From the NCBI GenBank assembly GCA_001789805.1, contig MGAR01000020.1, forward strand, positions 1 to 33,311: DNA of 33,311 bases, in the 5' to 3' direction. The notes below the pieces were generated by a model. That model saw only the letters and a list, made by a program, of their open reading frames with translations. It made no database searches and was not told the origin of the DNA. How positions within the stretch are numbered: the first letter of the stretch is position 1; every line of letters starts with the position of its first letter. Position numbers and translations under genes: made by a program. Positions 1 to 33,311 of this stretch are shown here, piece by piece. Source of the stretch: Candidatus Roizmanbacteria bacterium RIFCSPLOWO2_01_FULL_41_22. Its GTDB lineage: Bacteria; Patescibacteriota; Microgenomatia; UBA1406; GWC2-37-13.

Positions 1-144
1 TGCTTGAATGTAGGTAGAGGTGGGAGTTGAATAGGCCTCGGTTTTTTGTCTATAGGCAAATCCGATAAGGACAATTAACATCATAAGAACGATAGCGCCG
101 GCAATCATCTCCACCGAATGGTGTGATTTTTTGGATTTAGACAT
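1..144 (-). CDS. Membrane-anchored protein, N-terminal part only (cut by window edge)
   Basis: Only the first 48 codons are in the window; the gene runs off the left edge. It starts MSKSKKSHHSVEMIAGAIV, giving a short basic cytoplasmic head (SKSKK), one hydrophobic segment at about residues 12-30 and then a Thr/Ser/Pro-rich stretch facing outward. This is the shape of a single-pass anchored extracytoplasmic protein. Function cannot be told from the visible part. It lies downstream of glpX on the same strand but has its own promoter at 172-200, so it is probably transcribed independently of the glycolytic operon. Confidence 0.6.
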   Translation of the reverse strand, partial: MSKSKKSHHSVEMIAGAIVLMMLIVLIGFAYRQKTEAYSTPTSTYIQA

Positions 145-171
145 AAGAATAAAATTATTGAGTAATAGTTT

Positions 172-200
172 AGAATAAAGGTAATTTTTTTGGTTGTCAA
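172..200 (-). promoter_or_regulatory. Sigma70-type promoter of the membrane-anchored protein
   Basis: Reading the minus strand: TTGACA (195-200), a 17-bp spacer and TATTCT (172-177). The expected start site near 165 gives a leader of about 20 nt before the ATG at 144. Confidence 0.6.
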
Positions 201-211
201 TAAGAAAGAAA

Positions 212-1159
212 TTAAAGCCGGGTGGTGCGGTGGTGGGTGGTAATATAGCGGATGGTTCCCGAAACGCCACGGATGACGAGCGAATGAGTGATGATTTTAG
301 CTTTTTCAAAAACTACACCGGACAGTAACGGGCCGTCAATTACCCCAGTTGCGGTAAAGGTGAGCTGTTTACCTTTAGCTAAATCGTTGACAGAATAAAC
401 TTTATTTAAGTTCTTAATTCCGGCTTTTTTGATCTCTTGAAGATCTTGATCGTTTCTGGGTTTAAGCCTGGCTAAAAGCTGCCCGCCCATGATTTTAACT
501 GCCGCGGCCGCCAAAACCGCCTCGGTACTTCCGCCTGTACCCATCAGCAAATCAATACCACTATCAGGGTTACAGGTAGTAATTGCTGCTGCAACATCGC
601 CATCGGTGATCAAACGGACCCGAGCGCCGGCCTCGCGGATCTGGCCTATTAATTTTTCATGTCTTGGTCGGTCAAGTACAATAACAGTGATTTCTCGGAT
701 GTCTTTTCCGGTTGCTTTAGCTACTTTTTGTAAATTTTGTTTTATCGGCGCATTGAGATCAATCGCTTCTGCACCCTCTTGGCCAACGGCAATTTTTTCC
801 ATGTAGGTGTCAGGCGCTTTAAGTAGAGTATTTTTGGCTCCGGTGACAATCACCGCAATAGCGTTATAACGGCCGTGAGCAACACTATCCGTACATTCCA
901 GCGGATCAACCGCCAGCTCCATCTCAATCTCTTTGCCGCAACCGACTTTTTCTCCGGTATAGAGCATCGGGGCTTCGTCTTTTGCCCCTTCGCCAATAAC
1001 CACTTCACCTGAGAAATCCACTTGGTTTAGACGGCTGCGCATCGCATCTACCGCCGCCTGATCTGCTGCTTTTTTATCACCCCGTCCAATCCATTCGGCT
1101 GCCGAAATTGCCGCCGCTTCCGTCACTCGAACGAATTCTAGAGCTAAATTGCGATCCAT
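212..1159 (-). CDS. glpX: Class II fructose-1,6-bisphosphatase, GlpX type
   Basis: Hydrolyses fructose-1,6-bisphosphate to fructose-6-phosphate, the gluconeogenic counterpart of phosphofructokinase, in the cytoplasm. At 315 aa it has the family's usual length. Family motifs are present: IGEGAKDEAPML with E57, DPLECT with D85 and E88, and GTGGSTEAV with E213. These match, in type and numbering as I recall them, the metal and substrate residues of E. coli GlpX (D33, E57, D85, E213). One oddity is DPLECT where DPxEGT is usual. It is the last enzyme gene of the fba-gap-pgk-glpX run, 78 bp after pgk. Together these genes convert triose phosphates to hexose phosphate. Confidence 0.93.
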   Translation of the reverse strand: MDRNLALEFVRVTEAAAISAAEWIGRGDKKAADQAAVDAMRSRLNQVDFSGEVVIGEGAKDEAPMLYTGEKVGCGKEIEMELAVDPLECTDSVAHGRYNAIAVIVTGAKNTLLKAPDTYMEKIAVGQEGAEAIDLNAPIKQNLQKVAKATGKDIREITVIVLDRPRHEKLIGQIREAGARVRLITDGDVAAAITTCNPDSGIDLLMGTGGSTEAVLAAAAVKIMGGQLLARLKPRNDQDLQEIKKAGIKNLNKVYSVNDLAKGKQLTFTATGVIDGPLLSGVVFEKAKIITHSLVIRGVSGTIRYITTHHRTTRL

Positions 1160-1200
1160 AAAATCGAAAAATATTAAATAAGATTTAAGTTTTTAGTTAT

Positions 1201-1237
1201 GGTTTTGAGATTTACCATTTGAGCTTTGAGATTTGGA
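1201..1237. repeat. A/T-rich 7-bp periodic array between pgk and glpX
   Basis: On the plus strand the sequence falls into heptads GGTTTTG, AGATTTA, CCATTTG, AGCTTTG, AGATTTG, directly after the pgk stop. The complementary form is CAAA-type heptads like those at 7974-8001, 12641-12668 and 19314-19348. Confidence 0.55.
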
Positions 1238-2425
1238 TTATGTTTTAGATTTTAACGCTTTAATCCCCGGTAAAGTCCCTTTTTCAATAAACTCCAGCAT
1301 CGCCCCGCCACCAGTTGAGATATGGGTGATTTTGTCCAGATATTCTTTTTTGGAAATAGCGGCTAAGGTGTCCCCGCCGCCAACAATCGAGACAACGTCT
1401 GGGTTATGCGTAATCGCATAATAAATAAAGTCTGTTCCCCGCCGGTAAGCCGGATTTTCGATATAACCCACTGGGCCATTCCAGATAATTGTTTTTGCTT
1501 GGGCGATAATTGCCCCATATTGAGCCTGGGTTTCTGGGCCAATGTCTAAAATATAGTCACCTGCTTGTACTGTTTCTGTCTTGATCACTCGGCTGTCATT
1601 ACCAGTCATGGATTTGGCGACCACTACGTCTTCGGGAGTAATAATTATTGTCTTTTTTTTCTTGGCCAGAAAAAGCAGTTTACGAGCATTTTGTGTCTGT
1701 TCGTATTCACAGAAACTTTTGCCGATCTTGATACCTTTAGCGCAAAGAAAGGTATTCGCTAGCCCGCCACCGATTAATACCTGATCGGCAATTTCCAGCA
1801 GTTTATCAATGAAATGGATTTTAGTGGAAATTTTTGCCCCACCAATAATCGCCACCACCGGTTTTTCGGGTTTGTCCATCACTTTGGAGATCATCCTGAT
1901 CTCTTTTTTTAAGAGCAAACCGCCAAAAGAGGGAAGAAAATGAGGAACGCCAACTACTGAAGCGTCAGGTCGGTGAGAGACACCAAAAGCATCATTGACG
2001 TAAATATCGGCTAAAGCGGCCAATTTTTGAGAAAAATGGTTGGTGTTGCTCTTTTCTTCGGGATAGTAACGGATATTTTCCAGGACAAATATTTCGTTTG
2101 GTTTCTGAGCAGTAAAAGTCTCCTTTTTTTCCGTCAGAAAATCGTCGACAAGTTTGATTTTAAGATGGGGAAAATGATTGGATAACTGGCGGCACACAAT
2201 CTTCAGTGACAGTTTAGGATTGCGGCCTTTGGGCCGGTCAAGATGGGACACAAGAATGATTTTGTTACGGTGTTTAAGTAAATACTTAATAGTGGGAATA
2301 GCCTGCCGGATACGCTCATCGTCGGCAATGGTGTAATCAGGGTTAAGAGTGACGTTAAAATCTACTCGCAGTAAAATCCGTTTATTTTTTATCTCTGCTT
2401 GATCAATATAGGTAATTTTAGACAT
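1238..2425 (-). CDS. pgk: Phosphoglycerate kinase
   Basis: Transfers phosphate between 1,3-bisphosphoglycerate and ADP, the first ATP-yielding step of lower glycolysis. Length of 395 aa is normal. Visible motifs run in order: RVDFNV near residue 21, SHLDRPKG, ENIRYYPEE, DAFGVSHR (family DAFGTAHR), GGAKISTK, NGPVGYIE and the nucleotide-binding GGGDT near the C-terminus. It sits 20 bp downstream of gap in the same operon. No Shine-Dalgarno sequence is visible before the ATG (only a T-run), so translation may depend on the upstream gene. Confidence 0.95.
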   Translation of the reverse strand: MSKITYIDQAEIKNKRILLRVDFNVTLNPDYTIADDERIRQAIPTIKYLLKHRNKIILVSHLDRPKGRNPKLSLKIVCRQLSNHFPHLKIKLVDDFLTEKKETFTAQKPNEIFVLENIRYYPEEKSNTNHFSQKLAALADIYVNDAFGVSHRPDASVVGVPHFLPSFGGLLLKKEIRMISKVMDKPEKPVVAIIGGAKISTKIHFIDKLLEIADQVLIGGGLANTFLCAKGIKIGKSFCEYEQTQNARKLLFLAKKKKTIIITPEDVVVAKSMTGNDSRVIKTETVQAGDYILDIGPETQAQYGAIIAQAKTIIWNGPVGYIENPAYRRGTDFIYYAITHNPDVVSIVGGGDTLAAISKKEYLDKITHISTGGGAMLEFIEKGTLPGIKALKSKT

Positions 2426-2445
2426 AGAAAAAAATTAATCGATAA

Positions 2446-3459
2446 CTAAAACAGATCGGAAATTTTTTCTACTAAGTCAACCAGTCTGGCCGAATAGCCC
2501 CACTCGTTGTCATACCAACCATATATCTTAACCATCTTTCCATCGATCACTTTGGTGTAATTGGCGTCAAATGTACAGGAATAAGGGGAGCCGATGTAAT
2601 CGGATGACACAAGAACCTGCTCCTCGTAATTCAGGATGCCCTTTAAATCAGTTGCTGCTGCTTTTTTAAAGGCAGCATTGATTTCCTCGACGGTAGTTGA
2701 TCGTTTAACTACTGCTGAAATATCAGACAAAGAGCCTGTCGGGACGGGCACCCGGATGGAATTAACCTCGATTTTCCCTTTCAGTTGAGGCAAGGTTTTG
2801 ACGACAGCTTTAGCAGCGCCTGAGGTGGAAGGCACGATATTAAGCATCGCCGCTCGGGAACGGTCGGGCGATTTGCTGGCATCATCAAGCAGGCTTTGGG
2901 TAATGGTGACTGCGTGAGTGGTGGTCAAAAAAGCAGAGACGATCTGGAAATTTTCATCAAGCACCTTAAACATCGGTGAGGCGCAGTTGGTGGTACATGA
3001 GGCATTGGAGATAATGGTAGTATTTTTCCAGTCAATCTGCTTGTCATTGACTCCTAATACCACATGGGGCGTTTCTTCGTCTTTGGCCGGCGCCGTCAAA
3101 ATCACTTTTTTGACGCTGCCTTTGAGGTGTTTTTCCAGATCGACTTTTTTGGTAAATGCGCCTGTTGCATCAACTACCACATTAACGCCATATTTATCCC
3201 AGGGAATAGCCTCCGGATCGGCACTGAGTGAGGTCGGGATTTTGACACCGTCAACTATAATACCATCATCATCTTCAGCTACTTTTTTGGAAAAAGCGTG
3301 ATAAACAGAGTCATACTGTAGAAGATAAGCCAGCAACTTGTTGGGAGTTTTCCTGGTATTGATAAGAACAATATCAAAATTATTCCGAGTGGCGGCGATA
3401 CGGGTGAAAGTCCGGCCGATGCGGCCAAATCCGTTAAGTCCGATTTTAATGCGTTTCAT
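2446..3459 (-). CDS. gap: Glyceraldehyde-3-phosphate dehydrogenase
   Basis: Oxidises glyceraldehyde-3-phosphate to 1,3-bisphosphoglycerate with NAD(P). At 337 aa it is typical. The N-terminal Rossmann motif GLNGFGRIGR, the catalytic SNASCTTNC (nucleophile Cys) and the C-terminal WYDNEWGYS are all intact. The segment after the second beta strand reads INTRKT, where NAD-specific enzymes usually have an Asp (INDLTD). Loss of that acidic residue and the following Arg suggest tolerance of, or preference for, NADP; this is inference. It lies 31 bp after fba and 20 bp before pgk on the same strand. Confidence 0.95.
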   Translation of the reverse strand: MKRIKIGLNGFGRIGRTFTRIAATRNNFDIVLINTRKTPNKLLAYLLQYDSVYHAFSKKVAEDDDGIIVDGVKIPTSLSADPEAIPWDKYGVNVVVDATGAFTKKVDLEKHLKGSVKKVILTAPAKDEETPHVVLGVNDKQIDWKNTTIISNASCTTNCASPMFKVLDENFQIVSAFLTTTHAVTITQSLLDDASKSPDRSRAAMLNIVPSTSGAAKAVVKTLPQLKGKIEVNSIRVPVPTGSLSDISAVVKRSTTVEEINAAFKKAAATDLKGILNYEEQVLVSSDYIGSPYSCTFDANYTKVIDGKMVKIYGWYDNEWGYSARLVDLVEKISDLF

Positions 3460-3490
3460 TTAATCAACTTAAAAAACTGATAATAATTTT

Positions 3491-4405
3491 TTATCCCTGA
3501 TAAATTTTTAACGCCTCTTTGACAGATTTATTTTCCACCGTGATGGCATAAATAGCATTACAGAATTTAACAGCCTCATGTTGCGGTTTTTGGTGGATGT
3601 TGCGACCGGTAGCATTACCGGCGGTGCCGCCGACATGGATTTGGTCGTGTAGAGTTTTGAGAAATTTTTCCGGATCGCTGCTTGAGCCACCGGCACAGAC
3701 CACTTTTGTCCGACCGGCTGCCATGACCGCTTGTTTGAGAGCTTGGGGGTCGCTTGCGCCGTTGACCTTTGGCGCGTTGACTTTGACAAAATCAGCGTTA
3801 AGACAGGCGGCCACACCGGCGGCACCGGCAATCAGATCCGGATCTTTTTCGTCAGTCACGGCTTTGCCTCTTGGATAGCACCAGATGACAGAAAGGAGGC
3901 CATAAAGATGAGCTTCATATATCATCGCCGCCGCCTCCATTAACATCTCTGATTCAGACTCACTACCCAGATAGACGGTATAACCCACCCCAAGAATATT
4001 CAACCCGCTGTTTTTCTTAAACTCAACAATTTTACTGATCGGATACCAGTGGCCGCTAATCGGGTCTTTTTGGGAAGCCTTAACCAGGTTGGTTTTGGAG
4101 TTTAGCTTGACCAAGTAAGGGATATGCGCAAAATCCCCACCGTAACGGGCGATCAGGCCAAGCTGGGCCGCAAAAACACCGATGTTGGCGCGATAGGCAA
4201 TATTAAAAAGATGGACAGGATCATTATCTTGTTCGCTGATATCCTTGCCGTAAAAATCGGCATTTAAATGCTCCACTTTCTGATCGCCGGCAAACAGCAT
4301 CAGCCGTCCGCTGTCTTTGGTGATCTGTTGATAATTATTAATGTACTCATTTTTCATTACTGCCGGAACATCAAGCGGGACAGAAATCATTTGATTATCT
4401 TTCAT
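3491..4405 (-). CDS. fba: Class I fructose-bisphosphate aldolase, archaeal/DhnA type
   Basis: Cleaves fructose-1,6-bisphosphate into dihydroxyacetone phosphate and glyceraldehyde-3-phosphate through a Schiff base. The 304-aa protein resembles the DeoC/DhnA-like family: FAGDQKVEHLN near the N-terminus, WCYPRGKAV, ADFVKVNAPK with the likely Schiff-base Lys, and the phosphate-binding CAGGSSSDP and VGGTAGNATGRN near the C-terminus. It is the first enzyme gene of the operon and follows the strong promoter at 4439-4467. No Shine-Dalgarno is seen; a 12-codon frame starts at the predicted transcript end and runs across this ATG, so initiation may be coupled to it. Confidence 0.85.
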   Translation of the reverse strand: MKDNQMISVPLDVPAVMKNEYINNYQQITKDSGRLMLFAGDQKVEHLNADFYGKDISEQDNDPVHLFNIAYRANIGVFAAQLGLIARYGGDFAHIPYLVKLNSKTNLVKASQKDPISGHWYPISKIVEFKKNSGLNILGVGYTVYLGSESESEMLMEAAAMIYEAHLYGLLSVIWCYPRGKAVTDEKDPDLIAGAAGVAACLNADFVKVNAPKVNGASDPQALKQAVMAAGRTKVVCAGGSSSDPEKFLKTLHDQIHVGGTAGNATGRNIHQKPQHEAVKFCNAIYAITVENKSVKEALKIYQG

Positions 4406-4433
4406 AGAAGTATCGATAATTGATAATTTTCAT
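4395..4433 (-). CDS. Possible leaderless 12-aa leader peptide overlapping fba start
   Basis: An ATG lies 5 bp behind the -10 box, i.e. at or within a base of the expected transcript 5' end, and opens a frame reading MKIINYRYFYER followed by TAA. The frame differs from fba and its stop lies 6-8 bases inside fba, so the fba ATG at 4405 is contained within it. In an organism that appears to use leaderless initiation widely, this ATG should be translated first. The composition (3 Tyr, 2 Arg, 1 Phe) is not a clear attenuator signature. It could be chance, since the spacer is AT-rich. Confidence 0.35.
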   Translation of the reverse strand: MKIINYRYFYER

Positions 4434-4438
4434 ACACT

Positions 4439-4467
4439 ATCATACATTCAGAAAAATAGCTTGTCAA
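4439..4467 (-). promoter_or_regulatory. Strong promoter of the fba-gap-pgk-glpX operon
   Basis: Minus strand: consensus TTGACA (4462-4467), exactly 17 bp, then TATGAT (4439-4444). It is one of the best -35/-10 pairs in the window, fitting a highly expressed glycolytic operon. Confidence 0.75.
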
Positions 4468-4547
4468 GAATTAATGACAATTAGTGTTATCCAAATCAAT
4501 AGGGTAATATATTTCCTATATCAAAGTCATTTTCAAATGGTATTCTC

Positions 4548-4577
4548 TTGTCTATTCTTTAGTATATTTGTTATTAT
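4548..4577 (+). promoter_or_regulatory. Promoter giving a leaderless HIT-family mRNA
   Basis: TTGTCT (4548-4553), 18-bp spacer, extended -10 TGT-TATTAT (4569-4577). Only 6 bp separate the -10 from the ATG at 4584, so transcription should start at or within a base of the A of the start codon. Confidence 0.6.
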
Positions 4578-4583
4578 ACCTCT

Positions 4584-4973
4584 ATGGAAGACTGTATTTT
4601 CTGCAAGATTGTGAAAGGAGAAATACCCAGTTATAAAATTTATGAAGATCAGGATTTTCTGGCTTTTTTGGATATATTTCCTCGTGTTAAAGGACATGCT
4701 TTAGTTATCCCCAAAAAACATTACCGCTGGGTTATTGATGTGCCCAATTTCGGAGAATACTGGGAAATAACCAAAAAAATTGCCCAAAAAATCGAGCGGC
4801 AGATTGGCGCAAGCTTTACGTCATTTCTCACTCTGGGAGAAGAAGTGACCCACGCCCATATTCATCTATTACCTCAAACCAACAACAAGCGCATCGAAGG
4901 CGTGGAGTTTCAAAAAATAGTCGAGATGTCCAAAGATGAGATTGTTCAACTGGCAAAAAAAATAATTCTATGA
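4584..4973 (+). CDS. HIT-family nucleotide hydrolase/transferase
   Basis: Histidine-triad proteins hydrolyse nucleoside phosphoramidates or dinucleoside polyphosphates. The 129-aa protein starts MEDCIFCKIVKGEIPSYKIYE, the usual HIT N-terminus with a CxxC pair (C4, C7). It carries the triad THAHIHLLPQ with H90, H92 and H94. The family's VIPKKHY segment is at about residues 41-47. It appears leaderless and overlaps the next gene by ATGA, so it is co-transcribed and probably translationally coupled with the alkyltransferase-like gene. The exact substrate cannot be told. Confidence 0.9.
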   Translation: MEDCIFCKIVKGEIPSYKIYEDQDFLAFLDIFPRVKGHALVIPKKHYRWVIDVPNFGEYWEITKKIAQKIERQIGASFTSFLTLGEEVTHAHIHLLPQTNNKRIEGVEFQKIVEMSKDEIVQLAKKIIL

Positions 4974-5272
4974 CACTTCAGGAAAAAGTTTACCAGGTGG
5001 TGGGGCAAGTACCTAAAGGTAAAGTGACCACCTATGGGGATATTGGGCTATTAATTGGCTCCAAAGCTTACCGTCAAATCGGGCAGATCCTCCATAAAAA
5101 TAAGAATAGTCAAAAGGTACCTTGCCATCGGGTGGTATTTAAAGACGGCAGTTTATCAGAAAATTTTGGTATGGGCGGCCGGGAAAAACAGCGAGACAAA
5201 CTACAAACGGAAGGAGTCACTTTCATCAATGGCAAAGTAGATCTCGCCAAACATCTCAACTTGGTTTCTTGA
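4970..5272 (+). CDS. O6-alkylguanine alkyltransferase DNA-binding domain protein (Ogt/ATL-like)
   Basis: This 100-aa protein is the C-terminal DNA-binding domain of methylguanine-DNA methyltransferases on its own, without the N-terminal domain. It has the helix-turn-helix region around VTTYGDIG and the active-site PCHRV with Cys at residue 52. Classic ATL proteins have the Cys replaced; here it is kept, so real alkyl transfer is possible. Its ATG overlaps the HIT stop codon (ATGA). Its 3' end overlaps the convergent clpB end by 17 bp. Role: recognition or repair of alkylated guanine. Confidence 0.85.
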   Translation: MTLQEKVYQVVGQVPKGKVTTYGDIGLLIGSKAYRQIGQILHKNKNSQKVPCHRVVFKDGSLSENFGMGGREKQRDKLQTEGVTFINGKVDLAKHLNLVS

Positions 5273-7403
5273 TGCTGATTTGCACTTTACCTTTTTTGAA
5301 GTTGGCGATTATTTTATCGCCGGGCTTAATATTGTTTTCGATCACTTCAAGAGCAATCTCATCAATTATCAGTTCGTTAATGATTCTTTTTAGGGGTCTG
5401 GCCCCGTATATCGGATCAAAGCCAACCTGTCGTAGATGCCTTTTTAAAAGTTCAGTTACTTCAAAGTCTAGGTATTGTTTTTTTAATCTCAGTATGACCT
5501 CCTGCAACTGCAGATCGACGATTTTGGTAATCATTAACTCATCAAGTGCGTTAAAAATCACAATTGAATCTAAGCGATTGATAAACTCAGGTTTGAAGAA
5601 TTTTTTTACCCGGCTCATCACTTCCTTAGCGAGCTCTTGTTCTTTTAGTGATTGTTGGAAAACGTCGCTTCCTAAATTGGATGTCAGGATAATGACCGTG
5701 TTTTTAAAGTTCACCACCCGTCCACGGCTGTCAGTGAGCCGCCCTTCATCCAAAATTTGTAAAAAAATATTAAAAATCTGGGAATGGGCTTTTTCCACCT
5801 CGTCAAAAAGCACGACAGAGTAGGGTTTTCTTCTTACTGCTTCTGTCAGTTGTCCACCTTCATCAAAGCCGATGTAGCCGGGCGGCGCACCGATCAGTCT
5901 GGCGACTGTATGGGCTTCCTGATACTCACTCATATCAAAACGAATCATTGCTTTTTTGTCATTAAATAAAGTGTAGGCCAAAGCTTTGGCCGTCTCTGTT
6001 TTGCCGACCCCTGTCGGTCCCAAAAGGAGAAACGAGCCGATTGGTCGATTCTCTTCGCTTAAGCCGGCACGTGAACGTAAAACAGCATTGGCAATTTTAT
6101 GCAAAGCGTAATCTTGGCCAACCACCTGCGCCTTGAGCTCATTTTCCAGATGGATTAGTCTTTCCGATTCGGTAGAAAGCAGCCGAGCGACTGGAATACC
6201 AGTCCAGCGGGCGACTATCTGGGCGATATCATCCTCTGTCACTTCTTCTTTAAGAAGTCTTTCTTCTTGAGGTATTTTTTTCCACTGCAGTTGGAGTTCC
6301 TTGACTTTTTTTTCAACTTCGGGGATTTTGCCGTATTTCAACTCCGCAGCTTGGTCCAAAAGTACCTCTCTTTCCGCTTTCTCAAGATCTGCTTTTAACT
6401 GGTCAAGCTGCACTATATATTTTTGCAGTTGGCCAAGAACCTGTTTTTGTTCCTGCCACTTTTTATGCAGATTGTCAAATTTCAGCTTAAGCCGCTTTCT
6501 TTGGTCTTCCAAAAGGACTTTTCGTGCTTGGACTGTGCTGTCCTTTTCTTTTTTAAGCGCTGCCAGTTCAATATCAAACCGTATGATCTGTCTTTTTATC
6601 TGATCAAGTTCGGTTGGCATTGACTCAATCTCGATCTTGGAAGAAGCCGCGGCTTCATCAATCAGATCAATCGCTTTGTCAGGCAAAAAACGATCGGTGA
6701 TATAGCGGGTAGAAAGATTGACCGCAGAGATTAGAGCGTCATCGGAGATTTTTATCCCGTGATGGACTTCATATTTTTCTTTGATGCCGCGAAGGATGGC
6801 TAACGTATCTTCTTGCGTTGGTTCATCAACCAGAATCGGCTGGAAGCGCCGTTCCAGAGCTGGATCTTTTTCAATACGCTGACGGTATTCGCGCACAGTG
6901 GTTGCGCCAATCATACGCAAAGCGCCGCGAGCGAGAGCTGGTTTTAACATATTGCCGGCATCTACTGCGCCTTCAGCCGCACCGGCCCCAACTAATGTAT
7001 GCAGTTCGTCCATAAAGAGAATATATTTGTCCCGGTCTTTTTCAATTGTCTCCAGAATACTTTTTAGTCGTTGTTCAAACTCTCCCCGATAGGAGGCACC
7101 GGCCAAGATACCCGCCAGATCAAGCATGAGAATCTGTTTCAGTTTCAGGGTGTCAGGGACATCGCCAGCCACGATTCTTTGGGCCAAACCTTCAACAATG
7201 GCGGTCTTGCCAACGCCCGGATCGCCCAGTAAAACGGGATTATTTTTAGTCCGGCGGGAGAGAATCTGCATCACCCGGCGGATCTCGTTATCGCGGCCGA
7301 TCACCGGATCGAGTTTACCGGATTTTGCCCTCTCGGTCAGGTTAAAAGTATATTTTTCTAAAGGGTTTATATTTTCCTGAGGCGGAATATAACTGCCTTT
7401 CAT
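5256..7403 (-). CDS. clpB: ClpB-type AAA+ disaggregase lacking the N domain
   Basis: A two-ring AAA+ chaperone that threads aggregated proteins, normally with DnaK. Domains: first AAA with Walker A GDPGVGKT (60-67), pore loop YRG (105-107), Walker B FMDEL (D132/E133) and Arg finger pair (R185/R186); long coiled-coil M domain at about 265-385, typical of ClpB rather than ClpC; second AAA with GPTGVGKT (462-469), pore GYIG (509-512) and FDEVEKA (D534/E535). At 715 aa it is about 140 residues shorter than usual because the N-terminal Clp_N domain is missing. The start is fixed by the promoter, the CIRCE-like operator and the ATG 6 bp behind it. Confidence 0.93.
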
Positions 7404-7409
7404 AAGCGT

Positions 7410-7436
7410 TTAGCAATTAATAAGTTTATCTGCTAA
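7410..7436. promoter_or_regulatory. CIRCE-like operator (HrcA target) of clpB
   Basis: On the minus strand the 27-bp element is TTAGCAGAT, 9 bp, AATTGCTAA. The outer six bases of each arm and the 9-9-9 spacing equal the CIRCE consensus (TTAGCACTC-N9-GAGTGCTAA); the inner three differ. It lies from about the transcription start to 6 bp before the ATG, the usual place for HrcA repression of chaperone genes. Confidence 0.6.
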
Positions 7437-7440
7437 ATAC

Positions 7441-7469
7441 ATTATAATTTGAGAAAAATAACATTTCAA
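7441..7469 (-). promoter_or_regulatory. Sigma70-type promoter of clpB
   Basis: Minus strand: TTGAAA (7464-7469), 17-bp spacer, perfect TATAAT (7441-7446). The predicted start near 7434 places the CIRCE-like element in the short leader. Confidence 0.75.
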
Positions 7470-7499
7470 GAGCAAAGTGAAAATTTTGACAGGACTGTC

Positions 7500-7736
7500 T
7501 TATTTTAGAGCGTCGTAACCACCCCGACTCCATGGATGACAGCGGACGATTCTTTTTAATCCCAGCCAAATGCCCTTAATGCTGCCATATTTTTCGACCG
7601 CTTGATAGGTATACTCAGAGCAGGTTGGGAAAAAGCGGCAAACAGCGTCTGTCATAAACAGTTTTTTAAAAATTTGTTGATGAAAAAAAGATGTGTTTTG
7701 GTAGCCACGGATTATGGCCAAAATCAGCCTTTTCAT
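7500..7736 (-). CDS. yidD: YidD, membrane protein insertion efficiency factor
   Basis: A 78-aa protein with the full YidD signature: an N-terminal amphipathic segment (KRLILAIIRGYQ), then CRFFPTCSEYT, the YGSIKGIWLGLKRI helix and RCHPW near the C-terminus, with three conserved Cys. YidD helps YidC-dependent insertion of inner-membrane proteins. It usually sits in the rpmH-rnpA-yidD-yidC cluster; here it is alone and back to back with trmD. Its ATG lies 6 bp behind an extended -10 (TGC-TATCAT), suggesting leaderless mRNA. Confidence 0.93.
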   Translation of the reverse strand: MKRLILAIIRGYQNTSFFHQQIFKKLFMTDAVCRFFPTCSEYTYQAVEKYGSIKGIWLGLKRIVRCHPWSRGGYDALK

Positions 7737-7738
7737 AG

Positions 7739-7751
7739 TACAATGATAGCA
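7739..7751. promoter_or_regulatory. Overlapping divergent -10 boxes for yidD and trmD
   Basis: Plus strand TACAAT (7739-7744) is 6 bp before the trmD ATG. Minus-strand TATCAT (7743-7748, with TG extension to 7751) is 6 bp before the yidD ATG. The two hexamers share two base pairs inside a 14-bp intergenic space. Confidence 0.55.
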
Positions 7752-8527
7752 TGAAGATCTCCATCATCTCGCTTTTCCCCAAAATGATCGAGGGGTTTTT
7801 TAATGAAAGCATTATTAGAAAAGCCAGTAATAGAGGTCTGGTTGAGATTGAAGTTATTAACCTGCGCGATTTTGCTTTAGACAGTTACGGCACTGTTGAT
7901 GATCGCCCTTATGGCGGGGGAGCGGGAATGGTTTTGCGAGTGGAGCCGATCTTTAATGCATTACAAAAAATTAAAAATCAAAGATCAAAGATCAAAACGA
8001 CAAAAATAAATCAAAAAACAATCCTAACCAGTGCTAAAGGTAAACGTTATAATCAGGCGAAAGCTCGAGAGTATTCTAAACTTGATCAGATAATCATCAT
8101 TGCCGGCCATTATGAAGCGGTGGACGAACGGGTTTTAGGTTTTATTGATGAGGAAGTGTCACTTGGCGACTTTATCATGACTGGCGGCGAAATACCTGCT
8201 GCGGCAATCTGCGACTCGGTGGTGCGTCTTTTACCAGGTGTATTAAAAAAAGAAGAGGCAACCCAGACGGAAAGTTTTTGGGAGATGAAAGTTGAGAAGC
8301 TAATAAAAATCTGTGGAAAAGACGAAGTTTTGTCCAGTTTGCAGAAGAAACGTATAGAAAAAGTACAGTTGTTGGAGTATCCTCACTATACCCGCCCGGC
8401 TGATTTTATGAGTATGACAGTGCCGGAAAGCATCATGAAAGGGAATCATCAGACGATAGCAAACTGGCGCATTAAGCAAGCCTACGAGCAAACACGTAAG
8501 AAACGGCCAGACCTGCTTGACAAATAA
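7751..8527 (+). CDS. trmD: tRNA (guanine37-N1)-methyltransferase
   Basis: Methylates G37 next to the anticodon to keep reading frame, using S-adenosylmethionine bound in a trefoil knot. Conserved segments: MKISIISLFP start, DDRPYGGGAGMV, IIAGHYEAVDERV, the knot SLGDFIMTGGE and LLEYPHYTRP near the end. 258 aa is slightly longer than the usual 240 or so. The excess lies at about residues 72-92, a Lys/Gln/Asn-rich surface loop made by the 7-bp array at 7974-8001. The mRNA appears leaderless (TACAAT 6 bp before ATG). Confidence 0.95.
   Translation: MKISIISLFPKMIEGFFNESIIRKASNRGLVEIEVINLRDFALDSYGTVDDRPYGGGAGMVLRVEPIFNALQKIKNQRSKIKTTKINQKTILTSAKGKRYNQAKAREYSKLDQIIIIAGHYEAVDERVLGFIDEEVSLGDFIMTGGEIPAAAICDSVVRLLPGVLKKEEATQTESFWEMKVEKLIKICGKDEVLSSLQKKRIEKVQLLEYPHYTRPADFMSMTVPESIMKGNHQTIANWRIKQAYEQTRKKRPDLLDK
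7974..8001 (+). repeat. 7-bp tandem array inside trmD
   Basis: Heptads AAAATCA, AAGATCA, AAGATCA, AAACGAC read in frame as part of NQRSKIKTTKI. The same core CAAAGATCAAAGATCAAA occurs in gltX at 12641. It lies in a loop where TrmD normally has no extra residues. Confidence 0.7.
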
Positions 8528-8609
8528 CTAGATAGGTGCTAAAAATTACAATATTCATCAGGAGTGATGAAGTGATGAACCAATTTACGATTATTAATCA
8601 TATAGTTTA

Positions 8610-9299
8610 ATGATTCAGTTTCAGCAAGTGACCAAAAAATTTCACAACATGTCGGCAGTCGACTCAGTTTCGCTACAAATAAAACCAGGAGAAATCATCG
8701 GTTTTTTAGGCCCCAATGGCGCCGGAAAGACTACCACCATGCGTCTGTTGCTAGGTTATTTACGACCTAGCTCAGGCGCAGTTAGTATCGAAAAAAAAGA
8801 TCCCCATCGGCAAAGAATCGCGATTCTTAAGATGATTGGCTATCTGCCGGAGAACAATCCTCTTTATCTGGAGATGAAGGTGGCCGAATATCTGCAGTTT
8901 GTGGCCAGCATTAAAGAAGTGAAAAAAGAACAGATCCAAAGTGTCGTGGAACAAGTGGCCCTAGATGAGGTTTTAGAAACAAAAATAGAAGAATTATCCC
9001 GCGGTTTTAAACAGCGAGTGGGACTGGCGGCGGCTTTGATCGGTGAGCCAAAGATCCTTATTTTAGACGAGCCAACATCGGGCTTGGATCCGATCGAACA
9101 GGACAGGATCAAAGATCTTATTAAAAAAATGGCCAAGAAAAAAACAGTTATTTTCTCAACCCATATTTTATCGGAGGTGGAAGATGTGGCTACCAGGCTG
9201 ATGATTATTAATCAGGGACAGATCGTGTACGACGGCGAAAAGCCAAAAAAGGCAGGCGGAGTAGAAAAATTATTTAAAAAATTAGTTAAAAAGGAGTAA
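8610..9299 (+). CDS. ABC transporter ATP-binding protein, GldA/drug-export type
   Basis: The ATPase of a three-gene exporter. 229 aa with Walker A GPNGAGKTT (34-42), a Q-loop region around YLPENNPLY, the signature LSRGFKQR and Walker B ILILDEPTSGLDP, then the H-loop FSTHILSEVE. It belongs to the ABC-2 type (GldA/NatA-like) ATPases. It is followed after 3 bp by the permease and then a GldG-like protein, a combination known from gliding-type and CPR exporters. TATAGT lies just before the start at 8601-8606 but is too close (3 bp) for a confident promoter call. Confidence 0.92.
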   Translation: MIQFQQVTKKFHNMSAVDSVSLQIKPGEIIGFLGPNGAGKTTTMRLLLGYLRPSSGAVSIEKKDPHRQRIAILKMIGYLPENNPLYLEMKVAEYLQFVASIKEVKKEQIQSVVEQVALDEVLETKIEELSRGFKQRVGLAAALIGEPKILILDEPTSGLDPIEQDRIKDLIKKMAKKKTVIFSTHILSEVEDVATRLMIINQGQIVYDGEKPKKAGGVEKLFKKLVKKE

Positions 9300-9302
9300 C
9301 GC

Positions 9303-10019
9303 ATGTTTACACTATACAAAAAAGAATTAGCATATTACTTAAATAATTCAATTGGTTATATTGTAATTATTCTTTTTGCTATTTTTGCCAATTTTCTTTA
9401 TGTCAAGGATATTTTCGTGGTGGGATCAGCTTCAATGCGGCCATTTTTTAACATTCTGCCGTGGCTGCTAATGGTATTTGTCCCAGCTTTATGTATGAGA
9501 TCAATAGCTGAGGAGAAAAGAACCAATACTATTGAACTGCTGCTTACTCTGCCGGTCTCAGAAACTCAGGTAGTGCTAGCGAAATATTTGGCATTATTGA
9601 CGTTAACAGGCGTTTCCTTTGTTTTGACGATGGGGCTACCTGTCTCTCTGTTTTTTTTAACCAAATCCAATTTATCAAATTTATATATTCCAGAGATACT
9701 GGTCGGGTATGTCGGCTCAATCCTTATTGCGAGCGCCTTTATCAGTCTGTCTCTCTTTTTTTCTTCAAAAACAAAAAATCAGGTGGTGGCTTTTCTATCC
9801 AGTGCGGTCATTTTATTTTTCCTTATTATATTTTCTTCTGATTTTGCCAGCTCGGTTTTACCAAAAGCGCTCCAGGACAGGTTAAATTATTTAAGCCCAG
9901 TTTATCATCTGCAAAACTTTATCAAAGGTCTGGTCGACTTGAGATCGTTATTTTATTTCCTCAGTTTTACGGTGGCGTTTCTCTTTATGACAATTATTGA
10001 ACTGGAAAAAAGAGAGTAA
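9303..10019 (+). CDS. ABC-2 type permease, GldF-like
   Basis: A 238-aa integral membrane protein with about six hydrophobic helices. The loop PALCMRSIAEEKRTNTIELL is characteristic of ABC-2/GldF permeases. It pairs with the upstream ATPase. A Shine-Dalgarno (AAGGAG, about 9291-9296) overlaps the end of the ATPase gene and precedes the ATG, as expected for an internal operon gene when the promoter-proximal genes are leaderless. The substrate is unknown. Confidence 0.88.
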   Translation: MFTLYKKELAYYLNNSIGYIVIILFAIFANFLYVKDIFVVGSASMRPFFNILPWLLMVFVPALCMRSIAEEKRTNTIELLLTLPVSETQVVLAKYLALLTLTGVSFVLTMGLPVSLFFLTKSNLSNLYIPEILVGYVGSILIASAFISLSLFFSSKTKNQVVAFLSSAVILFFLIIFSSDFASSVLPKALQDRLNYLSPVYHLQNFIKGLVDLRSLFYFLSFTVAFLFMTIIELEKRE

Positions 10020-10033
10020 TCAAATCTATTTTT

Positions 10034-11551
10034 ATGTCTATCAGCAGCAACTTAAAAAAAATAAAACACTTAAATCTGATTTCGCTTTTGAAACTAGATA
10101 AATTTCAGACTCAGATGATCTTGACGGTGGTTGTAGCGCTATTGGCGGTGACCAATCTGTTGCTGACTGGTGTGTCGCTGCGGATAGATCTTTCGCAGGG
10201 GCAGGCATATACGCTGTCGCCGGCTACCAAAAAATTACTTGGTAAAATGAAGGAACAAGTGACTATTCAATTTTTTGCATCCTCCAACCTGCCAACTCGT
10301 CTGCAGCCTCTGCGTTCTAACGTGGTAGACCTACTTCGTGAGTACGAGAGACAAAGCGGAAAAGTGCAGGTCAAAATAGTTGATCCGGATAAAGACACCG
10401 TCGCCGGTCAGAAAGCCCAATCAACCGGTATTCCGCAGCTGCAGTTTTCCCAGATGGAGCAAGATAAGTTCGCCGTTTCCAAAGCCTATTTTGGCATTCT
10501 AGTCAATCAAGGCGATAAAAAAGAGATTATCCCGCAGGTGACGGAAGTGGAAAGTCTGGAGTATAATCTGACTTCAGCCGTTTATAAACTCACTCGCCAA
10601 GAACTGCCCAAGATCGGCATTATCGGTGATGAAGTTGGTCTAAGCCTGGGTCAGGATCCGCTGTCTGTAGTGCGGCAGCTATTAAGTAAGCAGTTTTATG
10701 TGAGCGCTCTTAATATCGCTACCGGTTCGGCCGATGAAAAAATCAGCAGCTCCTACAAATCGCTTCTTGTTTTCGATTCGCCCCAAAAGGAATATACGGA
10801 TTTGGATATTAAGGCAATAAACGATTATTTAAACGGCGGTGGGACAGCAATCTTATTTGCCAACGGATTGAATATTACCGAAAATTTACAGATTGCCCCG
10901 GCCAGGCATCGTTTTTCTGACATCTTAAAGAATTACGGCATTATCATTCAAGAAAATTTACTTTTATCGACCTCGGCTGAATTAGTTAATTTCGGCAATG
11001 ATGTCGTTTCGTTTCTTACTCCCTATCCTTTTTGGCTAAAAACCAATGTTTTTAACCCGTCTTCAAGTAATTTTTCTAATATTAACCAACTCACTTATCC
11101 CTGGGTCTCTTCTATCACAGTTAGTAAAGTTCAGGATGTAGCAGTTAAGGAGTTGGTCAAAACCACCACTCAAACCTGGGAACAAAAAAGTTCATTTAAC
11201 CTCAATCCGCAAGAAATCAAGCAACCGCAGGAAAAAGACCTTAAGCAGTATGTGATTACCGCTGAGGCAGAAAAAAAAGGTGGTGGTCATATTGTAGTGG
11301 TTGGGTCTTCGCGTTTTTTACTGGATCGGTATCTTTCCCGGGATACCAATAATCTGGATTTTGTGTTGAATGTTTTAAGCACAATGGCTTCGGGTGGTGA
11401 GTTGGCAGGAATCCATCAGCGAGCGGTTAGTTTTTACCCGCTACCCGATCTGCCACAGTCGCAAAAAGATTTTTTCAAGTACGCTAATATTTTACTTCTG
11501 CCTGCTCTTTTTGCAGTTTATGGAGCGTTCAGGTTAATTAAAAGGAAGTGA
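10034..11551 (+). CDS. GldG-like auxiliary component of ABC exporter
   Basis: 505 aa: one N-terminal membrane helix at about residues 30-52, a large extracytoplasmic region and a C-terminal helix (about 480-500) ending in the basic RLIKRK. The ectodomain start, LSPATKKLLGKMKEQVTIQF, is typical of the family annotated as ABC transport involved in gliding motility (GldG / DUF4350-like). It follows the permease after 14 bp and completes the ATPase-permease-GldG operon. The family probably assists export; no gliding is implied in this organism. Confidence 0.85.
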   Translation: MSISSNLKKIKHLNLISLLKLDKFQTQMILTVVVALLAVTNLLLTGVSLRIDLSQGQAYTLSPATKKLLGKMKEQVTIQFFASSNLPTRLQPLRSNVVDLLREYERQSGKVQVKIVDPDKDTVAGQKAQSTGIPQLQFSQMEQDKFAVSKAYFGILVNQGDKKEIIPQVTEVESLEYNLTSAVYKLTRQELPKIGIIGDEVGLSLGQDPLSVVRQLLSKQFYVSALNIATGSADEKISSSYKSLLVFDSPQKEYTDLDIKAINDYLNGGGTAILFANGLNITENLQIAPARHRFSDILKNYGIIIQENLLLSTSAELVNFGNDVVSFLTPYPFWLKTNVFNPSSSNFSNINQLTYPWVSSITVSKVQDVAVKELVKTTTQTWEQKSSFNLNPQEIKQPQEKDLKQYVITAEAEKKGGGHIVVVGSSRFLLDRYLSRDTNNLDFVLNVLSTMASGGELAGIHQRAVSFYPLPDLPQSQKDFFKYANILLLPALFAVYGAFRLIKRK

Positions 11552-11566
11552 CCAAGTCAAACTTGG
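11552..11566. repeat. Small palindrome CCAAGT-CAA-ACTTGG after gldG
   Basis: A perfect 6-3-6 inverted repeat directly after the stop codon. It is followed by CTTCAAAA, not a T-run, so it is a poor terminator. Related elements are at 16383-16396 and 19346-19360. Confidence 0.5.
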
Positions 11567-11643
11567 CTTCAAAAAACAGTCTAACTTGAGCATTATTTAC
11601 GGTTGAGGACTAACTTTCGGTTATTCTGAAAATTAATTAAGAG

Positions 11644-11652
11644 TGGTATAAT
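11644..11652 (+). promoter_or_regulatory. Extended -10 that fixes the gltX start
   Basis: TGG-TATAAT ends at 11652, and the ATG at 11660 lies 7 bp behind it. The earlier ATG at 11651 is part of the -10 hexamer itself and so cannot be on the transcript. Confidence 0.65.
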
Positions 11653-11659
11653 GTCAGAC

Positions 11660-13087
11660 ATGGTACGAACGCGAGCGGCAATATCTCCAACCGGTTTTCC
11701 GCACATTGGGACGATCTATCAAGTCCTATTCGATTATGCTTTTGCTAAAAAACATCAAGGACGGTTTATAGTGCGCATCGAGGATACAGATCAAGAGCGA
11801 ACAGTTGCCGGAGCCGAAACCAAGATTTTTTCTGCATTAGACTGGTTTGGATTGAGCGAAGACGAAAGCATAAGGAAAAAGGGGCCTTATGGTCCGTATC
11901 GTCAGTCAGACCGTTTACCCATATATAAAAAATATGCAGAAGAACTGGTTGGGAAAGGAAAAGCCTATTATTGCTTTTGTACGAAACAACGTTTAGAAGA
12001 GCTTAGAAATCAGCTGCAAAAACAAAAGAAGGTCCCGATGTATGATAAGTATTGCCGAAAATTAAACTCGGAAGAAGTGAAAAAGAGACTGCAGACTGGA
12101 GAAAAATTTGTTATCCGCTTAAAAGTTCCTGAAAATATTACAATAAAAGTTAGAGATGAGCTGCGGGGAGAGATTTCTTTTGACTCCGATAATGTTGACG
12201 ATCAAGTTTTACTGAAATCAGACGGTTATCCAACTTATTTTTTAGCGGTAGTGGTGGATGACCATTTAATGAAAATTACTCATATGGTCCGGGGTGAGGA
12301 ATGGTTGACCTCATCTCCCAAAATAAAACTGCTGTATGATCATTTTCAATGGGATATACCCCGTCTTTATCATACTCCAATAATTCGCAATCCGGATAAA
12401 TCAAAATTTTCCAAACGTCAGGGACACACTAATGTTGACTGGTATAAAAAAAATGGCTTTCTGCCGGAGGCAATATTAAATTATTTAGCGCTTCTTGGCT
12501 GGAGTCATCCAGAAGGAAAAGAATTATTTACATTAACTGAGTTTATTGCGCTATTTGATTTAAAAGACCTAAAACCGATTGGACCAATATTTGATCTACC
12601 TAAACTGGAGTGGATGAATGGGCAGTACATAATGAAAATGCAAAGATCAAAGATCAAAGATCAAATATTAAATTACTACAAAAAATATCAAGACCTTCGC
12701 TTACCGGAAGATATGGTGGAAAAGACAGTTCCTTTGATTCAGGAAAGAATAAAAAAATTAGCTGATTATCTGCCTTTATGCGAGTTTTTCTTTCAGCCTC
12801 CAGAGAAATATGAAATAAACCTATCTTCACAAAAAGAACTGTTTTCAAAAATTGTGGAGAAGTTGCAGCAAATTTCAGATTGGCAGGCAGAAGAACTTGG
12901 CGGGGCGATGCAGAGCTTAGCGTCTGATCTAAAAGTAAAAAACAGTGAGTTTTTTATGGCGCTTCGTGTAGCAGTCTCCGGGAAAAAAATCACTCCGCCT
13001 CTAAATGAGTCAATGGAGATTCTTGGGAAAACAGAGTGCCTGCGGCGGATTGAGTTGACAATTGACAAAACGGCTAATAACTGTTAA
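11660..13087 (+). CDS. gltX: Glutamyl-tRNA synthetase
   Basis: Class I synthetase charging tRNA-Glu (and often tRNA-Gln where the amidotransferase pathway is used). Visible: PTGFPHIGTIY (HIGH motif) near the N-terminus, RIEDTDQERT, the YYCFCT zinc-region remnant, VDDHLMKITHMVRGEEW and KFSKRQGH (KMSKS motif). 475 aa from the start chosen here. A frame three codons longer exists, but its ATG overlaps the -10 box. At about residues 328-336 a 7-bp tandem array is translated as QRSKIKDQI at the border of the anticodon-binding domain. tRNA-Gln at 20480 could be its second substrate. Confidence 0.95.
   Translation: MVRTRAAISPTGFPHIGTIYQVLFDYAFAKKHQGRFIVRIEDTDQERTVAGAETKIFSALDWFGLSEDESIRKKGPYGPYRQSDRLPIYKKYAEELVGKGKAYYCFCTKQRLEELRNQLQKQKKVPMYDKYCRKLNSEEVKKRLQTGEKFVIRLKVPENITIKVRDELRGEISFDSDNVDDQVLLKSDGYPTYFLAVVVDDHLMKITHMVRGEEWLTSSPKIKLLYDHFQWDIPRLYHTPIIRNPDKSKFSKRQGHTNVDWYKKNGFLPEAILNYLALLGWSHPEGKELFTLTEFIALFDLKDLKPIGPIFDLPKLEWMNGQYIMKMQRSKIKDQILNYYKKYQDLRLPEDMVEKTVPLIQERIKKLADYLPLCEFFFQPPEKYEINLSSQKELFSKIVEKLQQISDWQAEELGGAMQSLASDLKVKNSEFFMALRVAVSGKKITPPLNESMEILGKTECLRRIELTIDKTANNC
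12641..12668 (+). repeat. 7-bp tandem array inside gltX
   Basis: Three exact CAAAGAT units plus CAAATAT, translated in frame. It shares an 18-bp core with the trmD array. Confidence 0.75.
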
Positions 13088-13114
13088 GGTGTGTCATTAC
13101 TTATTCCCATTTTT

Positions 13115-13219
13115 ATGACTAAAAGAAAAAATAATAGCCGAAAAAAGTCTAAGTCACAGTTGAAAAAGAGAATGCATGGCAGTGCTAGAAAACTTATTCG
13201 CAGAACTAAGGATAGTTAA
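13115..13219 (+). CDS. Very small basic protein (34 aa)
   Basis: Reads MTKRKNNSRKKSKSQLKKRM and goes on to end IRRTKDS. About 15 of 34 residues are Lys or Arg and only two are acidic or nearly so, which suggests nucleic-acid or ribosome binding. It is not one I recognise; it lacks the L34 and L36 signatures. It lies 27 bp after gltX on the same strand. Its TAA overlaps the TAA of the convergent zinc-ribbon gene in the shared palindrome TTAA. The composition could also arise from an A-rich spacer, but the sharp end against the neighbour favours a real gene. Confidence 0.45.
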   Translation: MTKRKNNSRKKSKSQLKKRMHGSARKLIRRTKDS

Positions 13220-13413
13220 ACTTCAATTTCAAAGTTTTTTTGCTGAAAATTGGCCGCGGTTTCCTTCATAATTGATAGAGTAAAGCAATTGGAACAGCCC
13301 TTTATCCAATTACTCCGATAACAGATTTCGGTTTTACTGGAGCCTTTTATTGCTGTTTGACAAAAAGGACAGGTGAAGTTTAAAATCGGAAATTTTTTTG
13401 TCATAATCTTCAT
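13216..13413 (-). CDS. Small zinc-ribbon-like protein
   Basis: 65 aa with Cys pairs in the order CPFC, then CYRSNWIKGCSNC: five Cys able to form a four-Cys zinc site. No enzyme domain. An in-frame ATG at 13404 (MTKKFPILN) is an alternative start; the 13413 start has a TATACT box 11 bp upstream. It ends inside the shared TTAA with the 34-aa basic protein. Function unknown, possibly nucleic-acid or protein binding. Confidence 0.6.
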   Translation of the reverse strand: MKIMTKKFPILNFTCPFCQTAIKGSSKTEICYRSNWIKGCSNCFTLSIMKETAANFQQKNFEIEV

Positions 13414-13425
13414 TTAGTAATTCAA

Positions 13426-13450
13426 GTATAATCCACAAATTGGATTATAC
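13426..13450. promoter_or_regulatory. Perfect 10-5-10 inverted repeat with a -10 box in each arm
   Basis: GTATAATCCA, CAAAT, TGGATTATAC. Each arm carries TATAAT on its own strand, so it can act as two divergent -10 boxes, as an operator, or both. It lies between the zinc-ribbon gene and nadC. Confidence 0.5.
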
Positions 13451-13505
13451 AAGGGTTGATGTTATTAGGTGTGAAGCGGTATAGATCATTTGAATAAAAT
13501 ATGAT

Positions 13506-13514
13506 TGTTATAAT
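13506..13514 (+). promoter_or_regulatory. Extended -10 of nadC
   Basis: TGT-TATAAT, then 6 bp, then the GTG start at 13521. The spacing supports GTG as the first base of the mRNA rather than the ATG at 13533. Confidence 0.55.
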
Positions 13515-13520
13515 AGGAAG

Positions 13521-14384
13521 GTGGCTGACATTATGCAACCAACTGCATCTATTTTCCAAAAAAAATTAATAAGAGAAGTGATTTCTTTAGCCTTAAGAGA
13601 AGATATTGGACAAGGGGATGTCACTTCTCATTGGATTTTACGAAAAGACTTAATAATCAAAGGGAGAATAGTCGCTCATGAAGAAGGAGTGATCGCCGGT
13701 TTACAGATCGCCAGCCAGGTTTTTTTAACGGTAGATAAACACACTCGATTTATTAATAAAGTTAAGGATGGATCAACTGTTTTAAAAGGAACGGTTGTGG
13801 CAGTTGTAGGTGGTCCGGCGGTGAGTATTCTGTCGGCTGAAAGGACAGCCTTAAATTTTTTACAAAGGATGTCGGGAATAGCCACCATGACCAGGCAGTT
13901 GGTGCAAAAAATCAGAAAAACGAAAGCGCGCATTTTAGATACACGAAAAACCGCCCCCGGTCTGAGATCGATTGATAAATTGGCCGTTTACATGGGAGGA
14001 GGGCAGAATCATCGTTTTGGATTGTATGACATGGTGCTGATTAAAGATAATCATATCAAGTCAGCCGGGAGCATCAGTCGCGCGATACAACTGATACAAA
14101 ATCGTAATCATCAAAGAATAAAAGTTGAAGTAGAAGTTGAAAATCTGACTCAATTAAAAGAAGTTTTATCAGAAAAGATTGATATCATTATGCTTGATAA
14201 TATGAGTTTTATTGAGATAAAAAAAGCAGTAGCCATAGTCAATGGCAAGTTCAAATTAGAAGTATCCGGGGGCATTAACAACAGTAATATTCTCCAAATT
14301 GCTCAAACCGGAGTCGATTATATCTCGATTGGGGGGTTGACTCATTCGGTAAAAGCGTTAGATTTGAGTTTAGATATTTTATAA
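13521..14384 (+). CDS. nadC: Quinolinate phosphoribosyltransferase (carboxylating)
   Basis: Converts quinolinate and PRPP to nicotinate mononucleotide, the entry of de novo NAD synthesis. 287 aa, normal length. Conserved segments: EDIGQGDVTS at the N-terminus, RTALNFLQRMSGIAT, LDTRKTAPGLR, GGGQNHRFGLYDMVLIKDNH (substrate-binding His/Arg/Lys), VEVEVENL and IMLDNMS, ending in VSGGI. The related ModD protein is less likely given the complete NadC motifs. nadA and nadB are not in the window, so the source of quinolinate is unclear. GTG start, apparently leaderless. Confidence 0.93.
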   Translation: MADIMQPTASIFQKKLIREVISLALREDIGQGDVTSHWILRKDLIIKGRIVAHEEGVIAGLQIASQVFLTVDKHTRFINKVKDGSTVLKGTVVAVVGGPAVSILSAERTALNFLQRMSGIATMTRQLVQKIRKTKARILDTRKTAPGLRSIDKLAVYMGGGQNHRFGLYDMVLIKDNHIKSAGSISRAIQLIQNRNHQRIKVEVEVENLTQLKEVLSEKIDIIMLDNMSFIEIKKAVAIVNGKFKLEVSGGINNSNILQIAQTGVDYISIGGLTHSVKALDLSLDIL

Positions 14385-14411
14385 AGTACTTTAATAGGTG
14401 CAGTTTATCAA

Positions 14412-14420
14412 TGATAAAAT
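14412..14420 (+). promoter_or_regulatory. Extended -10 of the GH18 gene
   Basis: TGA-TAAAAT followed after 5 bp by the GTG start at 14426, again a leaderless arrangement. Confidence 0.45.
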
Positions 14421-14425
14421 AACGT

Positions 14426-15586
14426 GTGGGAAAAATCTTTATTGCTATTTTTGCCATTATAGCAGGTGTTAGTATAGGCTATTATATTTTCGCCAGGCCG
14501 TCGTTTTCTCCTATAAAGCATTTAATCTCAGAACAGCTTACAAGCGTATCTAATCAAAAACTGGTAATTGGTTTTTTACCATTTTGGCTTATAGATAAAG
14601 CAGATAAAAATTATGCCGACTATATCAGTACTTTGGCTTATTTTGGGCTGATTCTTGATTCCGATGGCTCAATAAAGCAGTATACCAATCCTCAGGAGGC
14701 AGAGCCCGGTTGGTATGCACTACAAGCGGGTAAAATTGATGATCTGTTGACTGAAGCAAAAAGAAAGGATATAAAACTGTCGCTGGTAGTTTTTTGCGGT
14801 GATGAGGAAACAATCGGTCAACTGCTTGATAAACCAGAAAAGCACGCCGATCGGCTGGTTGAAGAAGTTACTCCCTTGATGAAGAAATTCGGCTTTAGCG
14901 ATCTGAATTTAGATATAGAGAGTGTCAAAGAAGCATCCGGCGAGGCGCGTTTACATTTTACCCAGTTTGTCAAACAGGTGAAAAAAGGCATGGATCAAAA
15001 CAATGCTGGAACACTGTCCATAGATGCCAGTCCGACGGTGTTTATTAAAAAATACCTCATTGATCCGGTGCAGATTAGTCAGATAGTTGATCATTTTATC
15101 ATCATGGGCTACGACTACCATTATCCGGGCTCGTATGTCAGCGGCCCGGTGGCGCCACAGGCTGGAGCCGGCACAGTATCGGAGTTTGATACGCAGGTTG
15201 CCATCAAACTAGCCGCTGGTGTGATGCCGGCTGAGAAGATCATCCTGGCTATCCCACTTTATGGTTATGAATGGGAGACGATCGATGATTTTTCGCGGGC
15301 GGCAACAATCCCCGGAAGCGGCTTGGTGGCGAGTAATCGGCGGGTGGAAGAGCTGCTAAAAGACTGTGAGGAATGTCAGATCAGTCGCGAGAAGGAAGCG
15401 GACGAAGCATATGTAGTTTATCAAGACACGGAAACCGGCGTTTATCATCAGATTTTTTTTCCTGACAAACAGGCGACCCAGGCAAAAGCGGATTATGCGC
15501 AAAAAAACAAATTAGGCGGGATTGCGCTGTGGGCTTTGGGCTATGAAGGAGACACCATACTTGAGCCGTTAAAGGGCTATAAGTAG
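14426..15586 (+). CDS. GH18-family (chitinase/YaaH-like) membrane-anchored hydrolase
   Basis: 386 aa. An N-terminal hydrophobic segment (residues 4-23) anchors or exports it. The rest is a GH18 TIM barrel: VIGFLPFW (first strand), the catalytic motif FSDLNLDIE (D159, N161, D163, acid E165), MGYDYHYPGS, IPLYGYEWE and the final GIALWALGYEGD. The family pattern is DGxDxDxE; here the first Asp-Gly is Ser-Asp, but the catalytic Glu and preceding Asp are kept. It likely cleaves or binds a beta-1,4-GlcNAc polymer such as peptidoglycan or a host or environmental glycan. The start is GTG, 5 bp behind a -10. Confidence 0.85.
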   Translation: MGKIFIAIFAIIAGVSIGYYIFARPSFSPIKHLISEQLTSVSNQKLVIGFLPFWLIDKADKNYADYISTLAYFGLILDSDGSIKQYTNPQEAEPGWYALQAGKIDDLLTEAKRKDIKLSLVVFCGDEETIGQLLDKPEKHADRLVEEVTPLMKKFGFSDLNLDIESVKEASGEARLHFTQFVKQVKKGMDQNNAGTLSIDASPTVFIKKYLIDPVQISQIVDHFIIMGYDYHYPGSYVSGPVAPQAGAGTVSEFDTQVAIKLAAGVMPAEKIILAIPLYGYEWETIDDFSRAATIPGSGLVASNRRVEELLKDCEECQISREKEADEAYVVYQDTETGVYHQIFFPDKQATQAKADYAQKNKLGGIALWALGYEGDTILEPLKGYK

Positions 15587-15605
15587 CATAATGATGGAAT
15601 TTATT

Positions 15606-16268
15606 TTATTGTGTTCTACTGGTTCGTGTATCGTCGTCAAAAATCAGCGTTTCTCCCGAACCCACTGTTATTTTTTGGCTTATGTAGTTGATGTCATTGT
15701 AGGCGGCCTGCGCCGTACCTTGCTCCAGCGAAACCGTTACATACGGGTTATCTTCTAACGCGGCAATCGTCATCTTTCCTGAGTCGAAGCGTACCAGCAA
15801 ATGTCTAACCCGTACTGAAAGCGGTAGAGAATCCGAATCTTGCGAATATTCAACCGTTCCTTTTTCCTGAACCAGCACCAGGTTGGCCGGTAAGGTTTGG
15901 GCGAAATTCAAGCTCGATTGAGGTTTGACTACGATATCGGTATCTTTGGCAAATCGGATCGTAATCTTCCCATCATTACCGGTGATGATTTTTTCACCCT
16001 GTTGCAGAGCAGTAGGTTGTTTGAGTTTAGCCGGTTGGCTGGCTATGCGCGACTCCCACAAAACTTCGCCTTCCATTATCAGAATCCGGCCGATAAGCGC
16101 CTCGGTTGGAGCTTTTTCAATCTGAAAAGAGGGGCTTGGAGTCAGCAACGTCTTTTGACTGATTGGGCTTTTAATCTTTGGTTTGGTATTGGAAAATCGA
16201 TTATAGACATAAAAGACAATCAGCCCAAAGATTAAAGAAACAAAGAGAAAAAAGAATAATTTTTTCAT
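15606..16268 (-). CDS. FecR-domain membrane-anchored protein
   Basis: 220 aa: one N-terminal helix (about 4-22), a Pro/Ser/Lys linker, then a beta-rich FecR-like domain from about residue 60 (GEVLWES, LQQGEKIITGNDGKITIRF, SSLNF, then the downstream VTVSLEQGTAQ and VGSGETLIF repeats). FecR domains often sense envelope signals, but no sigma factor gene is adjacent, so it is more likely structural. It is convergent with the GH18 gene, 19 bp apart. TACAAT lies 9 bp before the ATG on the minus strand (16278-16283). Confidence 0.75.
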   Translation of the reverse strand: MKKLFFFLFVSLIFGLIVFYVYNRFSNTKPKIKSPISQKTLLTPSPSFQIEKAPTEALIGRILIMEGEVLWESRIASQPAKLKQPTALQQGEKIITGNDGKITIRFAKDTDIVVKPQSSLNFAQTLPANLVLVQEKGTVEYSQDSDSLPLSVRVRHLLVRFDSGKMTIAALEDNPYVTVSLEQGTAQAAYNDINYISQKITVGSGETLIFDDDTRTSRTQ

Positions 16269-16342
16269 AAAACCTAGATTGTAGTTTACCAGTAATAATA
16301 TGATTATGAAATGGATTCAGAGAGACGTAAAGCTACCGAATG

Positions 16343-16373
16343 AAAGCTCAAATACCGTTTCGTTAAGAAAGGC
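16343..16373 (+). repeat. Dispersed intergenic repeat, copy 1
   Basis: AAAGCTCAAATACCGTTTCG followed by TTAAGAAAGGC. It is near-identical in its first 18 bases to the minus-strand copy at 32382-32409 and resembles 32235-32263. Confidence 0.5.
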
Positions 16374-16382
16374 ATTCTGCGC

Positions 16383-16396
16383 TAAGTCAGACTTGA
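16383..16396. repeat. AAGTCAGACTT palindromic element
   Basis: TAAGTCAGACTTGA followed by CTTC. It matches 15 of 17 bases with AAGTCAAACTTGGCTTC after gldG (11554-11570). Confidence 0.4.
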
Positions 16397-16464
16397 CTTC
16401 GTGTCAAAGACCCTGAACTCTTACAAATAGCAATGCATCTGGACTTAGATATATATTTTTAGGT

Positions 16465-16470
16465 TATAAT
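16465..16470 (+). promoter_or_regulatory. -10 box of the cupin operon
   Basis: Perfect TATAAT, 27 bp before the ATG at 16498. No convincing -35 and no Shine-Dalgarno in the short leader. Confidence 0.4.
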
Positions 16471-16497
16471 AAGAGTGTTAGCAGTTAAATTAAATTT

Positions 16498-16878
16498 ATG
16501 AACGGATATGTTATTGATATTGAGGAAAAAACAAAACAGAATGAATATTTCCGGGAAGTATTATTTACCGCTGTCCATAGTCAGCTGGTGGTGATGTCTC
16601 TTAAGCCAGGAGAAGACATTGGCGAAGAGGTGCACACTTTGGACCAGTTTTTGCGAATCGAGTCGGGTGTAGGTACAGCAGTGCTTGACGGCGAGGAATA
16701 CCCGATAAAAGACGGTAGCGCGATTATAGTGCCGGCCGGAGTGCGGCACAATTTTATCAATACTTCCGATTCCGAAGGGATGAAACTGTATACCATCTAT
16801 TCACCGCCGGAGCATCGGGACAAGACGATCCATGAAACTAAAGATGAGGCGATGCGAGATGAACAAGATCATCCGTAA
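16498..16878 (+). CDS. Cupin-domain protein
   Basis: 126 aa forming a single small beta-barrel. The two cupin motifs are visible: GEEVHTLDQFLRIESG (metal His and, in this type, Gln/Glu) and PAGVRHNFIN (second His). The acidic and basic C-terminal tail (HRDKTIHETKDEAMRDEQDH) is also seen in the stand-alone cupins that I recall from many bacteria. Function may be metal-dependent sugar or small-molecule binding; it cannot be fixed from sequence. It leads a run with the next two genes. Confidence 0.85.
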   Translation: MNGYVIDIEEKTKQNEYFREVLFTAVHSQLVVMSLKPGEDIGEEVHTLDQFLRIESGVGTAVLDGEEYPIKDGSAIIVPAGVRHNFINTSDSEGMKLYTIYSPPEHRDKTIHETKDEAMRDEQDHP

Positions 16879-16897
16879 GTAATGAAATAATCTAGCT

Positions 16898-17239
16898 ATG
16901 CAGTTAATTAATAAAAAGGTTAATCGACAGGAGTTAAAGAAAATGTCCAAACGTACGTTTGGTGGCTTGGTAAAAGCGGTAGTTGACATTAAAGAAGAGA
17001 TTATGGTCGTTGATGCGGCGATGCACGCCGACCAAGAAGATTATTTATTAAAAAATGGCTCAAAGCAGGACGATCTCTGGGGTATAAATTTATACCCCGA
17101 TTTAACTAATGAGGATTTTATTGAGTTTGACTCGATGATAAATGTCCGTCCGCGATTGAATAATTTTTCCCGTCATATCGAAGATAAAAAAATCAGACAA
17201 AAGATAATTACTATTGTTCATAGTCTAATTGAAAAATGA
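16898..17239 (+). CDS. DUF5674 family protein
   Basis: 113 aa of unknown function. It closely follows the pattern I remember for DUF5674: FGGLVKAVVDI, a central GSKQDDLWGINLYPD, then IEFDSMINVRP and a C-terminal helix. No catalytic motif is obvious; the protein is soluble. It follows the cupin gene by 19 bp and overlaps the next gene by 4 bp (ATGA), so the three are probably one operon. Confidence 0.75.
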   Translation: MQLINKKVNRQELKKMSKRTFGGLVKAVVDIKEEIMVVDAAMHADQEDYLLKNGSKQDDLWGINLYPDLTNEDFIEFDSMINVRPRLNNFSRHIEDKKIRQKIITIVHSLIEK

Positions 17240-17568
17240 ATTTATTCCATAATAAACTGCAATCACGCTGGAATAATTTTACGATTTTTGAACAGATGGC
17301 CAATATCGGAGCGGAAGTAGGTAGAACGATCCGCTGGCGTCAAAAAGGCAACCGGGAAATGAGTAAAAACGCATTTTATCGGGCTTTGGAACTTATGGAT
17401 TTTACAATTGACGACCCAAAGAATAAAATCTCTCTTAAGGAAATTCTACGAGTTCGGGAGGCGTTGGTGGACTTTATTATGGGAGAAAATATTTATAAAT
17501 CCACCAATGAAGCTTGGGAGAAATATTTTCTCTACTTCAATCTAGCCGCCAGAAGACTGGTCATTTAA
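17236..17568 (+). CDS. Conserved hypothetical protein (110 aa)
   Basis: A soluble helical protein. The segment QMANIGAEVGRTIRWRQKGN and the later AFYRALELMDFTIDD are, from memory, conserved in a small family common in Patescibacteria. Arg- and Trp-rich patches suggest nucleic-acid or protein contact, but nothing decides it. Its ATG overlaps the stop of the DUF5674 gene, so it is translationally coupled to it. Confidence 0.65.
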   Translation: MNLFHNKLQSRWNNFTIFEQMANIGAEVGRTIRWRQKGNREMSKNAFYRALELMDFTIDDPKNKISLKEILRVREALVDFIMGENIYKSTNEAWEKYFLYFNLAARRLVI

Positions 17569-17689
17569 GATTTATTTTATTTAGCAAACGTCAACACCAA
17601 TCATCAGATAATTTTGAAACATCTGACTCAGTTATTTGGATAGACGCATTTAGAACCCAAGTTATAAACTTTTTGATAAACTTTTAAAT

Positions 17690-17992
17690 ATGTCTTTTGA
17701 ATATCTTTCTATACTTCTATTCTTATTGCTAATATCAATTAGCTTTCATAAAACACAGAAGATTAGAATATTTGACAACCTCAAACACATGCTAATATTC
17801 TATGGAGTTATGTTGTTGGTGGGAATAGTATGGGATAATTTTGCAGTTTATAGAGGTCATTGGTATTATCCAGGAAAAGGGACGCTGGGATTATTCATCG
17901 GATTTATTCCATTAGAGGATTATTTCTTTATAATCATTTGTTCTTATTTTGGACTGGTGTTTTACAAAACAGCACAGAAATTAAAATCTTGA
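17690..17992 (+). CDS. Stand-alone lycopene cyclase domain (CrtYc/CrtYd type)
   Basis: 100 aa with three hydrophobic helices. It matches the heterodimeric lycopene cyclase domain: WDNFAVYRGHWYY after helix 2 and IPLEDYFFII at helix 3, the Pro-Leu-Glu motif considered part of the active centre. In actinobacteria two such domains (CrtYc and CrtYd) form the enzyme; in others they are fused. Here there is one short gene and no other carotenoid gene in view. It may work as a homodimer or on another isoprenoid. TAAACT lies 7 bp before the ATG, a weak leaderless -10. Confidence 0.8.
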   Translation: MSFEYLSILLFLLLISISFHKTQKIRIFDNLKHMLIFYGVMLLVGIVWDNFAVYRGHWYYPGKGTLGLFIGFIPLEDYFFIIICSYFGLVFYKTAQKLKS

Positions 17993-18107
17993 GTGATGAG
18001 CAGTTTTAGATTTCTATAAAAGTCTCAATCTCTTAAGGGTGCTCAACGTTATTTCCATCGAACCAAAAAACACTACTTTTGGATAGATATACTGAAGGAC
18101 AATACGG

Positions 18108-18113
18108 TATAAT
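18108..18113 (+). promoter_or_regulatory. -10 box of the AbiEii-type toxin pair
   Basis: Perfect TATAAT, 9 bp before the ATG at 18123; the mRNA would have at most a 2-3 nt leader. Confidence 0.45.
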
Positions 18114-18122
18114 TTAAGAACT

Positions 18123-18326
18123 ATGTACAACTGGAGCGTAGATACAACTGAACTCAAAAAACATCCGGAACAATATACTATCTGGAGACTCGAACAGCTT
18201 ATTAACTACGGACTTGATGGTGAAAAACTAAAAAAAAATCTTCTGAGAAAGTATTGGAGTAAATTGCGAATTGATCCTCACTATAAAAAATATTTATCCT
18301 TTTTGTTATGGAGCAATCAATCATAA
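18123..18326 (+). CDS. Putative antitoxin partner of the AbiEii-like gene
   Basis: 67 aa, helical, with IWRLEQLINYGLDGEKL and KYWSKLRIDPHYKKYLSFLLW. I remember very similar small proteins sitting upstream of AbiEii-type nucleotidyltransferase genes in Patescibacteria. It overlaps the next gene by 19 bp in a different frame, the usual toxin-antitoxin arrangement. It does not look like the known AbiEi wHTH antitoxin, so the antitoxin role is inferred from position and size. Confidence 0.6.
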   Translation: MYNWSVDTTELKKHPEQYTIWRLEQLINYGLDGEKLKKNLLRKYWSKLRIDPHYKKYLSFLLWSNQS

Positions 18327-18970
18327 CCTCTTCTCAAAAAAAAGTACTTGATATACTAAGAAAGCAAACGGCGCTATCTAACAGATTTTATTTCACCGGT
18401 GGTACCGCATTAGCTGAGTTTTACCTCCATCACAGATTATCAGAAGATTTAGATTTTTTCAGTGAAGAGGAATTTAGTCTGTCGCCAATCAACTCATTTG
18501 TTCATAAACTTTCCGCAGCTCTTAATCTTACAAAAATTACCCATCGAAATCAGTTCGGACTGCATACTTTTTTTCTCCATGCACCCAATGAAGAGCTTAA
18601 AATTGACTTCAACTATTATCCGTTTTCCGCTCTTGAAATAAGAAAAAAATATGACGGACTGGCTGTTGATAGCTTACGAGATATTGCAGTCAATAAACTA
18701 CAAACAATAGCAACACAGCCAAGAAGCAGAGACTTTATTGATTTGTTTTGTATTGTGAAAAAAACAGGTTGGGCCATAGAAGACTTAAGAAAAGAAGCAC
18801 GAAATAAATTTGATTGGTACGTAGATGCTGTGCAACTTGGATCCAGATTTCTGATGGTCAAAGATGTAAAAGATTACCCCCGCATGATTATCCCGTTTGA
18901 TATGAGCCAGTGTGAAGCCTTTTGGATAAAAGAAGCGAAGAAACTTGAAAATGAGATTTTAAAAGAGTAA
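18308..18970 (+). CDS. AbiEii/AbiGii-family nucleotidyltransferase (toxin)
   Basis: 220 aa. The nucleotidyltransferase motif is complete: FTGGTALAEFYL (31-36 for GGTALA), RLSEDLDFFS with D47 and D49, and a third carboxylate at about D100 (LKIDFNYYP). Further on, DIAVNKLQTIATQPRSRDFIDL is the conserved C-terminal segment. AbiEii toxins transfer nucleotides to tRNA or other targets and act in phage exclusion; the family name is established, the target here is not. It overlaps the small upstream gene by 19 bp. Confidence 0.85.
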   Translation: MEQSIITSSQKKVLDILRKQTALSNRFYFTGGTALAEFYLHHRLSEDLDFFSEEEFSLSPINSFVHKLSAALNLTKITHRNQFGLHTFFLHAPNEELKIDFNYYPFSALEIRKKYDGLAVDSLRDIAVNKLQTIATQPRSRDFIDLFCIVKKTGWAIEDLRKEARNKFDWYVDAVQLGSRFLMVKDVKDYPRMIIPFDMSQCEAFWIKEAKKLENEILKE

Positions 18971-18986
18971 AGTAAGCCAGATCGTC

Positions 18987-19181
18987 ATGGTCATCAAGGC
19001 TTATCTGAAAAAACAACATACTCGACAATTTACTTCCAGAGTGCAAGTTTTTTACGAAGCTGGAAACTATGAGCATGGCGTATATGCCCGCAAATTGAAG
19101 CGCGACTTGAGCGGTAAGAGGAAGCAGAAAGCCCACTGGGCTGGCTTGGCAGTATCCCGGCTTATCGAATCAGCAGTTTAG
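18987..19181 (+). CDS. Small hypothetical ORF (64 aa), doubtful
   Basis: A frame starting MVIKAYLKKQHTRQF that is basic and ends RLIESAV. I do not recognise it. It is richer in G+C than the toxin gene before it and has no clear promoter or ribosome site. It may be a remnant left of a larger gene. It is the only candidate in the 262 bp between the toxin gene and tRNA-His. Confidence 0.25.
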   Translation: MVIKAYLKKQHTRQFTSRVQVFYEAGNYEHGVYARKLKRDLSGKRKQKAHWAGLAVSRLIESAV

Positions 19182-19232
19182 CACGGAGTATCAAGCTATT
19201 TGCAATGTTCGAAATGAACAAAATGCATTAGG

Positions 19233-19306
19233 GGTGGTGTACGGGAGTCGAACCCGCTGATATCGCCTCCACAGGGCGACGCCTTAGCCGTTCGGCATAC
19301 ACCACC
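19233..19306 (-). tRNA. tRNA-His (GTG)
   Basis: On the minus strand a full cloverleaf: acceptor GGTGGTGT with ACACCACC (8 pairs, including the G-1:C73 pair special to tRNA-His), anticodon stem TCGCC/GGCGA around loop CTGTGGA with anticodon GTG, and T arm GCGGG-TTCGACT-CCCGT. The 3' CCA is not encoded (CCT follows C73). Confidence 0.95.
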
Positions 19307-19313
19307 ATTAAGG

Positions 19314-19348
19314 AAAACTCAAAATTTAAAGTGCAAAACTCAAAACCA
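19314..19348 (+). repeat. 7-bp periodic array between tRNA-His and era
   Basis: Five heptads AAAACTC, AAAATTT, AAAGTGC, AAAACTC, AAAACCA: degenerate in their last three bases but strictly in phase. Confidence 0.55.
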
Positions 19349-19360
19349 AGTCAGACTCGG
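19346..19360. repeat. CCAAGTCAGACTCGG element
   Basis: Imperfect palindrome joined to the end of the heptad array. It is related to CCAAGTCAAACTTGG at 11552. Confidence 0.4.
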
Positions 19361-19438
19361 TCAGAGTTAAAATTAAATGAGCTTAATCCTTATTTGTATT
19401 ATAGCAAACAAGAAAGGGCAGGAAAGCATGAAAGAAGT

Positions 19439-20305
19439 TTAGCTATAAAGGGTTTCCTGCCAGTGAGGGTCAGTTTCAACCGTCAGATCAAGAAAGACTT
19501 TTTTACCGATCGCCAGCGCAATTTCCTTGCGGGCATAGCTTCCCAGCTCTTTGATCTTCCTGGCGCCGGCACCAATCAACATCTTTTTGTAGCGGTCATG
19601 AGTGGTAAGGATACGAGCTTTGATATAGGTAATGCCGTTTTTTCTTTCAGCAATCTCATCTACCACCGCTGTTGTTGTGTAGGGGATCTCTTCCCCCATC
19701 ATCAAGAAAACTTTTTCCCGAATCAGTTCGGCGATAAAAGTTTTGCTGTCCATATTAAGAAGCGGATAAACACTTGTCTCCAGGTCTTTATCGGCGGCTT
19801 TTTCTGGTAAAAGGTCAAAAATTTGGGCCAAAAGCGGCTTAATATGCAGTTTTTTTAAGGCGGAAATACTAAAGACATAGTTAAATTCGTCTTCCAGAAA
19901 TTTATACTGCGGCAGGTAGGAGTATTCCGTCATGTCAACCTTATTCACAACCAGAATCTTGGGTTTGTCGATTTTGCGCACAATCCCCAGCACCTTGGCT
20001 TCCTCAAAATCGCGCTTGCGGGTATGGTCGACCATATAAACCACTACGTCCACCGCCTGGTTGACGGCTTTCAAAGTTTTTTCGTTGATCTTTTTTGACA
20101 GCTCATCTTTAGTTTTTCCAAAAATGCCCGGTGTGTCAACAAACACAATCTGCCCACGCTCTTCGGTATATAGTCCGCGGATCGGAAAACGGGTAGTCTG
20201 GGGTTTGGGTGAGGTGATGGCCACTTTCTGACCAATGACGTTATTGACGAATGTTGATTTGCCCACATTAGGGCGGCCTACTAAAAGCACGGTACCATGT
20301 TTCAT
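19439..20305 (-). CDS. era: GTPase Era
   Basis: Ribosome-assembly GTPase that binds the 3' end of 16S rRNA. 288 aa from the start chosen: G1 GRPNVGKS (10-17), switch region PKPQTTR, G3 DTPG (57-60) and G4 NKVD (121-124). The C-terminal KH domain has IGAGARKIKELGSYARKEI, then KVFLDLTVETDP. The open frame extends 39 codons further upstream, but those codons span the promoter; TACAAT sits 6 bp before the ATG at 20305. The usual neighbours (rnc, recO) are absent. Confidence 0.95.
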   Translation of the reverse strand: MKHGTVLLVGRPNVGKSTFVNNVIGQKVAITSPKPQTTRFPIRGLYTEERGQIVFVDTPGIFGKTKDELSKKINEKTLKAVNQAVDVVVYMVDHTRKRDFEEAKVLGIVRKIDKPKILVVNKVDMTEYSYLPQYKFLEDEFNYVFSISALKKLHIKPLLAQIFDLLPEKAADKDLETSVYPLLNMDSKTFIAELIREKVFLMMGEEIPYTTTAVVDEIAERKNGITYIKARILTTHDRYKKMLIGAGARKIKELGSYARKEIALAIGKKVFLDLTVETDPHWQETLYS

Positions 20306-20311
20306 GAGAGT

Positions 20312-20341
20312 ATTGTATACCCACCGTAGTTCAATTTGCAA
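20312..20341 (-). promoter_or_regulatory. Promoter giving leaderless era mRNA
   Basis: Minus strand: TTGCAA (20336-20341), 18 bp, TACAAT (20312-20317), then 6 bp to the ATG. Confidence 0.6.
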
Positions 20342-20452
20342 AAGCAAAATGAACGTACGGAGGGTTATGCCGCTGAAAGATCGAGTATATTTTTGCCATT
20401 TCATCTGCAAGCGGTATAACACGTCAGCACCCTAATCAGCCGGTTTTTTTGG

Positions 20453-20458
20453 TAAAAT
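20453..20458 (+). promoter_or_regulatory. -10 box of tRNA-Gln
   Basis: TAAAAT about 21 bp before the mature 5' end of the tRNA; no clear -35. Confidence 0.35.
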
Positions 20459-20479
20459 AGAGCTGTACTTTTAAGCCTT

Positions 20480-20553
20480 TGGGGGATCGTCTAATGGTAG
20501 GACAACAGACTTTGGATCTGTTTATCTTGGTCCGACTCCAAGTCCCCCAGCCA
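20480..20553 (+). tRNA. tRNA-Gln (TTG)
   Basis: Acceptor TGGGGGA pairs with TCCCCCA. The anticodon stem ACAGA/TCTGT surrounds loop CTTTGGA with anticodon TTG, and the T arm is present. The U1-A72 pair is typical of bacterial tRNA-Gln. G73 and the 3' CCA are encoded. Confidence 0.95.
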
Positions 20554-20608
20554 AAATAAAAAATTAAGAAAACTGGAAAATATCAAAGAGTTTTGGAGAA
20601 CTTGGATA

Positions 20609-20637
20609 TTGACAGACAGCGCATGAGTAGTTACAAT
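20609..20637 (+). promoter_or_regulatory. Consensus promoter of mazEF
   Basis: TTGACA (20609-20614), 17-bp spacer, TACAAT (20632-20637). The expected start is about 4 nt before the mazE ATG. Confidence 0.7.
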
Positions 20638-20638
20638 G

Positions 20639-20657
20639 TGATTACATATGATTACAT
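20639..20657 (+). promoter_or_regulatory. TGATTACAT direct repeat over the mazE start
   Basis: Two copies of TGATTACAT (20639-20647 and 20649-20657), 10 bp apart, one helical turn. They cover the transcription start and the start codon, where MazE-type proteins bind to repress their own operon. Confidence 0.4.
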
Positions 20658-20887
20658 CATTTATACCTATCGGCAATTCACGTGGAATACGTATTCCTAA
20701 ACCACTTCTCAATGAAAGTAATCTCGAAGGCGAGGTCGAACTATTGGTGAAAAAAGGTGAAATAAGAATCATTGCAGTTCCCAAAAAAACCAAACTCACT
20801 AAAGATACGCTCTTATTGTCTGAACAGGCGCTTATTACTGATTGGAATAATCCAGAAGAGGATATTGCATGGAAAAGTTTGCAGTAG
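20648..20887 (+). CDS. AbrB/MazE-type antitoxin
   Basis: 79 aa. The N-terminal swapped-hairpin DNA-binding fold is clear from FIPIGNSRGIRIPKPLL, followed by EGEVELLVKKGEIRI. The acidic C-terminal tail (DWNNPEEDIAWKSL) is the part that wraps around the toxin in this family. It overlaps the toxin gene by 19 bp. It should bind its own promoter, probably at the direct repeat over the start codon. Confidence 0.88.
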   Translation: MITSFIPIGNSRGIRIPKPLLNESNLEGEVELLVKKGEIRIIAVPKKTKLTKDTLLLSEQALITDWNNPEEDIAWKSLQ

Positions 20888-21195
20888 GATCTATAGTTCT
20901 TGTGTTGTTTCCCTTCTTGAATTTAAAGGGGCAGAAAGTTCGTCCGGCCATGGTTCTTGCCCAGGTAGAATTTAACAATTTAGTTTTATGTCAGATAACC
21001 TCAAAGCCCTACTCGAGCAAAACAGCGATTCGACTAGAATCATCAGATTTTATCAAAGGTGCGTTACCTGTTGTAAGTTTTGTAAGACCGGATAAATTAT
21101 TTACCGCTGACACAGCTATTATTAAAGACATCGCCGGTGTACTAACTCAAAAAAAAAGACGAGAAATAATAAAAAAAGTCAGGAATATTTTTTGA
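20869..21195 (+). CDS. MazF/PemK-family toxin (endoribonuclease)
   Basis: 108 aa. Family segments: GSIVLVLFPFLNLKGQKVRPAMVL (beta1-beta2 with the catalytic Arg), CQITSKPY, LPVVSFVRPDKLFTAD (the second conserved block with Ser/Arg) and the C-terminal helix KKRREIIKKV. These toxins cut mRNA or tRNA at short sequences. It is coupled to the antitoxin by a 19-bp overlap and convergent with the FTR1 gene. Confidence 0.88.
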   Translation: MEKFAVGSIVLVLFPFLNLKGQKVRPAMVLAQVEFNNLVLCQITSKPYSSKTAIRLESSDFIKGALPVVSFVRPDKLFTADTAIIKDIAGVLTQKKRREIIKKVRNIF

Positions 21196-21250
21196 ATCTT
21201 AAAAAAAGAGTTGCATTTTTTAAAACACACTTATTGAAACATAAACTATA

Positions 21251-22090
21251 TTATTTAATATGTTCATTGATAAATTCTAATTTTTTCTTTCTGAAAAAAA
21301 TAAAATAAACTATCTCTATGTACAAAAACATAATCATAAGCCGGGGGAAACTGAATCCTTGATCGATTCCAAAAAATCCTTGTATCAGGTGTCCGATAAG
21401 AGTGTCTGTGTTTGGCAAGAAATGCAGATTGAAAGACAGAATATGGGAAAGATCAATATGGACATATTCTTCAAGAAGCTCGGTAATTCCGTGCTGTGTT
21501 AGCGATGCCCCAAGGAGAATAATCATATATTCGGTCGCCTTGAATATTTTTCCAATAGGAAATTTAATATATGCCATCAGAGTCAGTGTTCCAAGGGCGG
21601 TTGCGGCCGCAAATCCTGCAAGAAGTCCGATAAAGTTCTGCATGAAAGCTGAAAATAATGAGACACTTGCGGTAAAAAGGGCAATTTCCAATCCTTCACG
21701 AAGTACGAGAAATACAATAGTAAGGAATAACGACAGATCAAATATATTTTTTTGTATTTTTTGATGAGCAGTTATTAAAGCAGTTCCTCTTCCTTTCCGG
21801 ATAACCGAATGAAGTGAGAAAACGACGTAGGCGATAAACAATCCTGAAAATATCATAAGATAACTTTCCAGCAATTCGGAATTTGTTTCCGTGAAAATAT
21901 TTTTCGCACGATCTCCAAATAAATACACAATTGTAGAAAGAAGAAGAGAGAGAATGACTCCAATGGCTGCAGCAAACCATATTTCCGTTTCTTTTTTGAG
22001 ATTAAGTTTTCGTGATATGCCCAAAAAAACGCCAACGATTAAAAATGCCTCAAGAAATTCCCGAAATGCGATGACCGCAGTAGTGATCAT
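21251..22090 (-). CDS. FTR1/EfeU-family iron permease
   Basis: 279 aa, about seven membrane helices. Both signature REXLE motifs are present: REFLE (R10-E14) in helix 1 and REGLE (R131-E135) in helix 4. These carry Fe(III) in yeast Ftr1 and bacterial EfeU. No EfeO or EfeB partner lies nearby, so how iron is delivered or oxidised is unknown. It is the only obvious metal transporter in the window. No Shine-Dalgarno is visible. Confidence 0.85.
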   Translation of the reverse strand: MITTAVIAFREFLEAFLIVGVFLGISRKLNLKKETEIWFAAAIGVILSLLLSTIVYLFGDRAKNIFTETNSELLESYLMIFSGLFIAYVVFSLHSVIRKGRGTALITAHQKIQKNIFDLSLFLTIVFLVLREGLEIALFTASVSLFSAFMQNFIGLLAGFAAATALGTLTLMAYIKFPIGKIFKATEYMIILLGASLTQHGITELLEEYVHIDLSHILSFNLHFLPNTDTLIGHLIQGFFGIDQGFSFPRLMIMFLYIEIVYFIFFRKKKLEFINEHIK

Positions 22091-22123
22091 ATAACTTTTT
22101 TGAAACTAATAATGTTTAACCAC

Positions 22124-22150
22124 AAAAAAACGACCTAATTAATTGGTCGT
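22124..22150 (-). terminator. Intrinsic terminator on the minus strand
   Basis: Minus strand: stem ACGACC/GGTCGT around an AT-rich loop, followed by seven T. It sits 34 bp upstream of the FTR1 start, so it probably ends transcripts from the upstream membrane-protein gene. It could also lie in the FTR1 leader. Confidence 0.6.
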
Positions 22151-22176
22151 CTATATATACATATCTTTTCTTTAAT

Positions 22177-22197
22177 CTATTACTAATTAAGTAATAG
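22177..22197. repeat. Perfect 8-5-8 inverted repeat CTATTACT/AGTAATAG
   Basis: Loop AATTA. It lies upstream of the FTR1 gene and terminator and could be an operator. It does not match a Fur box. Confidence 0.35.
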
Positions 22198-22295
22198 TAA
22201 AGGATTAGTTTAACAAAATCAAGCGATAATGAAAAAATGGAACACGCCTTTTTTATACCGTCTCAAATGTCTCATTTGGCCTGGAGAGTGGAACA

Positions 22296-22347
22296 TTTTT
22301 GGCTTGTAATTACAGGACTGTCTGGGTCTAACCCGACCCGCTCAGCA
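22296..22347 (+). pseudogene. tRNA-like 3' half remnant (Thr-like)
   Basis: A segment resembling the anticodon loop through 3' end of a tRNA: GGCTTGTAATTAC (loop CTTGTAA, anticodon TGT), then a T arm like GTCTGG-GTCTAAC-CCGAC and an acceptor-like CCGCTCAGCA. The 5' half and acceptor pairing are missing and the stems are imperfect, so it is not a working tRNA. It is followed after 5 bp by the 19-bp repeat shared with 24454. Confidence 0.3.
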
Positions 22348-22352
22348 GAAAA

Positions 22353-22371
22353 AAATATCCGCAACAAAATA
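22353..22371 (+). repeat. 19-bp direct repeat, copy A
   Basis: AAATATCCGCAACAAAATA, identical to 24454-24472. Similarity continues a further 10-12 bp leftward (CTCAGCAGAA versus GTCAGTAGAA). Confidence 0.7.
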
Positions 22372-22397
22372 AAATTTAAGCTACTTTGACGATATAA

Positions 22398-22667
22398 TCA
22401 GAGCATGTTCCTGAAAACTCCATTATACCAATTTTTGAGATACTCTCCGCTAATATAGCCTAAGCCTGCCAAACATATTGGAACTAATGAATAGAGGACA
22501 TCTGGTTTCTCCGGCGGCATTAATGGTTGGAGCAGGGGGAGGCCAAGTATGCCCAGGGCCAAGAAAACTCCGGCGGTCACAACCTCTGGTTTGTGTTGTT
22601 TAACAAAATCAACTGCATTCTTTAATGCTTGCCGGGGCTGGCAATTGGGTTTAATACGTCTCTCCAT
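22398..22667 (-). CDS. Small two-helix membrane protein, hypothetical
   Basis: 89 aa: a basic N-terminus (MERRIKPNCQPRQALK), then two hydrophobic segments at about residues 31-50 and 58-75. No family recognised. The frame could begin two codons earlier at a GTG, but that codon lies against the -10 box; the ATG at 22667, 7 bp behind TATAAT, fits the leaderless pattern. The nearest terminator on this strand is at 22124-22150. Confidence 0.55.
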   Translation of the reverse strand: MERRIKPNCQPRQALKNAVDFVKQHKPEVVTAGVFLALGILGLPLLQPLMPPEKPDVLYSLVPICLAGLGYISGEYLKNWYNGVFRNML

Positions 22668-22674
22668 AAGCACG

Positions 22675-22703
22675 ATTATATCTTATAATATTTTAATTAT
22701 CAA
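22675..22703 (-). promoter_or_regulatory. Consensus promoter giving leaderless mRNA
   Basis: Minus strand: TTGATA (22698-22703), 17 bp, TATAAT (22675-22680), then 7 bp to the ATG at 22667. Confidence 0.65.
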
Positions 22704-22844
22704 CTTTAGATATTCCCCGGAATCATTGGCGACGTGAAGGGAATTCTTGCTCCCCGGCAATAAAATTTTAGAGCTCCGAAACCATCTTTTTAAGCAATAT
22801 GGGACTAAGATGTTCGAACCGTAATATATAATCATAATTAAAAT

Positions 22845-23756
22845 ATGAAAATTATCAGCGTTGATAAGGTAGTAATTTATCCAGAACATGTTTTGGAGCT
22901 AAAAAAACTGGGTGATGTGACTATCTACAACGATATTCCTGATGAAGCGGAAGGGATAAAGAGGATCAGAGACGCAGATATTGTTATTGACAACTGGTTT
23001 AAGATGCCATCTCAAGTGATCCGCGCTTGTTCAAAACTACAAATGATCTGTGTTGCGGCAACAGGATATGACTGGGTAGATATGGATGAAACAAGAAAAA
23101 GAAAGATTGTCGTTTCAAATTCGCCCGGTTATGGTACAGAGGCGGTTGGGGAGCATACCATTGGTTTGCTGCTTCACACTATTCGCAGAGCTTCTGAAGC
23201 AGAAAAAGATATTGCAAAAGGGATTTGGGATCCTATGAAATATCGAGGCCATGAACTGCAAGGAAAAACTTTGGGAATCATTGGGTTTGGGTCAATCGGA
23301 AGAAGGGTCGCGGAAATCGCAGAAAAAGGCTTTGATATGAAAATACTTTTTGTAAATTCAAAATCATCAACTTCTGATTTTGAGAAACTTCTGCAAGAAA
23401 GCGATTGTATCACGATCAATTGTCCGCTAACAGAAAAAACCCGAGGAATGGTGGGGGATCGGGAGTTTTCCATGATGAAAACAGGAGTCGTGATCGTGAA
23501 TACCGGTCGAGGAGCAATAGTAGATGAACAATCTTTAATCAGCAACATCGAGTCAGGCAAAGTTTTTGCTGTTGGACTTGATGTATTTCCAAAAGAACCG
23601 ATAAATGAAAAATATCCGCTTTTTCGGTTTCCTAATGTTACCGTTACCCCTCATATTGGTTTTAATACCGAAGAAGCAGAATATAGATTGTCAGAAATTG
23701 TCGTTAATAATATTAAAAATTTTGTTGAAAATCACCCGATACACACCGTTTCTTAA
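22845..23756 (+). CDS. D-2-hydroxyacid dehydrogenase (SerA/GhrB-like)
   Basis: 303 aa NAD(P)-dependent reductase of 2-oxo acids. Order: catalytic-domain N-terminus, GYDWVDMDE, AVGEHTIGLLLHTIRR, Rossmann motif GIIGFGSIGRRVAE, NCPLTEKTRG, VNTGRGAIVDE (catalytic Arg), VFAVGLDVFPKEP (Glu) and VTPHIGFNT (catalytic His). It could act on phosphoglycerate, glyoxylate, hydroxypyruvate or pyruvate; sequence alone does not say which. There is no serC or serB nearby. TATAAT (22827-22832) lies 12 bp before the ATG. Confidence 0.88.
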   Translation: MKIISVDKVVIYPEHVLELKKLGDVTIYNDIPDEAEGIKRIRDADIVIDNWFKMPSQVIRACSKLQMICVAATGYDWVDMDETRKRKIVVSNSPGYGTEAVGEHTIGLLLHTIRRASEAEKDIAKGIWDPMKYRGHELQGKTLGIIGFGSIGRRVAEIAEKGFDMKILFVNSKSSTSDFEKLLQESDCITINCPLTEKTRGMVGDREFSMMKTGVVIVNTGRGAIVDEQSLISNIESGKVFAVGLDVFPKEPINEKYPLFRFPNVTVTPHIGFNTEEAEYRLSEIVVNNIKNFVENHPIHTVS

Positions 23757-23761
23757 TAATT

Positions 23762-23839
23762 ATGGGAAATAAAAAAGCCCTTATCATTCATGCATGGTAT
23801 AGTAAACCAGAAAGTAACTGGTATCCTTTGTGTAATTAA
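23762..23839 (+). pseudogene. 5' fragment of an RBBP9/YdeN-type serine hydrolase gene
   Basis: Only 25 codons: KALIIHAWYSKPESNWYP and a few residues, then TAA. The opening is the characteristic first strand of the RBBP9/YdeN alpha/beta hydrolases (IIHGW...NWYPWL), which are normally about 180 aa. The rest, including the catalytic Ser, His and Asp, is gone. It starts 5 bp after the dehydrogenase stop, so the intact gene was probably co-transcribed with it. Confidence 0.55.
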
Positions 23840-23939
23840 TCATAAAAAGAATAAGTGTTATACGAACTTTGAATTATCCACAAAACATAAACTATGACTT
23901 GAAAATTACCACAAAACAGGATAGCGAGAACATTATTAT

Positions 23940-24389
23940 TTGACATCATTTGAATCATTTAAAAAGCAGATACTCGACCTGCTTGGTGAATTGATCACAG
24001 AGGTCAATATCAAGAGTAAACAACCTGCAAAAACAAGCAAAGGTCGCAAAGAACAGGAAAAAAGGTTTGATGAACTTATGAAACGAGCTGATGTTCAAAT
24101 CTTTGTTGCTGAAGAAGAAAACAGGCTTCTTGGCGTAGCTGATCTGTTTATTCTTCCTCTTATTCGAAGAGGATATTACCAAGGATATCTTGAAGATTTA
24201 GTTGTGACCGCGGGTATGCGGGGAAAAGGGATAGGATCAAAGCTACTTTCAGCCATAAAAACCTACTGCAAAGACCATAACATATCAGTAATGAAATTAA
24301 ATAGCGGTGTCTATTTTCCAGAGGCACATAGATGCTACGAAAAACATGGTGGAGTTTTTACAGAAAAACTATTTCGGTTTGACCTATGA
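23940..24389 (+). CDS. GNAT-family acetyltransferase, 5' end probably frameshifted
   Basis: 149 aa from a TTG codon. The acetyl-CoA core is clear: IFVAEEENRLLGVADLFILP, YLEDLVVTAGMRGKGIGSKLL (the R/Q-x-x-G-x-G/A loop as RGKGIG) and FPEAHRCYEKHGG near the end. GNAT proteins usually begin a few residues before the first strand. Here those residues (KITTKQDSENIII) are encoded just upstream at 23902-23940 but in another frame, joined at a T-run. So the true gene may start at the TTG at 23899 and carry a one-base loss. The substrate is unknown. Confidence 0.7.
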   Translation: MTSFESFKKQILDLLGELITEVNIKSKQPAKTSKGRKEQEKRFDELMKRADVQIFVAEEENRLLGVADLFILPLIRRGYYQGYLEDLVVTAGMRGKGIGSKLLSAIKTYCKDHNISVMKLNSGVYFPEAHRCYEKHGGVFTEKLFRFDL

Positions 24390-24453
24390 GTATTTGGGAA
24401 ACTTTACACCTTGCTGGATACGTTCTCACATGATAAACCAGTGTCAGTAGAAG

Positions 24454-24472
24454 AAATATCCGCAACAAAATA
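24454..24472 (+). repeat. 19-bp direct repeat, copy B
   Basis: Identical to 22353-22371; the two copies enclose 2.1 kb with a dehydrogenase, a gene fragment and the GNAT gene. Confidence 0.7.
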
Positions 24473-24495
24473 CAAATTGTGGAAAGTAACTCAAT

Positions 24496-25167
24496 ATGAC
24501 TTATTATTTAAAGGCAAAGCAAAAAGGAAATAAAGGCGAAGCTCTTGTTGAAAGTGTTCTATCTGAATATGCAATAGTGCATAAAATTGATGGCTCAAAA
24601 GACGTTGGTATTGATATGATTTGCCAGTGGGTTAATGGCGAAAAACCGACACAACTGATGTTCGGAGTGCAAGTTAAAACTTTAAATACGAAACTTGAAC
24701 TTAGGCGTAAAATAAGTAGACTAAATTTGTTAGAAGAATATAAAGGTAGTGTTTCAATAAAACAATCAACCCTAGATTACTGGAAAGGGTTTGATTTTCC
24801 AGTATTTGTTTTTTTGGTAGATCTGCAAACTTCGAAAATTTTTTACAAAAGATACACTTCAATACTACATGGGTTAATAAAACACACAGAGGAACCATTT
24901 TATTTAGTAGTACAAAATAATAAGTTTCAAGCTTATGTCGAGGGGGATAAACGGACGTGGGGATTTTGTAGAGATCTTTTTTTTGATCATCTTCGTTGTC
25001 AGTGCAATAAAGGAATTCTAAGTGGAATAGATCCTAATGATTTAGGATTAAGAGGTTGGCCTAAAGAAACGCTTTATAAGGGAGTATTTGATCAATATAA
25101 GCAACAAATTAGCTCAACCTATAAAAAGTATCAAAGATTTAGCAGATTCTTTCTGCCAAGTACCTAA
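24496..25167 (+). CDS. DUF4365 nuclease-like protein
   Basis: 223 aa. The N-terminal domain has the DUF4365 pattern, a restriction-endonuclease-like fold: KGEALVESVLSEY (E15), KDVGIDMICQW (D40), PTQLMFGVQVKT (Q59, K61), i.e. E...D...QxK. The C-terminal 100 residues are unique to it. Such proteins are often near defence and mobile genes, and this one follows the repeat-flanked region. No methylase or partner is adjacent. Low GC compared with neighbours. Confidence 0.75.
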   Translation: MTYYLKAKQKGNKGEALVESVLSEYAIVHKIDGSKDVGIDMICQWVNGEKPTQLMFGVQVKTLNTKLELRRKISRLNLLEEYKGSVSIKQSTLDYWKGFDFPVFVFLVDLQTSKIFYKRYTSILHGLIKHTEEPFYLVVQNNKFQAYVEGDKRTWGFCRDLFFDHLRCQCNKGILSGIDPNDLGLRGWPKETLYKGVFDQYKQQISSTYKKYQRFSRFFLPST

Positions 25168-25349
25168 TTTTTTTAGACAATAATATGGTAAAATTTCAAT
25201 ATAATAAACAAACAAATTTAGGGTTATTCAAGTGACTTATTCTGGGAAAGAAAATCCTCTTTTTTCCAAAATTGCGGAAATGATAAAAGTATTAGGTATT
25301 ACCAAATATTATAACTATTGCTCTCAATGAAAGTTTGAAAAAGACAATA

Positions 25350-26087
25350 TTATAACTTCATAACCTCTTCCATTTTTAAGTACTCATCTATTTCCTTTTT
25401 GGTTATTTTATGCGTATTAACTACTAAATAGTGATATTTTAAAATTTTCTTTTTCTTACTTATTATGTCAAGAAAATCATCTATTATTTTTCCGACCGAG
25501 ATATTAAAAGACATAAGAATAGTAAAAAAGATGTAATTTCTTCCGAATTCGATTTCTTCGATTTGAGAATTAGTTTTAGTGACAATAGTTATCAGATCTT
25601 GCTCTATGATTTTTTTTGCATTTTTGACCAAAAATTTGTTATGTTTTGAGCCGATGACTACAAAATATCGGATCTTGTCTCCTTTTCTTCCCATGGGTGA
25701 CATAATCATATCGCGACCATCTTCATAAACTACGTTTTCAACTTTAAACTGGAGCTCTTTGAGCGCCAACGTAGCCCACTCCTTTAAATTTGTCTGAGCG
25801 CTGTCTAAATATTGTCTCAAAATGTCAAAGCATTCTTTAGTAGCAAAATGGCCTAAAAGAAAAAGTAGTTTCTTTTTGATTTCCTCTGCGACTTTTGGAT
25901 CAAGTAAAAGTCCCTTGCTCTTTTTTATCACCATTTCATAATCATATTTATCAATATCAATTTGATCATGATAATTTATATATTCTTGATGGATCTTTTC
26001 ATCTATCTGGATATTGAAATTGTTCGATAGCGCTTGATCAACAGCCTCAAAAATCGGTTTAAGAAGTTTTCTTGTATTGCTTTTCAT
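25350..26087 (-). CDS. Hypothetical protein with HEAT-like N-terminal half
   Basis: 245 aa, not recognised. The N-terminal half is helical and resembles HEAT-type repeats (LLFLLGHFATKECFDILRQY, then WATLALKELQ). The C-terminal half is mixed alpha/beta and ends in a Lys-rich helix. No signal peptide or membrane helix. It is AT-rich, stands alone, and is convergent with the DUF4365 gene across a 182-bp spacer. The accessory position and composition suggest recent acquisition, but this is inference. Confidence 0.65.
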   Translation of the reverse strand: MKSNTRKLLKPIFEAVDQALSNNFNIQIDEKIHQEYINYHDQIDIDKYDYEMVIKKSKGLLLDPKVAEEIKKKLLFLLGHFATKECFDILRQYLDSAQTNLKEWATLALKELQFKVENVVYEDGRDMIMSPMGRKGDKIRYFVVIGSKHNKFLVKNAKKIIEQDLITIVTKTNSQIEEIEFGRNYIFFTILMSFNISVGKIIDDFLDIISKKKKILKYHYLVVNTHKITKKEIDEYLKMEEVMKL

Positions 26088-26101
26088 AATACTTTACTTG
26101 A

Positions 26102-26126
26102 AACCTCGGGCGTCAGCCCGTAGGTT
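26102..26126. repeat. Bulged hairpin, left element
   Basis: AACCTCGGGC, loop GTCA, GCCCGTAGGTT: ten pairs with one bulged T. The shape is like REP or IS200/IS605 end hairpins. It lies upstream of the gene at 25350-26087. Confidence 0.45.
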
Positions 26127-26237
26127 GTTTATATCATTCTGCTGATATTGTATCAAAAAGATGACTTGATTTTTAGATTGTCGACAAGCGATAAAAACTC
26201 ATATATCAAAATTTTTAATTTACTACAAAAAAAGAAG

Positions 26238-26258
26238 CCGCGGACTATTAGTCCACGG
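26238..26258. repeat. Mismatch hairpin, right element
   Basis: CCGCGGACT, loop ATT, AGTCCACGG: nine positions with one C/A mismatch. It lies 112 bp from the left element; no transposase lies between them. Confidence 0.45.
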
Positions 26259-26329
26259 AGTAGTCACACCTTCGTTAAGAAATCAACACAGGCGGGAACT
26301 GTTTAATTAGAACGAGCATGAATAGAATG

Positions 26330-26335
26330 TATAAT
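26330..26335 (+). promoter_or_regulatory. -10 box that fixes the HAD gene start
   Basis: TATAAT followed by 6 bp and the ATG at 26342. The ATGs at 26318 and 26327 lie upstream of the expected transcript start. Confidence 0.6.
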
Positions 26336-26341
26336 AGGAGC

Positions 26342-26989
26342 ATGATTAAAGCACTCATTTTTGACTACGATGGCGTCATCAATAACGGTGATCTGGCGCG
26401 ATTCAGATTTTTCCAGCAAGCCTTTCAGCAGCACAAAAGCAAACTCGACTCGTCGCTATTTCCACAGACGATGGGGAAGACGACCAAAGAGGTATTTGAT
26501 CAAGTGATTGATAAAACTATTCCTAATAAGATCAAGCAGGCGGTTCTGGATGACTATCATACTCAATATAAAAAGCAGAGTAGTAAATATTTGCTGCCGA
26601 TTACGCCAACAATTGAGTTTATCAAAGAATATCAGGGCGAGAAAAAACTGGCGGTGACTTCCAATACTGGACGCGATCTGGTGTTTCCTGGCCTAAGACA
26701 GTTTGGTATTGACCGACGATTGGCTTTAGTGGTGACTAAGGAGATGGTGGCTTGCCGTAAACCAAATCCAGAGATATATCTGCTTACTTTAAAAAAACTG
26801 CAGCTAGATAAAAGTGAGGCAATCGTCATTGAAGATTCGCCAGTCGGAGTGTCGGCAGCGACTCAGGCGGGGATTAGCTGCTATGTTTTCCTTAGTTTGA
26901 TAAATAGTCAGTCCGATTTTGTCGACACGCCAGTTTGCGGATTTATTCATTCAAAAGAAGATTATCGGAAGCTAGCAGATCGGTTATAA
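26342..26989 (+). CDS. HAD-family phosphatase (beta-phosphoglucomutase-like)
   Basis: 215 aa. HAD motif I FDYDG (nucleophile D8, acid D10), motif II TSNTG, motif III Lys around CRKPNPEIY and motif IV IEDSPVGVSAA. A helical cap lies between residues about 15 and 85. The family includes beta-phosphoglucomutase, phosphoglycolate phosphatase and other small-molecule phosphatases. It is followed by a second HAD-like gene after 12 bp, so the two may share a pathway. Confidence 0.85.
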   Translation: MIKALIFDYDGVINNGDLARFRFFQQAFQQHKSKLDSSLFPQTMGKTTKEVFDQVIDKTIPNKIKQAVLDDYHTQYKKQSSKYLLPITPTIEFIKEYQGEKKLAVTSNTGRDLVFPGLRQFGIDRRLALVVTKEMVACRKPNPEIYLLTLKKLQLDKSEAIVIEDSPVGVSAATQAGISCYVFLSLINSQSDFVDTPVCGFIHSKEDYRKLADRL

Positions 26990-26990
26990 T
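26985..26990 (+). promoter_or_regulatory. -10 box overlapping the HAD gene stop
   Basis: TATAAT includes the stop codon TAA of the upstream gene and lies 11 bp before the ATG at 27002, so the second HAD gene may also be transcribed on its own. Confidence 0.4.
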
Positions 26991-27001
26991 AGGTTTTAAA
27001 A

Positions 27002-27973
27002 ATGACTAACATTCACTGGAACAAGCAAGTCAAGCTGATTATCTCAGATGTTGACGAAACAGTAGCTGATTTATATTTACCAGCAGAGCCTCCAATGATA
27101 AGTGAACTGATCTCGCTTTTACATGAAGGCAAAGCGATCTTCTTTGTCACCGGCCAAGGAGTAAAAAGTATATCGTGGAGAATTGTTGATCATATCCCCA
27201 AACCCTTACGTCGCCGGATTTTGATTGGCCACTGCAGTGGAGCGGAGGTGTGGGGTTTTGATCACAAGGGAGATTTGCTTGATCAACCTTATTACAGCGT
27301 TTATAAAGAGGTGGTTTCAGAATCGCAAAAGAAGAAGTGGCGAGAGTTGGTGCAAAAGATTATCGCCGAGTTTAAGCTAAAAGTCTATCCAACAATGCCG
27401 GTTTTTCAGTTTACCCAAAAGACTAAGGGTGATCCATTGGCGATCATGTTGGAAGACCGCGGTCCGCAGATCACCCTTGAGGTGGTCAACGGATATGACT
27501 TAACAGTAGAAGATATTACCAAGTTAGCGGTGAGTATTCCGGAAACTAAAGGCAGTTATGATTTACGCATTCCGATTTTAGAGCGAGCAGATGAGCTTTT
27601 TAAAGAAGCCAATCTACCAATTACTCCCCGGATGGCCGGAGTGTTTGCGGTTGATTTTGCGATCAAGGGCGTTTCCAAAACTACGGCGATCAAACTGGCG
27701 CTGGAAAACGAACAGGTATTATCCAGGTTGGGTTTGAGTCAACAAGATGTGGAGACTCCCCAGTTTCTTGAGGTCTGGGGTGATAAATTTTCCATAATTC
27801 GCGGGGGAACCGACCGCCATATGAGCGAGGCCCTACCACGAAAAGTGCGTTCAATTGATTTTCGGGAAGAAAATCCGGCGGAACTTCTCCAAGGATATAA
27901 CACCATAGTCTGGGACGGAAAAAAACACCTCCATCACGGTTTATTGGAGTATTTGCAATCACGCTATAAATAG
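27002..27973 (+). CDS. HAD-like hydrolase (Cof/sucrose-phosphatase-like)
   Basis: 323 aa. Motif I is LIISDVDETVAD (D16, D18), motif II FVTGQG. The C-terminal lysine region is KGVSKTTAIKLAL, and the late motif is VWGDKFSIIRGGTDRHM. The order (cap inserted between motifs II and III) is the Cof/type IIB plan. It is probably a sugar-phosphate phosphatase. Position after another HAD gene suggests related substrates; neither can be identified from sequence. Confidence 0.75.
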   Translation: MTNIHWNKQVKLIISDVDETVADLYLPAEPPMISELISLLHEGKAIFFVTGQGVKSISWRIVDHIPKPLRRRILIGHCSGAEVWGFDHKGDLLDQPYYSVYKEVVSESQKKKWRELVQKIIAEFKLKVYPTMPVFQFTQKTKGDPLAIMLEDRGPQITLEVVNGYDLTVEDITKLAVSIPETKGSYDLRIPILERADELFKEANLPITPRMAGVFAVDFAIKGVSKTTAIKLALENEQVLSRLGLSQQDVETPQFLEVWGDKFSIIRGGTDRHMSEALPRKVRSIDFREENPAELLQGYNTIVWDGKKHLHHGLLEYLQSRYK

Positions 27974-28034
27974 CTTTGCTCACATTTCATCATTATCAAA
28001 TCATTTACTGATCAATCGTCCGAAAAAAAGAGAC

Positions 28035-28040
28035 TATACT
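28035..28040 (+). promoter_or_regulatory. -10 box of the BCP gene
   Basis: TATACT, 12 bp before the ATG; predicted leader about 5-6 nt. Confidence 0.35.
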
Positions 28041-28052
28041 AAAAATAACACT

Positions 28053-28487
28053 ATGTTAAAAACACAGACCAAGGCTCCTGATTTTAGCGCAGTTGATCAA
28101 TTGGGGAAAATCCATACCATGGGCCAATATTTGGGAAAATATGTGATTCTCTATTTTTATCCCAAAGATGATACTCCCGGCTGTACCAAAGAGGCCTGTG
28201 CGCTGCGGGACAACTTCGTCTTACTCAAAAAAAAGGCGGTGGTGATTGGCGTAAGCGCCGACAGCGCGGAAAGCCACCGCAAGTTTGCGGAAAAATTCCA
28301 GCTGCCTTTTATCTTACTGGCCGATACTGATCGAAACATTATTACCCGATACGAAGCCGGTGGAGCTTTTACAAAAAGAATTACCTATCTGATTAACCGG
28401 CAGGGACTGATTGAAAAAACGTACCCGAAAGTAGACCCGTCGACTCATGCTACGCAGATACTTCAGGATTTACAAAAAATAACATAA
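28053..28487 (+). CDS. bcp: Peroxiredoxin, BCP/PrxQ type
   Basis: 144-aa thiol peroxidase that reduces peroxides with thioredoxin. Peroxidatic motif DDTPGCTKEAC with C44 and resolving C49 five residues on, typical of PrxQ with an intramolecular disulfide. FYPKDD and the later DTDRNIITRYEA are also conserved. It is the only clear oxidative-stress gene in the window, which fits a fermentative organism exposed to occasional oxygen. Confidence 0.93.
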   Translation: MLKTQTKAPDFSAVDQLGKIHTMGQYLGKYVILYFYPKDDTPGCTKEACALRDNFVLLKKKAVVIGVSADSAESHRKFAEKFQLPFILLADTDRNIITRYEAGGAFTKRITYLINRQGLIEKTYPKVDPSTHATQILQDLQKIT

Positions 28488-28534
28488 CTATGGCAATCGA
28501 GATGCCAAGCGCGTCAGAATAATATTTATCGCTG

Positions 28535-28540
28535 TATTAA
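28535..28540 (+). promoter_or_regulatory. -10 box giving leaderless DUF3800 mRNA
   Basis: TATTAA, then 6 bp, then the ATG at 28547. Confidence 0.4.
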
Positions 28541-28546
28541 AGAACT

Positions 28547-29188
28547 ATGTCTCATATATTTTTAGATGAATCTGGAGATTTTGGATTTAATCCTAAAAAG
28601 AAGAACTCTAAATTTTTCATAATTACCGTGGTAGCTTTTGAAAACCAAAAACCAATTGAAAGAATTGTTAAAAAAACTCACTCAGAACTGAGAAAGAGAG
28701 TAAAACGATTAAGCGGAGGAGTATTGCATTGTGTTAAAGAAAAGCCCGTAACCAGAAAGCGCTTGTTAAATAGAATAAATAAGATAGAGTGTTCGATTAT
28801 GACGATTTATCTTAATAAGAAAAACGTTTACACAAAGCTTAAAGACGAAAGACATATTCTCTATAATTACGTTACCAACATACTATTGGACCGTATTTTG
28901 CAAAAAAAGTTAGTTGATAGTACAAAAGAGATCATTCTTATCGCTTCAAAAAGAGAAACAAATAAGTTTCTGAATGAAAATTTCAAGTCATATTTAGAAA
29001 ACCAAACAAAATATAATCATAAAACTAATATCCAAATTGTAATCAAATCACCTTCAGAAGAAAAAGGGCTTCAAGCGGTAGATTTTGTTAGTTGGGCAAT
29101 ATTTCGAAAATACGAAAAAAATGATTCGTCTTACTATGAATTAATTAAAAAACACATAGTGGAAGAAAACGGATTATTTACTTCTTAA
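28547..29188 (+). CDS. DUF3800 protein
   Basis: 213 aa. The DUF3800 opening IFLDESGDFG (D7, E8, D11) and the late GLQAVDFVSWAI are clear; together these acidic residues make an RNase H-like metal site in the proposed fold. Function is unproven; the genes are often in accessory or defence settings. It is AT-rich and Lys-rich compared with the peroxiredoxin before it, suggesting separate origin. Confidence 0.8.
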   Translation: MSHIFLDESGDFGFNPKKKNSKFFIITVVAFENQKPIERIVKKTHSELRKRVKRLSGGVLHCVKEKPVTRKRLLNRINKIECSIMTIYLNKKNVYTKLKDERHILYNYVTNILLDRILQKKLVDSTKEIILIASKRETNKFLNENFKSYLENQTKYNHKTNIQIVIKSPSEEKGLQAVDFVSWAIFRKYEKNDSSYYELIKKHIVEENGLFTS

Positions 29189-29301
29189 AACGACAAAACC
29201 CTAATCGCTATTTATAAGGAACCTTCCGGAACCCTACGACTAGGGAATTACTTGTCAACAAATATTATAACAAACTTTGCTCATATTTTGTCAATTGTCA
29301 G

Positions 29302-29481
29302 TTGACAGCTCAAAAACCTAACAAAGCTCATTTGCAAGGTACCCCTACCCCGATCCGGACTCCCCGAGGATCAGGTTTTGGGTTAAACCCGAGGTTGAGA
29401 CGACGTCGACCAAGACTTATTTGCCGATATTGGGCGTTGGGGGTAATCGGCGGGATTATTATCAGTTTTTTAGTGAAGTAA
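29302..29481 (+). CDS. Possible small membrane protein (59 aa, TTG start)
   Basis: A frame free of stops for 89 codons but without ATG. From the TTG at 29302 it reads MTAQKPNKAHLQGTP, then an Arg-rich stretch (NPRLRRRRPRLICRYW) and a hydrophobic C-terminal segment (ALGVIGGIIISFL) ending VK. The layout suits a tail-anchored peptide. It may be a remnant of a larger gene since coding-like sequence continues upstream of the TTG. It is the only coding candidate in the 375-bp space 29189-29563. Confidence 0.3.
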   Translation: MTAQKPNKAHLQGTPTPIRTPRGSGFGLNPRLRRRRPRLICRYWALGVIGGIIISFLVK

Positions 29482-29500
29482 TATTATTTCTCTATTGTAA

Positions 29501-29530
29501 TTAGTTTATTATTTCGAAATAATAAACTAA
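29501..29530. promoter_or_regulatory. 30-bp perfect palindrome before the four-helix protein
   Basis: Half-sites TTAGTTTATTATTTC and its exact reverse complement, no spacer. It lies 33 bp before the ATG at 29564 and just before the strong ribosome site. It could be an operator or a 5'-UTR hairpin. Confidence 0.55.
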
Positions 29531-29544
29531 GTTATTTTAATCAA

Positions 29545-29554
29545 AAGGAGGTGA
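29545..29554 (+). promoter_or_regulatory. Perfect Shine-Dalgarno AAGGAGGTGA
   Basis: Ten bases complementary to the 16S 3' end, 9 bp before the ATG. It is the strongest ribosome binding site seen in the window, where most first genes have none. Confidence 0.75.
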
Positions 29555-29563
29555 GAGAATAAT

Positions 29564-30013
29564 ATGGACAATAAAACTGGTAACGATATTATTGGCACGA
29601 TGGAAAAATGGTATGCTAAAGCTCCTGTACTTCCAACCAATGTTAAAGAGGTGATTGTCAAGTTTGCCCCGATTTTAGCCTTGGTTTTTGGAATCTTGGG
29701 TGTAGTTGGTGCGATCGGCGGTCTGGGACTGCTGACGGTGTTTTCCCCATTGGCGATGTTGGGCGGAGCAAAAACAATATCATCATACGGCGGCGGATTT
29801 ATCTCCGCTTTATTCTGGCTTGCTTCTGCAGTGCTGATGTTAATTGCCTATCCGGGCATCAATGCGCGAAAGCAAAAAGGCTGGAACTGGCTTTTTTGGA
29901 GCGAGGTGGTCAGTATCGTTGGAACATTGCTCTCCTACGCGATTTTGTCAGGAATAGTCGGTGGCTTGATTGGTTTTTATATTTTGTTTCAGGTCAAGTC
30001 GTACTATAAATAA
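29564..30013 (+). CDS. Conserved four-helix membrane protein, probably highly expressed
   Basis: 149 aa. Hydrophobic segments at about residues 30-50, 78-98, 106-124 and 125-143, with a Gly-rich link. The pattern WYAKAPVLPTNVKEVIVKFAPILAL at the start and GFYILFQVKSYYK at the end matches a family I recall as common in Microgenomates. Function unknown. The strong Shine-Dalgarno and palindromic leader suggest abundant, regulated synthesis. It is convergent with the malic enzyme gene. Confidence 0.7.
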   Translation: MDNKTGNDIIGTMEKWYAKAPVLPTNVKEVIVKFAPILALVFGILGVVGAIGGLGLLTVFSPLAMLGGAKTISSYGGGFISALFWLASAVLMLIAYPGINARKQKGWNWLFWSEVVSIVGTLLSYAILSGIVGGLIGFYILFQVKSYYK

Positions 30014-30043
30014 AAACGAGAGAAGTTCGAGAGTTAAATTTTA

Positions 30044-30074
30044 GACCAAGTGAATTGGTTATCTATTTTTATTT
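30044..30074 (+). terminator. Weak intrinsic terminator after the four-helix protein
   Basis: Stem GACCAA/TTGGTT with loop GTGAA, followed by ATCTATTTTTATTT. The stem is short and the T-run interrupted. Confidence 0.4.
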
Positions 30075-31253
30075 ATCCGCCAGTACAGCGCGAGCGACAT
30101 AGTCGGCAAGATGTGGAGTAAACGGGTCGGGGATAATCGCCGCAGGCGAGGGTTTTTTTACCAAGTTGGATAAGGCCTCAGATGCCGCCAGTTTCATTTC
30201 CTGCGTGATGGTGGTGAGCCGGCCTTTGATTACTGCTTGAAAAATTCCCGGGAAGACCAGAACGTTATTGATCTGATTGGCAAAGTCACTGCGGCCGCTG
30301 GCAACCACCGCTGCTCCTGCTTTTTTCGCCACATCAGGCATGATCTCGGGAGTCGGGTTGGCCAGACTAAAAACAATCGGATTTTTGGCCATGCTTCTGA
30401 CCATCGCCCCAGTAATTAAGTTGGGAGCGGAAAGGCCAATCACCACATCGGCGCCTTTTATCGTCTTACCAATTGCACCCTGTCTTTTTTTGAGATTGGA
30501 GACGCCGGCGATCGCTTGTTTGTAGACGTTTTGATCTGTCCTTCCAGCATAAATAGCGCCCTTCCTATCAACCATAATCAGACTGCCAACAGCCGGATGC
30601 CGGGGAATCTTCTGACAAACGTTGGCCAAACAGCTTATCCCCAGAAGCATTTTGGCGACTGCCAAGCCGGCAGCGCCGGCGCCAATAATTACCACATTTA
30701 ATGACTCATACGGCTTACCAACCACTTTGGCCGCGTTTACCAGTGCCGCTTTTACGACAATAGCTGTCCCATGCTGGTCGTCGTGAAAAACCGGAATGCC
30801 GATATTTTGCAGTTCCTCTTCAATCTGAAAACAGCGCGGAGCTGAAATATCTTCCAGATTGATTCCGGCAAATGAAGGGGCGATTTGGCGGACAAAACTG
30901 ACGATTTCCGCTGAGTTTTGGGTGTTGACTACAATCGGCACCGCGTCAACGCCGCCGAATTTTTTAAGCAAAATCGCTTTCCCTTCCATCACCGGAATTG
31001 CCGCCTCAGGACCGATATTGCCCAACCCAAGCACCGCCGAGCCATCAGAGATTACCGCGACAGTTCGCCCTCGCCAGGTGAGATCATAGGAAAGAGCGGG
31101 ATTGGCGGCGATTTTCCGGCAGGGTTCGGCAACCCCGGGAGTATAAACTACAGCCAGATCTTTGCGGTTATTGATCGGTATTACCGACTCGATTTTAATT
31201 TTGCCTTGATATTTTTTATGAAGCGCCAGTGATTCCCGGTAAACGTCAGTCAT
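30069..31253 (-). CDS. Malic enzyme (NAD(P)-dependent, decarboxylating)
   Basis: Converts malate to pyruvate and CO2 with NAD(P) reduction. 394 aa from the start chosen, the size of short bacterial malic enzymes. Catalytic residues: YTPGVAEPC (Y37), EGKAILLKKFGG (K92), metal ligands in INLEDI (E134, D135) and FHDDQHGTA (D158, D159). The Rossmann motif GAGAAGLAVA follows at about 190. The frame extends to a TTG six codons upstream, but TGC-TAGAAT (31262-31270) lies 8 bp before the ATG at 31253, so the shorter form is preferred. It links to pyruvate-based fermentation. Confidence 0.93.
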   Translation of the reverse strand: MTDVYRESLALHKKYQGKIKIESVIPINNRKDLAVVYTPGVAEPCRKIAANPALSYDLTWRGRTVAVISDGSAVLGLGNIGPEAAIPVMEGKAILLKKFGGVDAVPIVVNTQNSAEIVSFVRQIAPSFAGINLEDISAPRCFQIEEELQNIGIPVFHDDQHGTAIVVKAALVNAAKVVGKPYESLNVVIIGAGAAGLAVAKMLLGISCLANVCQKIPRHPAVGSLIMVDRKGAIYAGRTDQNVYKQAIAGVSNLKKRQGAIGKTIKGADVVIGLSAPNLITGAMVRSMAKNPIVFSLANPTPEIMPDVAKKAGAAVVASGRSDFANQINNVLVFPGIFQAVIKGRLTTITQEMKLAASEALSNLVKKPSPAAIIPDPFTPHLADYVARAVLADK

Positions 31254-31261
31254 TAGTCCAT

Positions 31262-31270
31262 ATTCTAGCA
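31262..31270 (-). promoter_or_regulatory. Extended -10 of malic enzyme
   Basis: Minus strand TGC-TAGAAT, 8 bp before the ATG at 31253. Confidence 0.45.
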
Positions 31271-31331
31271 AACAAAAAGTAAAAATAGAGATAAGATTAT
31301 TATTTCATAGATATAGTAGAATGAATTAATC

Positions 31332-32225
31332 ATGTCAACAAAGCAGCGCCGTCCACACTACCAAGATTTGAAACACAAGTGGACCAGGCGACATCAAGAG
31401 TTACACGGTAATCTTTGGAAAAAGCATCGGAACGTTTTGCAATGGCTTGAGGACTCTTCCAAACAGTTGGTGGTGGGTTCGGTGGCGAGCGTTCTATTTC
31501 TTATTCATCCGCTTTCGCACAATGTGCTGGCGCAGAAATTGCTGCATCTCAGCTCGCCCAAACACAATCTGGAATCTCAGCCGATTGACAGCGGCGTGCA
31601 GCTGATTATGGCTCTATCTTCTAGTCTCCCGCCCCAGGTTGAGCCGTTGACTGACGAGCAGGAAACCGCCATCACCAAATTACTAACCGATTATTATCAG
31701 CTGCCGGTCACATCAGCCATTGACGGCAAACGGCTGGATCGCAGTTATGGCTTGATTGGCGCCGAACAGCACCTGATGCGTTATCCGGGTGATACTATCA
31801 CCACTCACTTTGACTTGCCGGAGGAGACCCGATTTGCGGCTTCAGGTATGGCGCCCGGGCGCGGCGCCTGGGGTTATTTTACCGACTCCAGTGCCACGTT
31901 GACCAATCAGGATAAATTAAGAGAGAAATATTATATCGCGGTTCCCACCTTTTTGGCGCCGGGCTGGAAAGACGACCCCCATGCGTACTATAATTTTTTT
32001 AAGTATCGCAAGATGCTGGTTGTCAATCCGGAAAACGGCAAAGCGATGGTGGTGGTGATCGGCGATGCGGGGCCGGCTACCTGGACCGGCAAACATCTCG
32101 GTGGTTCACCTGAGATAATGGCTTATCTGGAAAGGAAAGACGGCAGTGCCAAAGGCGCGGTGTTATATTTTTTTATCGACGATCCGGAGGATGAAGTTAC
32201 GTTGGGTCCGGTAGCGAAAACTTAA
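31332..32225 (+). CDS. Conserved Patescibacteria surface-type protein (possible double-psi barrel)
   Basis: 297 aa: a long basic N-terminus (residues 1-45, rich in Lys, Arg, His), one hydrophobic segment at about 47-65, then an extracytoplasmic domain. The C-terminal part (MLVVNPENGKAMVVVIGDAGPATWTGKHLGGSPE) resembles a double-psi beta-barrel as in RlpA/MltA-like cell-wall proteins; this is a weak inference. TATAGT (31312-31317) is 14 bp upstream. Divergent from malic enzyme. Confidence 0.65.
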   Translation: MSTKQRRPHYQDLKHKWTRRHQELHGNLWKKHRNVLQWLEDSSKQLVVGSVASVLFLIHPLSHNVLAQKLLHLSSPKHNLESQPIDSGVQLIMALSSSLPPQVEPLTDEQETAITKLLTDYYQLPVTSAIDGKRLDRSYGLIGAEQHLMRYPGDTITTHFDLPEETRFAASGMAPGRGAWGYFTDSSATLTNQDKLREKYYIAVPTFLAPGWKDDPHAYYNFFKYRKMLVVNPENGKAMVVVIGDAGPATWTGKHLGGSPEIMAYLERKDGSAKGAVLYFFIDDPEDEVTLGPVAKT

Positions 32226-32234
32226 ATCTTATGG

Positions 32235-32263
32235 AAAGCGCAACATACCTTTCGAGAAAAGCC
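32235..32263 (+). repeat. Dispersed intergenic repeat, copy 2
   Basis: AAAGCGCAACATACCTTTCG followed by AGAAAAGCC. It is related to copy 1 at 16343 and inverted relative to copy 3 at 32382; the pair encloses a further inverted match, CTTGAAAGTCC (32263-32273) against GGACTTTCACG (32317-32327). Confidence 0.45.
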
Positions 32264-32381
32264 TTGAAAGTCCGTTAGTAATAAAGAATAAAGGAAAGAT
32301 AAATGTTTGTATCAGAGGACTTTCACGGAGTGAGTTATACGAGATAAATAGTACAATTACTTACTAAGTTATGACGAACGT

Positions 32382-32409
32382 CTTTTCGAGAAACGGTATG
32401 TGAGCTTTA
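32382..32409 (-). repeat. Dispersed intergenic repeat, copy 3 (inverted)
   Basis: Minus strand TAAAGCTCACATACCGTTTC followed by TCGAAAAG; one mismatch over 19 bases to copy 1 at 16343. Confidence 0.5.
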
Positions 32410-32449
32410 CCGTAATAGATAAATTAAGCAAAATAGACTTTTTACAAAC

Positions 32450-32782
32450 ATGAAAAAACATTTTTACAGCCATCTGGTCGAGATTGATTCGATCATCGTG
32501 TCACTTGCGACCTTGGACATTTCTGCAAAAGAAAAACAGGAGCTGATATTAATTGTCGAGTCCAGCGTCCATCATCTGGTCGTTGATACGGTGTTATCTG
32601 AGCTAGTTGAAGAAGACAAAAAGATTTTTATCATTCATCTGGCAAAAGAAAATCATATCGGTCTGTGGACTTTTTTAAATCATAAAATCCACAATGTGGA
32701 AGATAAAATCCGCCAGGCTGTTAGTGGGTTAGTCAGCGAACTTCATCAGGATATTGAAAAGACTAAAAAGCAAAAAAAGTAA
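32450..32782 (+). CDS. Small conserved helical protein (110 aa)
   Basis: Entirely helical and highly charged. LVEIDSIIVSLATLDIS, HHLVVDTVLSELVEEDKKIFI and a Lys-rich tail follow a pattern I recall in small Microgenomates proteins of unknown function (DUF5663-like; not certain). No membrane helix or enzyme motif. It follows the 224-bp structured spacer 32226-32449. A weak TAGACT lies 10 bp before the ATG. Confidence 0.6.
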   Translation: MKKHFYSHLVEIDSIIVSLATLDISAKEKQELILIVESSVHHLVVDTVLSELVEEDKKIFIIHLAKENHIGLWTFLNHKIHNVEDKIRQAVSGLVSELHQDIEKTKKQKK

Positions 32783-32795
32783 ACGATTTCTTAAG

Positions 32796-33311
32796 TTATT
32801 TAGTTTTTTTATTTACATAAAATACCTTTCTTAGGAAAAGGCGCAAACGGTAAAGAAGACCTTGATGCTTAGGTTCGATTACTTCATTATAGATAAAATG
32901 AGCGTCTTTCTCGATTTTGAATGACTTAGACTTAGCAGTAAACTCTTTTCCACCGATCTCAATCAGAGCGTCTCCTTGAGGCAAGATCAAAGAATAGCGG
33001 CCATTTTTATCAGTTGTTGTTGAGTTAAGGCTGTCGCCGGTTTTTATCTGTACATTAGCTAATCTGTCACCTAACGGGTTTTTTACTTCTCCGGCAATCG
33101 CCCCGGGTAAAAAATATTTTTTTAACACTCCAAGCGCCTTTCTCTCCGAACCATCGTCATTATAAAGGGCGGTGGTTCCATCTGATAACACCCAGTAATT
33201 TAAGCCGACCACCTGCTGCCGGTGTTTATATAACAAAGATAACACCTGATCAATAAAGTCCGCCTGCTCGTCTTCATTCATATTGCCGTGAATGTCTGGT
33301 ATTGGAGCGCC
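32796..33311 (-). CDS. C-terminal part of a probable glycoside hydrolase with a carboxypeptidase-regulatory-like domain
   Basis: The frame is open to the window edge (10 codons before the internal ATG at 33281), so this is the end of a longer protein of which 171 codons are visible. The first part (YGHR-like strand QVVGLNYWVLSDGTTALYNDDGSERKAL) looks like the last strand and helix of a TIM-barrel hydrolase. From about AGEVKNPLGDRLANVQIKTG a beta-sandwich of the CarboxypepD_reg/CnaB type follows (TTTDKNGRYSLILPQG). The basic C-terminus (YRLRLFLRKVFYVNKKTK) could be a membrane-proximal anchor. Confidence 0.65.
   Translation of the reverse strand, partial: GAPIPDIHGNMNEDEQADFIDQVLSLLYKHRQQVVGLNYWVLSDGTTALYNDDGSERKALGVLKKYFLPGAIAGEVKNPLGDRLANVQIKTGDSLNSTTTDKNGRYSLILPQGDALIEIGGKEFTAKSKSFKIEKDAHFIYNEVIEPKHQGLLYRLRLFLRKVFYVNKKTK

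What the first reader, a model, noticed from the sequence alone, without database searches (positions are those of the whole stretch)
29501..29564. 30-bp perfect palindrome plus perfect Shine-Dalgarno before a membrane protein
A gapless 30-bp palindrome is very unlikely by chance even in AT-rich DNA. It is followed by AAGGAGGTGA, while most first genes here have no ribosome site. The gene is probably produced at high level with a structured leader (stability hairpin) or a strong operator. The protein family is common in this lineage but uncharacterised.
Basis: partly seen in the sequence, partly recalled or inferred. Interest (0 to 1): 0.52.

Follow-up and report, generated by a model that had tools for sequence, protein, structure and literature searches.

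The report
Perfect palindrome at imported gene's start
A rare 30-base perfect DNA palindrome, with a second imperfect one beside it, sits where transcription of a small membrane-protein gene probably starts; the gene and its strong ribosome-binding site look imported from a neighbouring bacterial lineage, while the palindrome is peculiar to this genome and probably a control site or leader hairpin.

Summary
A gapless 30-bp palindrome lies at 29501-29530, an 11-nt match to the 16S rRNA tail at 29544-29554, and the ATG at 29564. It is the longest perfect palindrome in the window. In another 107 kb of the same genome the longest is 18 bp.

Two things explain the surroundings. First, the strong Shine-Dalgarno (SD) site belongs to the gene, not the genome. 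The contig is native, but the 149-aa protein groups with Levybacteria-type homologues, where 35 of 40 rows have a strong SD; only 4 of 55 in the other group do. The simplest reading is horizontal transfer. Second, the palindrome did not come from any relative held: none of the closest homologues has it, nor does any other place in this genome.

New here: an imperfect 24-bp palindrome (29471-29494) lies 6 bp upstream. Together the two hold four copies of one 9-mer (GAAATAATA), two inverted pairs around a -35-like TTGTAA. The best promoter places the palindrome between -35 and the transcription start, so I favour a DNA operator (about 0.4) over a 5' leader hairpin (about 0.3) or a mutational relic (about 0.25). 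No transcript data or same-genus genome were available, so the palindrome's function is unproven.

The parts
29471..29494 (.). second, imperfect 24-bp palindrome TAGTGAAGTAATATTATTTCTCTA (10 of 12 pairs; one of the two misses is a G-T)
   Evidence: 1 of 2000 shuffles of 29440-29500 has such a match (chosen after seeing it); 4 such places in the window (one of them the big palindrome), 9 in the 107-kb sample
29475..29524 (.). four copies of the 9-mer GAAATAATA: 29475 (+, 1 mismatch), 29482 (-), 29507 (-), 29516 (+)
   Evidence: no other place in the window or the 107-kb sample has even 3 copies in 60 nt; for any 9-mer, 7 of 500 shuffles of the region reach 4 copies
29495..29500 (+). candidate -35 box TTGTAA, between the two palindromes
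   Evidence: relatives have TTGCAA or TTGATT-type -35 boxes at a similar distance from the SD
29501..29530 (.). perfect gapless 30-bp palindrome
29518..29523 (+). candidate -10 box AATAAT, inside the right arm (17 bp from TTGTAA); would put transcription start near 29530
   Evidence: 9 of 12 consensus matches, number of such sites in the region near chance
29544..29554 (+). Shine-Dalgarno AAAGGAGGTGA, 11 nt complementary to the 16S tail
29564..30013 (+). 149-aa helical membrane protein of an unnamed family, Levybacteria-type

Best explanation
The stretch 29471-29563 is the expression start of a small membrane-protein gene that this genome gained from a Levybacteria-type donor. The strong SD came with the gene and makes it one of the very few SD-driven genes of this host. 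The palindrome is a later, host-specific feature. With its imperfect neighbour it forms a cluster of four inverted 9-mer half-sites around the -35 box and over the spacer and -10 box of the promoter. I think it most likely works as DNA: an operator for a dimeric or multimeric regulator that blocks or assists RNA polymerase, with the strong SD giving high output when the promoter is free. Well supported: palindromes, half-sites, SD, 16S complementarity, the tree placement. Inferred: the direction of transfer, the promoter, the transcription start, the existence of a regulator. I put the SD and transfer part at about 0.85 and the operator part at about 0.4.
For: Tree: the protein sits inside the f18 (Levybacteria-type) group with 100/100 support; holding it with the host's own family is rejected at p-AU 0.026 (same placement in the 95-row tree). 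The contig itself is native: GltX is 69% identical to G010 of the same family, and seven other genes of the window lie in the same G010 stretch. Strong SD (5 nt or more) in 35 of 40 rows of that group against 4 of 55 in the other. Promoter: TTGTAA-17-AATAAT ends 22 nt before the SD; in four of the five closest relatives (L080, L087, L088, L082) the best match ends 14-23 nt before the SD and the -35 is TTGCAA or TTGCAT. The symmetry runs through the centre with no spacer, which an RNA loop does not need. Four half-sites in 50 nt, two inverted pairs, centres 33 bp apart.
Against: No other copy of the site exists in the genome, so a regulator would have a single target, and I identified no regulator gene beside it. 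Palindrome hexamers are not enriched in homologous promoters (49 seen, 48.8 expected), so no conservation supports it. The promoter match is only 9 of 12, and another equally good match (TTATCA-17-TATTAT, 29459-29487) lies upstream and would put the palindrome in the mRNA. Perfect 30-bp operators are unusual (recalled). The shuffle tests on the second palindrome and the 9-mer were made after seeing them.
Confidence: 0.42

Rival explanations
1. 5' leader hairpin. Transcription starts upstream (about 29494) and the palindrome forms a 13-bp RNA stem with a UCGA loop between the 5' end and the SD. It protects the mRNA from 5'-end-dependent decay and leaves the SD open, as in the ompA and aprE leaders.
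For: The RNA hairpin is stable for its composition (-9.8 kcal/mol, z about -5; -9.1 kcal/mol, 0 of 200 shuffles). Sequence just before the SD folds better than chance in the SD-bearing homologues without the window: mean z -0.96 against -0.10, -0.24 and 0.05 in shifted segments, paired Wilcoxon p 0.0004, and against other strong-SD genes p 0.011; 7 to 10 of 34 rows pass p 0.05 depending on the shuffle draw. An upstream promoter match of equal score exists.
Against: The five closest rows in the tree do not share it: L080, L088, L082 and L083 have no significant hairpin and L087 only a weak one. Some homologous hairpins look to me like dispersed repeats (L055, L067, L074). The upstream promoter would lie 58 nt from the SD (homologues with a match: 19 of 21 at 14-39, L067 57, L074 81; 13 of 34 had no match) and lacks the TTG of the -35. 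An RNA hairpin does not need a self-complementary loop. Rows are related, so the p-values are optimistic.
Confidence: 0.3
2. Mutational relic. Template switching copied TTAGTTTATTATTTC backwards on itself in AT-rich DNA, giving a perfect, spacer-free palindrome that happens to lie at a promoter and has no role yet.
For: Perfect and spacer-free, with a further copy of TATTATTTC 25 bp upstream that could have taken part. Not found in the homologues examined nor in the rest of the genome. Chance alone is unlikely in one window but not in a scan of very many genomes.
Against: Its position, exactly between a -35-like box and the SD, and the adjacent second palindrome are more than this needs.
Confidence: 0.25
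3. Intrinsic terminator of the upstream DUF3800 gene.
For: It lies downstream of that gene, which ends at 29188.
Against: Not reported by the terminator scan, no G-C rich stem, no T run directly after the stem on either strand, and it is 313 bp from the gene end, directly before another start.
Confidence: 0.03

Closest known systems
5' stem-loop stabilised leaders (E. coli ompA and papA, B. subtilis aprE)
   Same: Hairpin-forming sequence followed by a strong ribosome-binding site. [quoted passage not shown] ompA, papA and aprE were seen only in its reference list.
   Different: Here the transcript start is unknown and the best promoter match lies inside the palindrome, so the hairpin may not be transcribed. 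Stem is A-T rich, loop is itself self-complementary.
Palindromic operators overlapping -35/-10 of bacterial promoters (dimeric repressors in general; recalled)
   Same: Inverted repeats spanning spacer and -10 of the candidate promoter.
   Different: 30 bp and perfect, no other site in the genome, no regulator identified, not conserved in homologous promoters.
Strong Shine-Dalgarno genes in lineages that rarely use SD (PMC5397173 and PMC3155529, listing and start of abstract only)
   Same: Intact anti-SD in 16S, few genes with a strong SD.
   Different: In this genome the strong SD appears to come with a gene of lateral origin.

Membership tests
Shine-Dalgarno ribosome-binding site | complementary to the 16S 3' tail of the same genome, a short distance before the start codon | tested here: met
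   AAAGGAGGTGA 9 nt before ATG; 16S ends GGATCACCTCCTTTC
5' stem-loop stabilised leader (ompA/aprE type) | hairpin is within the transcript, near its 5' end | not testable with these tools
   no transcript data; two equal promoter matches, one on each side of the question
5' stem-loop stabilised leader (ompA/aprE type) | stable stem, SD not sequestered by it | tested here: met
   -9.8 kcal/mol stem of 13 bp separate from the SD; in a longer segment the SD can pair with other bases
5' stem-loop stabilised leader (ompA/aprE type) | structure kept in orthologues by compensating changes | tested here: inconclusive
   hairpin tendency raised in the SD group but no homologous stem in the closest rows; no same-genus genome was among the relatives searched
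Operator of a dimeric DNA-binding regulator | inverted repeat overlapping the promoter | tested here: inconclusive
   overlaps TTGTAA-17-AATAAT, but the promoter is only predicted
Operator of a dimeric DNA-binding regulator | site shared with other promoters of the regulon or with orthologous promoters | tested here: not met
   no other site up to 3 mismatches; hexamers not enriched in 32 homologous upstream regions
Intrinsic terminator | G-C rich stem directly followed by a T run | tested here: not met
   not among the 4 terminator-like sites found

The most novel reading that the evidence does not exclude
A host-specific switch built onto an imported gene: four inverted copies of a 9-mer in two back-to-back palindromes, placed around the -35 and over the -10 of a promoter, serve as binding sites for an unknown regulator or as a supercoiling-sensitive cruciform, gating one of the few strong-SD genes in a reduced genome that hardly uses SD.
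Probability: 0.12. Interest if true: 0.55.

Novelty: new member of a known kind. Interest (0 to 1): 0.36.

Why it matters
Candidate-phyla bacteria have small genomes and little known gene regulation. This locus shows a strong SD that seems to travel with a gene between lineages that treat SD differently, and a symmetrical control-site candidate that exists once in the genome. If the operator reading holds, it gives a clean, testable regulatory element in bacteria where few are known. If not, it is an example of how a perfect palindrome can arise at a promoter. The protein family, widespread and without a Pfam or NCBIfam name here, is worth study in its own right because its Levybacteria-type members mostly carry near-perfect SDs.

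Tried and rejected
Led nowhere: exact search for the 26-bp core in viral contigs, 0 hits. Pfam and NCBIfam for the protein, 0; scanning 42 members against Pfam gave only scattered weak matches, 2 members at most per family among the 25 families shown. PDB sequences: nothing better than E 0.87. Fold: confident model (pLDDT 93.8), but Foldseek best E is 0.08 (MprF, probability 1.00) and VIA-align Z is at most 8.8, in the range the tool warns is common for helical bundles; no family claimed.

Rejected: contamination of the contig by Levybacteria (GltX and seven further genes place it with the host's own family). Rejected: my own first reading that a strong SD is nearly private to this family in Levybacteria; the whole-genome count shows 7 to 23 such sites per f18 genome (32 searched), 3 in this genome, 1 to 16 in the 16 f1 genomes searched (this one included), control counts 0 to 4. 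Rejected: that the decayed reading upstream (29340-29481, ending GVIGGIIISFLVK*) shows replacement in place of the host's own homologue; short hydrophobic tails are too common, and the G010 homologue lies on another contig than the GltX stretch. Not pursued: terminator.

Limits: start codons of homologues were chosen by script. Five of the 40 rows of the SD group lacked a scored SD (L081, L090, L097, L100, L102) and were left out of the hairpin test; L081 has AAGGAGGTGA further upstream, so its start may be misread. Of the 39 strong-SD stretches fetched as controls, 4 were dropped (2 family members, 2 with reading frames under 45 aa). In the SD survey the best start within 40 codons was taken, which biases towards finding SDs. 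Motif and promoter scores use recalled sigma-70 hexamers.

Full report
What is there. The palindrome TTAGTTTATTATTTCGAAATAATAAACTAA is at 29501-29530, 15+15 with no spacer. The SD AAAGGAGGTGA is at 29544-29554 and the ATG at 29564. The palindrome is the longest perfect one in the window (next 20 bp). Markov simulations of the window gave at most 22 bp in 100 runs, and of the local 83 nt at most 20 bp in 2000 runs. In 106,893 other bases of the genome only one perfect palindrome reaches 18 bp. With up to 3 mismatches neither the 30-mer nor its 20-bp core recurs in the 1.0-Mb assembly.

A second palindrome. Six bases upstream lies TAGTGAAGTAATATTATTTCTCTA (29471-29494), symmetrical in 10 of 12 pairs. 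Both palindromes contain the same 9-mer: GAAGTAATA at 29475 (one mismatch), TATTATTTC at 29482 and 29507, GAAATAATA at 29516. No other 60-nt stretch of the window or of the 107-kb sample has even three copies. Asked without choosing the 9-mer, 7 of 500 shuffles of 29471-29563 hold four copies of some 9-mer, so this is suggestive, not overwhelming, and it was noticed after the fact. Genome-wide the arrangement TATTATTTC-N(0-12)-GAAATAATA occurs only here; the inner motif of the second palindrome has four more places at two mismatches, with a control count of 4 per strand.

The SD. The genome's 16S rRNA ends GGATCACCTCCTTTC, so 11 nt can pair. Of 67 first genes in 140 kb of this genome, one has 8 or more nt of AAGGAGGTGA: this one. 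In the whole genome AGGAGGTGA-N(2-9)-ATG occurs three times: this gene, one secreted-protein-like gene (L161) and one place followed by only 30 codons. Among 16 genomes of the host's own family f1 (this one included) the number is 1 to 16; among 32 of family f18, 7 to 23; reversed-pattern controls 0 to 4. In f18 genomes G108 and G114 the genes with such SDs look, by my reading of their sequences, like small heat-shock proteins, ATP synthase subunit c, small stress-type and secreted proteins. That fits abundant proteins but is not a measurement.

Where the gene comes from. Of 96 genomes searched (this one included), 50 have a homologue; of 73 f18 genomes, 40. The closest named relatives are Candidatus Levybacteria. 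In a tree of 95 homologues the window protein lies in a group of 40 rows made otherwise of f18 and Levybacteria rows; 35 of the 40 have a strong SD; of the other 55 rows 4 have one. In a 35-row tree the window protein falls with f18 at 100/100, and holding it with f1 is rejected at p-AU 0.026. At least four f18 genomes (G133, G137, G145, G152) carry the other type, so transfers or ancient duplicates go both ways. The contig is native: GltX is 69% identical to G010, and PGK, GAPDH and five more genes of the window lie in the same G010 stretch. The host has no second homologue in the 93%-complete assembly. The simplest reading is a Levybacteria-type gene received with its SD.

Where transcription starts. 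The scan finds two candidates upstream of the SD with 9 of 12 matches, a count near chance: TTATCA-17-TATTAT (29459-29487) and TTGTAA-17-AATAAT (29495-29523). Among 32 SD-bearing homologues the enriched words include CTTGCA, TTGCAA and AATCAA (TTGATT), that is -35-like boxes, and the promoters of four of the five closest relatives end 14-23 nt before the SD (the fifth, L083, 32). TTGTAA-17-AATAAT ends 22 nt before the SD and fits; the other would lie 58 nt away. So I favour the promoter that the palindrome overlaps. The transcription start would be near 29530 and the hairpin would not be in the mRNA.

The hairpin option. As RNA the palindrome gives a 13-bp stem, -9.8 kcal/mol, z about -5. In the 34 other SD-bearing homologues the 45 nt before the SD have mean z -0.96; segments 45, 90 and 135 nt further up have -0.10, -0.24 and 0.05; 51 homologues without SD have -0.23. 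Against 35 other strong-SD genes (mean z -0.22) the difference has p 0.011, and against shifted segments p 0.0004, ignoring relatedness. The stems share no sequence, some look like dispersed repeats (my judgement), and of the five rows nearest the window only L087 shows one, weakly. So a leader hairpin is a real rival. Its model would be the ompA and aprE leaders (PMC3997798, passages seen).

The protein. 149 aa, predicted with high confidence as a bundle of helices (pLDDT 93.8), with no Pfam or NCBIfam match and no convincing fold match; MprF is the top Foldseek hit at E 0.08 and one of several near Z 8.

Verdict. Real, rare and well placed, but of unproven function. The SD half of the finding is explained by lateral origin. 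For the palindrome I commit to a DNA operator at about 0.4, leader hairpin 0.3, relic 0.25. Paper searches for SD or leaderless genes in candidate phyla found little; I make no claim that nothing is in print.

Noticed in passing
window 13088-28052: In G010 the homologues of GltX and the AhpC/TSA protein lie about 1 kb apart (L202); in the window about 15 kb lie between them, with tRNA-His and tRNA-Gln and many short reading frames. Looks like an inserted or rearranged block.
   Followed up: partly
L109:9277-9309 (same genome, contig C6): The only other long hairpin in the 107-kb sample: 16-bp arms with one base between, before a gene with an AGGAGGT site whose start resembles a ribonucleotide reductase (recalled). 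It is followed by TTT and may be a terminator.
   Followed up: partly
L162-L200 (G108, G114): In Levybacteria-type genomes a set of roughly 20 genes carries near-perfect SDs; by sequence many look like stress-related, secreted or otherwise abundant proteins. Could serve as a predictor of high expression in these bacteria.
   Followed up: partly
window 29340-29481: A Pro/Thr-rich reading with a hydrophobic tail (ending GVIGGIIISFLVK*) that changes frame; looks like a decayed surface-protein gene.
   Followed up: partly
window 28547-29188: DUF3800 gene next to the membrane-protein gene; a 43% identical DUF3800 also lies near the homologue in L071 (G126), on the other side.
   Followed up: no
window 17079-17098: 20-bp perfect palindrome GGGGTATAAATTTATACCCC inside a reading frame.
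   Followed up: no
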